From an uncultured Gallionellaceae bacterium (GTDB taxonomy: Bacteria > Pseudomonadota > Gammaproteobacteria > Burkholderiales > Gallionellaceae): 64,000 nucleotides of DNA. A model generated the notes under the pieces. The model was not told where the DNA came from. It saw only the letters and a list, made by a program, of their open reading frames with translations, and did not search any database. A program made the position numbers and the translations under genes. Shown piece by piece: positions 1 to 64,000 of the stretch. The stretch spans positions 1 to 64,000 of the forward strand of contig CAINCU010000005.1 of the NCBI GenBank assembly GCA_903847155.1, given 5' to 3'. The number at the start of each line of letters is the position of its first letter. Within the stretch, counting starts at the first letter, position 1.

Positions 1-1
1 A

Positions 2-385
2 AAAGTAATGGCAGCCAAAAAGCCAGTTGCGAAAAAATCCGCAGCTAAGCCTGCCGCAAAGAAAGTAGCTGCCAAAAAACCGGCCGCGAAAAAAGTAGTA
101 GCAGCCAAAAAGCCAGTTGCGAAAAAAGTCGCAGCTAAGCCTGCCGCAAAGAAAGTAGCTGCCAAAAAATCGGCCGCGAAAAAAGTGGTGGCAGCCAAAA
201 AGCCAGTTGCGAAAAAATCCGCAGCTAAGCCTGCCGCAAAGAAAGTAGCTGCCAAAAAACCGGCCGCGAAAAAAGTAGTAGCAGCCAAAAAGCCAGTTGC
301 GAAAAAAGCAGCGGCAAAAAAACCTGCCAAGAAAGTAGTAGCGAAATCTGCTCCTGCTGCAGGCAAAGGCATCCTCGGCGCCTAA
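2..385 (+). CDS. Histone H1-like Lys/Ala-rich DNA-binding protein, 5' end cut off by window
   Basis: The product is almost only Ala, Lys, Val and Pro, arranged as AAKKPVAKK / AAKPAAKKVAAKK units, which is the composition of bacterial histone H1-like nucleoid proteins (AlgP/Hc1 type) that bind DNA through a flexible basic tail. The first visible ATG (position 8) sits exactly where the other repeat units have a GTA/GTG Val codon (AAA-GTA-ATG-GCA-GCC against AAA-GTA-GTA-GCA-GCC). It is therefore probably an internal Met, and the true start lies upstream of the window. The C-terminus leaves the repeat with KSAPAAGKGILGA and stops at 383-385. The family is clear from composition alone; a specific function (chromatin compaction or regulation) is inference. 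Confidence 0.8.
   Translation, partial: KVMAAKKPVAKKSAAKPAAKKVAAKKPAAKKVVAAKKPVAKKVAAKPAAKKVAAKKSAAKKVVAAKKPVAKKSAAKPAAKKVAAKKPAAKKVVAAKKPVAKKAAAKKPAKKVVAKSAPAAGKGILGA
11..345 (+). repeat. Tandem 90-bp coding repeats
   Basis: Near-identical 90-bp units start at 11, 101 and 191, and a fourth, partial unit starts at 281. Each begins GCAGCCAAAAAGCCAGTTGC and encodes 30 residues of the Lys/Ala-rich tail. Differences between units are mostly single substitutions (TCC/GTC; CCG/TCG), so the array looks recently expanded and is probably variable in length between strains. Confidence 0.9.
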
Positions 386-386
386 G

Positions 387-438
387 CTTCATAGATTGGG
401 GCGGGCGCCGGGTTTTGCGTTTCGCCCTTTCTATGAAG
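387..438 (+). terminator. Large stem-loop just after the histone-like gene
   Basis: CTTCATAGA (387-395) pairs perfectly with TCTATGAAG (430-438), and inside it GGGCG pairs with CGCCC. The structure begins one base after the stop codon. No U-run follows directly (a T-run lies at about 466-472), so it may be a terminator or a 3'-end stabilising structure. I see nothing else in 439-659. Confidence 0.45.
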
Positions 439-659
439 TCCGTTGCGAGCAAGGTGGTTTGGCGTTTTTTTCCAAGTTTGTTGAGCCCTTCAGCGAACTG
501 TATATCTTTTCCACAGAATTATTATCATCAGCAATCAAGCAGCAAACTCACTCCTGTTCAGGCTGAGTAAGCACAACAGTTCGTGGTGGTGTATGTCTTT
601 GGGTCTGAGTAATTGATTGCGACACATCTGAATGTGATGCCGCGATTGGGATGTCAGAA

Positions 660-2117
660 TCAGTGAATCAGGAAGATTGTTGCCAAGCCAAGGAAGATGA
701 AAAAACCGCCGCTGTCGGTGATGGCGGTAATCATCACGCTGGAGCCGATGGCAGGATCGCGACCTAATTTCTGCATGATGAGCGGGATGAACAGACCGAC
801 GATAGCGCCCACTGTCAGGTTGAGAACTATTGCGCTGGTCATCACCAAGCCGAGCGGTATGCTGTGATACAGGAAGAACGCGAATAGCCCTGCGATGCCG
901 CCCCACACCACACCGTTCAAGCCGCTGATCGCCAATTCCTTGAGCATTAAACGACGTGCATTGTTCTGCGAAATCTGACCGAGTGCTAACGAACGGATGA
1001 TGATGGTGGTGGTCTGGTTTGCCGAGTTGCCTGCGATGCCAGCAACGATGGGCATCAACGTGGCAAGGGCGACGAACTGCTGGATGGTGTTTTCAAATTC
1101 ACCGATCACGCGCGAGGCGAAGAAAGCAGTACACAGATTTAGTGCCAGCCAAGACCAGCGGTTCTGTGCCGACTTCCACACCGAAGCGAAAATATCCTCC
1201 TCTTCGCGCAGACCGGCCTGATTCAGCAAATCGCTTTCCGATTCGGCACGGATGAAGTCAAGCACCACATTCACCGTGACGCGTCCGACCAGCTTGCCAT
1301 CCTCATCCACCACTGGTGCGGAAACCAGATCGTAGCGTTCGAACGATTGTGCGGCCTGCTCGGCCTTGTCATCCGGGTTGAGCCGGATAGTGTCGGTTAG
1401 CATCAATTTCCCCACCACAGTTTCAGGCGCGTTGACTACGATCAAGTTGATTGGCAACACGCCCTTGAAACGGTCGTCCCTATCCACTACGAACACCTGG
1501 TCGGTATGGTCGGGCAGTTCGTCGAAACGGCGCAGATAGCGCGACACCACTTCCAGCGTCACATCCTCGCGCACATGCATCATGTTGAAATCCATCAGCG
1601 CGCCGACGGAATCTTCCTGATACGACATGGCCGAACGCAGTTGCTCGCGTTCTTCGATGGACAGCGACTTGAATACGTCGCGCATCACGTTTTGCGGCAG
1701 GTCGGGGGCGAGGTCGGCAATCTCGTCGGTGTCGAGCTGTTCCGCCGCTTCGCGCAACTCCTCGCGACTCATGCTGGCAATCAGTGATTCGCGCACCGAA
1801 TCAGAAACTTCAATCAGGATATCGCCGTCGCGATCCGCTTTCACCAGATCCCACAGCATCAAGCGCTGCTCGATGGGTAAGGATTCCAGAATGTAGGCAA
1901 TGTCGGCGGAGTGCAACTCGTCCAGCTTCTCGCGCAATTTTGCCAGATGCCGCTTGTGCAGCATTTTGTCCAGCAACTCATGCCGCTCATCACGTGGCAA
2001 TTCCTGGCGGTGCGTCACCGTCGCTGCCAAAATCTGTTCCTCAAGCAGGTGTTGCACTAGCTTCAACTGTTCCTGCACGTTCTCGACATAGTGGTGTTCG
2101 CGGGCTGGTTTGTTCAT
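660..2117 (-). CDS. mgtE: Magnesium transporter MgtE
   Basis: This is a 485-residue MgtE-family Mg2+ channel. It has a cytoplasmic N-terminal superhelical domain (ADIAYILESLPIEQRLMLWD), a tandem CBS domain in the middle (from about residue 140, with VSAPVVDEDGKLVGRVTVN), and five C-terminal membrane helices with the family signature LMPIVAGIAGNSANQTTTII. Length matches the family. I chose the ATG at 2115-2117 over an in-frame TTG three codons earlier because AGGA lies 9 nt before the ATG but directly abuts the TTG. In the known family the N and CBS domains sense cytoplasmic Mg2+ and gate the pore. It is divergent from the CorA-like gene, with a 113-bp shared upstream region too short to hold an M-box riboswitch. 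Confidence 0.95.
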   Translation of the reverse strand: MNKPAREHHYVENVQEQLKLVQHLLEEQILAATVTHRQELPRDERHELLDKMLHKRHLAKLREKLDELHSADIAYILESLPIEQRLMLWDLVKADRDGDILIEVSDSVRESLIASMSREELREAAEQLDTDEIADLAPDLPQNVMRDVFKSLSIEEREQLRSAMSYQEDSVGALMDFNMMHVREDVTLEVVSRYLRRFDELPDHTDQVFVVDRDDRFKGVLPINLIVVNAPETVVGKLMLTDTIRLNPDDKAEQAAQSFERYDLVSAPVVDEDGKLVGRVTVNVVLDFIRAESESDLLNQAGLREEEDIFASVWKSAQNRWSWLALNLCTAFFASRVIGEFENTIQQFVALATLMPIVAGIAGNSANQTTTIIIRSLALGQISQNNARRLMLKELAISGLNGVVWGGIAGLFAFFLYHSIPLGLVMTSAIVLNLTVGAIVGLFIPLIMQKLGRDPAIGSSVMITAITDSGGFFIFLGLATIFLIH

Positions 2118-2230
2118 CGTGGGCAATCCTGCGAATTACTGATAATTGGCAATAGATAACAGACTGACATCGCTGGAGGATAACTTATAATTCCGGCAGC
2201 AATTCGTCTTTTCCACAGGCCAGCATTCTT

Positions 2231-3568
2231 ATGTCAAGCGATTCGGAAATCGAACACCAGAACAACCAGCAGACGGTACTTAATTTAATTAAAAAGCACC
2301 GGCTCGTCGAGGGTTTTGTCCACAAGCAGGACATACCTCGTCGCGACTTGGTGGAAACCCTGGTGCGCAAACAGAATCTGGCGAAAATGCAGCAGATCCT
2401 TAACCAGATTTCCCCGACTGAAGTTTCGCAAGTTCTGGAAGAATTAACTCCGGAAGACCAGCTATTCGTTTGGGATCAATTTAATGATGAACGCAAGGAA
2501 CAGATTCTTAAGGATGTGCCGATTTCACTGATACAGGCATTAGGAAGACGCGAATACAAAAACGAAAAATCCAGCATCAAGGCATTCGAGTTGCATGAAG
2601 GCCGCTTGCGCGAGATCGCCATCAGTACCCGCGATGATTTAATCAAGGTCAAGCCGGTTTGGATCGACATGGTGAACCCGTCGTTCGAAGAACGGGTTTG
2701 GGTCGGTGCCATATTCGGCATCGAACTGCCCGACCCGGACAAGTTGAATGACCTTGAATCGAGCGCGCGCTTTTATGTCGAAGGAAATGGTTCAATTCAT
2801 TTGCGCTCCGATTTTTTGCTCGACAAAGAAGATGTTTCGCGCAGTGTCCCGGTGGCCTTTGTTTTATATCAGGACATATTGTTCTCAGTACGCAAAGTTG
2901 ATTTGCCGGTCTTTCGTTTGCAGCGCTTGCGCGCACTCGCGCAACCAAACTATGTGCTCGATTCCAGAGATGTCTTGCTCGACCTGTATGCCGCTGATGC
3001 CGAATATTCCGCCGATGCACTGGAAGATGTTTACCAAGGGCTGCGCGTGGTGAGCAAGCAAGTGCTCAGCAATAACAATATTGGCGAGCAAGCCGACGAC
3101 ACCCTGACGGCCATTGCGCACGAAGAAGACCTGAACGGCCTGATCCGCCGCAACGTGCTGGATACCCGCCGTGCCGTGTCGTTCCTCATGCGCAGCAAAT
3201 TCCTGACCAAACAGCAGTTGGAAGATGCCCAGCAAATCCTGCGCGACATCGATTCACTGGACGGACACACCGCATTCATCTTCGATAAGATCAACTTCCT
3301 GATGGATGCCACGGTCGGTTTCATTAACAACAACCAGAACAAAAACGTAAAGCGCCTGACCGTATTGAGCGTCGTGTTCATGCCGCTCAATGTGTTGGCC
3401 GGTATCGGCGGCATGTCAGAGTTTTCAATGATGACGCAGGGAATTCCTTGGCCGATTTCTTATACGCTTTTCACGATCGCACTGGTTGTTGTGGGATGGC
3501 TTACTTTCTTCTTGCTGCGCTTCTTTGAACGGCGCGAGAAATCAAATCCAAGCAGACTGCAAGATTAA
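2231..3568 (+). CDS. CorA-family divalent cation transporter with MgtE-like N-terminal domain
   Basis: The 445-residue product ends in a CorA-type module: a long helical cytoplasmic region, then two C-terminal membrane helices (NVKRLTVLSVVFMPLNVLAG and the segment around residues 410-432) and a basic tail. The loop signature is GIGGMSEFSMM, so residues 394-396 read Gly-Met-Ser where classical CorA has Gly-Met-Asn. The first 100 residues (VRKQNLAKMQQILNQISPTE, VSQVLEELTPEDQLFVWD) resemble the MgtE N domain encoded by the divergent neighbour, which points to a domain fusion. A role in Mg2+ or another divalent cation is likely; the altered signature makes ion choice uncertain, and efflux is also possible. 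Confidence 0.8.
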   Translation: MSSDSEIEHQNNQQTVLNLIKKHRLVEGFVHKQDIPRRDLVETLVRKQNLAKMQQILNQISPTEVSQVLEELTPEDQLFVWDQFNDERKEQILKDVPISLIQALGRREYKNEKSSIKAFELHEGRLREIAISTRDDLIKVKPVWIDMVNPSFEERVWVGAIFGIELPDPDKLNDLESSARFYVEGNGSIHLRSDFLLDKEDVSRSVPVAFVLYQDILFSVRKVDLPVFRLQRLRALAQPNYVLDSRDVLLDLYAADAEYSADALEDVYQGLRVVSKQVLSNNNIGEQADDTLTAIAHEEDLNGLIRRNVLDTRRAVSFLMRSKFLTKQQLEDAQQILRDIDSLDGHTAFIFDKINFLMDATVGFINNNQNKNVKRLTVLSVVFMPLNVLAGIGGMSEFSMMTQGIPWPISYTLFTIALVVVGWLTFFLLRFFERREKSNPSRLQD

Positions 3569-3588
3569 TCAAGATAGATGTTTCGTAA

Positions 3589-3651
3589 GCCAATAAACAC
3601 GGGTATCTTCAAGGTATTGTTTTGTAGATCGCCATTTGACGGGCGTGTGCG
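3589..3651 (+). repeat. Intergenic repeat family, copy 1 (core only)
   Basis: AATAAACACGGGTATCTTC, a 15-nt variable spacer, then GTAGATCGCC and TTGACGGGCG. It lies between the convergent ends of the CorA-like gene and mtgA. The same core occurs at 15064-15128, 32689-32755 and 45344-45405. CGCC and GGCG within it can pair. Confidence 0.75.
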
Positions 3652-3663
3652 GGACAGGCGTAC

Positions 3664-4359
3664 TCATGGGATATCCGCATCCGGCATGCGATCCAGAATG
3701 ACGCTGGTCTTGGCGAGCATGCCGCGCGCTTCGCGGTGTTTGTCGTAATAGCGCGGGTTGGGCACCATGGCGGCGAGCTTGGCGGCTTGTTCCGGGCTGA
3801 GTTGTGCGGCACTGACACCAAAGTAATGGCGTGCCGCCGCTTCAGCGCCAAATACCCCGTTACCCCATTCGATGACGTTCAGGTAAATCTCGAAAATACG
3901 CTGCTTGTTCATCACCGCCTCTAGCATCAAGGTGATGATGACTTCCTCGCCTTTACGCCACGGCGTGCGCTTGGTGGAGAGAAATAGATTCTTTGCCAGT
4001 TGCTGGCTGATGGTGGAACCGCCGGCGACGATCTTGCCTTTCTTCTTGTTTTTCTCGTAAGCCTTGGCGATGCCTTCCCAATCGAAACCCTCGTGATCGA
4101 CGAACTTGGCGTCTTCGGCAGCGATGAGCGCCTGCTTGAGGTTATCGGAAATCCTGTTGTAGGGAACCCATTTCTGTTTCAGCTCGGCCTTCGGGTTCTT
4201 GTCCTGCATCATTTCCAGACGGTCATCCATAAATGCGCTGCTGGAAGGGTTGAACTTGATCCACCAACAGACATGGGCAAACAGCCACAGTTGGTACAGC
4301 ACAAACAGCGCGAACAGCAGCAGAACGATACGCCAGAAAAGACTCTTAGGTTTTCTCAT
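3664..4359 (-). CDS. mtgA: Monofunctional biosynthetic peptidoglycan transglycosylase
   Basis: This GT51 enzyme (231 aa) polymerises lipid II into glycan strands at the periplasmic face of the inner membrane. An N-terminal anchor (FWRIVLLLFALFVLYQLWLF) is followed by the GT51 motifs: AAEDAKFVDHEGFD with the catalytic Glu, GGSTISQQLAKNLFLS, RKGEEVIITLMLE and EIYLNVIEWG. The start is the ATG at 4357-4359, which overlaps the aroE stop as ATGA; a longer upstream reading frame would run deep into aroE and is unlikely. The aroE-mtgA pairing is common in betaproteobacteria, so the two are probably translationally coupled. Confidence 0.95.
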   Translation of the reverse strand: MRKPKSLFWRIVLLLFALFVLYQLWLFAHVCWWIKFNPSSSAFMDDRLEMMQDKNPKAELKQKWVPYNRISDNLKQALIAAEDAKFVDHEGFDWEGIAKAYEKNKKKGKIVAGGSTISQQLAKNLFLSTKRTPWRKGEEVIITLMLEAVMNKQRIFEIYLNVIEWGNGVFGAEAAARHYFGVSAAQLSPEQAAKLAAMVPNPRYYDKHREARGMLAKTSVILDRMPDADIP

Positions 4360-5162
4360 GCGCGCATTTTTTCCAGCACGGACTTGGAATCCGGGCGCAC
4401 GTTGCGCCACAGGAAGAACGCTTCGGCAGCCTGCTCCACCAGCATGCCCAGACCGTCGGAGACGGTCGTTGCGCCTTGTTCGCGGGCATAGCGCAAGAAC
4501 GGCGTATCGCGCCCATACATCATGTCGTAGGCCAATGCGCCGGGTTTGAACAATGCTTCCGGCAGTGGTGGCAATTCATCCGACAAACCGCTGGAAGTGG
4601 CGTTGATGACCAAGTCGAATTGCTTACCCGCCAACTCGTCGTAGCGCCGCGCATACACCGTGCCGGAGCCTTTGAATTCGTCCGCCAACAATTGCGCTTT
4701 TTCGAGTGTGCGGTTGGCGATGACGATGCCGACTCCAGCATTGAACAGCGGCCACAACACGCCAGCCGCCGCGCCGCCCGCGCCGAGCAGCAGCGCGTCC
4801 TTCCACATCAACTTGAAATTCAGATTCTTCTCGATGTCTGCTAGCAAGCCTGCACCGTCGGTGTTGGCGCCGAGTATTTCGTCATCACGGAAGATCAGCG
4901 TATTTACTGCCTTTGCATCGCGTGCGCGGTTGCTGAGTCGGTTGCATAACTTGAATGCCTCGAACTTAAAAGGCACGGTCACGTTGCAACCCTTGTAACC
5001 TTCATCACGCAAACGCAGAATGGTCGCAGTGAAGCCGTCCAGCGGCGACTCGATAGCCTCGTAGCTCATGTCCTGTCCGGTCTGTTGCGCGAACATCGAG
5101 TGAATCAGCGGCGACTTGCTGTGCGAGATGGGATTGCCGATAACGGCGTATTGGTCGGTCAT
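4356..5162 (-). CDS. aroE: Shikimate dehydrogenase
   Basis: AroE reduces 3-dehydroshikimate to shikimate with NADPH in the cytoplasm (aromatic amino acid pathway). The 268-residue product has the substrate-binding NPISHSKSPLIH motif, the catalytic Lys66 in NVTVPFK, Asp102 in NTDGAG, the Rossmann loop GAGGAAAGVL and the NADP-binding ANRTLEKA strand. Length is normal. It lies 42 bp downstream of the permease gene and overlaps mtgA by ATGA. Confidence 0.97.
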   Translation of the reverse strand: MTDQYAVIGNPISHSKSPLIHSMFAQQTGQDMSYEAIESPLDGFTATILRLRDEGYKGCNVTVPFKFEAFKLCNRLSNRARDAKAVNTLIFRDDEILGANTDGAGLLADIEKNLNFKLMWKDALLLGAGGAAAGVLWPLFNAGVGIVIANRTLEKAQLLADEFKGSGTVYARRYDELAGKQFDLVINATSSGLSDELPPLPEALFKPGALAYDMMYGRDTPFLRYAREQGATTVSDGLGMLVEQAAEAFFLWRNVRPDSKSVLEKMRA

Positions 5163-5204
5163 GTTGAATGCGCGGAAAAATCAGTGTGCGCATTGTAATG
5201 AAAA

Positions 5205-5960
5205 TCAGCTCATCTTTCGCGCAGACAGCAGCCATACAACGATAACGCCCACTGCGGCCATCGCCCACACCACGGTGGCGCCACTCGGCAGATCGAACAA
5301 TGCCGACAGCAACAAGCCGACGGCATATCCGGCGATGCCGATGGCAAATGCAATTGCTATGCGGCGTTGTTTGACGCGGTAGGTGGCGAGCGCCGGAACG
5401 ATCAGGCTGGCGAATACGAGATAGATGCCGACCAGTTGCACTGAAGCGGTGACGGCCAGAGCGAACAGGCCGTAGAAGCCGAGATTGCTGCTTTTCAGTT
5501 TGGTCCAATGCCACAATGCAAGCAACACGGCGGACAAAACAGCGGTGACAATCAATTGTTCGACGCTCACCCACAGAATCTGCCCGACCAGCAAATCCTT
5601 GAGATGTTCACCTGCATGCACATCGCGGCTCATCAGCAAAATGCCGCCACTGGCGGCGAGCACGAAAGTCAGACCGATACAGGCTTCCTTGACCTCAGGC
5701 ACGCGCCGTTCGATCCACGCCAGCAGGCCAGCTCCACACAGCGCGCTGACAGCGGCGATGAGTTGCACCAGCAGCGGTTTGTCGGTGAGGTCAAGCAATC
5801 CGGCGATGACCACGCCGAGCCCTGCGATCTGTGCCACCGCAAGATCGGCGAAAATCACGCCGCGCTCCAGCACTTTCATGCCGAGCAGAATATGGGTGGA
5901 CAGAACCAGCAAGCCCGCGATGAAAGCGGGCAGCAGGATGTTGAGTTCGATGTCGTTCAT
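5205..5960 (-). CDS. Metal (Zn/Mn-type) ABC transporter permease, ZnuB-like
   Basis: The 251-residue polytopic protein has about eight hydrophobic helices and the ABC-3 permease features VLERGVIFADLAVAQIAGLG and LVGIYLVFASLIVPALAT. Proteins of this family move Zn2+, Mn2+ or Fe2+ delivered by a cluster A-I binding protein, here the next gene upstream. A good Shine-Dalgarno site (AAAGGAATAACTCT) precedes the ATG. No ATP-binding subunit gene is adjacent, so its ATPase must be encoded elsewhere. Confidence 0.85.
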   Translation of the reverse strand: MNDIELNILLPAFIAGLLVLSTHILLGMKVLERGVIFADLAVAQIAGLGVVIAGLLDLTDKPLLVQLIAAVSALCGAGLLAWIERRVPEVKEACIGLTFVLAASGGILLMSRDVHAGEHLKDLLVGQILWVSVEQLIVTAVLSAVLLALWHWTKLKSSNLGFYGLFALAVTASVQLVGIYLVFASLIVPALATYRVKQRRIAIAFAIGIAGYAVGLLLSALFDLPSGATVVWAMAAVGVIVVWLLSARKMS

Positions 5961-6013
5961 AGAGTTATTCCTTTAGAAACTCGTTATTCCGACTTGCGCC
6001 AGAATAACGGTTG

Positions 6014-6910
6014 TTATTTCAATCCCGCCAGCAAGCGCTGGATGGTGTCATCAAACATTGCAAACAAATCGTTCGCCTGCGGCGTGCCGCCCACGGTGAA
6101 CGGCACGACCACGGCGGGCACATGTGCGCGTTCCGCGATCCATTCCGACGGGCGCCCATCCTGGTAGGCGGCGCGGATCACCATGCGCGCCGGATACTGT
6201 TGCAGTCCATTCAACACCTTGCCCAGCCATGCGGCACTGGGTTCCATGCCGGGTTTGGGTTCCAGTTCGGCGACTTCATGCAACCCCAGCCAGTTGTTGA
6301 GGTAGGGGAAGCCTTTGTGTTGCACGATGATGGAAATGCCCTTCAACGGTGCTGCCTGTTTTTCCCATTTCGCAATCGCCGCGCGCCACTGCTGATTGAA
6401 TGCGGTGAACCGCTGTTGGTAGAAAACAGCGTTGGCTGGATCAAGCTGGATCAGGCGTTGGCTGAGCGCTTCCGCCACCGGCAGGAAGTTGCGCGCATCG
6501 GTCTGGATGTGCGGGTTGCCAGCAGCATGCACATCGCCATCGGCTCTATCCAGACGGGTGGGCACTTCCAGCATGGTGACGTATTTCGCTGCTTCAAAAT
6601 TGCCGGGGCTGCCGGGTTGGATTTTGCTGTTGGTGGATTCGCGCAACACCACCGGCATCCAGCCGATCTCCAATTCCGCGCCGGTACACACCAGCAGTTG
6701 CGCACTGCGCGCCTTAGCGATCAGGCTGGGACGCGCCTGCACTTGATGCGGGTCTTGCAACGGGCCGGTGGCGGTGTAGATGCTGGCCTTGTCGCCTGCG
6801 AGTTGTTGTGTAAGCGCCGCCCATTCCGGTTCGCAGGCGAACACGTTGAGCGCGGCGTGAGCGTTGCTGGTAAGTAGCAACAGAAACAGTGTCCAGAGTA
6901 TTTTTTGCAT
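6014..6910 (-). CDS. Periplasmic metal-binding protein of an ABC transporter (ZnuA-like)
   Basis: This 298-residue cluster A-I substrate-binding protein has a Sec signal (MQKILWTLFLLLLTSNAHA). Candidate metal ligands are His in GPLQDPHQ, His in AAGNPHIQTD, and acidic/His residues in the C-terminal lobe. It lacks the His-rich loop of classical ZnuA. The start is set by AAAGGAAATAAC before ATG 6908-6910; an extension by 17 codons would overlap the porin gene. It sits between the porin and the permease, which fits a metal-uptake role. Zn2+ is the most likely metal but is not proven by the sequence. Confidence 0.8.
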   Translation of the reverse strand: MQKILWTLFLLLLTSNAHAALNVFACEPEWAALTQQLAGDKASIYTATGPLQDPHQVQARPSLIAKARSAQLLVCTGAELEIGWMPVVLRESTNSKIQPGSPGNFEAAKYVTMLEVPTRLDRADGDVHAAGNPHIQTDARNFLPVAEALSQRLIQLDPANAVFYQQRFTAFNQQWRAAIAKWEKQAAPLKGISIIVQHKGFPYLNNWLGLHEVAELEPKPGMEPSAAWLGKVLNGLQQYPARMVIRAAYQDGRPSEWIAERAHVPAVVVPFTVGGTPQANDLFAMFDDTIQRLLAGLK

Positions 6911-6935
6911 GTTATTTCCTTTTGAATTGCGAGTA

Positions 6936-8147
6936 TCAATACTGGTGTGCGCCGTGCGCACCCATGCTTACGATGTATTGCACCAACACCTGATTGTCAG
7001 GCAGTCCCTGACGCGAGTTGTCGTGCGCCAGTTGCAGGCGGATGCGCGAGAATTCGCTGGCGTTGTAATCTGTCATCCAAGTCAGGCGCGATGGGTTGAA
7101 GGCGTAATCGCTGATGACTTTTCCTGTGAGAGAAACGCCCAAGCTGGCGATGCCGGGATCAAGCCGGTCGTAGCGCAAGCCGGTGCGCCAGTTCGGCGTG
7201 AACTGATACACGCTCTGCACATACCAGCCGCTTTGGGTGACGGAGTAGCTGCCTGTAGCTGTTCCTGCAGTACTCAAACCAGCCGCGTCATACGTCAGCG
7301 ACCCGCTTTCCTTGCGCTGGAAATATTCTCCCTGCACTTTCAGGTAGCGTTCGTAGAAATTGCCGTTGGGCGAATATTTCCACACGAAGTCCAGACCGCC
7401 GGTTTGGCTGTCGCCACTGAAACTGTTGCTCACGATGCCTGCGGCAGGAATGCTGCTGCTGAGCCTATCCACGGCATGCGTCTGATGCAGCGAAACTCCA
7501 GCGCGCCAGCTTTGTTCGATGCCAATGTCGTCGCCGAAATGCGCGAACAGCACGCCTTCGCCGTTGCCGTTCTTGGCTCGGACGGCTCCGGGAAAATTGC
7601 TGCCTTTGCCGAGTTCGCCGCCTACCTCGATGAACATGTCGGTAGGCGCCAGCCACTTGAGCTGAATGCCATCCTCTTTCAACTGGTCGCCCCACAGCAC
7701 TGCATACACCAGCGGCTGGTCAACGAAGTCCCAAGTGTGCGAATGTTGCTCGTTGAGATAACCCAGGCCGGAAAAGATGCGGCCGAACTTGAGGTTGAGT
7801 CCGTTGCCCAGCGACGAGGTTTGCACAAAAGCATTTTCCACGCTGACGCCACCGGCAGAGGCGAGCGAGATGGTGGCGATGCCGCGAAACAGCGGATCAA
7901 TGTCAGCGGCAATACCCAGCTCGGATTCGCCGAGATTGAAACTCTGTTCGTGCCCCGAATTGGGATTCATGGCGAAACCGGTGGCGGGTATGGCTGGGTC
8001 TTGCTGCAAGCTGCCGTAGGTGCCGGACAGAATGAGCGACAAGGCCGGATTGAAAGCGTTATCACTGCCGGGGCTGGCGGCGCAAGCGCCGACGGAATGA
8101 AGCATCAGGACAGCCACGGCTGTACCCGAACAAATTTTTTTGAACAT
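6936..8147 (-). CDS. Outer-membrane porin-like beta-barrel protein, metal cassette
   Basis: The 403-residue product has a signal peptide (ending VGACAA), then alternating amphipathic strands rich in aromatic residues and Gly, such as GLNLKFGRIFSGLGYLNEQH and GWYVQSVYQFTPNWRTGLRY, as in phosphate-selective-porin-like barrels. It ends in the His-containing tail GAHGAHQY instead of the usual terminal Phe. A GGAG site lies about 8 nt before the ATG. Its place between a DUF2946-like gene and the metal-binding protein suggests outer-membrane passage of the same metal. Specific substrate unknown. Confidence 0.65.
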   Translation of the reverse strand: MFKKICSGTAVAVLMLHSVGACAASPGSDNAFNPALSLILSGTYGSLQQDPAIPATGFAMNPNSGHEQSFNLGESELGIAADIDPLFRGIATISLASAGGVSVENAFVQTSSLGNGLNLKFGRIFSGLGYLNEQHSHTWDFVDQPLVYAVLWGDQLKEDGIQLKWLAPTDMFIEVGGELGKGSNFPGAVRAKNGNGEGVLFAHFGDDIGIEQSWRAGVSLHQTHAVDRLSSSIPAAGIVSNSFSGDSQTGGLDFVWKYSPNGNFYERYLKVQGEYFQRKESGSLTYDAAGLSTAGTATGSYSVTQSGWYVQSVYQFTPNWRTGLRYDRLDPGIASLGVSLTGKVISDYAFNPSRLTWMTDYNASEFSRIRLQLAHDNSRQGLPDNQVLVQYIVSMGAHGAHQY

Positions 8148-8209
8148 GTGTTCTCCGCAATAAAAATCACAAAGCCACGCGAGGTTAAGCGCGGGGATAT
8201 TGAAAGTAA

Positions 8210-8521
8210 TTATGCGGAAAGGGGCGGAGCGCGTGCCGCGAATGCAGTGAACGCGAAAGAATAGTACGAAGTGAAAAGAGTAGTGAGTTCTTTGGCGAAG
8301 AACTCAGTAAAATTGAAGGAGATGGTGCTGACCCCGATGGCGCTGCCGATCTGCGCGTAAGCCGCGCACAGGTCACAGTGCTTGTCATTCGGCTTCGACT
8401 GGTCTTGCGAATGATCGGCCAGGATGTGCGAAGCCGCGTGCAACACCGCACCTTGCTGGGCGAACAGTAGGGCGAAGACGAGCAGGAATCGGACGGACAG
8501 CGAGCGCAACATGCGGCGCAT
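8210..8521 (-). CDS. Small DUF2946-like exported protein
   Basis: This 103-residue protein has a hydrophobic export segment (VRFLLVFALLFAQQGAVLHA) followed by a His/Cys motif, HILADHSQ...KHCDLCAAYAQIG, typical of DUF2946 proteins that occur beside metal-uptake or copper genes. Function is unknown; the paired Cys and His residues suggest metal binding. The start (ATG 8519-8521) has a weak Shine-Dalgarno site; an internal ATG three codons later is also possible. It begins 13 bp after the tonB-like gene and is followed by the porin. Confidence 0.65.
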   Translation of the reverse strand: MRRMLRSLSVRFLLVFALLFAQQGAVLHAASHILADHSQDQSKPNDKHCDLCAAYAQIGSAIGVSTISFNFTEFFAKELTTLFTSYYSFAFTAFAARAPPLSA

Positions 8522-8534
8522 GCTAACGGATAAG

Positions 8535-9404
8535 TTATTCCGCTTCAAGTTGATCACTGGTTGTGAATGTCCAGGTGCGGGTGATACTGAGGATGTCGGT
8601 CTCCTTGCGGATGTCAGGCGGGAATGGCGCGTAGGGTGCGGCCAGCTTGACGATGCGGATGGCGGAAGCATCGAGCAAACGTTGGCCGGACGAGCGGTCA
8701 ACTTCCACGTTTTCCACACTGCCATCGGAACGGATACTGACGGTGAGCTGGAGCTTGCCGTAGATTTTTTGGCGGCGCGCAACTTCGGGATAGTTCATGT
8801 TGCCGATGCGTTCCACCTTGCTGCGCCAGTCTTCCACATATTGCGCATAGCGGTATTCCTGAGTGCGTGCGCCGATGAATTTGCGCTTGGGCATTTTTTC
8901 GTAGATGGAGATGTTTTTGGTGATCTCGGCTTCAAGGCGCGCGATCTCCAGAGCGCTATCAACCAAGTCCTGCCCGCTGAGTTGGCTGCTGACTTGCTGC
9001 GTAACCTCTTTATACTGATCAACTTTGTAATTGCTCTTGGCTTGCGCGAGCAGACGTTTCTGTTCTTGCTCTAATACCTTCATGTGCTGTGTGGCTTGCT
9101 CGGGTGTGAATTGGCTGTCATTGCCCAGCACGGGGAAAAACGTACCTGCGTGTCTATTAACTTCAGTATTGCCTCCGCCATCCAGATTGTTCTGCGCGTA
9201 GGAGCGGGCTTTGTTCGGTTTGGATTTTGATTTGCTGTTGACCAGAGTGACTTCCAGCGGTTGCAATTTTGTTTGCAGGTTGCGCGCATCCGGAATGGTG
9301 AAAGTGATGCCGAATAGTACGAAAGCGTGCAGTGCAAACGAAAATGCGGTGGCAAACGCGATGCGTTCTTTAGCCAACAGCGCACTGACGAGCAGTCTTT
9401 TCAT
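8535..9404 (-). CDS. TonB-family energy transducer-like protein
   Basis: The 289-residue protein has a single N-terminal membrane anchor (AFSFALHAFVLFGITFTI), a charged helical periplasmic spacer (residues about 100-185) and a C-terminal TonB-like domain (YPEVARRQKIYGKLQLTVSI ... VDRSSGQRLLDASAIRIVKL). Such proteins pass proton-motive energy to outer-membrane receptors. The usual Pro-rich spacer is missing and is replaced by a coiled-coil-like region, as in betaproteobacterial homologues beside RNB genes. Its ATG overlaps the ribonuclease stop as ATGA. Confidence 0.8.
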   Translation of the reverse strand: MKRLLVSALLAKERIAFATAFSFALHAFVLFGITFTIPDARNLQTKLQPLEVTLVNSKSKSKPNKARSYAQNNLDGGGNTEVNRHAGTFFPVLGNDSQFTPEQATQHMKVLEQEQKRLLAQAKSNYKVDQYKEVTQQVSSQLSGQDLVDSALEIARLEAEITKNISIYEKMPKRKFIGARTQEYRYAQYVEDWRSKVERIGNMNYPEVARRQKIYGKLQLTVSIRSDGSVENVEVDRSSGQRLLDASAIRIVKLAAPYAPFPPDIRKETDILSITRTWTFTTSDQLEAE

Positions 9405-11251
9405 GCGTCCTCTTGAACTGTACTCACATAACGCGCCTCAAAATTCAAATCGAGCAAGTCGATAGAGGCAATCTCCAATGTCACTTTGGTGTTGGGTGGT
9501 GTCTCGGGCAGTGAAGAGATGCGTCCGACTAAAGGGATGTCGGCGAGCTTGACCAGATTTTCGCGCAATACAGTGGCAGAAACTTGCTTTACGCTTTCTT
9601 GTTGTAACCAGCGCAAACACCAGTAGCGTTCCATGTTGCGCTGGAATTCGTTGTAGGTGGTGTAGGCGGTGTCGAAGTCGCGCAAGATGGTGAACAGCGC
9701 AGTGTCGTTGCGAGCATAAGCGGGCGGCTCGCCGCGCAACACGCTGATGAGCTGGCGTTGGTTTACCAGATCGACATAGCGCCGCAGCGGTGAGCTTGAC
9801 CATGCGTAATGCGCTACGCCCAAACCCTGGTGCGGCGCAGCGACGGTGCTCATTTTCACCTTGCCGTTGTTCTGCGTGCGGTAGATGCCGGCTACGTCGT
9901 GATCGTCCAGCAACTTGCCCCAACTACTGTTGGCAAGGATCATCAACTCTGACACCACCTTGTCGATGGGCGAACCGCGCAAGCGCTGGCCGATGGTCAC
10001 GTGGTCGTCCACCACATGGAATATGTAGTCGATCTGCTGCGTGCTGTTGTCGGAGGATTTGCCGCGCGTGGCTTCCAGCTTGTTGGCGAAATTCCACAGT
10101 AATGTCAGTTCGGGCGCGTAGGCGTAATCGAGCTTTCCCGCCGCCAGCGTCTCTTCGTTGAACAATGGTTCCAGCGTGTCGTGGCGCAGGTTAGCGGCGA
10201 TATGCAAACGCTCGACGCGGCTTTCGCTGCTGACGATCGCCAGCGTTTCGGCATCCGCTTCCACGTACAGCGACAGCGCGGGACAAACCTTGTCGGCGCA
10301 CAGCGTGAAGGCTTGCACCACGTTGTCTGGCAGCATGGTGATTTTTTCGCCCGGCATGTACACGGTGGACATGCGCTGCATGGCGATGGCGTCGATCGGA
10401 GAATTGAGGGCGATGCCCAGTGTGGGCGCGGCGATGTGGATGCCGATGCGCCAGTTGCCGTTTGGCAGTTTTTCCACCGAGAACGCATCGTCGATCTCGG
10501 TCGTGCTGGCGTCGTCGATGCTGAAGGCGTTGACCGTGGCTTTCGGCAGCTCGGGATGTTCTTCCACCGTGACTGCAGGGAAGGCCGTGCCGCGCGGGAA
10601 GTTTTCGAACAGGAATTTATTCAGGTGGTAATCGTGCGTAGAAGGTAGCGCGCCGCACTGATGCAGCAGATGCGCCGCCGACAAATGCGTGCCAGCGCAG
10701 GCGGCTTCCAGCGCTTTGACTTCGATGGCATTGCGATCCGGCTGGTACAGGATCATGGATAGCTTGTCGCCGAATTCCGCAGGCAATTGGAATGCGCTGA
10801 GCTGTTCGATGTAGCGCGCTTGCAGTTCGGCTTGCAGGCGTTTCTTTTCCGCGCTGGCCAGCGCCGATTTGAGCGCATCGGCGGGTGCTGCTTTGTAGCG
10901 GCCTTTGCCTTTTTTGTAGAAATGCATCGGCGAAGAATGCAGGCGGATCAAAGCGCCTGCCGCTTCAATGGGATTCGGCACATGGCCGAAATAATCCTGC
11001 GCCAGTACGTCAAAGTTGAACTCGTCTTGTGGCGAGGCTTCCCACAGGAATTCCACGTCGATGTCGGCGGCGATCTGCTCCGCTTGGGTCAGGAATTCGG
11101 CCAAGCCGGGCTGCGCGAAACGCAGCATCACGTTGGCCGATTTGATCTTGCTGCGCTTGCCGTGGGTGTTCTCGACTTGCAGGGAGGTGGTGTTGTCGGT
11201 AAGGATATTGCCAACCTTGAAACCGCCGTCTTCTTCGTAAAATATGTTCAT
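9401..11251 (-). CDS. RNB-domain exoribonuclease (RNase II/R family)
   Basis: The 616-residue enzyme probably degrades RNA 3' to 5'. The RNB active site reads SIDDASTTEIDDAF, so one of the four metal-binding Asp positions of E. coli RNase II is Glu; the remaining acids are present. SSSPLRRYVDLVNQRQLIS supplies the conserved catalytic Arg region. The usual N-terminal cold-shock domains are not obvious and the C-terminal S1-like part is short. The start at ATG 11249-11251 (MNIFYEEDGG) is preferred over an upstream TTG, though neither has a good Shine-Dalgarno site. It is the likely first gene of the minus-strand run down to mtgA. Confidence 0.88.
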   Translation of the reverse strand: MNIFYEEDGGFKVGNILTDNTTSLQVENTHGKRSKIKSANVMLRFAQPGLAEFLTQAEQIAADIDVEFLWEASPQDEFNFDVLAQDYFGHVPNPIEAAGALIRLHSSPMHFYKKGKGRYKAAPADALKSALASAEKKRLQAELQARYIEQLSAFQLPAEFGDKLSMILYQPDRNAIEVKALEAACAGTHLSAAHLLHQCGALPSTHDYHLNKFLFENFPRGTAFPAVTVEEHPELPKATVNAFSIDDASTTEIDDAFSVEKLPNGNWRIGIHIAAPTLGIALNSPIDAIAMQRMSTVYMPGEKITMLPDNVVQAFTLCADKVCPALSLYVEADAETLAIVSSESRVERLHIAANLRHDTLEPLFNEETLAAGKLDYAYAPELTLLWNFANKLEATRGKSSDNSTQQIDYIFHVVDDHVTIGQRLRGSPIDKVVSELMILANSSWGKLLDDHDVAGIYRTQNNGKVKMSTVAAPHQGLGVAHYAWSSSPLRRYVDLVNQRQLISVLRGEPPAYARNDTALFTILRDFDTAYTTYNEFQRNMERYWCLRWLQQESVKQVSATVLRENLVKLADIPLVGRISSLPETPPNTKVTLEIASIDLLDLNFEARYVSTVQEDA

Positions 11252-11383
11252 TGGGAGGTGCTGAAAAAAGTCGGGCGGATTATAACCCGACGACCTGCTG
11301 CCCAAGTTCGTTCGTGTTAACCTATCTGCGTCGCGCTGATAGCTGTGCGGACGGACTCAATAACCCTATTCAGGAGAGAAAAC

Positions 11384-11857
11384 ATGAAGATATTATCCAA
11401 ATTGATCGTAGCGGGCTGTCTGCTTTGCTCCGCGCCGCTGGCGCTGGCTTGTGATGCCCAACATCGCACTGAGTGCTTCCAGGAGATGGACAAGAACGGC
11501 GACGGTGTGATCAGCAAGAAGGAATTCAATGCGTTTCATGACGCACGTTTCAAGGAAATGGATGCCAACCACGACGGCAAGCTCAGCCAGGACGAACTGG
11601 AAGGTTCGCAGGGCAAGAGGATGGGCAAAGGGATGACGATGCTTGACCAGCAATTCGATGCGGCCGATACCAACCATGATGGTGCGCTGAGCAAAGTGGA
11701 AGCGGAACAGATGCCGATGCTGTCCAACAGCTTCGATGCAGTGGATGCCAACAAGGACGGCAAGGTAAGCAAAGAAGAGTTGCAAAACAGCATGCAGATC
11801 ATGCACGGGCAAATGGGCGACAAATGTGACATGAAGAAGATGAAGCGCGCTCAGTAA
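11384..11857 (+). CDS. Exported EF-hand calcium-binding protein
   Basis: The 157-residue product has a signal peptide (MKILSKLIVAGCLLCSAPLALA) and four EF-hand loops: DKNGDGVISKKE, DANHDGKLSQDE, DTNHDGALSKVE and DANKDGKVSKEE. All have the Asp/Asn, Gly and final Glu positions expected for Ca2+ binding. The start is set by CAGGAGAGAAAAC before the ATG at 11384. It is monocistronic, with its own strong terminator. Role unknown; calcium buffering or sensing in the periplasm is the simplest inference. Confidence 0.88.
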   Translation: MKILSKLIVAGCLLCSAPLALACDAQHRTECFQEMDKNGDGVISKKEFNAFHDARFKEMDANHDGKLSQDELEGSQGKRMGKGMTMLDQQFDAADTNHDGALSKVEAEQMPMLSNSFDAVDANKDGKVSKEELQNSMQIMHGQMGDKCDMKKMKRAQ

Positions 11858-11885
11858 CAGGTTTGCGCGGCATTGCCGGTAGCAG

Positions 11886-11920
11886 CGAACAGGCCAGCTT
11901 GATGCTGGCCTGTTCGTTTT
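11886..11920 (+). terminator. Rho-independent terminator after the EF-hand gene
   Basis: A perfect 13-bp stem, CGAACAGGCCAGC / GCTGGCCTGTTCG, with loop TTGAT is followed by TTTT. Confidence 0.92.
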
Positions 11921-11993
11921 GGCGCTGCTAATTTTGGTCAATGCGGCGCGAAATGCTACCATCCGGCTTATTACGCATATTCGAGGAATCGCC

Positions 11994-12719
11994 ATGTCCG
12001 GTCACAGTAAATGGGCAAACATTCAACACCGCAAAGGCAGGCAGGATGCCAAGCGCGGCCAGATATTCACCCGCCTCATCAAGGAAATCACCGTCGCCGC
12101 CAAACTGGGCGGCAGCGATCCCGACATCAATGCGCGCCTGCGTCTGGCGATGGAAAAAGCCTATGACCAGAATATGCCGAAGGACAATGTTGAGCGCGCC
12201 ATCAAGCGCGGCGCGGGCGAACTGGACGGCGTGGACTATATGGAACTGCGCTACGAAGGCTACGGCATCAACGGCGCTGCGGTTATGGTGGACTGCATGA
12301 CCGACAACAAGACGCGCACCGTGGCCGATGTGCGCCACGCCTTCACCAAATACGGCGGCAACCTCGGCACCGATGGCTCGGTGTCGTTCCTGTTCAAACA
12401 TTGCGGGCAAATGATCTTCGCCCCCGGCACCGATGAAAACGCGCTGCTGGAAGTGGCGCTGGACGCGGGCGCGGAAGACATCATCAACAACGACGATGGC
12501 AGTATTGAAGTCATCACCACACCCAACGACTTCGTGGCGGTGAAGCAACGCCTGGAAGCGGCGGGCTTCAAAGCGGAAATGGGCGAAGTCACCATGAAAG
12601 CGGAGACCGAAGTGCCGTTCAGCGGCGACGATGCGGTGAAGATGCAAAAGCTGCTGGATGCGCTGGAAGACGTGGGCGATGTGCAGCAGGTTTATACGAC
12701 GGCGGTGATTGAGGAATGA
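11994..12719 (+). CDS. yebC: YebC/PmpR-family transcription/translation factor
   Basis: The 241-residue protein begins [20 protein letters not shown], the family hallmark, and continues with [20 protein letters not shown] and [13 protein letters not shown]. Members act as DNA-binding regulators and, more recently, as factors relieving ribosome stalling. GAGGAATCGCC precedes the ATG at 11994. It is the classical first gene of the yebC-ruvC operon and overlaps the next ORF by ATGA. Confidence 0.96.
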
Positions 12720-13558
12720 GCGCGGCAAGCCTAGCTGTTTGTTCTGTGGAAGGTTGTGACAGCCATGTCCAGAAGGAAGGTCACAATCTTTGTTATGTAC
12801 ACTGGAAAAAGAGCAGGCAGGTAGCCGAAGAGCCGACAGCTTCATATGTGGCTACACCACAGATTGCCCCGCCACCTGATGTTTCAAGTGTTTTCTTGAA
12901 CTCTACCTCTTTGGGGGAGCGGTTCAATCTTGATGCAAAACAGATAAACAGAGTTTTGTTAGATTTGGGCTGGCTGGAAAAAGATGGCAAGGGATGGAAG
13001 CCATCCGAGCTGGGTGAAAAGCTAAAGGCAAAGAGGACTTTACATTCCAAAAGCGGAGTCCCATTCGTCCTTTGGCATCAAGATATTTGCAAGTCCCGTA
13101 TTTTGCAAAAAGCCGTTAGCGAAATTCTCTCAATTGAGTTGGAACCTCTTTCCGTTGTTCAAGCTTCACAAATTTCAGAAGAAGCGGCAGACAAAACGGA
13201 AGGGTTCAGAGATGAATTTCCTCCGACGATACGTGCGTCCGATGGGCACATGGTGCGCTCGCGCGGAGAGGCCATGATTGATGCGCTGTTATATGAAAAT
13301 CGCATTGTCCACGCGTATGAACGTTTGGTGCCCGTGGAGCAGGCAATGTATTGTGACTTCTTCTTGCCTGAATATGATCTTTACATCGAATTTTGGGGAA
13401 TGGAAAGCAACCCAAAATACAAAGCTCGAAAAGAAAAGAAGCTGGAAATATATCGGCAGAACGGACTAAAACTGCTTGAAATTAAGGATACTCACATCAA
13501 CAATCTTGATGATTATCTGATTAGCCAATTAGTTAAATTTGGTTTCAAACCAAGATAG
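12716..13558 (+). CDS. Nuclease-like protein (zinc-finger, helical module, PD-(D/E)XK-like) inside the ruv operon
   Basis: I do not recognise a named family. Visible parts of this 280-residue protein: residues 9-30 form a probable zinc site, CSVEGCDSH...NLCYVHWKK (C-x4-C ... C-x2-H), like those on phage and HNH-type proteins. Residues about 65-105 ([39 protein letters not shown]) look like a winged-helix/KilAC-type module. Residues 183-275 contain [36 protein letters not shown] and LKLLEI, the E...D...E-x-W/K pattern of restriction-like (PD-(D/E)XK) folds. The base composition is clearly more AT-rich than the flanking genes. It is coupled to yebC by ATGA and ends 3 bp before ruvC. A DNA nuclease function is inference. 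Confidence 0.6.
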
Positions 13559-13561
13559 TTA

Positions 13562-14092
13562 ATGGGCGATTCTGTACGCATCTTGGGAATTGATCCGGGG
13601 CTGAGAATCACCGGCTTCGGCATCCTCGACAAACAAGGCCAGCATTTGCATTACGTGGCCAGCGGTTGCCTCAAGACACCGGATGGTGAGTTGCCGCAAC
13701 GGTTGAAAGTGATCTTGAGCGGATTGAGCGAGGTCATCGCGCAGCACCAGCCGCAGCAGGTGGCGGTGGAAAAGGTGTTCGTCAACGTGAATCCGCAGTC
13801 CACGTTGTTGCTCGGACAGGCGCGCGGTGCGGCGATCTGCGCGGCGGTGCTGGCCGATCTGCCGGTGGCGGAATACACCGCGCTGCAAGTGAAGCAGGCG
13901 GTGGTGGGCAACGGCCATGCCGATAAAGAACAAGTGCAGGCGATGGTGCAACGCTTGCTCAGCCTGTCCGGCACGCCCAGCCCGGATGCGGCGGACGCGC
14001 TGGCGTGCGCCATCTGTCACGCGCACGGCGGCATGGGTTCGGGCGCGCTGGCGACTAAAGGCCTTCGTGTGAAAAAAGGGAGATTGGTATGA
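13562..14092 (+). CDS. ruvC: Holliday junction resolvase RuvC
   Basis: RuvC cuts four-way junctions at the end of recombinational repair, together with RuvAB. The 176-residue sequence shows the catalytic acids in [23 protein letters not shown] and [14 protein letters not shown]. Length is normal. No strong ribosome site precedes ATG 13562, so expression may depend on coupling with upstream genes. It overlaps the prenyltransferase by ATGA. Confidence 0.96.
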
Positions 14093-15039
14093 CGATGCCA
14101 CCGCCACCGCTGGAACCAACGCTTGCCACAATGCAAAATCCGTTGTCACGTTATTTTGTCGCGACGCGTCCGTCATTTCTGACGGCCAGCTTGATGGCTT
14201 GTGTGATCGGACTGGCCATTGCCTGGCATGACGGGCTGGACTTCAGCGTATCACTGGCGCTGGTTACGTTGCTGTTCGCCCTGTTCGCCCATGCCGGTGT
14301 GAACGTGCTCAACGATTATTACGACGCGCTGAACGGCACCGACGCGCAAAACACCGAACGCATCTTCCCGTTCACTGGCGGCAGCCGCTTCATCCAGAAC
14401 GGCGTGCTGACCACGGCGCAGACGCGCAACTTCGGTTTTGCACTGATGGCTTGCGTGGCCGCCGCCGGGCTGTGGCTGATGGCACGCTCTGCGCCGCAGC
14501 TGATGTATATTGGCCTCGTCGGATTATTTATCGGCTGGGCGTATTCCGCGCCTCCCTTCCGTTTGAACAGTCGCGGGCTGGGCGAGTTGTGCGTGGCGGC
14601 GGGCTTCCTCGCCATCACCGTCGGCAGCGACTTCGTGCAGCGCAAAGGCTTTGCCGCCGCGCCGTTCATCGCCGGATTGTCCTACGCGCTGCTGGTGACC
14701 AACCTGCTCTACATCAACCAATTCCCCGACCGCACTGCCGACACCGCCGCCGGCAAATTGCATTGGGTAGCGCGCCTGCAAGTGCAAACCGCGCGTTGGG
14801 GTTACGCCTTGATCGTGTTGCTGTGTTACGCCTGGCTGCTGGCCAGCGTGCTGCTCGGCTGGTTGCCCATGCTCGCGCTGGCTGCTTTCCTCGCCTTGCC
14901 GCTGAGCATCAAAGCCGCGCGCCTGCTGCTGCAACACGCCGCCCAGCCGCAACAACTGGGCGACGCGATCAAAGCCACCATCGGCGCGATGATGGTGCAT
15001 GGCACGCTGTTGTCGCTGGCGTTGTTGTTGAGTAAATAG
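14089..15039 (+). CDS. UbiA/MenA-family membrane prenyltransferase
   Basis: The 316-residue protein has eight to nine hydrophobic helices and the two acidic prenyl-diphosphate motifs of the family, [14 protein letters not shown] and [10 protein letters not shown]. The first motif is of the MenA (1,4-dihydroxy-2-naphthoate prenyltransferase) subtype. These enzymes attach a polyprenyl chain to an aromatic ring in the membrane. No other quinone-pathway gene is in the window, so substrate is uncertain. It sits between ruvC (ATGA overlap) and ruvA, which is not its usual place. Confidence 0.8.
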
Positions 15040-15063
15040 GTTTTGAAAAGTTACCTTGTGCGC

Positions 15064-15128
15064 AAGCAAGTAAAGACGGGCATCTTCATCAAGTGCATAG
15101 CGTAGATCGCCTATTGACGGGCGTTGCG
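15064..15128 (+). repeat. Intergenic repeat family, copy 2 (core)
   Basis: AAGACGGGCATCTTCATC, a variable spacer, then GTAGATCGCCTATTGACGGGCG. It lies in the 123-bp gap between the prenyltransferase and ruvA, in the direction of transcription. The bases after it (GTGGGTGGCAAAATAATT) weakly resemble the GTGAGGTTGGTAATT that follows copies 3 and 4. Confidence 0.8.
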
Positions 15129-15162
15129 GAGTGGGTGGCAAAATAATTCGGGGTAAAATGGA

Positions 15163-15744
15163 ATGATCGGAAGACTGAGCGGCACGCTGCTGGAAAAGAA
15201 CCCGCCGCAGATTCTGCTGGACGTGCAGGGCGTCGGCTACGAGCTGGATGTGCCAATGAGCACCTTCTACAACCTGCCCGCACTCAACGAAAAAGTCGTG
15301 CTGCACACGCAGCTCATCGTGCGCGAAGATGCGCAGTTGCTGTATGGATTCCTGACACAGGAAGAACGCATCGCTTTTCGCCAGTTGCTCAAGATCAGCG
15401 GTGTCGGCCCCAAGCTCGCGCTGTCGGTGCTGTCCGGTCTGAGTCTCAACGACCTCGCGGTAGCCGTGGCGAACAAAGATGCGGCGCGCCTCACCAAAAT
15501 CCCCGGCGTGGGCAAGAAAACCGCCGAACGTCTGCTGCTGGAACTGCAAGGCAAGTTCAGCGTGACCGGCGCAGGCACCACGCAAGGCACACTCGTCGCA
15601 TCGTCCAGCAGCGACATCATCAACGCCTTGCAGGCCTTGGGTTACAACGAGAAGGAAGCCGACTGGGCCGCCAAACAATTATCCAAGGATGCCGGAGTGT
15701 CGGACGGCATCCGCCAAGCGCTTAAGCTATTATCCAAAGCATGA
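15163..15744 (+). CDS. ruvA: Holliday junction DNA helicase subunit RuvA
   Basis: RuvA (193 aa) binds the junction and loads RuvB. It has the N-terminal OB fold ([12 protein letters not shown]), two helix-hairpin-helix motifs ([18 protein letters not shown] and [18 protein letters not shown]) and the C-terminal RuvB-contacting domain ([18 protein letters not shown]). The stop overlaps the ruvB ATG as ATGA. Confidence 0.97.
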
Positions 15745-16796
15745 TCCACAACGACGACCTCACCTCCGAACCGCGCATCATTTCCGCCGCGCCCGCCTCG
15801 AAACAGGAGGAGGCGCTGGAACGGGCGTTGCGTCCCAAGCAGCTTGATGAATATGTCGGGCAGGAGAAGATTCGCGGGCAATTGGAGATTTTTATTCAGG
15901 CGGCGAAGATGCGCAAAGAGCCGCTGGACCATGTGCTGCTGTTCGGTCCGCCGGGATTGGGCAAGACCACGTTGGCGCAGATCATCGCGCGCGAGATGGG
16001 CGTGAATCTGCGCCACACTTCCGGGCCGGTGCTGGAGCGCGCGGGCGATCTGGCGGCGTTACTCACCAATCTGGAACCGCATGATGTGTTGTTCATCGAC
16101 GAGATACATCGGTTGTCGCCGGTGGTGGAAGAAATTCTGTATCCGGCGCTGGAGGATTATCAGATCGACATCATGATCGGCGAAGGGCCGGGCGCACGTT
16201 CGGTAAAAATCGACCTGCCGCCGTTTACGCTGGTGGGCGCGACCACGCGCGCGGGTATGTTGACCAATCCGCTGCGCGACCGTTTCGGCATCGTGGCGCG
16301 GCTGGAATTTTATACGCCGCAGGAATTGCAGCGCATCGTCACGCGCTCGGCGGGCTTGCTGGAACTGCCCATCTCGGACGATGGCGCATTTGAAATCGCT
16401 AAGCGTTCGCGCGGCACACCGCGTATCGCCAACCGCCTGTTGCGCCGCGTGCGCGACTACGCCGATGTGCGCGCCGAAGGCCATGCCACGCGCGAAGTGG
16501 CCGATGCAGCGCTGATCATGCTGGACGTGGATTCGCAGGGGCTGGATGTGATGGACAGAAAACTATTGCAGACCGTGATCGAAAAATTCATGGGCGGGCC
16601 TGTTGGCGTGGATAACCTCGCCGCCGCCATCGGCGAAGAGCGCGACACCATTGAAGACGTGCTGGAACCGTATCTGATCCAGCAAGGCTATCTGCAACGC
16701 ACCCCGCGCGGACGCATGGCGACGGCGAATGCTTACCTGCATTTCGGCCTAGTGCAACCGCGTAGCGGCAACAACAAGGAGTTGTGGGATGAGTAA
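15741..16796 (+). CDS. ruvB: Holliday junction branch-migration ATPase RuvB
   Basis: This is a 351-residue AAA+ hexameric motor. It has Walker [10 protein letters not shown] (Lys75), Walker [10 protein letters not shown], sensor 1 [18 protein letters not shown] and the winged-helix DNA-binding C-terminus ending in [17 protein letters not shown]. Its last 8 bases overlap the ybgC start. Confidence 0.97.
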
Positions 16797-17193
16797 GCAC
16801 AAGATTTTTTCGTTACCGGTGCGCGTGTATTTTCAGGACACTGACGCGGGCGGGGTGGTATATCACGCGAATTATGTGAACTTTATGGAGCGGGCGCGGA
16901 CTGAGTGGTTGCGCACGTTTGGTCACAGCAACGCGGGCTTGATGAAAGAGTTCGGTGTGGCGTTCGTGGTGCGTTCGCTGAAGATGGATTATCTGAAGCC
17001 TGCGTTGCTCGATGATCTGCTGACGGTGACGGCACTGGTGAAAGACATCGGGCGCAGTCGGGTGACGTTGTTGCAGGAGGTGCGGCGGGGTGAAGAGTTG
17101 CTGACCGAAGGCGAGGTTCATCTGGTGTGTGTGAATATGCAGACTTTCAAGCCGGTGAGTGTGCCGGATGTGTTGCGCAAACAATGGGATTGA
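16789..17193 (+). CDS. ybgC: Tol-Pal-associated acyl-CoA thioesterase YbgC
   Basis: The 134-residue hot-dog-fold thioesterase has the active-site segment [20 protein letters not shown], whose Asp is catalytic in the family. It hydrolyses short-chain acyl-CoA and is linked to phospholipid metabolism. It opens the tol-pal gene set, overlapping ruvB and 4 bp ahead of tolQ, so the ruv and tol sets may be co-transcribed. Confidence 0.94.
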
Positions 17194-17197
17194 GTAA

Positions 17198-17875
17198 ATG
17201 GAACTGATTCAGGATTTGTCGTTTGGTCATTTGGTGATCAATGCCAGTTTGCTGGTGCAGTTGGTGTTGGGTCTGTTGCTGCTGGTATCGTTGATGTCGT
17301 GGTGGTACATTTTTCTCAAGTTGTTCGCGGTGCGCGCAGCGGTGAAGCAGACGCGCGAATTTGAAGACGAGTTCTGGAGCAATCCCGATCTGATGGGGTT
17401 GTACCAGCATGCGACCAATATCTCGCGCAGAGATCAGGGCGCGCTGGAGCGTATTTTTGCGGCGGGCTTCGCCGAGTTCGTCAAGTTGAAGAAAACACAC
17501 GGTGTAGATAGTGCTGCGCTGATGGATGGTTCGCGTCGCGCCATGCGCGCGAGCTATCAGCGCGAGATGGATCATCTGGAATCGCATCTGTCTTTTCTGG
17601 CGACGGTTGGCTCGGTCAGTCCGTATGTCGGTTTACTGGGCACGGTGTGGGGCATCATGAATGCGTTCCGTGGTTTGTCGAACGTCGGGCAGGCGACGCT
17701 GGCACAAGTTGCACCGGGCATCGCCGAGGCCTTGGTGGCGACGGCGATGGGCTTGTTCGCGGCGATCCCAGCGGTGGTGGCGTACAACCGTTATGTGCAT
17801 GACGTGGCGCGTTTGTCGTCACGCTTCGAGAGTTTCATCGAAGAGTTTTCTAATGTCCTCCAGAGGCAGCCATGA
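17198..17875 (+). CDS. tolQ: Tol-Pal inner-membrane proton channel subunit TolQ
   Basis: TolQ (225 aa) forms the ring that, with TolR, uses the proton gradient to drive TolA. Three membrane helices are visible, and the conserved segments LATVGSVSPYVGLLGTVWGI and VAPGIAEALVATAMGLFAAI mark the ExbB/TolQ family. The stop codon overlaps the ATG of a 53-codon ORF. Confidence 0.96.
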   Translation: MELIQDLSFGHLVINASLLVQLVLGLLLLVSLMSWWYIFLKLFAVRAAVKQTREFEDEFWSNPDLMGLYQHATNISRRDQGALERIFAAGFAEFVKLKKTHGVDSAALMDGSRRAMRASYQREMDHLESHLSFLATVGSVSPYVGLLGTVWGIMNAFRGLSNVGQATLAQVAPGIAEALVATAMGLFAAIPAVVAYNRYVHDVARLSSRFESFIEEFSNVLQRQP

Positions 17876-18033
17876 CACGGTGCGCGATAGCGATGGGTGC
17901 GGGAATGGCTGCCATGCACCTCCTCCCGCAAACGGCTGGCTACGCCATAACCAGCGACTTGGCGAGCGTTGTTTGCTCGCCTAGTCGAATGGCTAGTCGT
18001 TTCATCAGTAACGTGTCGGAGGTGCGGCCATGA
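17872..18033 (+). CDS. 53-codon ORF exactly bridging tolQ and tolR
   Basis: This small ORF starts with an ATG that overlaps the tolQ stop (ATGA, 17872-17875) and ends with a TGA that overlaps the tolR ATG (ATGA, 18030-18033). All 53 codons are open. The product begins MTRCAIAMGAGMAAMHLLPQ and ends ASRFISNVSEVRP; it has no motif I recognise. tolQ and tolR normally adjoin, so this 154-bp insert is unusual. It also contains strong hairpins, so it may be a decayed palindromic insertion whose reading frame kept translational coupling. Whether it is a functional peptide is open. Confidence 0.4.
   Translation: MTRCAIAMGAGMAAMHLLPQTAGYAITSDLASVVCSPSRMASRFISNVSEVRP
17955..17987 (+). repeat. Hairpin inside the tolQ-tolR spacer
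   Basis: CGACTTGGCGAGC (17955-17967) pairs with GCTCGCCTAGTCG (17975-17987) with a single T-T mismatch around loop GTTGTTT. TAGTCG is repeated directly a few bases later. A second inverted pair, GCGGGA (17899-17904) and TCCCGC (17924-17929), lies upstream. There is no U-run, so it is not a standard terminator; a REP-like insert or a tuning structure is possible. Confidence 0.7.
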
Positions 18034-18449
18034 GTTTCAGTCGGCGCTCATCACATTTGCCGATCAGCCAGATCAATGTCGTGCCTTACATCGACGTGAT
18101 GCTGGTGTTGTTGGTTATCTTCATGATCACCGCTCCGATGATGAATACCGGACAGATTGATTTGCCCAGCGTGGGTAAATCACTGGCGCCATCAATTGCG
18201 CCGCTCGAAGTGATTATCAAGAAAGATTCGACCTTGGCGTTGCGCGATCACGCGCAAGGCGAACAAGAGCTACCTGTTTCGCTTGATGAGCTGACCGCGT
18301 TGCTGCATCGGAAATTAGTCCTGAACCCTGAACAATCGGTGGTGATCTCCGCCGATAAAAAAGTGCGTTATGAGGAAGTGATCAACGTGATGGATATGTT
18401 GCAGCAACAGCACATCAAAAAGGTCGGGCTGCTTACCAAGGTACGATGA
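18030..18449 (+). CDS. tolR: Tol-Pal protein TolR
   Basis: The 139-residue ExbD/TolR protein has one N-terminal membrane helix with the proton-path Asp in INVVPYIDVMLVLLVIFM, and a periplasmic domain ending KKVRYEEVINVMDMLQ. GGAGG lies about 8 nt before its ATG, inside the small ORF. The stop overlaps tolA as ATGA. Confidence 0.95.
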   Translation: MSFSRRSSHLPISQINVVPYIDVMLVLLVIFMITAPMMNTGQIDLPSVGKSLAPSIAPLEVIIKKDSTLALRDHAQGEQELPVSLDELTALLHRKLVLNPEQSVVISADKKVRYEEVINVMDMLQQQHIKKVGLLTKVR

Positions 18450-19258
18450 GTCACGCATTGAGTTATCGTGAACCGAATAAATTACCGGCGGGCTTGCTTG
18501 CCTTGGCGGTGCATGTCGCATTTATTTTGTTGTTGATGTTCGGCATGCGCTGGCAGGCGCGCCCACCCGAGGCATACTCGGTTGACTTATGGGATAGCCT
18601 GCCGGTGACTGAACAGGCTCCGGTGCTGCCGGCGCAACCGGCTGCACCCGCTCCAATGCCGGTGCAGCCGACCATGCATGTGCCTGCGCCCGCGCCCGTA
18701 CCTGTCCCTGTGGTTAAGGCCGAGCCGCCACCACCCGTGAAGGCAGATATCGTTTTGCGCGAGAAGAAGGTTAGCAAGGTTGAGCCTGTCAAGCCGACGG
18801 AGCAGGAGATCAAGTCCAAGCAGGATCAGGAGATCAAGGCCAAACAGGAGCAAGAATTTAAGGTCAAGCAGGATCAGGAAGAACAGCGTCAGATGGCCGA
18901 ATATGCAGCGCAACGCAGGCAAGATGTGCAGGCGAGGGTCCGAGCGGACATTGATGCCGCGACGACTACCGAAGTAGAGCGATACACTGGCATGATCAGC
19001 AGCAAGATTCAGCACAACATCAAGGGCGATTGGTCGCGATTGCCAGCTACTACGGTGGCGGAATATCGGGTCACCTTGCTGCCGGATGGCACGGTGATGG
19101 ATGAGCCGGTGTTGCAAAAGAGCAGCGGAAATCAGGCGTATGACGATGCCGTAGCGCGAGCTATCTTGTCTGCACAGCCCTTTAAGTTACCGCCAGACGA
19201 AGGATTGAAGAAATCATTTAGGAATTTGCACCTGATTATCAGGCCGAAAGAGGAATAA
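18446..19258 (+). CDS. tolA: Tol-Pal energy-coupling protein TolA
   Basis: TolA (270 aa) links the inner-membrane TolQR motor to TolB/Pal. It has one anchor helix (GLLALAVHVAFILLLMFG), a Pro/Ala-rich segment (residues about 50-100), a Lys/Glu/Gln-rich helix with repeats of the type KQDQEIKAKQEQE, and a C-terminal TonB/TolA-like domain (YRVTLLPDGTVMDEPVLQKS). The helical part is shorter than in E. coli. Confidence 0.93.
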   Translation: MSHALSYREPNKLPAGLLALAVHVAFILLLMFGMRWQARPPEAYSVDLWDSLPVTEQAPVLPAQPAAPAPMPVQPTMHVPAPAPVPVPVVKAEPPPPVKADIVLREKKVSKVEPVKPTEQEIKSKQDQEIKAKQEQEFKVKQDQEEQRQMAEYAAQRRQDVQARVRADIDAATTTEVERYTGMISSKIQHNIKGDWSRLPATTVAEYRVTLLPDGTVMDEPVLQKSSGNQAYDDAVARAILSAQPFKLPPDEGLKKSFRNLHLIIRPKEE

Positions 19259-19261
19259 GGT

Positions 19262-20518
19262 ATGCATCGTTTGTTATTACTGTGTGTGTTGTGTTTCGCT
19301 TGGCCTGCGCAGGCTGAACTCAACATCGAAATTACCGGTGCCGGTGAGCACCAGACACCCGTCTCTGTGGCGCGCTTCGCCGGGGACGTGCCGGACGCAC
19401 AGGGGATTTCCAGTGTGGTGACAAATGATTTGTTGCGTACCGGTTTGTTCAAGCTGATTGATCCGGCGGGCAAGGCTCCGCATGAGCCGGGCGAAGTGAA
19501 ATATGTCGAGTGGCCCGGTGTGGAAGCGTTGCTCATGGGCAGCATCAAAAAACTGGATGGCGGCAACGTGAGCGTCAAGTTCAGCTTGCTTGATATGGTG
19601 CGGCACACCGAGCTTGAGTCGCAAGTGCTGATCGCACAGAGCGATCAGGTGCGCGCCATCGCGCATCGTATCTCCGATATGGTGTATGAGAGATTGACCG
19701 GCAGTGCAGGAGTGTTCAGTACGCGCATCGCCTACGTGAGCCGCGATAAAGGACGTTTTCGCCTGGTGGTGGCTGATAGCGATGGCTATGGCGAGCAGAG
19801 CTTGTTGGCTTCCAATGAGCCGATCATGTCTCCCGCCTGGTCGCCGGATGGCAAGCAACTGGCCTACGTCAGCTTCGAACAGCGGCGTGCCATGATTTTT
19901 GTGCAGACCTTGACTTCGAGACAACGTACTTTGCTGGCAAGTTTTCCCGGCAGCAACAGTTCGCCAGCATGGTCGCCGGACGGTAAACAGATCGCGCTGG
20001 TGCTGACGCACGAGGGTAATTCGCAAATTTACCTGATGAATAGTGACGGCAGTAATTTGCACAGTATTATCTCCGGAGAAGAAATTGATACCGAACCGAA
20101 CTTTTCGCCGGATGGGAAGTCTATTTTGTTCACTTCGGATCGTGGTGGCAGCGCACAGATATATCGTGTGCCGGTGAATGGGGGCTCTGCTGAGCGTCTC
20201 ACATTCGAAGGGAACAGTAATTTTTCACCGCGCTTCAGTCCGGATGGTAAGAGTTTCGTGTTCTCGCATTACGATGGAGGGAAGTTCTACATCGCAACGC
20301 AGGATTTCGAGAGCATGCAAATGCAAATCCTGACCTCCGGCGGCTGGGAGAAAAAACCGAGCTTTGCCCCCAACGGCAAGCTCATCCTGTTTGGAAGCGA
20401 GTCACAGGGGCGTGGTATATTGGCAACCGTTTCCAGTGACGGTAAAGTGAAGCAGAAGATGGTCGCGCAGTTTGGTGATATACGCGAACCGATTTGGGGG
20501 CCTTTCCTGAAACAATAA
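19262..20518 (+). CDS. tolB: Tol-Pal periplasmic beta-propeller TolB
   Basis: The 418-residue protein has a signal peptide (cleavage near WPAQA), an N-terminal alpha/beta domain and a six-bladed propeller made of WSPDGKQ repeats (AWSPDGKQLAYVSFE, AWSPDGKQIALVLTH, NFSPDGKSILFTSDRGG, RFSPDGKSFVFSH). It binds Pal and helps constrict the outer membrane at division. Confidence 0.96.
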   Translation: MHRLLLLCVLCFAWPAQAELNIEITGAGEHQTPVSVARFAGDVPDAQGISSVVTNDLLRTGLFKLIDPAGKAPHEPGEVKYVEWPGVEALLMGSIKKLDGGNVSVKFSLLDMVRHTELESQVLIAQSDQVRAIAHRISDMVYERLTGSAGVFSTRIAYVSRDKGRFRLVVADSDGYGEQSLLASNEPIMSPAWSPDGKQLAYVSFEQRRAMIFVQTLTSRQRTLLASFPGSNSSPAWSPDGKQIALVLTHEGNSQIYLMNSDGSNLHSIISGEEIDTEPNFSPDGKSILFTSDRGGSAQIYRVPVNGGSAERLTFEGNSNFSPRFSPDGKSFVFSHYDGGKFYIATQDFESMQMQILTSGGWEKKPSFAPNGKLILFGSESQGRGILATVSSDGKVKQKMVAQFGDIREPIWGPFLKQ

Positions 20519-20533
20519 TTTTTGGAGATATTT

Positions 20534-21184
20534 ATGAAGAATAAATTGATATTAAGTGTGCTGTTGGTCAATCTGCTGGCAGCTTGCGGTAGCAATCCGC
20601 CCAAAGCGGTGGTGGCCGATGCAAAGCCTGCCCCAGTGGTATCCGCTCCTGCGGTAGCTGCTCCTGTAACGTCCGCCGTGAACCAGCCATCTGTGGATCA
20701 GTCACCTGTGCAAGCAGCTGAGGCGAAGGCGATAGCTGCAGAAGCTGTGGCTGCACGAGTTGAGGCAGATCCAAACGCTTCGGCAGCGGCCAAGGCCAAC
20801 GCTAAAGCGGATGCGGATGCGGATGTTCGCGCAGCGGTAGAAGCCCAAGCTTTGGCAAAGCATAGTGTTTTCTTCCCGTTTGATGTTGATGCAGTACAAC
20901 CAGCAGATCTGAATACGATTCAGGCGCACGCTCAAAATCTTGCCTCCAATCCGAATTTGAAAGTGCGTGTAGAAGGCAATGCGGATGAACGCGGCAGCAG
21001 TGAATACAATTTGGCCTTGGGTCAACGCCGTGCCAATAACACCAAGAAAGCGCTGGTGCTGGGCGGTGCGCGTTCCGATCAGATCGAGGCTATCAGTTAT
21101 GGTGAAGAGAAGCCACTTGCCACAGGCCATGACGAAGCGTCGTGGGCGCAGAACCGCCGCGCCGACATCGACTACACCAAGTAA
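20534..21184 (+). CDS. pal: Peptidoglycan-associated lipoprotein Pal
   Basis: The 216-residue lipoprotein has the lipobox LLAAC at its signal peptide, a long Ala-rich linker (residues about 25-110; longer than in E. coli Pal) and an OmpA-like peptidoglycan-binding domain (KVRVEGNADERGSSEYNLAL). It tethers the outer membrane to the wall. GGAGATATTT places the start at ATG 20534; an upstream TTG lies within the ribosome site and is rejected. Confidence 0.95.
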   Translation: MKNKLILSVLLVNLLAACGSNPPKAVVADAKPAPVVSAPAVAAPVTSAVNQPSVDQSPVQAAEAKAIAAEAVAARVEADPNASAAAKANAKADADADVRAAVEAQALAKHSVFFPFDVDAVQPADLNTIQAHAQNLASNPNLKVRVEGNADERGSSEYNLALGQRRANNTKKALVLGGARSDQIEAISYGEEKPLATGHDEASWAQNRRADIDYTK

Positions 21185-21189
21185 ACATC

Positions 21190-21969
21190 GTGTCCAAACT
21201 CGGCTCGCTCTTTCTGGTTTTGTATCTGGTGAGTTGCCCGGCTTCGGCTGGGCTGTTTGCGGATGAAGATGCGCGCAATCAAGTTCAATTGCTCGAAGCA
21301 CGCGTTGTCAAACTGGAAGAGGCGCGGGCGAGCGCCGAAGAAGACAGCAAGATCCGCACTCATTCCTTGCTGGACTTGCAAATGCAACTGGAGGCGCAAG
21401 CCGCCGAGATCCGCAAGCTGCACGGTCAAAACGAAGAGTTGGTGCATGACTTGCAGGATGCTGAGAAGCGGCAAAAAGATTTTTACGTCGATCTGGATTC
21501 ACGTGTACGTCGCTTCGAAGCGGGTGATGCTACAGCCGTGCAACCCGTTCCGGGAAAGGCGGGCAGGGTTGACAGCACAAGAGATGCAAATCCCGTCGGA
21601 GAAAATAAGGCGTTCGAAACGGCATATGGATTCTACAAGACTGAGGATTATCAGAATGCGGCGATAGCCTTCCGCGATTTTTTGAAACAATTTCCCCAGA
21701 CAGGGCATGAAGCGAACGTCTATTACTGGATGGGCAATGCGTATTTCCTGATAAAAGATTACGCGAACAGTTTGGACAGTTATCAGGCGCTGGTGAGCAA
21801 GTATGTAGATCACCCGCGTGTGCCGGAAGTGATGCTGAATATTGCCGAGTGCCAGCTGGAATTAAAGAATAAGGTTGCGGCAAAAAAGACCCTCAAACAG
21901 ATCATCACGCAATTCCCCGGAAGTGATGCTTCGGATAATGCCAAGAAGCGTCTCGCCACCATCAAGTAA
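21190..21969 (+). CDS. cpoB: Tol-Pal system protein CpoB/YbgF
   Basis: The 259-residue periplasmic protein starts at GTG 21190, directly giving a signal peptide (SKLGSLFLVLYLVSCPASA). An N-terminal coiled coil (VQLLEARVVKLEEARASAEE) is followed by TPR repeats (AFETAYGFYKTEDYQNAAIA; ANVYYWMGNAYFLIKDYANS). CpoB coordinates peptidoglycan synthesis with Tol-driven constriction. An ATG-led frame starting inside pal lacks a signal peptide and is less likely. Confidence 0.92.
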   Translation: MSKLGSLFLVLYLVSCPASAGLFADEDARNQVQLLEARVVKLEEARASAEEDSKIRTHSLLDLQMQLEAQAAEIRKLHGQNEELVHDLQDAEKRQKDFYVDLDSRVRRFEAGDATAVQPVPGKAGRVDSTRDANPVGENKAFETAYGFYKTEDYQNAAIAFRDFLKQFPQTGHEANVYYWMGNAYFLIKDYANSLDSYQALVSKYVDHPRVPEVMLNIAECQLELKNKVAAKKTLKQIITQFPGSDASDNAKKRLATIK

Positions 21970-21984
21970 GACTTACTGAAGTTC

Positions 21985-22641
21985 ATGACAAACACGGCCG
22001 ACGAATCGTTGCGCATCAGCGAAATATTTTTTTCTCTACAGGGCGAGACCAGTCGTGTTGGATTGCCCACCGTGTTCGTGCGACTGACCGGCTGTCCGCT
22101 GCGTTGCACCTACTGTGATACCACTTATGCTTTCACGGGCGGGCAGACGATGACGCTGTCGTCCATTTTGCAGGAAGTGGCAAAACATGCGCCTCGTTTT
22201 GTGACGGTCACCGGAGGTGAGCCGCTGGCTCAGAAAAACTGCCTGTTGTTGCTGCGAGCCTTGTGTGACGCAGGCTATGAGGTTTCGCTGGAAACCGGCG
22301 GGGCAATTGATGTGAGCAAAGTGGATGCGCGGGTGATCAAGGTATTGGACATCAAGACGCCCGCATCCGGCGAAATGGAAAAGAACTTGTGGAGCAATCT
22401 GGAACATCTGCATGCGCACGATGAAATCAAGTTTGTGCTGTGCGATGAAGCGGATTATCAATGGGCAAGGCACGTGATAAGCGAGCGTCAGCTTGCGCAA
22501 CATTGCGAGGTGTTGTTCTCACCCACACAGGGGCAGCTTGCACCAAAAGATTTGGCGGAATGGATATTGCGCGATCGCTTGCCGGTGCGTTTGCAAGTGC
22601 AGTTGCATAAAATACTCTGGGGCAATGAGGTGGGGCGTTGA
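21985..22641 (+). CDS. queE: 7-carboxy-7-deazaguanine synthase QueE
   Basis: This radical-SAM enzyme (218 aa) makes CDG in the queuosine/7-deazaguanine pathway. The cluster motif is [10 protein letters not shown] (C-x3-C-x2-C), followed by VTGGEPLAQ and SLETGGAID. It begins 15 bp after cpoB and precedes queC, the next pathway enzyme. Confidence 0.95.
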
Positions 22642-22642
22642 T

Positions 22643-23317
22643 ATGAAAAGAGCCGTGATATTACTTTCCGGCGGACTGGATTCCGCCACAGTGCTGGCGA
22701 TGGCGCGCAAGCAGGATTTTGAGTGTTACGCCCTGAGCGTGAACTACGGGCAACGCCACCATGCCGAACTCGCGGCATCCCAGCGCGTGGCGCGCAAACT
22801 CGGCGCACATGAACATCGCGTCATCAGCATCGACCTCACCGCGTTCGGCGGTTCGGCGTTGACCGATGACAACATTGCTGTGCCGGAGCAGGCCAGTAGC
22901 GGCATCCCGCTGACCTATGTTCCAGCGCGTAACACCATCATGCTGTCGCTGGCGTTAGCATGGGCGGAGGTGCTGCAAGCGCAGGATATTTTTTTCGGTG
23001 TGAATGCGGTGGACTACTCCGGTTACCCGGATTGCCGACCCGAATATGTGGAAGCCTTTGAACGTATGGCGAATCTGGCGACTAAAGCGGCGGTAGAAGG
23101 TAGGCCACTTACGCTGCATGCGCCGCTGTTGCATCTGTCCAAGGCTGAGATCATCCGTGAAGGCATGCGATTGGGGGTGGATTACGCACTCACCGTCTCC
23201 TGTTATCAGGCCGATGAAGCGGGCCATGCCTGTGGCCGCTGTGATTCCTGCCGCTTGCGGCGCGAGGGATTCCAATCTGCCGGAGTGCCCGATTCCACGC
23301 GCTATCGCAGCGAGTAA
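22643..23317 (+). CDS. queC: 7-cyano-7-deazaguanine synthase QueC
   Basis: QueC (224 aa) converts CDG to preQ0 using ATP and ammonia. It has the PP-loop [10 protein letters not shown] and the C-terminal zinc site ([18 protein letters not shown]). The start is ATG 22643 ([11 protein letters not shown]); a frame extending upstream would overlap queE widely. It is the last gene of the tol-que run; a tRNA promoter follows. Confidence 0.96.
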
Positions 23318-23334
23318 CTCTGCTGCCGGTTTGT

Positions 23335-23362
23335 TTGACAGTCGAGGTCAAACCCGTATAAT
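23335..23362 (+). promoter_or_regulatory. Sigma-70 promoter of the tRNA operon
   Basis: TTGACA (23335-23340), a 16-bp spacer, then TATAAT (23357-23362), both consensus. A GC-rich GCGCGC discriminator follows, as in stable-RNA promoters under stringent control. The Lys tRNA begins 21 bp after the -10 box. Confidence 0.88.
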
Positions 23363-23382
23363 GCGCGCTCCTTTTTGGGAGG

Positions 23383-23458
23383 GGGTCGGTAGCTCAGTCG
23401 GTAGAGCAGCGGACTTTTAATCCGTTGGTCGCGAGTTCGAATCTCGCCCGACCCACCA
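23383..23458 (+). tRNA. tRNA-Lys (anticodon TTT)
   Basis: A 76-nt cloverleaf. The acceptor GGGTCGG pairs with CCGACCC, the D arm is GCTC...GAGC, the anticodon loop is CTTTTAA, the T arm is GCGAG-TTCGAAT-CTCGC, and CCA is encoded. Confidence 0.97.
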
Positions 23459-23474
23459 GTTTCAAAGTTTCACC

Positions 23475-23550
23475 GCCGCTTTAGCTCAGTTGGTAGAGCA
23501 ACCGCCTTGTAAGCGGTAGGTCGACAGTTCGAGTCCGTCAAGCGGCACCA
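23475..23550 (+). tRNA. tRNA-Thr (anticodon TGT)
   Basis: A 76-nt cloverleaf. The acceptor GCCGCTT pairs with AAGCGGC, the anticodon loop is CTTGTAA, the T loop is TTCGAGT, and CCA is encoded. One A-C mismatch occurs in the T stem (GACAG/CCGTC). It is 16 bp after tRNA-Lys and shares its promoter. Confidence 0.96.
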
Positions 23551-23558
23551 ATATAATC

Positions 23559-23586
23559 AAGCCTCGCAGCGATGCGGGGCTTTTTT
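23559..23586 (+). terminator. Terminator of the tRNA operon
   Basis: AAGCCTCGCA pairs with TGCGGGGCTT (one T-G wobble) around a GCGA tetraloop, followed by TTTTTT. Confidence 0.93.
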
Positions 23587-24127
23587 GTTTTCATGCCCAT
23601 ATCTTATGTAACCAGTTTGTAACCGCACTTGTTCAATGCCCGCGCATTGCTTGGGTACTATTTCCCTCCCCGCAAAAGAAAAACCACCACCTGTAATACT
23701 CGCAAACCAGCCAGTCAAAATGGTGTAAAAGCGCCACTTGATTTATATGTTTTTACTGGGTCGCAATCCCAGATTGCAGTAGCATGTCAGCACAATCCTC
23801 TTACTTAATGGAAACACAAATAATATTTTGGAGCGCAATCCGCCAATGACAAATGTCGGGCGGCATATCATGAGAGTTGTACTTCGCATACCGGCCACCA
23901 AGCGACAGTTGAGGCTGAAAACTCGATGCCAGAAAGCTGACTTACGCCACGGACGGCAGCGTGCCACATATAGTCCTTCCGTGATTTTCCCCGTAACAAC
24001 CATCCAACAAAATATGCAGACTCGGCACACTTGGTTGAAGTAACCAAATGCGAAATGTTAGTCTTCGCGCCTTCGTAAGGATCAGGAGTCGGGCGTTGCC
24101 CGGGATCAGTTGAGAGGAATCACAGCC
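23587..24127. other. Non-coding spacer between tRNA operon and fds operon
   Basis: I see no convincing gene in these 541 bases. The only open frames are short, have an odd composition rich in Cys/Arg/Trp, and lack ribosome sites. The text is AT-richer than the surroundings and could be the remains of an element that entered beside the tRNA genes, but no duplicated tRNA 3' end was found. The fds promoter presumably lies in its right part. Confidence 0.5.
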
Positions 24128-24565
24128 ATGAATGCAATTTTGAATACCATATTCACTAAACACCAGCATCAGCCCGGAGCGCTGCTGCCCATTTTGTACG
24201 ACATCCAGCATGAGTTGGGTTATGTGCCGGAGGATGCGGTGCCGCTGATCGCGAAGGAGCTCAACCTGTCGCGTGCAGAGGTGCATGGCGTAATCACTTA
24301 TTACCATCATTTCCGTCAGACGCCGCCGGGCAAGCATGTCGTTCGCGTGTGCTGTGCCGAGGCCTGCCAGGCCAACGGCAGCGAGGCGCTGGCGGCACAT
24401 GCGGCCAAGCGCTTGCAGGGCGCGGATGTCACGCTGGAACCGGTGTATTGCCTGGGGCTGTGTTCCATCGGCCCGGCCATCCAGATCGACGAGACTGAGC
24501 TGCATGCGCGCGTGACACCGCAAAAGTTCGATGCCTTGATGCACAAGCTGGGAGAAAAAGCATGA
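24128..24565 (+). CDS. fdsG: NAD-linked formate dehydrogenase gamma subunit FdsG
   Basis: This 145-residue NuoE-like subunit carries one [2Fe-2S] cluster. The four ligands appear as CCAEACQANG (C-x4-C) and YCLGLCSIGP (C-x3-C). It passes electrons between FdsA and the FMN/NAD site on FdsB. GAGAGGAATCACAGCC precedes the ATG at 24128. The stop overlaps fdsB as ATGA. Confidence 0.93.
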   Translation: MNAILNTIFTKHQHQPGALLPILYDIQHELGYVPEDAVPLIAKELNLSRAEVHGVITYYHHFRQTPPGKHVVRVCCAEACQANGSEALAAHAAKRLQGADVTLEPVYCLGLCSIGPAIQIDETELHARVTPQKFDALMHKLGEKA

Positions 24566-26055
24566 GCATCACGCTTTACGTTCCCGGCGACGCGGGCGCA
24601 TTGGCGCTGGGCGCAGATGAGGTCGTTGCCGCCATAGTCAAACAGGCAAACAAACTCAAGTTGGTCATCAACATCGTGCGCAACGGCTCGCGCGGAATGT
24701 TCTGGCTGGAGCCGCTGGTCGAAGTCGTCACCGCGCAAGGCCGCGTGGCTTACGGGCCGGTGACGGTGGCCGATGTGCCAAGCCTGTTCGCGGCGAATTT
24801 CACTGCTGGCGGCAAACACCCGCTGCGCCTGGGCGACATCGAAGCGCTGCCTTATCTCGCCAAGCAACATCGCGTCACCATGCGCCGCGTCGGCATTGTC
24901 GATCCGCGTTCGCTGGATGATTACTTGGCGCACGGCGGCGGCAAGGGGCTGGCACTCGCCCATAGCATGCAACCCGCCGACATCGTGTGTTTGGTCACCG
25001 ACTCCGGCCTGCGCGGGCGCGGCGGCGCGGCGTTTCCCACCGGCATCAAATGGAAGACGGTGCTCGATACGACAGCCAGCCAGAAATACATCGTATGCAA
25101 CGCCGACGAAGGCGACTCGGGCACCGTCGCCGACCGCATGCTGCTGGAAGGCGATCCGTTCTGTGTGCTCGAAGGCATGGCCATCGCCGCGCTCGCGGTC
25201 GGCGCGGACAAGGGTTACATCTACGTGCGCTCCGAATATCCACACGCCTATGCCGCATTGAATGCCGCGTTGGCAGTGGTGGGCGATTGGCTGGGAGATT
25301 TTCACATCGAAGTGCGCAAGGGCGCAGGTGCTTATGTGTGCGGCGAAGAGACGGCCATGCTGGAAAGCATAGAAGGCAAGCGCGGCATCGTGCGCAACAA
25401 GCCGCCGCTGCCCGCGATCTCCGGCCTGTTCGGCCAGCCGACAGTCATCAACAACGTCATCACTATCGCCAGCGTGCCGGACATCCTCGCGCAGGGCGCA
25501 GCGTTTTATTGCGACCTTGGCGTAGGCAGTTCGCGCGGCACGCTGCCGTTCCAGCTGGCGGGCAATATCAAATTCGGCGGACTGGTCGAAGTGCCGTTCG
25601 GCAGCACGTTGCGCGAATTGCTGTACGACTACGGCGGCGGCTCGCGCACTGGCCGTCCGCTGCGCGCAGTGCAAGTCGGCGGGCCGCTGGGCGCGTATCT
25701 GCCCGAGTCGCAGTTCGACACCGTGCTCGACTACGAAGCCTTCGCCGCCATCGGCGCAGCACTCGGCCACGGCGGCATCGTCGCCTTCGACGACACCGTG
25801 GATATGGCCAAACAGGCGCGTTATGCCATGCAGTTTTGCGCCATCGAATCCTGCGGCAAATGCACGCCTTGCCGCATCGGCTCTACGCGCGGTGTCGAAG
25901 TCATCGACCGCATCCGCGCCGGAGACAGCGCGCAAATCCCGTTGCTGCGCAGCCTGTGCGACACCATGACTTATGGCTCGATGTGCGCGATGGGCGGCAT
26001 GACAGCGTATCCGGTGCTGTCGGCGCTGAACCATTTCCCGGAGGATTTCCAATGA
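24562..26055 (+). CDS. fdsB: NAD-linked formate dehydrogenase beta subunit FdsB
   Basis: This 497-residue NuoF-like diaphorase subunit has an N-terminal thioredoxin-like domain, the NADH/FMN segment RGRGGAAFPTGIKWK, the FMN segment CNADEGDSGTVADRMLLEGD and the N3-type [4Fe-4S] site ESCGKCTPCRIGSTRG. It reduces NAD+ with electrons from formate. Start and stop are coupled to both neighbours by ATGA. Confidence 0.95.
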   Translation: MSITLYVPGDAGALALGADEVVAAIVKQANKLKLVINIVRNGSRGMFWLEPLVEVVTAQGRVAYGPVTVADVPSLFAANFTAGGKHPLRLGDIEALPYLAKQHRVTMRRVGIVDPRSLDDYLAHGGGKGLALAHSMQPADIVCLVTDSGLRGRGGAAFPTGIKWKTVLDTTASQKYIVCNADEGDSGTVADRMLLEGDPFCVLEGMAIAALAVGADKGYIYVRSEYPHAYAALNAALAVVGDWLGDFHIEVRKGAGAYVCGEETAMLESIEGKRGIVRNKPPLPAISGLFGQPTVINNVITIASVPDILAQGAAFYCDLGVGSSRGTLPFQLAGNIKFGGLVEVPFGSTLRELLYDYGGGSRTGRPLRAVQVGGPLGAYLPESQFDTVLDYEAFAAIGAALGHGGIVAFDDTVDMAKQARYAMQFCAIESCGKCTPCRIGSTRGVEVIDRIRAGDSAQIPLLRSLCDTMTYGSMCAMGGMTAYPVLSALNHFPEDFQ

Positions 26056-28889
26056 ACGAAATCGACTACGGCACTCCCGCCATCACCTCCGACCACGAAG
26101 TCACCCTGCATATCGACGGCGTGACCGTCACGGTTCCCGCCGGAACTTCAGTCATGCGCGCCGCCGTCAAGGCGGGCGTGATGATCCCCAAACTTTGCGC
26201 CACCGACTCCCTCGCGCCGTTCGGCTCATGCCGTTTATGTCTGGTGGAAATCGAAGGCCGGCGCGGCTATCCGTCTTCCTGCACCACGCCCGCAGCAGCG
26301 GGCATGACCGTGCGCACGCAAACGCCCAAGCTGGCCGAGCTGCGCCGCAATGTGATGGAACTGTATATCTCCGACCATCCGCTCGACTGCCTGACCTGCG
26401 CCACCAACGGCGATTGCGAATTGCAAGCGATGGCGGACGAAGTCGGCCTGCGCGAAGTGCGTTACGGCATGGCGGGTGCGAACCACTTCACCAGTGTTAA
26501 GAAGGACGAATCCAATCCTTACTTCACCTATGACCCGGCCAAGTGCATCGTGTGCAACCGCTGCGTGCGCGCGTGCGAAGAACAGCAAGGCACGTTCGCG
26601 CTGACCATCAGCGGGCGCGGTTTCGATTCGCGCGTGACGGCGGGGCAGGGCGAAAGTTTCATGGAATCGGAATGCGTCTCCTGCGGCGCGTGCGTCAACG
26701 CCTGCCCGACGGCGGCGCTGATCGAGAAGACGGTGATCGCCAAAGGTCAGGCCGAGCATGACGCGATCACCACCTGCGCCTACTGCGGTGTCGGTTGCGG
26801 CTTCAAGGCCGAGATGCAGGGCAACGAAGTGGTGCGCATGGTGCCGTGGAAAGACGGCAAAGCCAACGAAGGCCATGCCTGCGTCAAGGGCCGCTTCGCC
26901 TGGGGTTATGCGACGCACAAAGATCGCATCACCAAGCCGATGATCCGTGCGAAGACCAGCGACCCGTGGTGCGAAGTGTCGTGGGATGAAGCGTTCGCCT
27001 ATGCGGCAAAAGAGTTCCGCCGCGTGCAGGAAAAGTACGGCAAGAATGCCGTGGGCGCGCTGGTGTCCAGCCGCTGCACCAACGAGGAAGACTATCTGGT
27101 GCAGAAACTGGTGCGTGCCGCGTTCGGCAACAACAACGTCGATACCTGCGCGCGGGTGTGCCATGCGCCGACGGGTTACGGACTCGGGCAGACGCTGGGT
27201 ACGTCGGCGGGCACGCAGACGTTCAAGTCGGTGGAACAGTCCGATGTGATTCTGCTCATCGGCTCCAATCCCAGCGAAGGCCATCCCGTGGTCGGCTCAC
27301 GTCTTAAGCGTCGCGTGCGCGAGGGGGCGAAGCTGATCGTGATCGACCCGCGCGAGATCGACATGGTGAACGCGCCGCATGCGCGTGCCACGTACCATTT
27401 GAAGCTGCGCCCCGGCACCAACGTCGCCATGCTGTCTGCGCTGGCGCACGTGATCGTGACTGAAGGTTTGGTCAACGAGCCGTTCATCGCCGAACGTTGC
27501 GAGACGCAAGCTTATGCCGAATGGCGCGAGTTCTCCGCGCGTTCGGCCAATTCACCCGAGGCGATGGAGACCGTCACCGGCGTGCCTGCGGCTGACGTGC
27601 GCGCGGCAGCGCGTCTGTATGCGACCGGCGGCAACGCGGCGATTTTCTACGGCCTCGGCGTGACCGAACATTCGCAAGGTTCGACGGCGGTGATCGCCAT
27701 TGCCAACCTTGCGATGGCGACCGGCAATGTGGGACGCGAAGGTGTGGGCGTAAATCCGTTGCGCGGGCAAAACAACGTGCAAGGCTCGTGTGACATGGGC
27801 GGTTTCCCCGATATTTATCCCGGCTATCGCCATGTGTCCGACAACGCTACGCGCGAGTTGTTTGAAAAAGCATGGAGCGTTAACCTTCAAGCCAATCCCG
27901 GCCTGCGCATCCCCAACATGCTGGAAGCCGCGCTGGACGGTTCGTTCAAGGGCTTGTACTGCCAAGGCGAAGACCCGGCGCAGTCCGACCCCAACACGCA
28001 GCACGTGCAGGCCGCGCTGGCCGCGATGGAATGTGTGGTGGTGCAGGACTTGTTCCTCAACGAGACCGCGAAGTTCGCGCATGTGTTCCTGCCCGGCGCA
28101 TCGTTCCTGGAAAAGGACGGCACGTTCACCAACGGCGAGCGGCGCATCTCGCGCGTGCGCCGCGTCATGCCGCCGCTCGCGGGCAAGGCCGATTGGGAAG
28201 TGACGCTGGGGCTGGCCGCAGCACTCGGATACCCGATGCACTACGAGCATCCGTCGCAGATCATGGAAGAGATCGCGCACCTCACGCCGACTTTCGCCGG
28301 GGTCAGCTACGACAAACTGGAACGCATGGGCAGCGTGCAATGGCCGTGCAACGACAAGATGCCGGAAGGCACACCGCTCATGCACGTGAACGCTTTCGTG
28401 CGCGGCAAGGGGCGTTTCTTCAACACGCAATATGTGCCGACCGACGAGAAGGTCACGCCGCGCTTCCCGCTGCTGCTCACCACCGGGCGCATCCTGTCGC
28501 AATACAACGTCGGCGCGCAAACGCGGCGTACCGAGAACGTGCAGTTCTATCCCGAAGACGTGCTGGAAATCCACCCGCACGATGCCGAAGAACGCGGCAT
28601 CAAACAAGGCGACTGGGTCGGCATCCAGTCGCGCGCGGGCGACACCGTGCTGCGCGCCACCGTGACCGAGCGCGTGCAACCCGGCGTGGTTTACACCACC
28701 TTCCACTTCCCAGAGTCCGGTGCCAACGTCATCACCACCGACAACTCCGACTGGGCCACCAACTGCCCCGAGTACAAAGTGACGGCGGTGCAACTGGTGA
28801 AGGTGGATCAGCCGTCGGCATGGCAGAAGCGCAATGCGCGCGAGGATGAAAAGCAGCGGAAGTTGCTGGCGGGTGCGGCGAGGAAATGA
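26052..28889 (+). CDS. fdsA: NAD-linked formate dehydrogenase catalytic subunit FdsA
   Basis: This molybdenum (or tungsten) enzyme (945 aa) oxidises formate to CO2 in the cytoplasm. In order: a NuoG-like [2Fe-2S] domain (CATDSLAPFGSCRLCLVEIE), a His-Cys3 cluster (SDHPLDCLTCATNGDCELQ), two [4Fe-4S] clusters (CIVCNRCVRACEEQ; CVSCGACVNACPTAAL), a further cluster (CAYCGVGCGFKAE) and bis-MGD domains. The catalytic position in CARVCHAPT is Cys370 (TGC), not selenocysteine. The start is ATG 26052, overlapping the fdsB stop; the same frame stays open far upstream but only as a shadow of fdsB. Confidence 0.96.
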   Translation: MNEIDYGTPAITSDHEVTLHIDGVTVTVPAGTSVMRAAVKAGVMIPKLCATDSLAPFGSCRLCLVEIEGRRGYPSSCTTPAAAGMTVRTQTPKLAELRRNVMELYISDHPLDCLTCATNGDCELQAMADEVGLREVRYGMAGANHFTSVKKDESNPYFTYDPAKCIVCNRCVRACEEQQGTFALTISGRGFDSRVTAGQGESFMESECVSCGACVNACPTAALIEKTVIAKGQAEHDAITTCAYCGVGCGFKAEMQGNEVVRMVPWKDGKANEGHACVKGRFAWGYATHKDRITKPMIRAKTSDPWCEVSWDEAFAYAAKEFRRVQEKYGKNAVGALVSSRCTNEEDYLVQKLVRAAFGNNNVDTCARVCHAPTGYGLGQTLGTSAGTQTFKSVEQSDVILLIGSNPSEGHPVVGSRLKRRVREGAKLIVIDPREIDMVNAPHARATYHLKLRPGTNVAMLSALAHVIVTEGLVNEPFIAERCETQAYAEWREFSARSANSPEAMETVTGVPAADVRAAARLYATGGNAAIFYGLGVTEHSQGSTAVIAIANLAMATGNVGREGVGVNPLRGQNNVQGSCDMGGFPDIYPGYRHVSDNATRELFEKAWSVNLQANPGLRIPNMLEAALDGSFKGLYCQGEDPAQSDPNTQHVQAALAAMECVVVQDLFLNETAKFAHVFLPGASFLEKDGTFTNGERRISRVRRVMPPLAGKADWEVTLGLAAALGYPMHYEHPSQIMEEIAHLTPTFAGVSYDKLERMGSVQWPCNDKMPEGTPLMHVNAFVRGKGRFFNTQYVPTDEKVTPRFPLLLTTGRILSQYNVGAQTRRTENVQFYPEDVLEIHPHDAEERGIKQGDWVGIQSRAGDTVLRATVTERVQPGVVYTTFHFPESGANVITTDNSDWATNCPEYKVTAVQLVKVDQPSAWQKRNAREDEKQRKLLAGAARK

Positions 28890-28906
28890 TGCTATGGCAA
28901 ACTACT

Positions 28907-29023
28907 CCCTTCCCCCGCAGGCGGGGGAAGGGCCGGGAATGAGGGACTGTGCATACATGCCAGAATTATTTCATCTCACTGTCCCTCACCCCAACCCCTC
29001 TCCCGCCTGCGGGCGAGGGGCTT
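28907..29023 (+). repeat. REP-like inverted palindrome pair between fdsA and fdhD
   Basis: CCCTTCCCCCGC (28907-28918) pairs with GCGGGGGAAGGG (28921-28932). In the opposite orientation CCCCTCTCCCGC pairs with GCGGGCGAGGGG with one mismatch. The inner segments GAGGGAC and GTCCCTC are also inverted. The CCCTCACCCCAACCCCTCTC text is typical of REP elements in many proteobacteria. It probably stabilises or separates the two halves of the operon mRNA. Confidence 0.85.
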
Positions 29024-29058
29024 GAAGTGATCTGGAATTTACAACTGTCGATGAATAG

Positions 29059-29850
29059 ATGAATTCTCAAACCCAATTATCAGTAACGCGCCCCGGCGGC
29101 ATCTCCAGCCTCGACACCGTCGCCGAAGAAATCCCCATCGCCTTCGAATACAACGGCATCTCGCACACCGTGATGCTGGCCACGCCCGCTGACCTTGAAG
29201 ATTTCGCGCTGGGCTTCAGCCTCACCGAAGGCATCGTGGAAAAACGCAGCGAGGTGTTCGACATCGAGATTGACGAAGCCGAGGCAGGCATCACCGTGCA
29301 TCTGAAAATAGCAGGAGGCGCATTCGCCAAGCTCAAGGAACACCGCCGCAGTCTGGCCGGGCGCACCGGCTGCGGCCTATGCGGCGCGGAAAGCCTCACG
29401 CAGGTAGTGCGCGATCTGCCGCCGCTGGCGGATGTCGCACCATTCCCGCTGCAAGCCCTGTATGAAGGCATGCACCGCTTGCCCGCGCAGCAGATATTGC
29501 AACAGACCACAGGAGCTGTGCATGCCGCATGCCGCATCGCAGCAGATGGCAGCATCAGCCATGTGCGCGAAGATGTCGGTCGCCATAACGCGCTGGACAA
29601 AACGCTGGGCGCGCTGGCGCGTGCCGAGGCGATACCCGGCGGAGCGTTGCTCATCACCAGCCGCGCCAGCTTCGAGATGGTGCAGAAATCGGCCGCGTTG
29701 GGTTATGGCATCCTAGCCGCCGTCTCCGCACCAACCGCCGCCGCCGTGCGCCTCGCCGACAAACTGAACCTCACACTGGTCGGCTTCCTGCGCGGCAACA
29801 GCTGCGCCATTTATACTCACGCCCATCGTCTGCAAGGAACCCCGAAATGA
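29059..29850 (+). CDS. fdhD: Formate dehydrogenase sulfurtransferase FdhD
   Basis: FdhD (263 aa; fdsC in fds operons) transfers sulfur from IscS to the molybdenum cofactor of formate dehydrogenase. The persulfide Cys motif is RTGCGLCGAESL; GRHNALDKTLGA and LLITSRASFEMVQKSA are family motifs. It sits after the REP pair and overlaps fdsD by ATGA. Confidence 0.95.
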   Translation: MNSQTQLSVTRPGGISSLDTVAEEIPIAFEYNGISHTVMLATPADLEDFALGFSLTEGIVEKRSEVFDIEIDEAEAGITVHLKIAGGAFAKLKEHRRSLAGRTGCGLCGAESLTQVVRDLPPLADVAPFPLQALYEGMHRLPAQQILQQTTGAVHAACRIAADGSISHVREDVGRHNALDKTLGALARAEAIPGGALLITSRASFEMVQKSAALGYGILAAVSAPTAAAVRLADKLNLTLVGFLRGNSCAIYTHAHRLQGTPK

Positions 29851-30068
29851 AACCGGAAAAACTGATCAAAATGGCCAACCAGATTGGCGCATTTTTCGAT
29901 GCCATGCCTGATCGCGAGCAAGCGGTGGCGGGCGTTGTCGCGCACATCCAGCGGAATTGGGAGCCGCGCATGCGTAGCGCGCTGCGCGAGCATGTTGCAC
30001 GCAACGGCGATGAAGCGCTGATGCCTATCGTGCGCGAGGCTTTGCGCATCATACAGAAAGGCAGTTGA
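29847..30068 (+). CDS. fdsD: NAD-linked formate dehydrogenase delta subunit FdsD
   Basis: A 73-residue protein, starting MKPEKLIKMANQIGAFFDAM, with the conserved AVAGVVAHIQRNWEPRMR segment. It is the small accessory/structural subunit that closes fds operons. Confidence 0.92.
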   Translation: MKPEKLIKMANQIGAFFDAMPDREQAVAGVVAHIQRNWEPRMRSALREHVARNGDEALMPIVREALRIIQKGS

Positions 30069-30092
30069 CACTCGGTGCAAGTCGGCCAATTT

Positions 30093-30980
30093 CTATCGTT
30101 CGCGAGAGGCATCTTTTTTATCCTTCTCCCTCAAAGCAATCTCGCTATGCATTCGGAAAATTAAGTCGCGGAACGCTTGCTCTGCTATGCTCAAATCGAT
30201 ATTAATTGGTTCGCGATCATTGGGCAGAGGATAGCCTAGCAACTCCCAAATTAATGATTCAGCTAAAACGGGTTCCTCAACAAATCGATAGCGATGTACC
30301 TCCCAGTCTTCCCAGACATTTTCTTCAAAACATTGTTCTAGTGTGCTGTATGTCAGCCCGATTTTAATAACTCCTGGCTTATCAGGATGTATCAATAGAC
30401 AAAGGTAGCCCAGTTTTGCCGCCTGCCAAATTTCATCTGGTTCCCTATCGCCGAGCCCACACTGCGGACAACCTTTACCTTCTGCTACATAAGCGGATAT
30501 CGTCCGCCATTCATGGCCATTTCTGCATCGAAATGTAGCTTTTCCAGACTTACTTGTAACATGCCCTACAAGGGTTATGTCACGTCCTACCAGTCGTTTT
30601 TTCATCCATGCCGTATATGCATAAACATGGTCGGGCAACGGCTTCGGAGGAGGCCTTACCTCCGCTTTCTTGGCTGCGTCCAAACCCGCCTGTATCCATT
30701 CCCATTCCATTTTTTGAACTTCAATTCCTTGCCGAAACGGGATAACGCCCAATGGCGTTGCTCCCCAAAAAACCGTTTCGGCCCAATATGGATCAGAAAC
30801 GGTAATGTATGTCTTGAGTTCCCATTTCTGACTAGTCTCTTTGACTAACTTGCCCGCGTATTCTTCATAGTTGTTATTGTGCTCGGCTAATCGCTCCTCG
30901 GGATGACGGGTAGTTTGTCCGACCTTGTAAAGGTTCGGATCGGACGGGTGAACCAATACATAAAGATAACCTGACTTCAT
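30093..30980 (-). CDS. Double GIY-YIG-like (T5orf172) protein with central zinc ribbon
   Basis: The 295-residue protein has three modules. The N-terminus (GYLYVLVHPSDPNLYKVGQT, then RHPEERLAEHN) is a GIY-YIG/T5orf172-type nuclease core. Residues about 145-177 (FRCRNGHEWRT ... GKGCPQCG) form a zinc ribbon of the C-x3-H...C-x2-C type seen on endonuclease-like proteins. The C-terminal part (LGYLCLLIHPDKPGVIKIGL, AESLIWELLG) repeats a GIY-YIG-like core. Catalytic competence of either core is uncertain. The gene is more AT-rich than its neighbours, faces against fdsD and sits in a small island, suggesting transfer. Confidence 0.65.
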   Translation of the reverse strand: MKSGYLYVLVHPSDPNLYKVGQTTRHPEERLAEHNNNYEEYAGKLVKETSQKWELKTYITVSDPYWAETVFWGATPLGVIPFRQGIEVQKMEWEWIQAGLDAAKKAEVRPPPKPLPDHVYAYTAWMKKRLVGRDITLVGHVTSKSGKATFRCRNGHEWRTISAYVAEGKGCPQCGLGDREPDEIWQAAKLGYLCLLIHPDKPGVIKIGLTYSTLEQCFEENVWEDWEVHRYRFVEEPVLAESLIWELLGYPLPNDREPINIDLSIAEQAFRDLIFRMHSEIALREKDKKDASRER

Positions 30981-31259
30981 TGCGCCCTCTATATGCTTAT
31001 GGGGTCAGAGCAAAATTCAGTATTCGCTTCGTGTCGAAAGTGGTGGTTCGAAAAAGTAGAAAGCGGACATCCAGTAGACTGCACTTCCATAAAATTACCA
31101 CAGTTCGCGTATGGTCGTTAGCTCCCCTTTTTGAATGGATTCTATTGGGCAACGAATCAGCGTTGGTCAGTGATGGCTTTGGGTTATGGATTCAAGCGGT
31201 CGTTCAAAAAATAACCAAACAGCAGGAGAGTTTTCCAGAATACGCAACTGATTGAAACG
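30981..31259. other. AT-rich island spacer with REP/RAYT-like motif
   Basis: TGGGGTCAGAGCAAAATTCA (about 31000-31019) resembles the GGGGTCAGAGT motif that flanks REP-associated (Y1) transposases in proteobacteria. A 91-codon frame covers most of this stretch, but it has no ribosome site or recognisable motif, so I treat it as non-coding or remnant. Confidence 0.4.
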
Positions 31260-31287
31260 AACCCGGATCAACCCTCTGATCCGGGTT
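31260..31287 (-). terminator. Hairpin terminator of purT
   Basis: A perfect 11-bp stem, AACCCGGATCA / TGATCCGGGTT, with a 6-nt loop lies 10 bp after the purT stop. On the minus strand the following T-run is weak (CGTTTC). Confidence 0.75.
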
Positions 31288-31296
31288 GTAACCGGC

Positions 31297-32514
31297 TCAG
31301 CCCTTGACCGGCTTCACCAGCGATGCAGCGAGTTTTGCGCGACGACGTGCTTCGTCGGTGTTGTCTGCATTGCAGACGGCGACGCCCATGCGGCGTTTGA
31401 GGAAGCTTTCCGGTTTGCCGAACAGGCGGATGTCGGATTCCGGTACGGCGAGTGCTTTTTCCACGCCTTCGAAGGCGATGCCCTTTTCTGCCAGTCCGCC
31501 GTAGATCACTGCCGATGCGCCGGGGCGGCGCAGTTCGGTATTCACCGGCAGGCCGAGAATGGCGCGCGCGTGCAATTCAAATTCCGACTGGCGTTGGGTG
31601 GCGAGGGTGACCAGGCCGGTGTCGTGCGGGCGCGGGCTGACTTCGGAGAACCACACTTCGTCGCCTCTGATGAATAGCTCCACGCCAAAGATGCCGCGCC
31701 CGCCCAAGGCGGTAGTCACTTTGCCCGCCATGTCGCGTGCGCGCTGCAATGCCACGGGCGACATGATTTGCGGCTGCCACGATTCGACATAGTCGCCCGA
31801 CACTTGCACATGGCCAATGGGTTCGCAGAAGAAGGTTTCCACTTTGCCGGATGCGCCGATGGCGCGCACGGTGAGCTGGGTGATCTCGTATTCGAAATCC
31901 ACGAAGCCTTCCACGATGACGCGCGCTTCCTTGACGCGACCGGACTTCAATGCGTAGTCCCATGCGGTTTGCACATCCTGCTGCCCGCGCAACAAGGACT
32001 GTCCTTTGCCGGAAGAAGACATGACCGGTTTGACGATGCAGGGGAAGCCGATGCCGCCGTCGATGGCGGCTTGCAGTTCTTCCAGCGAATTGGCGAACTT
32101 GAATGCGGAGGTCGGCAAGCCGAGTTCTTCGGCAGCAAGGCGGCGTATGCCTTCGCGGTTCATGGTGAGTTGGGCGGCACGCGCGGTCGGGATCACCTCG
32201 GCGATCTTTTCTCTTTCGATGTCGGCCAAGACTGAAGTGGCGATAGCCTCGATTTCGGGCACCACTAAGTCAGGGCGTTCCGCTTCGATCACCGCGCGCA
32301 AGGCAACCGGATCGGTCATGTTGATGACGTGCGAGCGATGCGCCACCTGCATGCCCGGCGCATCGGCATAACGATCCACCGCGATCACTTCCACTCCCAG
32401 ACGTTGCAAAGCGATGACGACTTCTTTGCCGAGTTCACCCGCCCCCAAAAACAAGACCTTGGTGGCGGACGGGCTTAGCGGTGTGCCGATACGGGAGAGA
32501 TGGTTTGTTGACAT
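31297..32514 (-). CDS. purT: Formate-dependent GAR transformylase PurT
   Basis: PurT (405 aa) makes formylglycinamide ribonucleotide from GAR, ATP and formate, step 3 of purine synthesis. It has the ATP-grasp fold with [36 protein letters not shown] and [14 protein letters not shown]. The start is the ATG at 32512-32514 ([10 protein letters not shown]); the frame is open farther upstream only through repeat copy 3. It uses formate, as does the fds operon next door. Confidence 0.96.
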
Positions 32515-32588
32515 GATGGTGAATGGTGTGATGATTTCAGGGGGTACGATGGTAGCTTGATATTTACCTGTAGGACAAGCTGGAAAAG

Positions 32589-32832
32589 ACGGGGTCGCCG
32601 GATATTCTCCGGCGACTCCGCTGTGCAAAATAACTGTAATTATCTGCCTAACCCGCGTGGGGCGAATATTCCAATGACAGACATGATGGAAAGTCAATGA
32701 ATACGGGCATCTTCATCATTCATGTGATGTAAATCGCCTATTGACGGGCGTTTGCGTGAGGTTGGTAATTGAGACCCATCTTGAGTGATTCATCCGCGGC
32801 TAATTGATGGAAAGCTACTGCACATTCATTTT
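32589..32832 (+). repeat. Intergenic repeat family, copy 3 (extended, with hairpin)
   Basis: It opens with a 13-bp hairpin (32590-32602 with 32608-32620; GTCGCCGGA / TCCGGCGAC core). The family core ACGGGCATCTTCATC ... ATCGCCTATTGACGGGCG follows at 32703-32750, then GTGAGGTTGGTAATTGAG and TAATTGATGGAAAGCTACTG. The hairpin-to-core distance is 112 nt, the same as in copy 4. This element fills most of the 387-bp divergent gap between purT and the cytochrome gene. Confidence 0.82.
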
Positions 32833-32901
32833 CTGCTCTTAAGAATTCCTTAAGTCTGTATAGCTATTGTGTCTGCCTCGAAATGCAAATTCCAGGAGCA
32901 A

Positions 32902-33315
32902 ATGATGTCACGCAAATTTTTTATATCGTTGTTAGTCGCAGTTGCCGGACTGGCAGTGCAACCAGTGTTGGCCGAAACGCCAAGTCAAATACTTACTTCT
33001 ATGGCAAGTTCGGCCAAAGCTGTCGGCGGCTATAAGGGGTTTTCGGCAGTGAGCGGGGAGCAGTTTTTTAAGTCAAAACACGGCGGCGAATTGAGTTGTT
33101 CGGCTTGCCATACCGATAATCCTGCCGCTATGGGCAAACATGTGAAGACCAGCAAAGCTATCCAGCCACTGGCGCCGTCTGCTAATGCGGAACGTTTTAC
33201 CGATCCGACCAAAGTGGAAAAATGGTTCAAGCGTAATTGCCATGATGTGCTGGCACGCGTTTGTACACCGCAGGAAAAAGGGGACGTGCTTGCCTATCTG
33301 CTCACAGTCAAATAA
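32902..33315 (+). CDS. Monohaem c-type cytochrome, DUF1924 family
   Basis: The 137-residue protein has a signal peptide (ending VQPVLA) and one haem site, CSACH. The C-terminal pattern RFTDPTKVEKWFKRNCHDVL and CTPQEKGDVLAYL marks DUF1924. AGGAGCAA precedes ATG 32902. It is followed 14 bp later by a dihaem cytochrome and probably shares its transcript. Periplasmic electron transfer is expected; the partner is unknown. Confidence 0.87.
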   Translation: MMSRKFFISLLVAVAGLAVQPVLAETPSQILTSMASSAKAVGGYKGFSAVSGEQFFKSKHGGELSCSACHTDNPAAMGKHVKTSKAIQPLAPSANAERFTDPTKVEKWFKRNCHDVLARVCTPQEKGDVLAYLLTVK

Positions 33316-33329
33316 ATAAGGAGATTGTT

Positions 33330-33824
33330 ATGAAATTAAAATTTCAAAATATTTTTAACATGTTTGCCGTTGCACTTTTACTTACTGGCGGAATGATGTC
33401 GGTCGCTCAGGCTGAGCATGACGATGATGATGAACGTATACCTGTTGCCAAGAATGCACTGTGGCAGACCGAGTGCGGCTCTTGCCATGTGGCTTACCCG
33501 CCGCGATTGCTTCCTGCAGAATCGTGGCGCGCCGTGATGTCCGGGCTGGATAAACACTTCGGTAGTGATGCCAGTCTGGATACCAAGGCTGCTAAAGAGA
33601 TAGGCACTTTTCTGGAAAAGAATGCGGGCAGCAGCAGATATCAGTCTTCCGGCAAACCGGATTTGCGCATCACCGAAACCCGCTGGTTCTTGCGCGAGCA
33701 TGACAAAGTAGCAGATCGCGTATGGAAAAATCCAAAAGTAAACAGTCCGGCCAATTGTGCGGCCTGCCACACTCAGGCAGATAGCGGGAACTACAGCGAA
33801 CACAGCATCAGGATCCCCAAGTAA
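33330..33824 (+). CDS. Dihaem c-type cytochrome (DHC family)
   Basis: The 164-residue periplasmic protein has a signal peptide ending in SVAQA, an acidic stretch (EHDDDDER) and two haem sites: CGSCH in ECGSCHVAYPPRLLPAESW and CAACH near the C-terminus. The segment after the first haem is typical of DHC proteins found with DUF1924 cytochromes. ATAAGGAGATTGTT places the ATG at 33330. Confidence 0.88.
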   Translation: MKLKFQNIFNMFAVALLLTGGMMSVAQAEHDDDDERIPVAKNALWQTECGSCHVAYPPRLLPAESWRAVMSGLDKHFGSDASLDTKAAKEIGTFLEKNAGSSRYQSSGKPDLRITETRWFLREHDKVADRVWKNPKVNSPANCAACHTQADSGNYSEHSIRIPK

Positions 33825-33896
33825 TTGGAGAACAGTTCAAGGCGACGTACTATGCAAAATTGGCACGCTTGATAAGCGGTTTTTCACGGGTGAGAT

Positions 33897-34565
33897 ATGC
33901 GCATTCTGGTGGTCGAAGATGATGCCTTGCTGGGTGATGCTATTCAGGCTGGCTTGAAACAGTCCGGCTATGCCGTGGACTGGATGCGCGATGGCGTTAC
34001 GGCAGATCAGGCGCTCTCTACCGAGGCTTACGCGGCAGTCGTTCTGGATCTGGGGCTGCCGCGACTTGACGGTCTGGAGGTGCTGCGTCGGCTGCGCAGT
34101 CGTAATGCTCCAATACCGGTGTTGATTCTGACCGCGCGGGATACCGTGAATGACCGCATCAAAGGTTTGGATGCGGGAGCCGACGACTATCTGCTCAAGC
34201 CGTTCGACATGGGTGAGCTGGCGGCGCGTTTGCGAGCGCTGATTCGCCGCTCCAGCGGCAAGGCGGAGTTGTTGTTGCAGGTCGGCGGAGTCCAGCTTGA
34301 TCACGCCGCGCATCGTGTGATTTATCGCGAGCAAACCGTCGATTTATCACCCAAGGAATTTGCGGTGCTGCATGCCTTGATGCTCGATGCAGGGAAAGTG
34401 CTTTCGCGTTCCCGCATTGAAGAGCAACTGTATGCATGGGGCGAGGAGGTTGAGAGCAATGCGGTGGAAGTGCATATCCATCATTTGCGCCGCAAGCTGT
34501 TCCCTGAGCTGATCGCAACCATACGCGGTGTGGGCTACCTGATTCAGTCGGACAAGGAAAGTTGA
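33897..34565 (+). CDS. OmpR-family response regulator (QseB/PmrA-like)
   Basis: The 222-residue regulator has a receiver domain with acidic pocket EDD (7-9), phospho-acceptor Asp51 (VVLDLGLP) and Lys in LLKPFD, and a C-terminal winged helix (VDLSPKEFAVLHALMLDAGK ... VEVHIHHLRRKL). It lies one base before its kinase and 72 bp after the dihaem cytochrome, so it may regulate these cytochromes. Confidence 0.92.
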   Translation: MRILVVEDDALLGDAIQAGLKQSGYAVDWMRDGVTADQALSTEAYAAVVLDLGLPRLDGLEVLRRLRSRNAPIPVLILTARDTVNDRIKGLDAGADDYLLKPFDMGELAARLRALIRRSSGKAELLLQVGGVQLDHAAHRVIYREQTVDLSPKEFAVLHALMLDAGKVLSRSRIEEQLYAWGEEVESNAVEVHIHHLRRKLFPELIATIRGVGYLIQSDKES

Positions 34566-34566
34566 A

Positions 34567-35931
34567 ATGCGCGGCCATGCCTCCTTAAAACGACGATTGC
34601 TGACACTGGCTCTGATGACAGTCATTGTGGTGTGGATCGGGGCAGCCACATTCATTTATTTTGATGCGCGCGAGGAATTCGACGAGGTGCTGGATGCGCA
34701 TCTGGCGCAGGATGCCGCGTTGCTGGTGGTGCAGGCAACGCACGAGCTGGATGAACTCGAAGAGGATCATGCACCGCAACTGCACAAGTATGCACGCGGA
34801 GTTGCGTTTCAAATATGGGAAAAGGGGACGCGGCTGCGCCTGCATTCCGCCAACTCTCCACCGCAGCATTTGACGGACGTGGGCGGCTTTAGCAACAGCA
34901 CAATAGATGGGCATCTTTGGCGCGTATTTAGTACTTGGGACGAGTCCGGCGAATATCTGGTTCACGTGGCTGAACGCGCCGATCTTCGGGAAAAATTGGC
35001 GCGTGATATTGCTGGCAATATGCTGTTGCCACTGTTGTTTTCCCTGCCATTGTTGGCGTTGTTATTGTGGGTAGCGGTGACGCGCGGGTTGCTGCCGCTG
35101 GACAAGCTGGCTGCAGATGTGGGGCAACGCGATCCGAAAACTCTTGCTCCGCTGGATATGGCTACTGCACCGCGCGAAGTGATGCCGTTGATCGAGCGTC
35201 TCAACCAATTGTTTGCGCGCATTGATGCAACTATCCAGAAAGAACGGCGCTTTACTGCGGATGCCGCGCACGAATTGCGCACCCCAGTGGCGGCGATCAA
35301 GGCGCAGGCGCAAGTGGCGCGCGCCGCAACCGGTGATGCAGAGCGCCTACATGCGTTGAACAACGCCATCCTCGGCTGCGATCGCGCTACGCATTTGATT
35401 GAACAGTTATTGACGCTGGCGCGGCTGGATGCGCTGGACGGTGGCGTGATAGAAATATGCCGCCTACGAGAAATGGCATCTGGTGAAATCGGAGCCATCG
35501 CTCCCTCTGCACTTGCCAAGGGTGCGCGCATCGAATTGGCGGAAGGTGATGAAATAACCGTTCGGGGTAATTCTGAGTTGCTTCGTATATTGATGCGCAA
35601 TCTGATCGACAACGCGGTGCGGCATACGCCGTCAGGAACGACAGTCAAAATATCTTTCGAATATCGACAAGGGGTAGCCAGTCTGTCGGTGAGCGATGAT
35701 GGGCCGGGCATTCCAGAGCAGGAAATTAACAAAGTGACGGAGCGGTTCTATCGCCCCGTGGACACGCAGGCCAGCGGCAGCGGTCTGGGGCTGTCCATTG
35801 TCAAACGAATCGTCGAATTACATGACGCATCGTTACGTTTTGAACAGGCTAATTCCAGTGGAGGTTTGCGCGCAACAGTGATGTTCGCGCAAGTAACGGA
35901 AGGTGATCGGAAAGTTGTCGGTGATGATTAA
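34567..35931 (+). CDS. Sensor histidine kinase (QseC-like)
   Basis: The 454-residue kinase has a membrane helix near residues 10-30, a periplasmic sensor of about 130 residues, a second helix (LLPLLFSLPLLALLLWVAV), a HAMP-like linker, the phospho-acceptor His235 in FTADAAHELRTPVAAIKAQ, and the ATP-binding boxes NLIDNAVRHTP, DDGPGIP and GSGLGLSIV. It pairs with the preceding regulator. Signal unknown; metal ions are a common input for QseC/PmrB relatives. Confidence 0.92.
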   Translation: MRGHASLKRRLLTLALMTVIVVWIGAATFIYFDAREEFDEVLDAHLAQDAALLVVQATHELDELEEDHAPQLHKYARGVAFQIWEKGTRLRLHSANSPPQHLTDVGGFSNSTIDGHLWRVFSTWDESGEYLVHVAERADLREKLARDIAGNMLLPLLFSLPLLALLLWVAVTRGLLPLDKLAADVGQRDPKTLAPLDMATAPREVMPLIERLNQLFARIDATIQKERRFTADAAHELRTPVAAIKAQAQVARAATGDAERLHALNNAILGCDRATHLIEQLLTLARLDALDGGVIEICRLREMASGEIGAIAPSALAKGARIELAEGDEITVRGNSELLRILMRNLIDNAVRHTPSGTTVKISFEYRQGVASLSVSDDGPGIPEQEINKVTERFYRPVDTQASGSGLGLSIVKRIVELHDASLRFEQANSSGGLRATVMFAQVTEGDRKVVGDD

Positions 35932-35940
35932 TAAAACGGT

Positions 35941-35956
35941 TAGTCCAATTGGACTA
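35941..35956. terminator. Palindrome between converging genes
   Basis: TAGTCCAATTGGACTA is a perfect 16-bp palindrome in the 47-bp gap between the kinase and the flavoprotein gene, with short A/T runs nearby. It is a possible weak bidirectional terminator. Confidence 0.35.
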
Positions 35957-35978
35957 TTCTAAAAATGCCTATGTGTTC

Positions 35979-37274
35979 TCAGGCAGTGCCGAATTTGGTT
36001 TCCACCAACACGCCAATCTCCTTGAGGAACGGCGTAGGCAAGATGCCGCCAGCACACACAATGACGGCATCGTTGGGGATGTCGAATTTGTTGCCTTCCT
36101 GTTCCAGCACAAGTTTGTCTTTTTCGATGAGCTTGACGTTCGATTTCAGGCGCACGTCGATTCTGCCGTTGTCGGTCATCGCTTTCAGGCGCTCACGGTT
36201 CTTCGGCTTGCCGCGCCCAAAAGCTTCACTGCGATAAGAAAGGGTAACCGTGGTGCCGGGTTGTTCTGCGATTGCGATGGCGGCTTCCAGCGCGCTGTCG
36301 CCGCCGCCCACCACCAGCACATGCATGTTCTTGTATTGCTCAGGGTCGATCATGCGATACACGACTTTGGGTTGTTCCTCACCGGGAACGCCCAGTTTGC
36401 GCGGCGTGCCACGCCTGCCGATCGCCAGCAAAACGGTGCGGGTTGCGTATTCACCTTTGCCGGTTTTGACGACGAAACCGCTGTCGGTTTTGGTGATGCT
36501 TTCCATGCGCTCGTTGAAATTAAGTTTCATGCCGGTTTTCTGGATGATGCCGTGCCAGAACTCAAGCAGTTTTTCCTTGCTGACTTCCTTGAACTGCATC
36601 TCGCCGACGATGGGCAATTTCACCGGTGCAGTCATTACCACTTTGTTACGCGGGTATTGGAAGACGGTTCCTCCGAGCGAGGTTTCCTGTTCGATGGTGA
36701 CATGACGCAACTTGTGCTCCATCGCCCCCAGCGTCGCCGTCAGTCCGGCAGGTCCGGTACCGACGATGACCACGTCGTAAGGATTGCTGCTGCCTTTGAG
36801 CTTGGCGATGTGTCCTATGGCTTGTGTGCCTTGCGTGGCAGCTTTGCGAATCAGCCCCATGCCGCCCAACTCACCCGCGATGAAGATACCTGGGACGTTG
36901 GTTTCGAAGCTGGGGCTGATGTGCGGAATATCCATGCCGCGTTTCGCGGTGCCGAACACCAGCGTGATCGCGTCGTGCGGACAGGCCGCTTCACACGCGC
37001 CGTGGCCGATGCAATGGGTCGGGTTAATCAGCACCGCCTTGCCTTTAATCATGCCGATCGCCGCTTCTGGGCAGGCCGGGATGCAACTGCCGGAGCCCAG
37101 ACAAATATTGGGATTGATCTCGGGGTGCAGCGAAGGGGGCTCGGTCAGGCCGGCTTCGATGGCTTCATTCATTATTTCGACCGCCGCGTTCTCTTGCTTC
37201 TTTCTGCCGCTCAAATAGAAATAGACAATGATGAACAAGGGAACGAGGTAAATGGCAAAATCAAAAATATCCAT
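35979..37274 (-). CDS. Membrane-anchored FAD/NAD(P)-binding oxidoreductase with two three-Cys Fe-S motifs
   Basis: The 431-residue protein has an N-terminal membrane helix (FAIYLVPLFIIVYFYL) and a two-cluster ferredoxin domain: CLGSGSCIPACPEAA and CIGHGACEAACPHDA. In both motifs the second Cys of the usual C-x2-C-x2-C-x3-CP is replaced (Ser, His). A thioredoxin-reductase-like flavin domain follows: FAD site VVIVGTGPAGLTATLGAME, NAD(P) site HVLVVGGGDSALEAAIAIAE and the second FAD motif VIVCAGGILPTPF. It is divergent from the membrane cytochrome of the multihaem cluster. A role in exchanging electrons between quinone or cytochrome and NAD(P) is inference. Confidence 0.82.
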   Translation of the reverse strand: MDIFDFAIYLVPLFIIVYFYLSGRKKQENAAVEIMNEAIEAGLTEPPSLHPEINPNICLGSGSCIPACPEAAIGMIKGKAVLINPTHCIGHGACEAACPHDAITLVFGTAKRGMDIPHISPSFETNVPGIFIAGELGGMGLIRKAATQGTQAIGHIAKLKGSSNPYDVVIVGTGPAGLTATLGAMEHKLRHVTIEQETSLGGTVFQYPRNKVVMTAPVKLPIVGEMQFKEVSKEKLLEFWHGIIQKTGMKLNFNERMESITKTDSGFVVKTGKGEYATRTVLLAIGRRGTPRKLGVPGEEQPKVVYRMIDPEQYKNMHVLVVGGGDSALEAAIAIAEQPGTTVTLSYRSEAFGRGKPKNRERLKAMTDNGRIDVRLKSNVKLIEKDKLVLEQEGNKFDIPNDAVIVCAGGILPTPFLKEIGVLVETKFGTA

Positions 37275-37445
37275 GGTGTGGGGTATATGAAAAAGGGATT
37301 TAGAGGCTCTTTAGTATCCGCGTGGCCGGAAAGTTTCAATACAGGCCAAGTGCTTGGGCACGAACCTTGCGGGATTTTGTCAACTGCCGCCCGCCGCAGC
37401 CGACGGCATTTTATGTTGCATGGCAAAATAAGACAAACTTCTGAA

Positions 37446-37474
37446 TTGCTGGAGGTTGTTTTCGCCGTTACAAT
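37446..37474 (+). promoter_or_regulatory. Candidate sigma-70 promoter of the multihaem cluster
   Basis: TTGCTG (37446-37451), a 17-bp spacer and TACAAT (37469-37474) lie 42 bp before the membrane cytochrome ATG, in the 242-bp divergent region. Confidence 0.4.
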
Positions 37475-37516
37475 CCGCGGCCCAAAAAAATACGACTTAC
37501 ATTGAAAGAGATAGTG

Positions 37517-38413
37517 ATGAGAGCGAAAGATCAATCGGAACATCTGCGCTGGCTGATATTTATCAGTATCGTGGGAGCCATTACGTTCGGCGGCTATTTT
37601 GCGTTGTACCCGCAAACACTGTTCAAGCCGGGTGAGCAACTCTTTGATTTCGGCTATAACCTTGGCTTGGCGGGCGGCTTGATGATGCTCGTGCTGCTGC
37701 TTTACCCATTGCGCAAGCGCGTCAAGTTTTTCGAGAACTTCGGCATATTGCCGTCCTGGTTTAAATGGCACATGGTGTTGGGCATCCTGGGGCCGATGAC
37801 CATTATTTTCCATTCTACCTATCATGTGTATATCCCCTTCCTTCACCCCATAGGCTCTCCGAACGCAGCAGTGGCCATGCTGTGTATGCTGATGGTATCC
37901 GGTAGTGGTACTTTTGGCCGTTTCTTCTATACCAAGATTCACCATGGTCTTTATGGCAAGCAAACCTCAGTGAACGAGTTGCGCGCCGACATGGAGCAGA
38001 CGGGTGATGTGAAATCGGTGCTCAGTTTTGCGCCTCATGTCGAAAAAGCACTGGATGAATTCCGCATACGTGCGGAGAGTTATAGCAAAGAATCCGGCTA
38101 CGGCTTCGCCAACTTTGTCAGGGTGGGTTATCAGGCTTCAGCGCTTTCGCGGGTACTGACCAAGGAAGTCCGCAACATCATGCATGAACAGGCGCGGGAG
38201 AAAAATTTCAGCGAGCAGCAATTGGCGGGTATGGAAAAGATGTTCCTTGAGTACCGCGAGAAAATTTCGTCATACCTTCGTGCAATGCGCGATGCCGCGC
38301 AGTTCCGCACCTATGAGCGCCTGTTCTCGTGGTGGCATATTTTCCATATTCCGCTGGTCTATATGATGGTGTTCAGCGCGTTCTACCACGTGTATGCCGT
38401 TCACGCTTACTAA
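37517..38413 (+). CDS. Inner-membrane b-type cytochrome candidate
   Basis: The 298-residue protein has about five membrane helices. His pairs spaced for bis-His haem b occur in one helix (WHMVLGILGPMTIIFHSTYH, His 14 apart) and in the last helix (HIFHIPLVYMMVFSAFYH, His 14 apart), suggesting two haems, one near each membrane face. A large soluble helical loop lies between (about residues 150-255). I do not recognise a named family; ferric-reductase-like membrane cytochromes are the nearest in design. It starts the run of cytochrome genes and ends 21 bp before the 24-haem gene. ATG 37517 is preferred to an upstream TTG. Confidence 0.7.
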   Translation: MRAKDQSEHLRWLIFISIVGAITFGGYFALYPQTLFKPGEQLFDFGYNLGLAGGLMMLVLLLYPLRKRVKFFENFGILPSWFKWHMVLGILGPMTIIFHSTYHVYIPFLHPIGSPNAAVAMLCMLMVSGSGTFGRFFYTKIHHGLYGKQTSVNELRADMEQTGDVKSVLSFAPHVEKALDEFRIRAESYSKESGYGFANFVRVGYQASALSRVLTKEVRNIMHEQAREKNFSEQQLAGMEKMFLEYREKISSYLRAMRDAAQFRTYERLFSWWHIFHIPLVYMMVFSAFYHVYAVHAY

Positions 38414-38434
38414 CCAACCGAACACTGATCGAAT

Positions 38435-40198
38435 ATGAAAATGTTCTTGCGCATACTCCTGCTGAGCAGCCTTTTTTTTGCGGCATCGGCACACGCCAAT
38501 AAATTGCTGATGCCGGGCGAAGTCATTAAAGGCCACGCCAAGGTCGAGGAGGATTGCGAAAAGTGTCACAAGAAATTCGACAAGGCCGCGCAGTCGACGA
38601 TGTGCTCGGATTGCCACAAAGATGTCGGCAAAGATATTGCCGACAAGACCGGCTATCACGGGCGTATGGATGCGGGCAAAGAGTGCAAGGAATGCCATAC
38701 CGAGCACAAGGGGCGCGATGCCAGGATCGCCGAGTTCGATCACGACAAGTTCGATCACAAGTTGACCGACTTTCAATTGAAGGAGAAACATCTCGGTGAA
38801 AAGGTGAAGTGCGGCAGTTGCCATAAGGCTGGCGTGAAATTCCGCGATGCGCCCAGTGTGTGCAATAGTTGCCACAAAAAGGACGACAAGCACAAAGGCG
38901 GCTTGGGCACTGACTGTGCCAAGTGCCACTCGGAAAAAGATTGGAAGACCACCAACTTCGATCACTCCAAGACCCATTTCAATTTGCTGGGCAAGCACGT
39001 AGAGGTGAAGTGCGACAAATGCCACATCGACGGCAAATACAAAGACACGGCCAAGCTGTGCAACTCTTGCCACCAGAAGGATGACAAGCATAAAGGCAAT
39101 TTCGGAACGAATTGTGAGACCTGCCATAGCGAGAAGGGCTGGAAAGAAATTATTTTTGAACACAACAAGAAGACCAAGTATCCGCTGTTCGGCAAACATG
39201 CCGAGGCAAAGTGTGTGAGTTGTCACAAAGGCAAGCTGTATAAGGAAAAGCTGAAGACGAACTGTTTCTCTTGTCACCAGAAGGACGACAAGCACAAGGC
39301 CTCTTTCGGTCCAAAGTGCGATACCTGCCACGTTGAGAAGGGGTGGAAGGAAATCTTGTTTGATCACGCCAAGCTGACCAAGTACCCGTTGCTGGGCAAG
39401 CATGCCCAAGCCAAGTGCGTGTCGTGTCACAAAGGCGATCTGTACAAGGACAAGCTGAAGCAGAATTGCTTATCTTGCCACTTGAAAGACGACAAGCACA
39501 AAACCACCTTCGGCGCGAAGTGCGAGGACTGCCACGTCGAGAAGGAGTGGAAAGAGATCAAGTTCGACCACGCCAAGCAGACCAAATACCCGTTGTTGGG
39601 TAAGCACGTTCCGGTCAAGTGCGTGTCGTGCCACAAGGGCGATTTATTCAAGGACAAGTTGCAAAGCAATTGCATCTTCTGTCACGAGAAGGACGATAAG
39701 CACAAAGGTCAGGAAGGCAAAAAATGCGAGTCTTGCCACGTGGAAGAATCTTGGAACAAGACTAATTTCAATCACCAGCGCATGTCGGCGTTTCCTTTGT
39801 TGGGCAGACATTCGCTCGCGGCTTGCAAGAAGTGTCATATCGTTCCGACTTTCAAGGATGCAGGCAGGGAATGCTTCGGCTGTCACGAAAAGGACGATAC
39901 GCACAAACGTAAGTTTGGTACGGAATGCCAGATTTGCCACTCAACGCGTGCGTGGCAGACATGGGATTTTGACCACAACAAGACCATGTTCAAACTGGAC
40001 GGGCCGCACAAAAAGATCGCCGACAGGTGTTACTCCTGCCACCAAAAGCCGATGGACAAGAAGGTGTTGCAGTCAACGGCATGCGGAAGCTGTCATGATC
40101 GCGATGATAGACACAATGGCAACTTCGGTGATCGCTGTGACCGTTGCCATGACGGGGATGACTGGAAAAAAGTGAAGATAGGTGCGACGGCGCGTTAG
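38435..40198 (+). CDS. 24-haem c-type cytochrome, probably periplasmic
   Basis: The 587-residue protein has a signal peptide (LLSSLFFAASAHA) and 24 CXXCH motifs by direct count. The middle is built of 68-residue units with three haems each: KYPLLGKHAQAKCVSCHKG, NCLSCHLKDDKHK, then KCEDCHVEKEWKEIKFDH. It is very rich in Lys and Asp with no lipobox or other anchor. Giant cytochromes beside porin genes are reported in neutrophilic Fe(II) oxidisers and proposed for extracellular electron transfer; by analogy this one would span the periplasm. Confidence 0.92.
   Translation: MKMFLRILLLSSLFFAASAHANKLLMPGEVIKGHAKVEEDCEKCHKKFDKAAQSTMCSDCHKDVGKDIADKTGYHGRMDAGKECKECHTEHKGRDARIAEFDHDKFDHKLTDFQLKEKHLGEKVKCGSCHKAGVKFRDAPSVCNSCHKKDDKHKGGLGTDCAKCHSEKDWKTTNFDHSKTHFNLLGKHVEVKCDKCHIDGKYKDTAKLCNSCHQKDDKHKGNFGTNCETCHSEKGWKEIIFEHNKKTKYPLFGKHAEAKCVSCHKGKLYKEKLKTNCFSCHQKDDKHKASFGPKCDTCHVEKGWKEILFDHAKLTKYPLLGKHAQAKCVSCHKGDLYKDKLKQNCLSCHLKDDKHKTTFGAKCEDCHVEKEWKEIKFDHAKQTKYPLLGKHVPVKCVSCHKGDLFKDKLQSNCIFCHEKDDKHKGQEGKKCESCHVEESWNKTNFNHQRMSAFPLLGRHSLAACKKCHIVPTFKDAGRECFGCHEKDDTHKRKFGTECQICHSTRAWQTWDFDHNKTMFKLDGPHKKIADRCYSCHQKPMDKKVLQSTACGSCHDRDDRHNGNFGDRCDRCHDGDDWKKVKIGATAR
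39178..39790 (+). repeat. 204-bp tandem coding repeats in the 24-haem gene
   Basis: The CVSCHKG codons recur at 39212, 39416 and 39620, exactly 204 bp (68 codons, three haems) apart, with high similarity between units. More diverged units extend to both sides. Confidence 0.85.
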
Positions 40199-40421
40199 CA
40201 AGCGTAAGCGCCGTTCGTCGTAAAGTGCAAACCGACGTACGGTATATCGATGGATGCTTTCGTCATGGATAATATTTTTACGAACTGTGCCAATTCACAA
40301 CAAGTAGCTTGCCGTGGTTTGCGTAATAGTTGCTTCTAAATTGCGAATGACCTATTCCTGAATACGGTATGTCTTGCGCGTATCAATATGAAGTAGTGAT
40401 GATTGTTAAAGGGGGTGGATC

Positions 40422-42785
40422 ATGAAACGATTAGGACGAGTATTGGGCAGTTTGATTGCCATAGCGCTAACCGTGTTGTCGTTGCAGGCCGTGGCCGAAA
40501 CGCAAATGGTTGGAAGAGATTTCAATCACATGTCCACCGGTTTTCCGCTTTACGGAGGACACGCCGCTGCAGCGTGCGAAACCTGCCACATGGGCGGTGT
40601 ATTCAAGGGTACGCCGAGAAACTGTGACGGTTGTCATGCAGTCGGCAGTCGCATCGTGGCACTACCCAAATCGAATAGTCATATCATCACCGATGCGGCC
40701 TGCGAAACCTGCCATTTCAATACATCCACCTTTCTGGGCGCGCGTTTCAACCATGGCACGGCCAAAACCGGACAGTGCGCCAACTGTCACAACGGGCGCA
40801 TCTCAACCGGCAAGACCGTGTCACACCTTTCGACCGCATCCTCTTGCGATCAATGTCACCGTAGCAGCGCTTGGCTCCCTGCGACCTGGAACCATGTAGG
40901 CATATCCGGAGATTGTGTTTCCTGCCACGGTGCAGCAGGTCCAGGCCGAACTTATATTTCTTCTACGCACTTGAGTCAGGCGGTGATGTCGGGAATGGGA
41001 ATCACCGGTTGTAATGTGTGCCACAAGAATTTCTACAGTTTCACCGGTGCAGTTTACGATCACGTCGGAGCATCGAACCAGTGCGATACCTGCCACGGCA
41101 ATCCGTCATTTCCAGGAGTAACGCAAAAGGTTTCGACCATCCATACCGGCACAGCCGCGATGGGGTTGACGTGCCAGGCATGTCACAAGAACTACACCAG
41201 TTTTACTGGCGCAACTTACGATCATGCGGGGGCGTCAACTTCCTGCGGGACTTGTCACGGAAATAGTCCGGCATATTTGGGTGTGAAGCAAACATCCAAT
41301 ACTATCCATACCGGCGTAACCGCGATGGGGCTGACGTGCCAGGCATGTCACAAGAACTACACCAGCTTTACCGGTGCAACTTACAATCATGCGGGAGCGT
41401 CAACCTCCTGCGGGACTTGTCACGGGAATAGTCCGGCGTACGCAGGCGTGGTGCAAAAGGCGAATACTATCCACAACGTCACCACCGCAATGGGCTTGAG
41501 TTCATGCCAGTCCTGCCATAAGAGCTACACCAGCTTTACGGGTGCGGTATTCGATCACGTGACTGCAAGTGCCTGCGCGACTTGTCATAGCGGTGCCTAC
41601 ACCACCAATGGCTCAATACTGGGCATGAATTCAGTTCAGGGGTTCACTCACGTCGCAACGACAGCAGCCTGCAGTACTTGTCATACTTCCAAAACCTCTT
41701 GGTTGGGAGCCAACACTCACACGGGGGTGATCGCGGGTATCTGTGGAACGTGTCATGACGGCGTGAATGCAAAAGGTAAATCGTCAGCCACATTGCATAT
41801 CCCGACCACGGGGAATAACTGTGACCTGTGCCATACCAGTACGACAAGTTTTGCAACATGGACGATGAACCATGCAGGGTCGTCAACTTCCTGCGGGACT
41901 TGTCACGGGAATAGCCCTGCGTATGCAAGTGTGTTGCAAACATCAAATGCTATACATACGGGCACAATCGCGATGGGGTTGACGTGCCAAGCATGTCACA
42001 AGAACTTCACCAGCTTTACTGGGGCAACGTACGATCATGCGGGGGCGTCAACTTCCTGCGGGACTTGTCACGGGAATAGTCCGGCGTATGCGGGTGTGGT
42101 TCAATCGTCAAACACTATCCATACCGGCACAACCGGAATGGGGTTGACGTGCCAGGCATGTCACAAGAACTACACCAGCTTTACCGGGGCAGCTTACGAT
42201 CATGCAGGGGCGTCCACCTCCTGCGGGAATTGTCATGGAAACAGTCCGGCGTATGCAGGCGTGGTGCAAAAGGCGAATACGATACACAACGTTACAACTG
42301 CAATGGGCTTGAGCTCTTGCCAGTCCTGCCACAAGAACTTCACCAGCTTCGTAGGTGCGGTTTTCGATCATGTGACAGCGAGCGCCTGTGCGACTTGTCA
42401 CAGTGGTGCCTACACAACCAACGGTGCGATTTTGGGCAAACCGACAAGCCACATTGCGACGACAGCGGCGTGTAGTGATTGCCATTCGTCCAAGACCACT
42501 TGGCTAGGTGCATTGGGTGGTGTTCCAGCGAACCATGTTACCTATCTAGGTGGTGTAGCGTGCGCAACTTGCCATACTGGGACAACAACAGTCTTGACCG
42601 GAGCACCCCTGCATGCCTATCTGTCTCAAACGGCATGTAATTCTTGTCACTATAAAGGTGCTGTTGTCTACGCACCTAACAATCCTCCGCAACAAAGTAG
42701 TCACAAGGGAAACGTAACGTGTTCAAGTAGTTCTTGCCACAAGCCTTTAGGTAGACAAGGCAGCGCCTTCACAGTTTGGGATTGA
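40422..42785 (+). CDS. 27-haem c-type cytochrome with one extra CX4CH site, probably cell-surface
   Basis: The 787-residue protein has a signal peptide (LTVLSLQAVA) and 27 CXXCH motifs by direct count, plus CSSSSCH near the C-terminus, a CX4CH site that may hold a 28th haem. Compared with the 24-haem protein it is Gly/Ser/Thr/Ala-rich and low in Lys, as expected of an exposed protein. His residues in YDHAGAS and NTIHTG recur before haem sites and are likely distal ligands. The ribosome site is GGGGGTGGATC. It lies between the 24-haem and barrel genes. Confidence 0.92.
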   Translation: MKRLGRVLGSLIAIALTVLSLQAVAETQMVGRDFNHMSTGFPLYGGHAAAACETCHMGGVFKGTPRNCDGCHAVGSRIVALPKSNSHIITDAACETCHFNTSTFLGARFNHGTAKTGQCANCHNGRISTGKTVSHLSTASSCDQCHRSSAWLPATWNHVGISGDCVSCHGAAGPGRTYISSTHLSQAVMSGMGITGCNVCHKNFYSFTGAVYDHVGASNQCDTCHGNPSFPGVTQKVSTIHTGTAAMGLTCQACHKNYTSFTGATYDHAGASTSCGTCHGNSPAYLGVKQTSNTIHTGVTAMGLTCQACHKNYTSFTGATYNHAGASTSCGTCHGNSPAYAGVVQKANTIHNVTTAMGLSSCQSCHKSYTSFTGAVFDHVTASACATCHSGAYTTNGSILGMNSVQGFTHVATTAACSTCHTSKTSWLGANTHTGVIAGICGTCHDGVNAKGKSSATLHIPTTGNNCDLCHTSTTSFATWTMNHAGSSTSCGTCHGNSPAYASVLQTSNAIHTGTIAMGLTCQACHKNFTSFTGATYDHAGASTSCGTCHGNSPAYAGVVQSSNTIHTGTTGMGLTCQACHKNYTSFTGAAYDHAGASTSCGNCHGNSPAYAGVVQKANTIHNVTTAMGLSSCQSCHKNFTSFVGAVFDHVTASACATCHSGAYTTNGAILGKPTSHIATTAACSDCHSSKTTWLGALGGVPANHVTYLGGVACATCHTGTTTVLTGAPLHAYLSQTACNSCHYKGAVVYAPNNPPQQSSHKGNVTCSSSSCHKPLGRQGSAFTVWD
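41130..42440 (+). repeat. Nested coding repeats (165 bp and 813 bp) in the 27-haem gene
   Basis: The TGCCAGGCATGTCAC site occurs at 41172 and 41337 (165 bp, 55 codons, two haems) and again at 41985 and 42150, an offset of exactly 813 bp (271 codons). The following segment with CGAATAC at 41461 recurs at 42274, also 813 bp later. The array thus holds short tandem units inside a larger in-frame duplication. Confidence 0.9.
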
Positions 42786-42881
42786 TGGTGTTTTGATTTG
42801 GGGCCGCGCGGGAGGTTGCTGCGCGGTCTATTTGAACTTTATGTGGGTTTCGAAAGTTCTAAAGTTGTCGGGAGTTGAAGA

Positions 42882-45215
42882 ATGAATCACGTCGGGAGAT
42901 CGGAATCACTTGGATTTGTTGTCGCTGTATGCGCGATGATATGCGTCGTTAATGCTGAAGCTCAGCCATTGGATGATGTTGGTCTGGAATATCAAAGAGA
43001 GGGTATCGTTGCCACCATCCACCTGTCGGCCCCGATACATTATCTGCGGCACGTCCCCGAGAAAAGCGGCAAGACGCTGGAGATTTACTATGAACGGGCG
43101 CAAGGGTTGATAGTTACTCCGGATAACAACAATAAGAAACCGGTGGGACAACCTGAGTTGTGGGTAGACAATGAAGTTCGTAACTCACCGCCTTCTGGTC
43201 TCATTCCAGCTTTTACAGTGACCACGCGCGACCAGCAAACCAAGCCGAAACTTGTGATCGAGTTTGAGCGCGAGGCGGAGTTCAGTGTGGCACCGGGCAA
43301 GGATAATCAAAGTTTGCGCATCACCATCAAGCCGGATCGGCGAACCGTGAGCAATGCCGCGTTGCCCTTGTTGCCCATCATTAAACCGGAAGTTGGCGCC
43401 GTACCTGCGGCTGCGCTGTCGGCGGATGAGGCGAATCTGGCGGAAAATAACAAACAGGCGCGCACACTGATGGTGCAAGGACGGGATGCGCTGGCTGCTG
43501 GAAAAAACAAAACGGCAATTGATACATTCAACCAGCTATTGCTGCTGCCTCCCAACGACTATTCGCAGGACGCGCAGGAGTGGGTGGGCGTGGCACGTCA
43601 ACGTGATGGGCAGCTAGATAAAGCCAAGATGGAATATGACCTGTATCTGAGGTTGTATGCGGAAGGTGCCGGAGTGCCCCGTGTGATGCAGCGTTTAACC
43701 GGGTTGTACAAACAGGACACGCCGCAAATCGCCGCAGTTGCAGGCGTCGTTGCATCTGGCGCAGTCGTACCCGGCGCAGTTGCATCCGGTACAGTTGCAT
43801 CTGGCGCAGTTCCATCCACGGAAAAGAAAAATGCCACCGCTGAGGAAAAGAAGAAGTCGGGGAGTTGGGTCAGTTATGGCGGTGTTTCCTCGCATTATTA
43901 TTTTAGTAAAACCAACATGGATTCGACTCAGGTCTATAACGGTGTGCCCACCACTTTGACGCAGTCGATGACGGATACGTCCATGCTTATAACGAGTGTG
44001 GATGCTTCAGAGCGTTATAGGAGCGAAGAGTATGACGGTCGCTTGGTGTTCAGCGATTCCAACACCAGAAATTTTATTTCAGGTCAACCAAGCAGTAATC
44101 GTTTGACTGCAGTCTATGGCGAAATAAAAGATCGAAAGCTTGATTATATGCTGCGCGCCGGGCGTCAATCGTCTTCGGGGGGCGGGGTGATGGGGCGCTT
44201 CGACGGCGTGTATGGCTCTGTTGCGAACTCGCCGCTTACGCACATCAATGTTGTGGCAGGGAAATTGGTGGACTATTCCCAAGGTAGCAAACCAACGTTC
44301 GGTGGTGCCAGTTACGACTTGGGGTCTTACTCACTGTACACGATCAATCAAAACGTGGAAGGCACAACGGATCGCCGGGGCGTGGGTGCGGAGTGGCGCT
44401 ATTTCGAAGGCAAAAAAACTATGTTTGCCACGGTGGATTACGATACCTATTTCAAGGCGTTGAATGTCGCCCAGTTCATGGGTACGGTAGGCATGCCCAA
44501 CGTTAGTCTGAATTTCATGCTGGATCATCGCAAGGCGCCATCGTTAAGTGTGCGCAATGCCTTGAATGGCGCGGGCACTTCTTCCGTAGATGCGTTGCTG
44601 CAATCCATGTCGGTCAGCGATTTGCGTGATCTGGCAATGGCGCGAACCGCCACTTCGAATATGGCGCAGCTCGGTGCGACCATGCAGTATCGGGAGAAAT
44701 GGCAGGTGGGTGGCGATTTGCGCTTGTCTAGTGTCACCGCGCTCAACGCCAGCGGACAGACCATAGATCAAACGACTGGCTTGCCGATTACGCAATGCAC
44801 TGGTTCAGTAACGAATCAGGGTTGTATTGATGCCCAGGCAGGACGCGGTGTGGAAAAAGCGGTTTCAGCGCTGGTGGTCGGCAGTGGACTCTACAAAGCA
44901 GGTGACATCTGGTCTGCGAATGCGTCCTTCACGATGGGCAGTTCGGTGAACGGGCAGTCTCTATATCTGTACAACCACATCCCGTACGGCAACACTTGGT
45001 CAGTGGATACATCGCTGCAACTGTCGCACCAGACTGACCAGGATGGCGGAGTGACATCGAGTGTGATGCCTATGGTGCGAGGAACTTATCGTATCAAGGA
45101 TCAGTTGTCGTTTGATGCGGATGGCGGTATCGCAAGTTCGAACTACGACGGTCCACAGTCCACTACCAAAACGAAGCGCTTCTTCTGTTCGGCAGGACTG
45201 CGCTGGGATTTCTAA
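42882..45215 (+). CDS. Outer-membrane beta-barrel protein of the porin-cytochrome cluster
   Basis: The 777-residue protein has a signal peptide (cleavage near VVNAEA) and an N-terminal beta-rich domain (residues about 25-150). A TPR-like helical pair follows (ARTLMVQGRDALAAGKNKTA; DAQEWVGVARQRDGQLDKAK), then a low-complexity VASGAV/PGAV linker (about 287-310). A long C-terminal barrel with alternating strands ends RFFCSAGLRWDF, with the terminal Phe of outer-membrane proteins. It would form the sheath for the cytochromes. The extra N-terminal TPR region is unlike plain MtrB/PioB barrels. Confidence 0.78.
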   Translation: MNHVGRSESLGFVVAVCAMICVVNAEAQPLDDVGLEYQREGIVATIHLSAPIHYLRHVPEKSGKTLEIYYERAQGLIVTPDNNNKKPVGQPELWVDNEVRNSPPSGLIPAFTVTTRDQQTKPKLVIEFEREAEFSVAPGKDNQSLRITIKPDRRTVSNAALPLLPIIKPEVGAVPAAALSADEANLAENNKQARTLMVQGRDALAAGKNKTAIDTFNQLLLLPPNDYSQDAQEWVGVARQRDGQLDKAKMEYDLYLRLYAEGAGVPRVMQRLTGLYKQDTPQIAAVAGVVASGAVVPGAVASGTVASGAVPSTEKKNATAEEKKKSGSWVSYGGVSSHYYFSKTNMDSTQVYNGVPTTLTQSMTDTSMLITSVDASERYRSEEYDGRLVFSDSNTRNFISGQPSSNRLTAVYGEIKDRKLDYMLRAGRQSSSGGGVMGRFDGVYGSVANSPLTHINVVAGKLVDYSQGSKPTFGGASYDLGSYSLYTINQNVEGTTDRRGVGAEWRYFEGKKTMFATVDYDTYFKALNVAQFMGTVGMPNVSLNFMLDHRKAPSLSVRNALNGAGTSSVDALLQSMSVSDLRDLAMARTATSNMAQLGATMQYREKWQVGGDLRLSSVTALNASGQTIDQTTGLPITQCTGSVTNQGCIDAQAGRGVEKAVSALVVGSGLYKAGDIWSANASFTMGSSVNGQSLYLYNHIPYGNTWSVDTSLQLSHQTDQDGGVTSSVMPMVRGTYRIKDQLSFDADGGIASSNYDGPQSTTKTKRFFCSAGLRWDF

Positions 45216-45239
45216 GCGGCGATGTGTTTTATGGGAAAG

Positions 45240-45482
45240 GCGGGGTCGCCAGATAGTCTCCGGCGGCCCCATTGTGCAAAAAAGGCTTCAGTTTTTTCCT
45301 TATCCGCGCAGTGCGACAATTCCAATAATCGACTTACTGAAAAGCCAATAAACACGGGCATCTTCATCGTATCTCTAATGCAGATCGCCTATTGACGGGT
45401 GTTTCCGTGAGGTTGGTGATTGAGGGCAATCTTGGGTGATTCATTCGCGGCTAATTGATTGAAAGCTACTGCACTTTCATTG
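45240..45482 (+). repeat. Intergenic repeat family, copy 4 (extended, with hairpin)
   Basis: The hairpin GGGGTCGCC (45242-45250) / GGCGGCCCC (45262-45270) is followed 112 nt later by ACGGGCATCTTCATC and GATCGCCTATTGACGGGTG. GTGAGGTTGGTGATTGAG and TAATTGATTGAAAGCTACTG come next, collinear with copy 3. The CGCC/GGTG pair keeps pairing by a wobble. It fills the 308-bp gap before sucC. Confidence 0.82.
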
Positions 45483-45523
45483 GCAGTCTGGTAAATTCCG
45501 CCCTTCCTAAATTTGGAGGAATC

Positions 45524-46687
<1,164 letters not shown>

Positions 46688-46692
46688 ATAAC

Positions 46693-47574
46693 ATGTCCAT
46701 ACTCATCAACAAAGATACCCGAGTCATCACGCAAGGCATGACCGGCAAGGTCGGCCAGTTTCATACGTTTCATTGCAAGCAGTATGCGAACGGCGCGAAT
46801 TGTTTTGTGGCCGGTGTGAATCCGAAAAAAGCCGGTGAACAGTTCGACGGCATTCCGGTTTATGCCAGCGTGCTCGATGCGAAAAAAGCCACCGGTGCCA
46901 CCGTGTCGGTGATCTACGTGCCGCCCTCGGGCGCAGCGGCAGCCATCGACGAGGCAGTGGAAGCCGAGCTGGATCTGGTGATCTGCATCACCGAAGGCGT
47001 GCCGGTGCATGACATGCTGAAGACGCGTTACAAGATGCAGGGCAAGAAGACCATCCTCATCGGACCGAACTGCCCCGGCCTGATTACGCCGGACGAGATC
47101 AAGATCGGCATCATGCCCGGACACATTCACAAGAAGGGTCGCATTGGCGTGGTGTCGCGCTCCGGCACGCTGACTTATGAAGCGGTCGGACAGCTCTCGG
47201 CATTGGGTTACGGACAATCTTCATGTGTGGGCATTGGCGGCGATCCGATCAATGGTCTCAAGCATATCGATGTGCTGAGATTGTTCAATGACGATCCTGA
47301 AACCGATGCGGTGGTGATGGTCGGCGAGATCGGCGGTACGGACGAAGAAGAGTGCGCGCGCTGGATCAAGGACCACATGAAAAAACCCGTGGTCGGTTTC
47401 ATTGCGGGCGTCACTGCACCTCCCGGCAAGCGCATGGGTCACGCGGGCGCGATCATCTCCGGCGGACAAGGCGGTGCCAACGAGAAGCTGGCAGTGATGG
47501 AAGAATGCGGTATCCATATCACGCGCAATCCGGCTGAGATGGGACGCACCATGCAGAAGGTGTTGAAGGGTTAG
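46693..47574 (+). CDS. sucD: Succinyl-CoA synthetase alpha subunit
   Basis: SucD (293 aa) binds CoA ([14 protein letters not shown]) and carries the phosphorylated active-site His in [17 protein letters not shown]. Length is normal, and the gene is followed by a strong terminator. Confidence 0.97.
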
Positions 47575-47601
47575 TTGTAGCAGGTGGCGATAAATAGAAA
47601 G

Positions 47602-47632
47602 TGGGGAGTTGCGATCCAACTCCCCATTTTTT
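47602..47632 (+). terminator. Terminator of sucCD
   Basis: TGGGGAGTTG / CAACTCCCCA is a perfect 10-bp stem with loop CGATC, followed by TTTTTT. Confidence 0.94.
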
Positions 47633-47664
47633 ACTTCCTCGCCGCTGATTCAGAAAGGTAAGCA

Positions 47665-48417
47665 ATGCTGGAAATGTTGAGTTCCGCCCAGTTCTGGGTG
47701 GATGTGTTCAAGATCATTGTGATCGACTTGTTGTTGTCAGGCGACAACGCGGTGGTGATTGCATTGGCCTGCCGCAACTTGCCTGTGGCACAGCGCAAGC
47801 AAGGCATCTTGTATGGCGTGGGCGGGGCAATCGGCTTACGCATTGGATTGACTTTTTTTGCGGTGAACTTGTTGTCGCTGCCCTATTTGAAGCTGATCGG
47901 CGCATTGCTGCTGTTGTGGATCGGTATCAAATTGATCCTGCCCGAAGAAGAGCATGGCGAAGGCGACATCAAAGCAGCAACGCATCTGTGGGGCGCGGTG
48001 AAGACCATCATCATCGCCGACTTTGTGATGAGTCTGGACAACGTGCTCGGTGTGGCTGCTGCTGCACACGGCAATGCATGGTTGCTGGTATTCGGTTTAT
48101 TGGTGAGCATTCCTATGATTGCGTGGAGCAGCCAATTGGTGCTGAAACTGATTGATCGCTTCTCGTTCATCATCTATCTGGGTGGTGCGCTGTTGGGCTA
48201 TGTGGCGGGCGAGATGCTGGTCGGCGAGGCATTGTTCAAGCCGCTGCTGGAGACGCAACCTGTGTTGCACTGGTTGGTTCCAGTGGTATGCGCGATCTTG
48301 GTGCTGGCAGTTGGCAAGTGGCTTGCGCTGCGCATGACGGTAAAGACCGCAGCGGTGCATCTGGTGGATGAACAGGTATCGGCTACGTCCAAAAACTCTG
48401 AAGGGAGCAAAAGATGA
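47665..48417 (+). CDS. TerC/YjbE-family membrane protein
   Basis: The 250-residue protein has about seven membrane helices and the family acidic motifs LLLSGDNAVVIALA and DFVMSLDNVLGVAAA. TerC relatives (Alx, YjbE/MeeF) are linked to Mn2+ export or metal loading. The short gap upstream holds only the sucCD terminator, so there is no room for a yybP-ykoY Mn riboswitch. The stop overlaps uspA as ATGA. Confidence 0.88.
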   Translation: MLEMLSSAQFWVDVFKIIVIDLLLSGDNAVVIALACRNLPVAQRKQGILYGVGGAIGLRIGLTFFAVNLLSLPYLKLIGALLLLWIGIKLILPEEEHGEGDIKAATHLWGAVKTIIIADFVMSLDNVLGVAAAAHGNAWLLVFGLLVSIPMIAWSSQLVLKLIDRFSFIIYLGGALLGYVAGEMLVGEALFKPLLETQPVLHWLVPVVCAILVLAVGKWLALRMTVKTAAVHLVDEQVSATSKNSEGSKR

Positions 48418-48839
48418 AAGTAATGATTCCGGTAGATGGTTCGGCCAGCGCAAACCGCGCGGTGGATTATATGATTGCCAGCGTGGCATGGTTGAAGGAG
48501 GTTCCGCAGATACATCTGCTCAACGTGCAGTGGAAGCTGGCATCCGGCAATGTGAAACTGTTCATCAATAAGGATACGATCAACGACTATTATCGTGAAC
48601 AGGGAATGGCAGCTTTGGCGGATGCGCGCGCCAAACTGGATGCCGCAGGTCTGGCCTATGCCTATCACATCAGTATCGGAACCCCCGCCGAGGCTATCGT
48701 GCAGTATGCGCAAGAGCAGGGTGTGGATCAGATTGTGATAAGTGCACACGGACAAGGTACGTTGTCCGATTTGTTACTGGGATCAGTTGCCAGCAAGGTC
48801 GCTCATCTGGCACCGATGCCAGTGCTGCTCGTTAAATGA
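48414..48839 (+). CDS. Universal stress protein (UspA family)
   Basis: The 141-residue protein begins MKVMIPVDGSASANRAVDYM and ends with the nucleotide-binding pattern ISAHGQGTLSDLLLGSVASK, i.e. the G-x2-G-x9-G(S/T) motif of ATP-binding Usp proteins. It is translationally coupled to the TerC gene, so the two may act in one stress response. Confidence 0.9.
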   Translation: MKVMIPVDGSASANRAVDYMIASVAWLKEVPQIHLLNVQWKLASGNVKLFINKDTINDYYREQGMAALADARAKLDAAGLAYAYHISIGTPAEAIVQYAQEQGVDQIVISAHGQGTLSDLLLGSVASKVAHLAPMPVLLVK

Positions 48840-48913
48840 AACGGCTGATTAATCAAACAGGTATGGCTAGGGCTTGAAAAATGTTTTAGTATCCGCCCCA
48901 GTAGGCTCCGGGA

Positions 48914-51457
48914 ATGAGTAAAAACGGGCGGGCGAATATGAAAAAAGCATTTTGGAAAACCGATTGGTTCACTGCTTTGCTGGTTACTTTGGTATTCATG
49001 TTCAGTGCCAACAGCGATCTGATCCAGAGTCTTGAACGCAAAGCCTATGACTGGGGTGTACTGGCTTCATCGCGCGTAGCCAGCGACAAGATCGTGGTCA
49101 TCGCCATTGATGATGAAAGCATTGCCAATCTGGGGCGTTGGCCGTGGCCCCGCGAGATTCAGGCAAAGATGTTGGACAAGCTGGCGGAAGGTCACGCCAA
49201 AGTCGTCGGCAACACCGTATTTTTCTTTGAACCGCAAGTAGATGCCGGTTTGAACTACATCCTCAATATCGCCAGCGCTCTTGAAAAAACCTCACTCAAA
49301 CAAACCAACCCTGCCGAATGGCAGGAGATGCAAGGCCTGATACAGGAAGCCTTGCAGCATCTGGACAATGATCAGAAACTTGCCGAGAGCATGTCCAAGG
49401 TCAATAACGTGCTGCTTGGTATGTATTTCGAACTGGGCGAGCCGCAGGGTAAACCAGACGCGGCGCTGCCGGACTATGTTCTAAAAAATAATCTAGTGAA
49501 TGTTAAAGGTGGCGACAGGGCAACTGCGCCGATTCCTGCGCTTGGTGCGCTGGTGCCTATTCAGGTATTGGGGCAGCAAGCAATAGCGATGGGCCATATC
49601 AACGCAACGCCTGATGTGGATGGCGGCATACGCACCGAGCCATTGGTTATAAGTTACTACGATCAATACTATCCGTCCTTATCGCTGATGATTGCGGCAA
49701 AGAGTTTAAATCTTGAACCGAAAGATATTCAAGTTACATTGGGCGAAGGTGTCAAGCTGGGCAATTTAAGTATCGCCACGGACGCAGCGCTGCGCATGCA
49801 TACTTATTTCTATGCGAATCGAGACGGTAAGCCAGCTTTCCAAGTGGATTCATTCTACGACGTGCTGACTGGAAAAATACCTGCCGACAAATACAAGGAC
49901 AAAATCGTCTTGATCGGAGCGACAGCTGCTGGTGTGGGGGCTGCCCAAGTGACTCCGATTTCAGCGACGACACCACCCGTGCTAACGTTGGCGCATTCGG
50001 TTTCCAGTATTTTGAAGCAGGATTTTTTTGTTGCACCTAGTTGGGGGCTGTGGGCGGAGATTGCCGTGTTCCTGCTGGTCTCGTTGTATCTGATTCTATT
50101 GCTTCCGCGTTTAAGTGCGGGGCTGGGTGCGGCAGTTACCGGTGGCCTGTTTGTCACGCTGCTGGTTGTCCATTTTGTGCTGATGACGACGCAGGCGATG
50201 TGGCTACAGTTGATGTTGCCGATAGCATTGCTGCTGGTGGGGCATTTACTGTTGACCACCAAGCGTTTCCTGCTGACTGAGAAAGGCAAGGAGAAATCCG
50301 ACGCCGACTCTGCCGAAAGCAACCGCATGCTGGGTTTGGCGTTTCAGGGGCAGGGGCAGTTGGATATTGCGTTCGACAAATTCCGTAAAGTGCCGCTGGA
50401 CGATAGCCTGATGGATGTGTTGTATAACCTCGGTCTGGATTTTGAACGCAAGCGCCAGTTCAACAAAGCTGAGTCGGTATTCAAATATATGGCCGATCAC
50501 AATCCGAAGTTCCGCGATTTGGAGGCGCGCACGGCGCAATCCAAGGCGATGTCGGAAACTGTTATTCTCGGCGGCAGTTCCGGTCGCAGCAACGACAGTA
50601 CGATGAAGCTGAATCAAGCCGGGTTGTCCAAGCCGATGCTGGGTCGTTATCAGATCGAAAAGGAATTGGGCAAGGGTGCGATGGGCGTGGTGTATTTAGG
50701 CAAGGATCCGAAGATCGGTCGTATTGTTGCGATCAAAACCATGGCGCTGTCGCAGGAGTTCGAGGCTGACGAGTTGGAAGATGTAAAAGCCCGATTCTTC
50801 CGCGAAGCCGAGACGGCGGGACGGCTGAACCATCCCAACATTGTCACCATGTACGATGCAGGCGAGGAACATGATCTGGCCTACATCGCGATGGAATTTC
50901 TCAAGGGCAAGGATTTGGTGATGTACGCCAAACAACCCAATCTATTACCGCTGCCCAAGGTGTTGAGCATCATCGCGCGCGTGGCAGATGCACTGAGCTA
51001 TGCGCATAGTCTGAACGTGGTGCATCGCGACATCAAACCTGCCAATATTATGTACGACTTGGAAACTGATACAGTGAAAGTCACCGACTTTGGTATTGCC
51101 CGCATCACCGATTCGTCCAAAACCAAAACCGGTATGGTGCTTGGTACGCCTTCTTTTATGTCGCCGGAGCAGTTGGCAGGCACCAAGATCGAAGGACACT
51201 CCGATTTGTTCTCGCTGGGCGTGAGTCTGTATCAATTGGTGTGTGGTAAGCTGCCGTTCGAGGGTGATTCCATGGCGCAATTGATGTTTCGCATCGCCAA
51301 TGAACCACATACCGATATCTTGAGTATCAATCCGGACGTGCCGCCATGCGTGGTTGCCATCATCAATAAAGCGTTGGCGAAGAAGGTGCAGGATCGCTAT
51401 GAGAATGGCGCTGCAATGGCGGACGCGATTCGTCAATGCGCGGCTGGGCTACAGTAA
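48914..51457 (+). CDS. CHASE2-domain Ser/Thr protein kinase
   Basis: The 847-residue protein has, in order, an N-terminal membrane helix, a periplasmic CHASE2 sensor (residues about 40-370, with IVVIAIDDESIANLGRWPWP), three helices (about 380-455), a TPR-like pair (about 480-535) and a C-terminal eukaryotic-type kinase. The kinase shows GKGAMGVVYLG, VAIKTM, VHRDIKPANIMYD, DFGIAR and GTPSFMSPEQLAG. The linker contains SETVILGG (Thr549). It is first in a co-directional run with a PP2C phosphatase and an FHA protein. An internal ATG at 48938 (MKKAFWK) is an alternative start. Confidence 0.92.
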   Translation: MSKNGRANMKKAFWKTDWFTALLVTLVFMFSANSDLIQSLERKAYDWGVLASSRVASDKIVVIAIDDESIANLGRWPWPREIQAKMLDKLAEGHAKVVGNTVFFFEPQVDAGLNYILNIASALEKTSLKQTNPAEWQEMQGLIQEALQHLDNDQKLAESMSKVNNVLLGMYFELGEPQGKPDAALPDYVLKNNLVNVKGGDRATAPIPALGALVPIQVLGQQAIAMGHINATPDVDGGIRTEPLVISYYDQYYPSLSLMIAAKSLNLEPKDIQVTLGEGVKLGNLSIATDAALRMHTYFYANRDGKPAFQVDSFYDVLTGKIPADKYKDKIVLIGATAAGVGAAQVTPISATTPPVLTLAHSVSSILKQDFFVAPSWGLWAEIAVFLLVSLYLILLLPRLSAGLGAAVTGGLFVTLLVVHFVLMTTQAMWLQLMLPIALLLVGHLLLTTKRFLLTEKGKEKSDADSAESNRMLGLAFQGQGQLDIAFDKFRKVPLDDSLMDVLYNLGLDFERKRQFNKAESVFKYMADHNPKFRDLEARTAQSKAMSETVILGGSSGRSNDSTMKLNQAGLSKPMLGRYQIEKELGKGAMGVVYLGKDPKIGRIVAIKTMALSQEFEADELEDVKARFFREAETAGRLNHPNIVTMYDAGEEHDLAYIAMEFLKGKDLVMYAKQPNLLPLPKVLSIIARVADALSYAHSLNVVHRDIKPANIMYDLETDTVKVTDFGIARITDSSKTKTGMVLGTPSFMSPEQLAGTKIEGHSDLFSLGVSLYQLVCGKLPFEGDSMAQLMFRIANEPHTDILSINPDVPPCVVAIINKALAKKVQDRYENGAAMADAIRQCAAGLQ

Positions 51458-51480
51458 ACTACCAACAGCGAGGGCAAATT

Positions 51481-52308
51481 GTGAACGTTAAAGATGCGTT
51501 GGAGATAGTCAGTCAAACCAATCCTGGCATGGTGCGCTCCCACAATGAGGATAGCGTGACCTATGATGCTGTATGCGGGTTGGTCGTATTGGCGGATGGT
51601 ATGGGCGGATACAATGCGGGCGAAGTCGCAAGCGGGATTGCAGTGTCAGTTTTGTCCAGCGAAATTAGGCACAGTCTGGAAGAAGTAAGGCCGGAGGAAA
51701 AAGAAACCGCTTCTGGGGAAGAGGTGGGTGTTATTTTATTGCGCGAAAATGTGAAGAAAGCCAATCTTTCCATTTTTAACGCCGCTCAGAGTCAGCCGCA
51801 GTATGCAGGGATGGGCACCACTATCGTCACTGCGCTTTTTTATGATAATCGCGTTGTAGTAGCGCATGTGGGTGACTCACGTATGTACCGTTTGCGCGGC
51901 GAAGTGTTTGAAACCATAACGCGTGACCATTCGTTGTTGCAGGAGCAGATCGATAGCGGAGTCATCAGCAAAGAGATGGCGCGGCTTTCCAAGAACAAGA
52001 ATCTGGTGACTCGCGCTGTCGGAATTGAGGCGGATGTTGTACCCGAGGTGCATGTACATGATGTAGAAGTTGGCGACATATATTTGCTGTGTTCGGATGG
52101 ACTGAACGATATGGTCGAAGATGAAGACATCGGAGCTACAGTGCAGATGCTGCAGGGGAATCTGTCCCTTGCTGCCGTGCAATTGATTGAGCAGGCGAAC
52201 GACAAAGGTGGACGTGACAACATTTCCGTTATCTTGGTGAAGGTCAAAGGCGGTTATGCCGCACCACGAGACTGGTGGTCCAAGTTTAAGTTCTGGTTTA
52301 AGAATTGA
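51481..52308 (+). CDS. PP2C-family Ser/Thr phosphatase
   Basis: The 275-residue PPM phosphatase shows all main motifs: RSHNEDS, VVLADGMGGYNAGEVAS, GMGTTIVTALF, AHVGDSRMYRLRG, ITRDHS, LLCSDGLNDMV and GGRDNISVILV. It is expected to reverse the preceding kinase. GTG 51481 (VNVKDALEIV) is chosen because homologous PP2C proteins begin about there; an ATG at 51436 inside the kinase gene would add 15 residues. Confidence 0.9.
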   Translation: MNVKDALEIVSQTNPGMVRSHNEDSVTYDAVCGLVVLADGMGGYNAGEVASGIAVSVLSSEIRHSLEEVRPEEKETASGEEVGVILLRENVKKANLSIFNAAQSQPQYAGMGTTIVTALFYDNRVVVAHVGDSRMYRLRGEVFETITRDHSLLQEQIDSGVISKEMARLSKNKNLVTRAVGIEADVVPEVHVHDVEVGDIYLLCSDGLNDMVEDEDIGATVQMLQGNLSLAAVQLIEQANDKGGRDNISVILVKVKGGYAAPRDWWSKFKFWFKN

Positions 52309-52339
52309 TGAGGTTACAAGTTATTACGGGGAAATTGAG

Positions 52340-53116
52340 ATGCCGGCAAAATTGATACTTAGCATGGACGGAGTGGTGATCAAAGAATATCCACTTACCA
52401 AAGAACGCACGACCATAGGCCGCAAGCCGCATAACGATATTGCCATCGACAATCTTGCAATTAGCAGCGAACATGCTGCTGTAATTACTATTTTAAATGA
52501 CTCTTTTTTCGAGGATCTAGGCAGTACCAATGGGTCGTCTATAAACGGTGCTCCCACCCAAAAGCATTTTTTACAAAACAATGATGTCATCGAAATTGGC
52601 AAATACAAACTCAAATATTTGAACGACCAACCTACGCAAACAACATCGGCAGATTTTGAAAAGACGATGGTGCTGCGCGCACCGGTCAAAACATCGTCTC
52701 CTCACAAGGTTGAAGAAAGCCTCAATCGCGGCACTACGCAAGCAGAGGCGGGGGCGCTTGCCGCCAAGCAGGACTCAACCACACAATTCAACACGACTGC
52801 CGCTAAAGAGGATATCAAGCCAACCGTGTCGGCCACAGCGACAGGACAGACACAGCTTGCGGTTATTCAGATATTGAACGGGCCGAATTTGGGCAAGGAG
52901 TTGGAGCTCAGCAAGAATCTGACTACTCTGGGCAAGCCGGGCGTTCAAGTTGCGGTGTTGGCGCGCCGTCCGCACGGTTACTTTATTACTCACGTTGAAG
53001 GAGGCAGTTTCCCGCTGGTAAATGGTTCTTCGGTAGGCGAACAGCCGCATTTGTTAAATGACCATGACCTTATTGAGTTGGCCGGTGTCAAAATGGAGTT
53101 TTATTTCAAGGCCTGA
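52340..53116 (+). CDS. Double FHA-domain protein
   Basis: The 258-residue cytoplasmic protein has an N-terminal FHA domain with the phosphothreonine-binding residues (TTIGRKPHNDIAIDN, SSEHAAV, DLGSTNGSSING) and a more degenerate C-terminal FHA-like domain (LVNGSSVGEQPHLLNDHDLI). They are joined by a Thr/Ala-rich linker that contains EKTMVLRAP (Thr109). It probably reads phosphorylation made by the upstream kinase. GGGGAAATTGAG lies before the ATG at 52340. Confidence 0.88.
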   Translation: MPAKLILSMDGVVIKEYPLTKERTTIGRKPHNDIAIDNLAISSEHAAVITILNDSFFEDLGSTNGSSINGAPTQKHFLQNNDVIEIGKYKLKYLNDQPTQTTSADFEKTMVLRAPVKTSSPHKVEESLNRGTTQAEAGALAAKQDSTTQFNTTAAKEDIKPTVSATATGQTQLAVIQILNGPNLGKELELSKNLTTLGKPGVQVAVLARRPHGYFITHVEGGSFPLVNGSSVGEQPHLLNDHDLIELAGVKMEFYFKA

Positions 53117-53179
53117 CCCGAGATTCCTCAATTGATTTTTCAGATGTAAAAATGTTTCTGCTGAAAAAGAGGGCTGTAA

Positions 53180-55411
53180 ATGAAAAAGCACGCACTTCTT
53201 ATCGGTTTGGGTCTGTTAATAGCTTTGTTTTTTTTGGGCGATGCCGCGAAGTTCTATCAGCTCGGCTTTGTCCAATTTACTGATGCAAAATTGTACGACT
53301 ACCGTATGCGGCTGACCTTGCCGCATACGAACGATGAGCGCATAGTCATTCTCGACATTGATGAGAAAAGCCTTAAGCAAGAGGGTCGGTGGCCATGGGC
53401 GCGCGATAAGCTTGCTGCATTGATGGACGAACTGTTTGATCGTTACCATGTCGCAGTTGTAGGTTTCGACGTGGTCTTTGCAGAGAAAGATACCAGTTCC
53501 GGACTGAATGTGTTGCAGGACTTGGGACGCAAGCAATTCAAGGATATACCTCAGTTTCAATCCATATTGAGCCAGATCAAGCCGCATCTTGAATACGATG
53601 CCTTGTTTGCCAGTAAACTCAAGCAACGCAACGTAGTATTGGGATACTACTTCAGCAATAGTGAAGCCGGGGCGGCTAGTAGTATGTCTGGCTTACTGCC
53701 TGCACCAGTTTTTCCCCCCGGTTTTTTTAAGGGGCATCCGGTCAACTTCCTCAAGTGGGATAGTTATGGTGCCAATTTGCCAGAGTTGCAGGAAAGTGCT
53801 GCTTCGGCAGGTCATTTCAATCCGCAGGTCGATTTTGATGGTGTAGTCAGGCGTGTTCCTATGATCGTAGAACATGATGGTGCCTATTACGAGTCTTTAT
53901 CATTGGCTGTGGTGCGTACTGTATTGGATTTTTCCAAATTGGCTCCGGGATTTGCGGGTAGCCAGAGCAAAGATTACAGCGGACTGGAGTGGCTATCGCT
54001 GGTATCCGCACAAGGGGATTTGACAATACCTGTGGATAGGGAAGGTAGCGCGCTGATTCCATTTCGCGGTGGACGCGGCACATTCCGCTACATTTCTGTA
54101 ACAGATGTGTTGCATGAGAAATTACCGGTGACGGACTTGCAAAACAAGATTGTACTAATTGGGACATCCGCACCTGGCCTGATGGATATGCGCGCTACAC
54201 CTGTGGGCGAAGTGTATCCGGGGGTGGAGATACATGCCAACATGATCAGCGGCATTCTCAACCAAAACCTCAAACAAAATCCCCATTATTTGCTGGGCGC
54301 GAACGTGCTTCTTTTGCTGCTCATCGGAGTTGTGTTGAGCGTGATTTTGCCGTTGTTGAGTCCGATGCGCGGGATGCTGGTTACTCTGTGTGTATTGACT
54401 GGAGATGTCGTACTGAATATGTCGTTGTGGCAATACGGGAATATGGCACTGCCTCTGGCGGGCGGCATGCTGATGATATTAACGTTGTTCGCATTGAATA
54501 TGTCCTTCGGTTATTTCGTGGAGTCGCGCGACAAGCGAAAGATCACAGGTTTGTTCGGGCAGTATGTGCCGGGCGAAGTGGTCGAAGAAATGGCCAAGAA
54601 TCCTGAGAGCGTCTCAATGGAAGGCGATAGTCGCGAGATGACCATCTTATTCTCCGATGTGCGGGGATTCACCACCATCTCAGAGGGGCTTGAGTCCAAA
54701 GAGTTGTCTCTACTGATGAACGCATTCCTCACCCCGCTTTCGCGCATCATCTACAAGCAGCGTGGCACGATTGATAAATACATGGGTGACTGCATTATGG
54801 CGTTTTGGGGAGCACCTTTGCCTGACGAACGCCATGCATACCATGCAATTCTTGCGGGACTTGAAATGCAGCGCACCTTGGCTGAGTTGCAGCCGCAATT
54901 TAAAGAAAAGGGATGGCCAGAGATACATATCGGTGTGGGCATCAATACAGGAAGAGTCAGTGTGGGCAACATGGGTTCTGAAGTGCGCGTGGCATATACG
55001 GTGATGGGCGATGCGGTGAATCTTGCTTCGCGCTTGGAGGGAATTACCAAAGAATATGGTGCATTGGTACTGGTGGGCGAGGCGACCAAGCAAGCCGTTC
55101 CCGATTTTTTATACCGCGAAGTGGATATGGTTCGAGTAAAAGGCAAGGTGCAACCCGTGGCGATTTTCGAGCCGTTGGGATTAAACAGCGAAGTTGACAA
55201 GGATCAGCAGGAGGAAGCTAAACTGTTTCATCAAGCGTTGCGCTTGTATCGCAAGCAAGACTGGGATAAAGCCGAGCTTCAGTTGTTGAGCCTGCGCAAT
55301 ATGTCGCCGCAGTGCAAGTTGTATCAAGTGTATGCCGAACGTGTTGCCCACTACCGCAATGATCCGCCGGGCGACAATTGGGATGGTGTATTCATCTTCA
55401 AAACGAAGTGA
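53180..55411 (+). CDS. CHASE2-domain class III adenylate cyclase
   Basis: The 743-residue protein has an N-terminal helix, a CHASE2 domain (residues about 35-375, IVILDIDEKSLKQEGRWPWA), three helices (about 375-455) and a class III nucleotidyl cyclase domain (about 480-660) with metal-binding Asp in LFSDVRGFTTISE and GDCIMAFWGAP and with VMGDAVNLASRLEG. A TPR-like tail follows. It shares its sensor type with the kinase three genes upstream. Cyclic AMP is the likely product; cGMP cannot be excluded. Confidence 0.9.
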   Translation: MKKHALLIGLGLLIALFFLGDAAKFYQLGFVQFTDAKLYDYRMRLTLPHTNDERIVILDIDEKSLKQEGRWPWARDKLAALMDELFDRYHVAVVGFDVVFAEKDTSSGLNVLQDLGRKQFKDIPQFQSILSQIKPHLEYDALFASKLKQRNVVLGYYFSNSEAGAASSMSGLLPAPVFPPGFFKGHPVNFLKWDSYGANLPELQESAASAGHFNPQVDFDGVVRRVPMIVEHDGAYYESLSLAVVRTVLDFSKLAPGFAGSQSKDYSGLEWLSLVSAQGDLTIPVDREGSALIPFRGGRGTFRYISVTDVLHEKLPVTDLQNKIVLIGTSAPGLMDMRATPVGEVYPGVEIHANMISGILNQNLKQNPHYLLGANVLLLLLIGVVLSVILPLLSPMRGMLVTLCVLTGDVVLNMSLWQYGNMALPLAGGMLMILTLFALNMSFGYFVESRDKRKITGLFGQYVPGEVVEEMAKNPESVSMEGDSREMTILFSDVRGFTTISEGLESKELSLLMNAFLTPLSRIIYKQRGTIDKYMGDCIMAFWGAPLPDERHAYHAILAGLEMQRTLAELQPQFKEKGWPEIHIGVGINTGRVSVGNMGSEVRVAYTVMGDAVNLASRLEGITKEYGALVLVGEATKQAVPDFLYREVDMVRVKGKVQPVAIFEPLGLNSEVDKDQQEEAKLFHQALRLYRKQDWDKAELQLLSLRNMSPQCKLYQVYAERVAHYRNDPPGDNWDGVFIFKTK

Positions 55412-55421
55412 GTTAACGGCG

Positions 55422-56186
55422 ATGAAACTTCGGGTGCTTGGTTGTAGCGGTGGGATAGGCGGGAATTGCCGTACGACTTCGCTATTGCTGGATCATGACG
55501 TTCTGATTGATGCCGGTACCGGATTGGGTGATCTGAGCTTGGCAGAGATGAGCTTGATCGACCATATCTTCATTACACATTCCCATCTGGATCATATTGC
55601 GTGCCTTCCCTTGCTGGTGGATAGCGTAGGTTTGATGCGAGATAAACCGTTGCTCATCCATGCCACAGCGGAGACACTGGCTATATTGCAGCAACATATT
55701 TTCAACTGGGAGATTTGGCCGGATTTTGCCGAGATACCCAATCTGTATCAGCCGGTAATGCGCTATGAAGAGATCAAATTAGGAGAGACAGTGGAGTTGG
55801 GTAGGCGAAAACTGACACCATTGCCGGTCAATCACGTCGTTCCCGCAGTTGGGTTTTGGATTGATAGTGGTACGGCGAGCCTGGTGTTCAGTGGTGATAC
55901 CACGACGTGCGATGCATTTTGGCAAGAGGTCAATCGAATTCAAGACCTGAGATACTTGATTGTGGAAACGGCTTTTTCTGATGCCGATAAAGCTTTGGCT
56001 ATCTTGTCCAAGCATTTGTGTCCCAGTTTACTTTTCGAAGAGTTATGCAAGCTTCAATTACATCCGGAGATATTCATCACGCATCTGAAACCGGGAGAGG
56101 CAGAGGTGACGATGAAAGAGATCAATGAGCTCGTGCATGGCTTTGATCCCGTAATTCTACAAAACGGACAAGAATTTGATTTTTGA
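55422..56186 (+). CDS. Metallo-beta-lactamase-fold protein, class II cyclic-nucleotide phosphodiesterase-like
   Basis: The 254-residue protein has the metal motif HSHLDH in FITHSHLDHIACLPLLVDS, further ligands in GDTTTCDAFW and a C-terminal ITHLKPGE. The HSHLDH context resembles class II cyclic-nucleotide phosphodiesterases (yeast Pde1 type). It starts 10 bp after the adenylate cyclase, so it may hydrolyse that enzyme's product. RNase Z-like or other hydrolase activity is an alternative. Confidence 0.72.
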   Translation: MKLRVLGCSGGIGGNCRTTSLLLDHDVLIDAGTGLGDLSLAEMSLIDHIFITHSHLDHIACLPLLVDSVGLMRDKPLLIHATAETLAILQQHIFNWEIWPDFAEIPNLYQPVMRYEEIKLGETVELGRRKLTPLPVNHVVPAVGFWIDSGTASLVFSGDTTTCDAFWQEVNRIQDLRYLIVETAFSDADKALAILSKHLCPSLLFEELCKLQLHPEIFITHLKPGEAEVTMKEINELVHGFDPVILQNGQEFDF

Positions 56187-56374
56187 TCAAGTAACTTGGA
56201 CGACAAGTTGCCGAATACAATAACAAATAGAGAAATACTGCAATTTATTGTGTTGCCAAAGAAGATGCTGAAGGAACATTTTCACATCGATTTTTAGCAA
56301 ACAGGTTACGAGAAAATAGAAAACAGCCTATGGTCGATCTCCAAGGCACAACAATGGCAAGGTAGGGAGAAGCA

Positions 56375-58774
56375 ATGAATAGTGCGGTGCAAGGCAATGC
56401 TAGCGAAATGGGGTTACGGTTGGAGTTCACCAAGAACCTCAATCAGGTCACCAACAAGATCCATGCAACCAGCAATATCGATGAGATTATGCTGGATGTT
56501 AGCAAGGACATCTGTGCACTTTTTAATGCTGAACGCCTGACGATTTATGTATTGGGTGAAGACAAGGCTTCGTTAGTTTCCAAAGTCAAGACCGGACTGA
56601 ATTCATTTAAAGACCTGAAATTGCCGATCGCCGAGCAAAGTATTGCCGGCTATGCTGCCTTTCGAAAAAAACTACTCAATCTCAAAGACGTGTACGACGA
56701 GCAGGAATTGGCCTTGTACAGCCCAACGCTGCGTTTCTTGCAGGATGTTGACAAACGTACTGGCTACCGTACCAAACAAATGTTGGTCGCGCCCATTGTT
56801 GAAGAAAATGGCGAATTGGTCGGGGTGATTCAGGTCATCAACAACAAAGCCGGCATACCGTTCCCGGCCATGGTGGAAGAGGGAGTGCGCGAATTGACGC
56901 AGACTCTGTCTGTTGCGCTCCGCCAGCGTCAACAGCAGAGCGGAGCAGTCAAAACAAAATACGATTATCTAGTATCTGATGCGGTGATATCCGCTGCCGA
57001 ATTTGAATTGGCCACGCGAACTGCTCGGCGCAAAGGGGTGGATATAGAGGATGTGCTGCTTGACGAATTTCAGGTTAAGCCAGACGCTTTAGGCAAGGCG
57101 CTCGCTGCTTTCTTCGGTGTTGCATATGAGCCGCATAAAACAGACCGCATAAAACCGGCTGAATTGTTGCGCAACCTCAAGCGCGAATACGTCGAAAGCA
57201 GCCATTGGGTACCGATTGACGACACGCCAGAAGGCGTAGTGATATTGACCACCGACCCAGAGCGAATTCAGGCTTCGCGGGTGGTAAATAACATATTTCC
57301 CAAAAACAAACTTGTTTACAAAGTTTGTACGCATCGCGAATTCAAAGCCACGCTCGACTTGTTTTATAGCGGCGGCGGCAGTAGCGGCGCTGGAGACTTC
57401 AGCGGCAACATGGCCGACATGGAAGGTTCGGTGGATGACTTGCTCACTTCGTTGGGAGGCGATGATGACGAGGAGTTGGGAGCCAGCAGTCAAGACGATG
57501 TCAGCGCTGCGGCGGACAATGAGTTAGTTAAGCTGGTAAATAAAATCATCGTGGATGCCTACAAGATGGGTGCATCTGATATTCACATCGAACCGGGACC
57601 GGGCAAAGCCAAAACGCAGATTCGCGTTCGCAAAGATGGCTCACTGATGAATTACATCGAAATCCCGTCTACCTATCGGAATGCACTGGTGACACGTCTC
57701 AAAATCATGTGTGACCTGGATATTTCCGAGAAGCGCAAGCCGCAGGACGGCAAAATAAAATTCAAAAAATACGGTCCGCTGGACATCGAACTGCGCGTGG
57801 CGACCATTCCTTCTCAGGGAGGCGTGGAAGACGTGGTGATGCGTATTCTGGCTTCTGGGGATCCGATTCCGCTTGATAACATGGGATTCTCTGCGCGCAA
57901 CCTTGAACTGATAAAAAAGACCGTATCCAAGCCATATGGCCTGTTCTTTGTTTGCGGCCCGACTGGTTCCGGTAAAACCACCACGCTGCACTCAATCTTG
58001 AAGCACATCAACACACCGGACACAAAAATATGGACAGCGGAAGACCCGGTGGAAATTACGCAGAAAGGACTGCGTCAGGTGCAAATCAATAAGAAGGCCG
58101 GGTTGGATTTCGCCACTATCATGCGAGCTTTCCTGCGTGCCGACCCGGATGTGATTATGGTCGGTGAAATGCGCGACAAGGAAACCGTGTCCATCGGTAT
58201 CGAAGCTTCACTCACGGGTCACTTAGTATTCGCCACCTTGCACACCAACAGCGCACCGGAATCCATCAACCGCTTGCTGGACATGGGTATGGATCCGTTC
58301 AACTTTGCCGATGCGCTGTTGGGTATTCTCGCGCAACGTTTGGGTAAACGCTTGTGCAAGGATTGCAAGAAAGCGCATATCGCCTCACAGGAAGAGATCA
58401 AATCATTGCTTACTGAATATGCGCTTGAATTAATGACGACGGAAACCTGGAAGAAAGATGCGAATGCTGCATACAAAGCGCTTTATGCCGATTGGGTAAG
58501 GTTATTCGGCGACGATAAAGGGCAAATTACGCTTTACGAAAAAGTCGGCTGCGACAAATGTTCTGGCACGGGTTATCGCGGACGCGTTGGCTTGCACGAA
58601 TTGCTGATCGGCACCGACCCAATCAAGAAAGCCATTCAGGAGCATGCGCGTGTGGCCGAATTGTTTGCCATTGCTTTGGAAGAGGGAATGCGCACCTTGA
58701 AACAAGATGGCATTGAGAAAGTGTTGACTGGAGTCACCGACATCCATCAAGTTCGCGCGGTGTGCATCAAATAG
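56375..58774 (+). CDS. GAF-domain fused GspE/PilB-type secretion/pilus ATPase
   Basis: The 799-residue protein has an N-terminal GAF domain (residues about 20-190), a GspE N-terminal domain (about 200-330), an acidic/Gly linker (about 330-380) and a hexameric ATPase. The ATPase carries Walker A GPTGSGKTTT (near residue 530), the Asp box, Walker B (DPDVIMVGEMRD), the His box (LTGHLVFATLHTN) and a zinc-binding C4 (LCKDCKK ... CDKCSGTGYRG). Such ATPases drive type IV pilus extension or type II secretion. The GAF fusion is unusual and suggests control by a small ligand. It is followed 4 bp later by the GAF-HD-GYP gene. Confidence 0.9.
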   Translation: MNSAVQGNASEMGLRLEFTKNLNQVTNKIHATSNIDEIMLDVSKDICALFNAERLTIYVLGEDKASLVSKVKTGLNSFKDLKLPIAEQSIAGYAAFRKKLLNLKDVYDEQELALYSPTLRFLQDVDKRTGYRTKQMLVAPIVEENGELVGVIQVINNKAGIPFPAMVEEGVRELTQTLSVALRQRQQQSGAVKTKYDYLVSDAVISAAEFELATRTARRKGVDIEDVLLDEFQVKPDALGKALAAFFGVAYEPHKTDRIKPAELLRNLKREYVESSHWVPIDDTPEGVVILTTDPERIQASRVVNNIFPKNKLVYKVCTHREFKATLDLFYSGGGSSGAGDFSGNMADMEGSVDDLLTSLGGDDDEELGASSQDDVSAAADNELVKLVNKIIVDAYKMGASDIHIEPGPGKAKTQIRVRKDGSLMNYIEIPSTYRNALVTRLKIMCDLDISEKRKPQDGKIKFKKYGPLDIELRVATIPSQGGVEDVVMRILASGDPIPLDNMGFSARNLELIKKTVSKPYGLFFVCGPTGSGKTTTLHSILKHINTPDTKIWTAEDPVEITQKGLRQVQINKKAGLDFATIMRAFLRADPDVIMVGEMRDKETVSIGIEASLTGHLVFATLHTNSAPESINRLLDMGMDPFNFADALLGILAQRLGKRLCKDCKKAHIASQEEIKSLLTEYALELMTTETWKKDANAAYKALYADWVRLFGDDKGQITLYEKVGCDKCSGTGYRGRVGLHELLIGTDPIKKAIQEHARVAELFAIALEEGMRTLKQDGIEKVLTGVTDIHQVRAVCIK

Positions 58775-58778
58775 AAAA

Positions 58779-60404
58779 GTGGATACGACCGGGGATATGG
58801 AGCAAGAGCATGTACAGATCACCATGCTGGAAGGTCTGCTCAATCGCCTGAGCGATCTCAATGCTATCGGTGCTGCCCTGTCCAGCGAACGTGACATCAA
58901 TCGCTTGCTGGAAAATATCCTTAACGCTGCGCAAAAGATCACAAATGCCGATGCGGGTACGCTATATCTGGCGGATGACGGAAATCAACAGCTGATCTTT
59001 GAAATTCTTCATAACGACTCGCTCAATATTCGGATGGGCGGAACATCCGGTAAACCGATTCCGTTCTATCCGATCAATTTATACATGAATGGGCAGCCCA
59101 ATCATGCCATGGTGGTGAGCCATGCGGCATTGAGCGGAGAGACCGTCAATATTCCGGATGCGTATATCGCAGAGGGTTTCGATTTTTCCGGCACCAAGAA
59201 ATTTGATGCCAAGACAGGTTATCGTTCGTGCTCAATCCTTGCGGTTCCGATGCGAAATCATGAGAACGTAATCATTGGTGTGTTGCAGCTTATTAACGCA
59301 CTGGATCGACAAAGCCGGAGCGTGCTGCAATTTTCCAAGGATGACCAGCAATTGCTGGAATCGCTCGCCTCACAAGCCGCCATCGCGATCAGCAATCGTC
59401 GTCTGATTCAGCAAATGGAAGACTTATTTGAATCTTTAATCAGCCTCATTAACACTGCCATCGACGATAAATCACCCTATACAGGCGGGCATTGCGCACG
59501 CGTTCCGGTGCTAACCATGATGCTTGCAGAGGCGGCGAATCGCTCCAAGCAAGGTTCGCTGAGAAATTTCGAACTGACCGACAAAGATCGATACGAACTC
59601 AAGATCGCCGGGTTATTGCACGACTGCGGCAAGATCACCACGCCGGTGCATGTGGTAGACAAAGCTACCAAGCTGCAAACCATTTTCGACCGTATTCATT
59701 TGCTTGACACAAGATTGGAAGTGCTCAAGCGCGATGCCCGCATCGACATGCTTGAAGGCCGCGCGAGTGCCAATGAATACGAGGAGCGTATTCGCCAGTT
59801 CAACTCGGATCGCGAATTCTTATGGAAGTGCAATATGGGCTCCGAGAAAATGTCAGAAGGGGATATTGCCCGAGTGCAAACCATCGCCCAATATCAATGG
59901 CGTAATGCGCAAGGCGAGGCAGCGAATTTTCTGAATGCGGATGAGTTGGCGAATCTGACAATTCGTGCCGGCACCTTGACTGCAGAAGAGCGCCAGATCA
60001 TCAACCACCACATCGTGGTCACCATCAAGATGCTTGAATCACTGCCCTGGCCGAATCATCTCAAGCATGTTCCGGAATATGCAGGCGGCCATCATGAGCG
60101 CATGGACGGTAAGGGTTACCCCAAAGGATTGAAACGCGAGCAAATGACAGTGCAAGCAAGACTGATGGGCATCGCTGACATCTTCGAGGCACTGACTGCA
60201 AAAGACCGCCCTTACAAGGAAGGCAAGACGCTTACCGAGTCACTCGCCATTTTGGGGTATTTCAAGGAGAGCGGACACATCGACCCCGAACTGTTCGATG
60301 TATTCATCCGCGAAAAAGTCTATTTGGATTATGCCCGGCGCTTTCTCGCTCTGGAACAGATAGATGAGGTGGACGAAACCAAAATACCCGGCTATATCCC
60401 CTGA
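58779..60404 (+). CDS. GAF-HD-GYP domain protein, c-di-GMP phosphodiesterase-like
   Basis: The 541-residue protein has a GAF domain (residues about 20-200) and an HD-GYP domain with HCARVP, LLHDCGKITTP, NHHIV and HHERMDGKGYPKGL. HD-GYP proteins hydrolyse c-di-GMP. An insert of about 95 residues lies between the HD and GYP halves. The GTG at 58779 is used; an ATG at 58797 with GGGGAT close by is possible. It is the last gene of the signalling run. Confidence 0.9.
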   Translation: MDTTGDMEQEHVQITMLEGLLNRLSDLNAIGAALSSERDINRLLENILNAAQKITNADAGTLYLADDGNQQLIFEILHNDSLNIRMGGTSGKPIPFYPINLYMNGQPNHAMVVSHAALSGETVNIPDAYIAEGFDFSGTKKFDAKTGYRSCSILAVPMRNHENVIIGVLQLINALDRQSRSVLQFSKDDQQLLESLASQAAIAISNRRLIQQMEDLFESLISLINTAIDDKSPYTGGHCARVPVLTMMLAEAANRSKQGSLRNFELTDKDRYELKIAGLLHDCGKITTPVHVVDKATKLQTIFDRIHLLDTRLEVLKRDARIDMLEGRASANEYEERIRQFNSDREFLWKCNMGSEKMSEGDIARVQTIAQYQWRNAQGEAANFLNADELANLTIRAGTLTAEERQIINHHIVVTIKMLESLPWPNHLKHVPEYAGGHHERMDGKGYPKGLKREQMTVQARLMGIADIFEALTAKDRPYKEGKTLTESLAILGYFKESGHIDPELFDVFIREKVYLDYARRFLALEQIDEVDETKIPGYIP

Positions 60405-60501
60405 AGAACGAATGTGACGGAATACGGCACTTGTTCTTCATAAATTGCCATATTTCGTATTTGATTAATGGCCAAGCCAACAAGCAAGCGGTTTTGATTT
60501 A

Positions 60502-60515
60502 GGCATGTTACCTGC
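60502..60515 (+). promoter_or_regulatory. Candidate sigma-54 promoter of pilA
   Basis: AGGCATGTTACCTGCT has GG and GC separated by 10 nt, close to the TGGCACG-N4-TTGCA pattern, 69 bp upstream of the pilin ATG. pilA genes of several proteobacteria use sigma-54. Confidence 0.4.
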
Positions 60516-60583
60516 TACTATTCTAAAACACACCCAGTGTGTAGTCCGCAAGGGCATCCTACAAATTTTTCAAGGAGCTAAAC

Positions 60584-61108
60584 ATGAAACAAGTTCAACA
60601 AGGTTTTACGCTGATCGAGCTAATGATCGTTGTGGCGATTATCGGTATTCTGGCAGCTGTGGCGATCCCTGCTTACAGCAACTACACCAAGAAAGCCAAG
60701 TTCACTGAAGTGACTCAAGCCACTCAAGCTATGAAGTCAGCAGTTGAGGCATGCCAGGCGGATACAGGTGATTTGTCGAGTTGCCCCAACGGATCCAACG
60801 GCGTGCCGGTTGCAATTGGTTACGCTGGTGTTTCGCCTGCGCCTGGAACAGCTGCCCCAGTTACAACAGTATCACCCACCGCTACTGTGGCCGCATTGGG
60901 CAAGTATGTTGCTGACGTCGCTGTATATGTCCCCGCTTTTGTAGCAGGTACACCGCAAACATCAGTAGAAATTTTGGCCAGAGCAACGACTATTAATGGC
61001 ATGGCGGGTGAAACTTATGCACTGAGTGGCACCTACAGTTCAGTTGCCGGCTTCACTTGGACCACAGATACAAACTCCACCTGCTTTGCAGCAACCATTT
61101 GTAAGTAA
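60584..61108 (+). CDS. pilA: Type IV major pilin
   Basis: The 174-residue prepilin has a 7-residue leader cut before Phe ([19 protein letters not shown]), Glu5, the long hydrophobic N-terminal helix, and two Cys pairs ([11 protein letters not shown] and CFAATIC), the latter likely the C-terminal disulfide loop. AAGGAGCTAAAC precedes the ATG at 60584. It ends in a strong terminator, so it is probably transcribed alone. Confidence 0.94.
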
Positions 61109-61137
61109 CAGCTAGAAGAGTTGTGCATGAGTAGCAT

Positions 61138-61170
61138 GAAAGAAGCCCCCTTAGGGGCTTCTTTCGTTTT
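61138..61170 (+). terminator. Terminator of pilA
   Basis: A perfect 12-bp stem, GAAAGAAGCCCC / GGGGCTTCTTTC, with loop CTTA is followed by GTTTT. Confidence 0.92.
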
Positions 61171-61186
61171 GGGGTATTTCGAAAAA

Positions 61187-62848
61187 ATGATTATGCCGGT
61201 TACAAAGGAATTTCCCGTTTTCAGCAAGGCGATTTATGCGCTGCTGTTGCTGATCGCGGTCGCAGCCATTTATGGGCAATTCCTGTGGAACCCCATCGTG
61301 TTCGACGATCAACAGTTTTTTATGCTGGGTAATGACCAGCTGGCCCATTACCGGCACTTTTCTCCTTTTGAAATGCGCTGGCTGCCGATGGCGACCATCG
61401 CCTGGACGGCGCATGGAATCGGCCTGGAACTGATCTGGTTTCGTGTGGAGAATTTATTACTGCATGCGGCGACCGGCATTGCACTGTTTTTCTTTCTGCA
61501 CCGCTTGTTTGATTTGGCTCTGAAAAAAAATACGGGCGATCCGATTAGGTTGCCCCATGTTTGGACGGCATTTTTTGCTGCCCTGCTGTTTGTATGGCAT
61601 CCGGTTGCGGTATATGGCGCTGGCTATCTAGTCGAGCGCACTATTGTGATGGCCACCCTGTTCGGTATTTTGGCGCTATATTTCTATATGCGCGGTTTGA
61701 CCGAGCAGCGCCCGCGTTGGCTGTGGGGGAGCGTGGCTTTATATTATCTGGCGGTGTTTTCCAAAGAGCTTGTGGTGATGCTGCCGGCGGTGATGCTGGC
61801 GCTGACGATGCTGCTGGAGAAGCCTTCATCGGCGCTGTGGAAGCGCTTATGGGGAATTTATGCGGCCTGTGCGCTGATCGCGTTGTTTATGCTGCTGCAA
61901 AGAATTGGTTTGTTGGGGGCGGTCTATGAGATAACCGCACCTGATATGCTGGGACAAGGGAAGGTTGAACATGCCTATTTCTTGAGCATTCTGACCCAGT
62001 GTTTTTTGTTTTTCAAATACGGAGTGCTGTGGCTGCTGCCCAATCCGGCATGGACTTCGGTGGACATGCGCGAGCCGTTTGCCAATAGCAACCTTCCCCT
62101 TTACTTGCTGGCATTGTTTGCGTTCCTGCTTTACGGATTGCTGGCGCTGCGCTTGCTGTTCAAACGCGGCAAGCTCGGATTGCTCGGGTTTTCGCTACTG
62201 TTTCCGTGGTTGCTGTTCATGACGGAGTTTTCCACAGTACGCATACAAGAGTCATTCGTGTTGTACCGCAGCTATTTGTGGGCGGCTGGAGCATTTGCAT
62301 TACTGCCATTGATTGTGTGGAAATTCACGGCGCGTGGCGCGATGTTGATGCTCGCAGTCATTTCCATTTTTATGATTCCGCTCGCCATGGAACGATTGAG
62401 CACCTTTTCGCACACGTTTTTGTTGTGGAACGATGCAGAAAAACTGGTGCAAGGACGCTCGGATTTGCCAGGTGAGTTTAGGATTTATTACAACCGTGGG
62501 ACAGAGTACATAAAACTTGACCAGTATGACCTGGCAATTAGTGATATGAAACGATCCATCGAGCTATTACCAGACCAACCTCCCGCTTGGGGCAACCTTG
62601 GCTGGGCTTATATCAAGAAAGGTGAGATGGAGCAGGCAGTACTTGCATACAACATAGCCATACAACAAAATGATGACCGCAAGTACCCGCCTAACCCTAA
62701 ATATTATTTAGGTCGCGCCAGTGCATATGAAGTTCTAAAGAATTGGTCTGCAGCGAGTGCAGACTATAAAGTGGCATGCAAGATTGTCCATCGGGGATGT
62801 GATAAGACTAATTTACCTCTGCATGAGACTTCGTCCGATGGACATTAA
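61187..62848 (+). CDS. TMTC-like GT-C membrane protein with C-terminal TPR, possible pilin glycosyltransferase
   Basis: The 553-residue protein has about 11 membrane helices with the acidic first loop VFDDQQFFMLGN, the FVWHPVAVYGAGYLVERT motif and SKELVVMLPA, all like GT-C glycosyltransferases of the TMTC type. Three TPR units follow at the C-terminus (AISDMKRSIELLPDQPPAWG; WAYIKKGEMEQAVLAYNIAI). Its position directly after pilA suggests O-glycosylation of the pilin, as with TfpW/PglL-like enzymes. The start (ATG 61187 or 61193) has no clear ribosome site; longer frames pass through the terminator. Confidence 0.72.
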   Translation: MIMPVTKEFPVFSKAIYALLLLIAVAAIYGQFLWNPIVFDDQQFFMLGNDQLAHYRHFSPFEMRWLPMATIAWTAHGIGLELIWFRVENLLLHAATGIALFFFLHRLFDLALKKNTGDPIRLPHVWTAFFAALLFVWHPVAVYGAGYLVERTIVMATLFGILALYFYMRGLTEQRPRWLWGSVALYYLAVFSKELVVMLPAVMLALTMLLEKPSSALWKRLWGIYAACALIALFMLLQRIGLLGAVYEITAPDMLGQGKVEHAYFLSILTQCFLFFKYGVLWLLPNPAWTSVDMREPFANSNLPLYLLALFAFLLYGLLALRLLFKRGKLGLLGFSLLFPWLLFMTEFSTVRIQESFVLYRSYLWAAGAFALLPLIVWKFTARGAMLMLAVISIFMIPLAMERLSTFSHTFLLWNDAEKLVQGRSDLPGEFRIYYNRGTEYIKLDQYDLAISDMKRSIELLPDQPPAWGNLGWAYIKKGEMEQAVLAYNIAIQQNDDRKYPPNPKYYLGRASAYEVLKNWSAASADYKVACKIVHRGCDKTNLPLHETSSDGH

Positions 62849-63023
62849 GTTGGGTAGCAACTTGATCTGTGCCGCCGTGAATTAGCTACGCCGACTTACT
62901 AAGAGATGGAGCCAGTTCAGTTTGGATTACGTGCATCCTGTTTCCGTTCCATAAGAGGCGACACTTCAAATTCGATTCTGTCCCGTACTTTGATATCCGT
63001 GATTTCCGAAAAAAATAGTAACG

Positions 63024-63138
63024 GTGACATCTGCGGGATGTAGGTTATCTTCCTACACAAGAATCGGAAAACATCTGATTTCCTTACATCCCCGCTTCTC
63101 CCAAAATGCAACTGTCGAAACAAGACATCTCTAATGTC
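63024..63138 (+). promoter_or_regulatory. Structured leader of flhDC
   Basis: Alternative pairings compete for the same bases. TGTAGG (63039-63044) can pair with CCTACA (63052-63057) around TTATCTT. GATGTA (63037-63042) can instead pair with TACATC (63085-63090), extended by GCGG/CCGC. GGAAA/TTTCC (63066-63083) forms an inner hairpin, and GACAT/ATGTC (63124-63138) sits just before the AGGAGG ribosome site. The 303-bp gap upstream of flhD holds no gene. Confidence 0.4.
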
Positions 63139-63151
63139 CAAGGAGGTTGCA

Positions 63152-63472
63152 ATGAAAGCCAATCAAATACACGAAGAAATCAAAGAAACCAATCTTTCCT
63201 ACATGATGTTGGCGCAACAAATGATTCGCGACGACAAAGTCAGCGCGATTTTTCGTTTGGGCGTGAGTGAGGAGTTGGCAGAGTTGATCGTCGGTTTATC
63301 GCCAGCGCAGTTACTTAAGATGGCAGGAGCAAATATGCTGTTGTGCCGTTTTCGCTTTGATGAGCGCCTGTTGCTGAGCATGATTACCGACTACAACAAG
63401 GACAGAATGATGTCGCAAACCCATGCCACTATCCTGATGGCAGGGCGGCAGGTTGAAGCACTTGCAGCCTAG
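63152..63472 (+). CDS. flhD: Flagellar transcriptional activator FlhD
   Basis: The 106-residue protein matches FlhD in its central part (LSYMMLAQQMIRDDKVSAIF and the FRLGVSEELAEL segment). With FlhC it forms the FlhD4C2 complex that activates class II flagellar promoters. AAGGAGGTTGCA sets the start at ATG 63152; an ATG 18 bases upstream lies before the ribosome site. Confidence 0.93.
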   Translation: MKANQIHEEIKETNLSYMMLAQQMIRDDKVSAIFRLGVSEELAELIVGLSPAQLLKMAGANMLLCRFRFDERLLLSMITDYNKDRMMSQTHATILMAGRQVEALAA

Positions 63473-63484
63473 GCGGAGGTCATC

Positions 63485-64000
63485 ATGCGCAACAAAAGTG
63501 TGGTGAACGAAGCGCGCGAAATTCAAATTGCAATTGAATTGATTGAATTGGGTGCGCGGTTGCAGTTGCTGCAGGAAGAAACTCATCTGAGTCGAGAGCG
63601 GCTACTAAAGCTCTATAAAGAAGTCAAAGGCGAATCCCCGTCCAAGGGCATGTTACCTTATTCAACTGATTGGTTCATGAGCTGGTTGCCGAACATTCAT
63701 TCCTCCTTGTTCATGGGTATTCACCAATTTCTAGAAAAAAACGCCAGCGTTTCCGGTGTCGAAGCACTCATCAAGAGCTATAATTTATACTTGGAGCAAA
63801 TAGAGGTTAGCGGTGGAGAGCCGTCTCTTAGTATCACTCGCGCATGGTTTCTGATTCGATTCTTCGATGCGAAGATGCTGCAACTCACTAGCTGTAAGGA
63901 ATGCGGTGGCCAGTTCGTGGTGCATACTAATGAATTGTGTGCAGACTATACCTGTGGCATATGCCGTCCGCCGTCGCGCGCCGGAAAAACGAAGAAAGCC
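63485..64000 (+). CDS. flhC: Flagellar transcriptional activator FlhC, 3' end outside window
   Basis: 172 codons are visible from ATG 63485, after GGCGGAGGTCATC. The product reads NEAREIQIAIELIELGARLQ, KGMLPYSTDWFMSW and then the zinc site CKECGGQF ... CGICRPPSRA, closely following E. coli FlhC (about 190 residues). About 20 residues are missing at the window edge. It is 12 bp after flhD. Confidence 0.95.
   Translation, partial: MRNKSVVNEAREIQIAIELIELGARLQLLQEETHLSRERLLKLYKEVKGESPSKGMLPYSTDWFMSWLPNIHSSLFMGIHQFLEKNASVSGVEALIKSYNLYLEQIEVSGGEPSLSITRAWFLIRFFDAKMLQLTSCKECGGQFVVHTNELCADYTCGICRPPSRAGKTKKA

Follow-up and report, generated by a model that had tools for sequence, protein, structure and literature searches.

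What would hold together seven neighboring genes that specify a membrane kinase, a phosphatase, an FHA protein, a nucleotide cyclase, a phosphodiesterase-like hydrolase, a pilus-type ATPase and an HD-GYP protein? The question is raised by positions 48914..60404 of a 64,000-nucleotide stretch of DNA (the window) from an uncultured Gallionellaceae bacterium. A preliminary description had listed these seven co-directional genes and viewed them as an undescribed control system for pili or secretion. Checks of reading frames and profiles bore out the inventory: all seven genes are open, lie on the + strand in the same direction and carry the expected domains. A scan of the block counted 12 promoter-like sites (vs. 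17.3 in shuffled sequences) and 21 terminator-like sites (vs. 16.1). The best explanation of the sequence data presented here is that the seven genes form a conserved, mostly betaproteobacterial signaling-and-motor block, probably an operon.

Conservation of the gene block

We compared the block with the best 80 of at least 583 related stretches, a choice that biases this set of loci toward close relatives. Among those of the best 80 with at least 8.5 kb of upstream sequence, 44 of 64 had all five genes upstream of the ATPase gene; the HD-GYP gene lay 3' of the ATPase gene in 56 of 72, and the intergenic gaps in the block were small. As the order is kept across related loci, the linkage is not due to chance, and the neighborhood survey proposed earlier thus came out in favor of conserved order. 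Orthologue distances tracked those of the ATPases (Mantel r 0.64–0.84; 50–67 loci).

Downstream of the block lie a pilA-like gene for a type IV pilin (60584..61108, +; PF07963, TIGR02532), a gene for a TPR-repeat protein of 575 aa (61121-62848), flhD (63134-63472) and an flhC-like frame, read by eye, that starts at 63485 and runs past the window's end. Both pilA and flhDC had been placed here before, and both are present. They differ in their conservation: a pilA-like gene occurs within 8 kb downstream in 41 of the 61 loci that reach far enough (from the best 80 of at least 583), whereas flhD is found 3' of the block in one locus only (L082), although 56 of the same 80 have at least 5.5 kb there. 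The sole further flhD match (L114) is upstream and on the opposite strand. The adjacency of flhDC is a local linkage and is not conserved.

The second sample comprised 120 evenly chosen genomes of the order Burkholderiales. The N-terminal part of the ATPase was matched in 57 of them, including two partial matches (G071 and G084, the latter with an internal stop). In these carriers, the FHA gene was within 9 kb of the ATPase gene in 43 and the cyclase gene within 4.5 kb in 32. Cyclase and hydrolase genes adjoined in 41 of the 120 genomes, 7 of which had no ATPase.

Such data also bear on the possibility of mere co-inheritance, in which the kinase, FHA protein and cyclase would act on transcription or on some other target, with the motor independent of all three. 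The modules are indeed separable: FHA-cyclase pairs stood apart from the ATPase in 5 of the 120 genomes (2 of these without the ATPase; contig breaks are possible for some), and Nitrosomonas loci retain only the hydrolase-ATPase pair. However, the hydrolase gene is immediately 5' of the ATPase gene in 48 of the 57 carriers, in 7 of these 48 without a nearby FHA or cyclase gene, and the small gaps also speak against this view. We consider it improbable.

The ATPase as a probable pilus motor

The central gene (56375..58774, +) encodes a predicted GAF-MshEN-PilB-like extension ATPase (PF05157, PF01590) that scores 378.4 bits against PF00437 (cut-off 24.9; E 3.7e-113). Its Walker motifs, GPTGSGKT and IMVGEMRD, are intact in 80/80 rows from the best 80 of at least 583 loci. 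Identity with canonical PilB (TIGR02538; 476.1 bits, equivalog cut-off 675.65) or with TfpB (NF053534; 381.7 bits, equivalog cut-off 850) was rejected.

The ATPase is an orphan of the PilB type, and its contig holds no inner-membrane platform gene. Elsewhere, the host genome has a PilC-like gene with no pilB upstream of it, and no host ATPase reaches the PilB cut-off. The ATPase belongs to a distinct PilB-like subfamily. Because canonical PilB over cut-off is absent from 31 of the 57 carriers in the 120-genome sample, the ATPase may act as the pilus extension motor there. All 58 genomes with TfpB have canonical PilB, the block ATPase or both.

Could the ATPase serve secretion rather than a pilus, either type II or within a T6SS-linked phospho-circuit? 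Its membership in the T2SSE family would permit this, and kinase/phosphatase/FHA triads are known alongside T6SS (in the parts of PMC3953482 drawn on here). However, the host has separate GspE and GspF, both over cut-off, which makes this reading unlikely; so do the frequent pilA downstream and the lack of canonical PilB in about half of the carriers. In addition, VipB/TssC had 0 matches in the whole assembly, using a search that was positive in 1 of 14 control genomes. This absence, in agreement with the preliminary description's statement that T6SS genes are missing, argues against a T6SS-linked triad in this host and renders a T6SS role for the block unlikely. A secretory ATPase seems to us hardly credible.

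The GAF domain of the ATPase

The GAF domain spans roughly residues 35–183. In a search of solved structures, its best match was 1YKD, the cAMP-binding CyaB2; a profile of 61 relatives likewise placed 1YKD first (E 2.2e-33), followed by PmGH, PDE10A, PDE5 and PDE2A. Most of the 24 matches to the GAF profile were GAFs of cyclic-nucleotide phosphodiesterases or of the CyaB2 cyclase. As controls we drew on the 7 PF01590 matches in the host genome (one being the block's HD-GYP protein; the ATPase GAF is not among the 7). Of the other six, L121, L122 and L124 were read, and L123, L125 and L126, being out of frame, were set aside. Two of these host GAFs (L121 and L124) failed to match 1YKD up to E 1 in the same search, although L121 did match one cAMP-bound solved GAF (5W10, E 1.5e-4). 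By these profile matches, the domain is a member of the cyclic-nucleotide GAF family, near the CyaB2 and PDE GAFs.

CyaB2 contacts cAMP through Arg291, Thr293 and Asp356 (PMC4411481, in part). Their equivalents in the ATPase are R54, T56 and the Asp of VD..TG, each present in 79/79 ungapped rows from the best 80 of at least 583 loci. In the same rows, the position of CyaB2 Ile308 is Val in 71 of 79; that of Asn359 is Thr in the alignment. The NKFDE motif is incomplete in these 79 rows: N is found in 79, K in 66, F in 79 and E in 68, and the Asp, four after F, in none, an acidic pair standing one residue further. Alanine at any of the five NKFDE positions abolishes cGMP binding by PDE2 GAFb (PMC11977230, in part), and the motif is common to most, but not all, characterized cNMP-binding GAFs (sections of PMC4411481).

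We infer that cAMP may gate the ATPase via its GAF domain. On another reading, the motor would be a pilus extension ATPase whose GAF binds a different ligand (cGMP or some other small molecule) or only aids hexamer formation, with the cyclase using other cAMP readers. The missing NKFDE Asp agrees with this, as does the finding that isolated CyaB2 GAFb binds cGMP as well (PMC4411481, in part). Considered as a structure alone, the domain resembles GAFs from other proteins too and does not discriminate among ligands. Furthermore, the pocket residues are retained where the cyclase is missing, as in Nitrosomonas loci; joint loss of pocket and cyclase was not seen among the related loci, and this coupling test thus lends no support to the cAMP reading. 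All 12 sampled genomes that have the motor but not the block-type cyclase encode other class III cyclases, a finding compatible with either reading. On the other side are the preponderance of phosphodiesterase and CyaB2 GAFs among the profile matches and the presence of a cyclase, a PDE-like hydrolase and a cNMP-binding protein in the same gene block. We judge the alternative unlikely, albeit a serious contender.

MshEN, HD-GYP and c-di-GMP

The gene directly 3' of the ATPase (58779..60404, +; PF13487, PF01590) encodes a GAF-HD-GYP protein, a predicted c-di-GMP phosphodiesterase, whose HHE..DG.GYP motif is intact in 66/66 rows from the best 80 of at least 583 loci. With MshEN detected by Pfam in the ATPase, c-di-GMP could be the motor's direct signal, bound by MshEN and removed by the HD-GYP protein. 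A c-di-GMP-binding MshEN consists of two RLGxx...G...L...L..Q motifs, 29 residues apart (PMC5013675, in part). The block ATPase, however, scores 9 of 22 on this motif (7–12 in 80 rows from the best 80 of at least 583 loci), vs. 17 of 22 for the host's two MshE-like ATPases; other host ATPases score 8 (GspE), 7 (TfpB) and 10 (C76). Direct c-di-GMP control was rejected owing to this loss of the motif, and we hold it to be very improbable. With a GAF of the cyclic-nucleotide family and a degenerate MshEN motif, the motor more probably reads cAMP than c-di-GMP, which shifts the earlier emphasis on c-di-GMP.

Predicted synthesis and removal of cAMP

The predicted CHASE2 class III adenylate cyclase (53180..55411, +; PF05226, PF00211 and its closest solved cyclases) carries the metal Asp pair and ATP-type Lys of its class. 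In rows from the best 80 of at least 583 loci, the K of DKY[IM]GD is found in 61/61 and the YT.MGD-type T in at least 60/61. Such residues are those of the ATP type and class IIIb, and the protein is class IIIb-like in this respect. Among its closest structures is a solved CyaB cyclase domain, 3R5G, which we take to be that of Pseudomonas CyaB.

The next gene (55332..56186, +; conserved start probably near 55422) encodes a metallo-beta-lactamase-fold hydrolase akin to class II cAMP phosphodiesterases (PF02112, 51.7 bits; cut-off 23.7). Its best solved match is yeast PDE1 (E 1.7e-5), and the metal-binding HxHxDH and FN..IWPDF motifs are conserved across the relatives' rows. It is class-II-PDE-like and a candidate remover of cAMP. 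In 29 of the best 80 of at least 583 loci, a gene for a cNMP-binding-rhodanese protein lies between the hydrolase and ATPase genes; it is absent from the window. The FGEEAL...RNAT cassette of this protein is conserved in 28 aligned rows, and its solved matches are of the PKG/PKA type.

Kinase, phosphatase and FHA protein

The CHASE2 membrane Ser/Thr protein kinase (48914..51457, +; PF05226, E 2.8e-53; PF00069, E 6.6e-55) has intact VAIK, HRD and DFG motifs and a TKTG activation loop, and its linker bears a conserved SETVILGG motif from residue 547 on (51 rows in each case). A PknB/PASTA identity was rejected, the 292.9 bits against NF033483 (cut-off 450) coming from the kinase part only. The PP2C Ser/Thr phosphatase (51436..52308, +; start codon uncertain) passes the Stp1-type model NF033484 (240.2 bits; cut-off 230) and has GDSR and CSDGL in 62/62 rows from the best 80 of at least 583 loci. 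The FHA protein (52256..53116, +; true start probably near 52340) combines a canonical FHA domain, whose structural neighbors by VIA-align include FhaA, GarA and OdhI, with a conserved DFEKTMVLR motif and a degenerate second FHA-like domain supported by hhalign and a predicted model. It was rejected as the T6SS protein TagH (TIGR03354, 38.8 bits; cut-off 120.25).

Proposed mechanism and its significance

Our best explanation, held with a little less than even confidence, is that the pilus motor is gated by a local cAMP circuit, fed in addition by kinase/FHA and by HD-GYP. Two periplasmic CHASE2 sensors, those of the kinase and the cyclase, would read related envelope signals. One would lead to cAMP synthesis; the other would lead to phosphorylation of Thr in the SETVIL motif of the kinase linker and in the KTMVLR motif of the FHA protein, switching FHA docking until the PP2C phosphatase resets it. 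Bound to the GAF domain, cAMP would open or close the hexameric motor, and the hydrolase would clear it; in relatives retaining its gene, the cNMP-binding-rhodanese protein could be a second cAMP reader. The motor would drive a shared type IV pilus platform (PilC-like, with retraction by PilT/PilU), replacing canonical PilB or working beside it, while the HD-GYP protein would decrease c-di-GMP in parallel. More tentatively, and with some doubt, we propose a directly cAMP-gated type IV pilus extension motor, using its own GAF, that shares its gene block with a cyclase, a phosphodiesterase and a kinase-phosphatase-FHA switch and replaces canonical PilB in about half of its carriers.

In the literature searched (few subscription journals and no bioRxiv preprints), we found neither a description of this module nor a precedent for post-translational cAMP control of pilus extension; in the parts of a 2024 PilB review drawn on here, cAMP affects pili through transcription and GAF is unmentioned (PMC11656802). 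With this silence, the conserved linkage and a pilus-type motor at its center, the notion of an undescribed control system is largely supported for pili; its extension to secretion is unlikely, given GspE/GspF. If true, our proposal would mean post-translational cAMP control of pilus extension. Because the motor bears a cyclic-nucleotide-type GAF and is encoded next to its own cyclase, a single purified protein would suffice to test for direct cAMP control. The ATPase may also fill the place of PilB in the many lineages where a canonical extension motor is missing, including the Sideroxydans/Gallionella iron oxidizers, and Ser/Thr phosphorylation, cAMP and c-di-GMP would be united in a single gene block.

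Comparison with known systems

The Pil-Chp/CyaB/Vfr system of Pseudomonas aeruginosa also ties a class III adenylate cyclase to pili via cAMP. There, cAMP works via the transcription factor Vfr (PMC11656802, in part), whereas the block's motor itself bears a cyclic-nucleotide-type GAF and shares its gene block with the cyclase. The c-di-GMP-controlled MshE/MshEN extension ATPases likewise join a PilB-type motor to a nucleotide-sensing N-terminal part; the block ATPase differs in lacking the c-di-GMP motif and in having a GAF ahead of MshEN. TfpB, the second extension motor of Acinetobacter baylyi, is a PilB relative that may share a genome with canonical PilB (PMC8213720, in part). The block ATPase, too, is a PilB relative distinct from canonical PilB for which genome-sharing is possible, but it falls far below the TfpB cut-off, and TfpB is encoded by a separate host gene (C15).

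The kinase, PP2C phosphatase and FHA protein with its conserved Thr motif recall the PknB-GarA/OdhI switches and the T6SS PpkA-PppA-Fha set. In contrast to these, the block's sensor is CHASE2, its kinase matches NF033483 in the kinase part only, VipB is absent, and the Thr motif is C-terminal to the FHA domain. In Xanthomonas PilB-PilZ-FimX, a second messenger also controls a pilus extension ATPase, there through adaptors and c-di-GMP (PMC10333796, in part). Finally, the tandem GAF cyclase CyaB2 of Anabaena has a GAF of the same family, with Arg, Thr and Asp likewise present at the adenine-contact positions; the equivalents of Ile308 and Asn359 differ, and whereas the CyaB2 GAF regulates a cyclase, that of the block is carried by a pilus-type motor.

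Conservation of the gene block

The seven genes named in the preliminary description (CHASE2 kinase, PP2C phosphatase, FHA protein, CHASE2 cyclase, hydrolase resembling class II phosphodiesterases, GAF-fused ATPase and HD-GYP protein; 48914..60404, forward strand) were all found in the window as open frames running in one direction. They are preceded by sucC and sucD (assigned by eye), terC and a universal stress gene; pilA, a gene for a 575-aa TPR-repeat protein, flhD and an flhC-like frame follow. The catalytic motifs of the kinase, phosphatase, cyclase, hydrolase, ATPase and HD-GYP protein are kept across 51–80 alignment rows each. Among the matches listed, the nearest named locus to this 3.08-Mb, 76-contig assembly came from a Sideroxydans metagenome genome (L040; ATPase identity 96%).

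A scan of genome contigs returned at least 595 pattern matches, at least 583 of them relatives, and the best 80 of these were kept; most of their record titles carry taxa that we take to be Betaproteobacteria. Upstream genes were counted in the 64 of these loci with at least 8.5 kb 5' of the ATPase gene (56375..58774): the kinase was present in 49, the phosphatase in 56, the FHA protein in 56, the cyclase in 49 and the hydrolase in 57. All five occurred together in 44 of the 64 loci and none in three; the linkage is conserved in relatives. Downstream, HD-GYP was found in 56/72 loci and pilA in 41/61. Median gaps in the related loci were 4, 18, 61, 9, 110 and 22 bases. The module is real and widely conserved, and no description of it was found in the papers searched, in agreement with the proposal that it was previously undescribed. 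One metagenome contig among the loci (L070) is titled Bordetella parapertussis; its label may be wrong, given the 70% identity of its ATPase to that of the window and the environmental titles of the other best-80 loci.

We also employed an even sample of 120 Burkholderiales genomes (completeness at least 90%), with a separate E cut-off for each query. The N-terminal part of the ATPase was matched in 57 genomes (including two partial matches), the FHA protein in 70, the cyclase in 57 and the hydrolase in 79. Co-presence with the ATPase gave Fisher p < 1e-9 for the FHA protein, cyclase and hydrolase alike, the genomes being related and the events therefore not independent. The hydrolase gene lay directly 5' of the ATPase gene in 48 of the 57 carriers and neighbored the cyclase gene in 41 genomes, seven of which had no ATPase match; we therefore regard the hydrolase as the hub joining cyclase and motor. 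The FHA gene adjoined that of the hydrolase, with no cyclase between, in 16 genomes, and in seven the hydrolase–ATPase pair had no FHA or cyclase gene nearby; contig breaks may conceal neighbors in these counts.

The surroundings of the block offered further observations. The 575-aa protein (61121-62848), encoded immediately 3' of pilA, has a hydrophobic N-terminal part and C-terminal TPR repeats. Its BLAST relatives lie downstream in several of the best 80 loci, and it could be a pilin modifier, e.g., in glycosylation. Five loci (L040, L042, L063, L068 and L102) have two or three pilA-like genes 3' of the block, so the pilin may be exchangeable. At 38435-45215, shortly before sucCD and the pilus block, two genes for multihaem cytochromes of c7/MtrC-like type are followed by a gene for a 777-aa protein with no match in a Pfam search; together, these possibly form an outer-membrane conduit for iron oxidation.

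Signaling components

The first domain of the FHA protein is canonical and close to those of FhaA, GarA and OdhI; the second is FHA-like and degenerate. The protein's otherwise variable linker contains a KTMVLR island in which T and R are invariant; the kinase linker contains a similar stretch, SETVIL. Both are likely phospho-docking sites, on the pattern of PknB–GarA. Kinase and cyclase share the CHASE2 domain (28% identity over 443 positions) and may thus sense related signals.

Among solved structures, the cyclase is closest to a phytochrome-cyclase fusion, a CyaB and further bacterial adenylate cyclases. The Lys of DKYxGD is present in 61/61 rows, and the enzyme also carries the Thr variant typical of class IIIb. 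The hydrolase scored over the PF02112 cut-off, covering only part of the profile, and its best solved match was yeast PDE1, with which it has an FN..IWPD stretch in common. RNase Z models gave somewhat higher bits than PF02112, yet far under their own cut-offs.

In many relatives, a long gap between the hydrolase and ATPase genes encodes a protein with cyclic-nucleotide-binding and rhodanese domains. This gene, absent from the window, occurs in 29 of the best 80 loci, not counting L067, where a short match lies elsewhere; 26 of the 29 have a full-length cyclase row. Pfam found both domains in nine of ten proteins tested, the tenth (L062) being an ORF in a frame other than that of the gene; the phosphate-binding cassette FGEEAL.....RNAtV is kept in 28 aligned rows. 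Searching solved structures with the L044 protein gave cGMP- and cAMP-dependent kinases, together with regulatory subunits, as its closest relatives, so cGMP is a possible ligand.

The GAF domain of the motor

Single-sequence and profile searches with the motor's GAF domain both placed CyaB2, the Anabaena tandem-GAF cyclase (1YKD), first, followed by PmGH and several phosphodiesterase GAFs. For two other GAFs of the same genome, used as controls, 1YKD did not appear at E values up to 1; L121, one of the two, matched 5W10, a GAF solved with cAMP according to its structure title, at 1.5e-4, ranked after NifA-type GAFs. The contacts of CyaB2 GAFb include Arg291, Thr293, Ile308, Asp356 and Asn359, according to PMC4411481. 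In the motor, R54, T56 and the Asp of VD..TG are present in 79/79 ungapped rows (L066 is gapped at the pocket; L052, a split frame, was left out), the Ile308 equivalent is Val in 71/79, and that of Asn359 is Thr. The predicted structure (pLDDT 90.8) has a GAF fold near nucleotide-binding as well as other GAFs. The strongest result against direct reading of cAMP is an incomplete NKFDE motif: its Asp is missing in 79/79 rows, where two acidic residues follow one position further on, and PMC11977230 reports that alanine at any of the five NKFDE positions abolished cGMP binding by PDE2 GAFb. The GAF of the HD-GYP protein likewise had 1YKD as its top match, but lacks the pocket Arg in 66/66 rows. 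The motor's pocket is equally kept in loci without the cyclase, and all 12 sample genomes with the motor but no module cyclase have other class III cyclases, which neither proves nor refutes cAMP as the ligand. Direct gating of the motor by cAMP is the best single reading, although we rate it at somewhat under an even chance.

Relation to other pilus ATPases

The ATPase fell below the cut-offs for both PilB (476.1 vs. 675.65 bits) and TfpB (381.7 vs. 850 bits). The genome encodes five further large PilB/GspE-type ATPases: two MshE-like by N-terminal motif (contigs C12 and C54), GspE (C49) and TfpB (C15), both over their cut-offs, and an orphan PilB-like ATPase (C76). None of its large ATPases reaches the canonical PilB cut-off. 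Platform genes (PF00482) lie on C12, C35, C49 and C54, with none on the window's contig, C5; that on C35 is PilC-like, yet under every family cut-off, with no pilB upstream. The PilT/PilU-type ATPases are on C19. The orphan gene (L129, G000:C76:45000-59971, 5299-8916) adjoins response-regulator-like genes (by eye), and its contig has no platform gene. For Sideroxydans ES-1 and Gallionella ES-2, the genome paper reports PilMNOPQ, MSH genes, PilT and PilU; its pilin-section text leaves PilB unmentioned (PMC3770913).

Canonical PilB and TfpB exceeded their cut-offs in 68 and 58 of the 120 genomes, respectively. The 57 genomes encoding the GAF motor comprised 20 with both, six with PilB only, 21 with TfpB only and ten with neither; the 63 genomes without it comprised 25 with PilB only, 17 with both, 21 with none and zero with TfpB alone. 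From this distribution, the GAF motor may take PilB's place in 31 genomes. That none of the 58 TfpB genomes lacked both canonical PilB and the GAF motor suggests that TfpB depends on a partner motor. In Gammaproteobacteria, PilB was also present in 15/16 TfpB species, according to PMC8213720.

We consider it probable that the ATPase powers pilus extension and is under some form of control by the module. The module would then be a new variant among second-messenger-controlled pilus extension motors.
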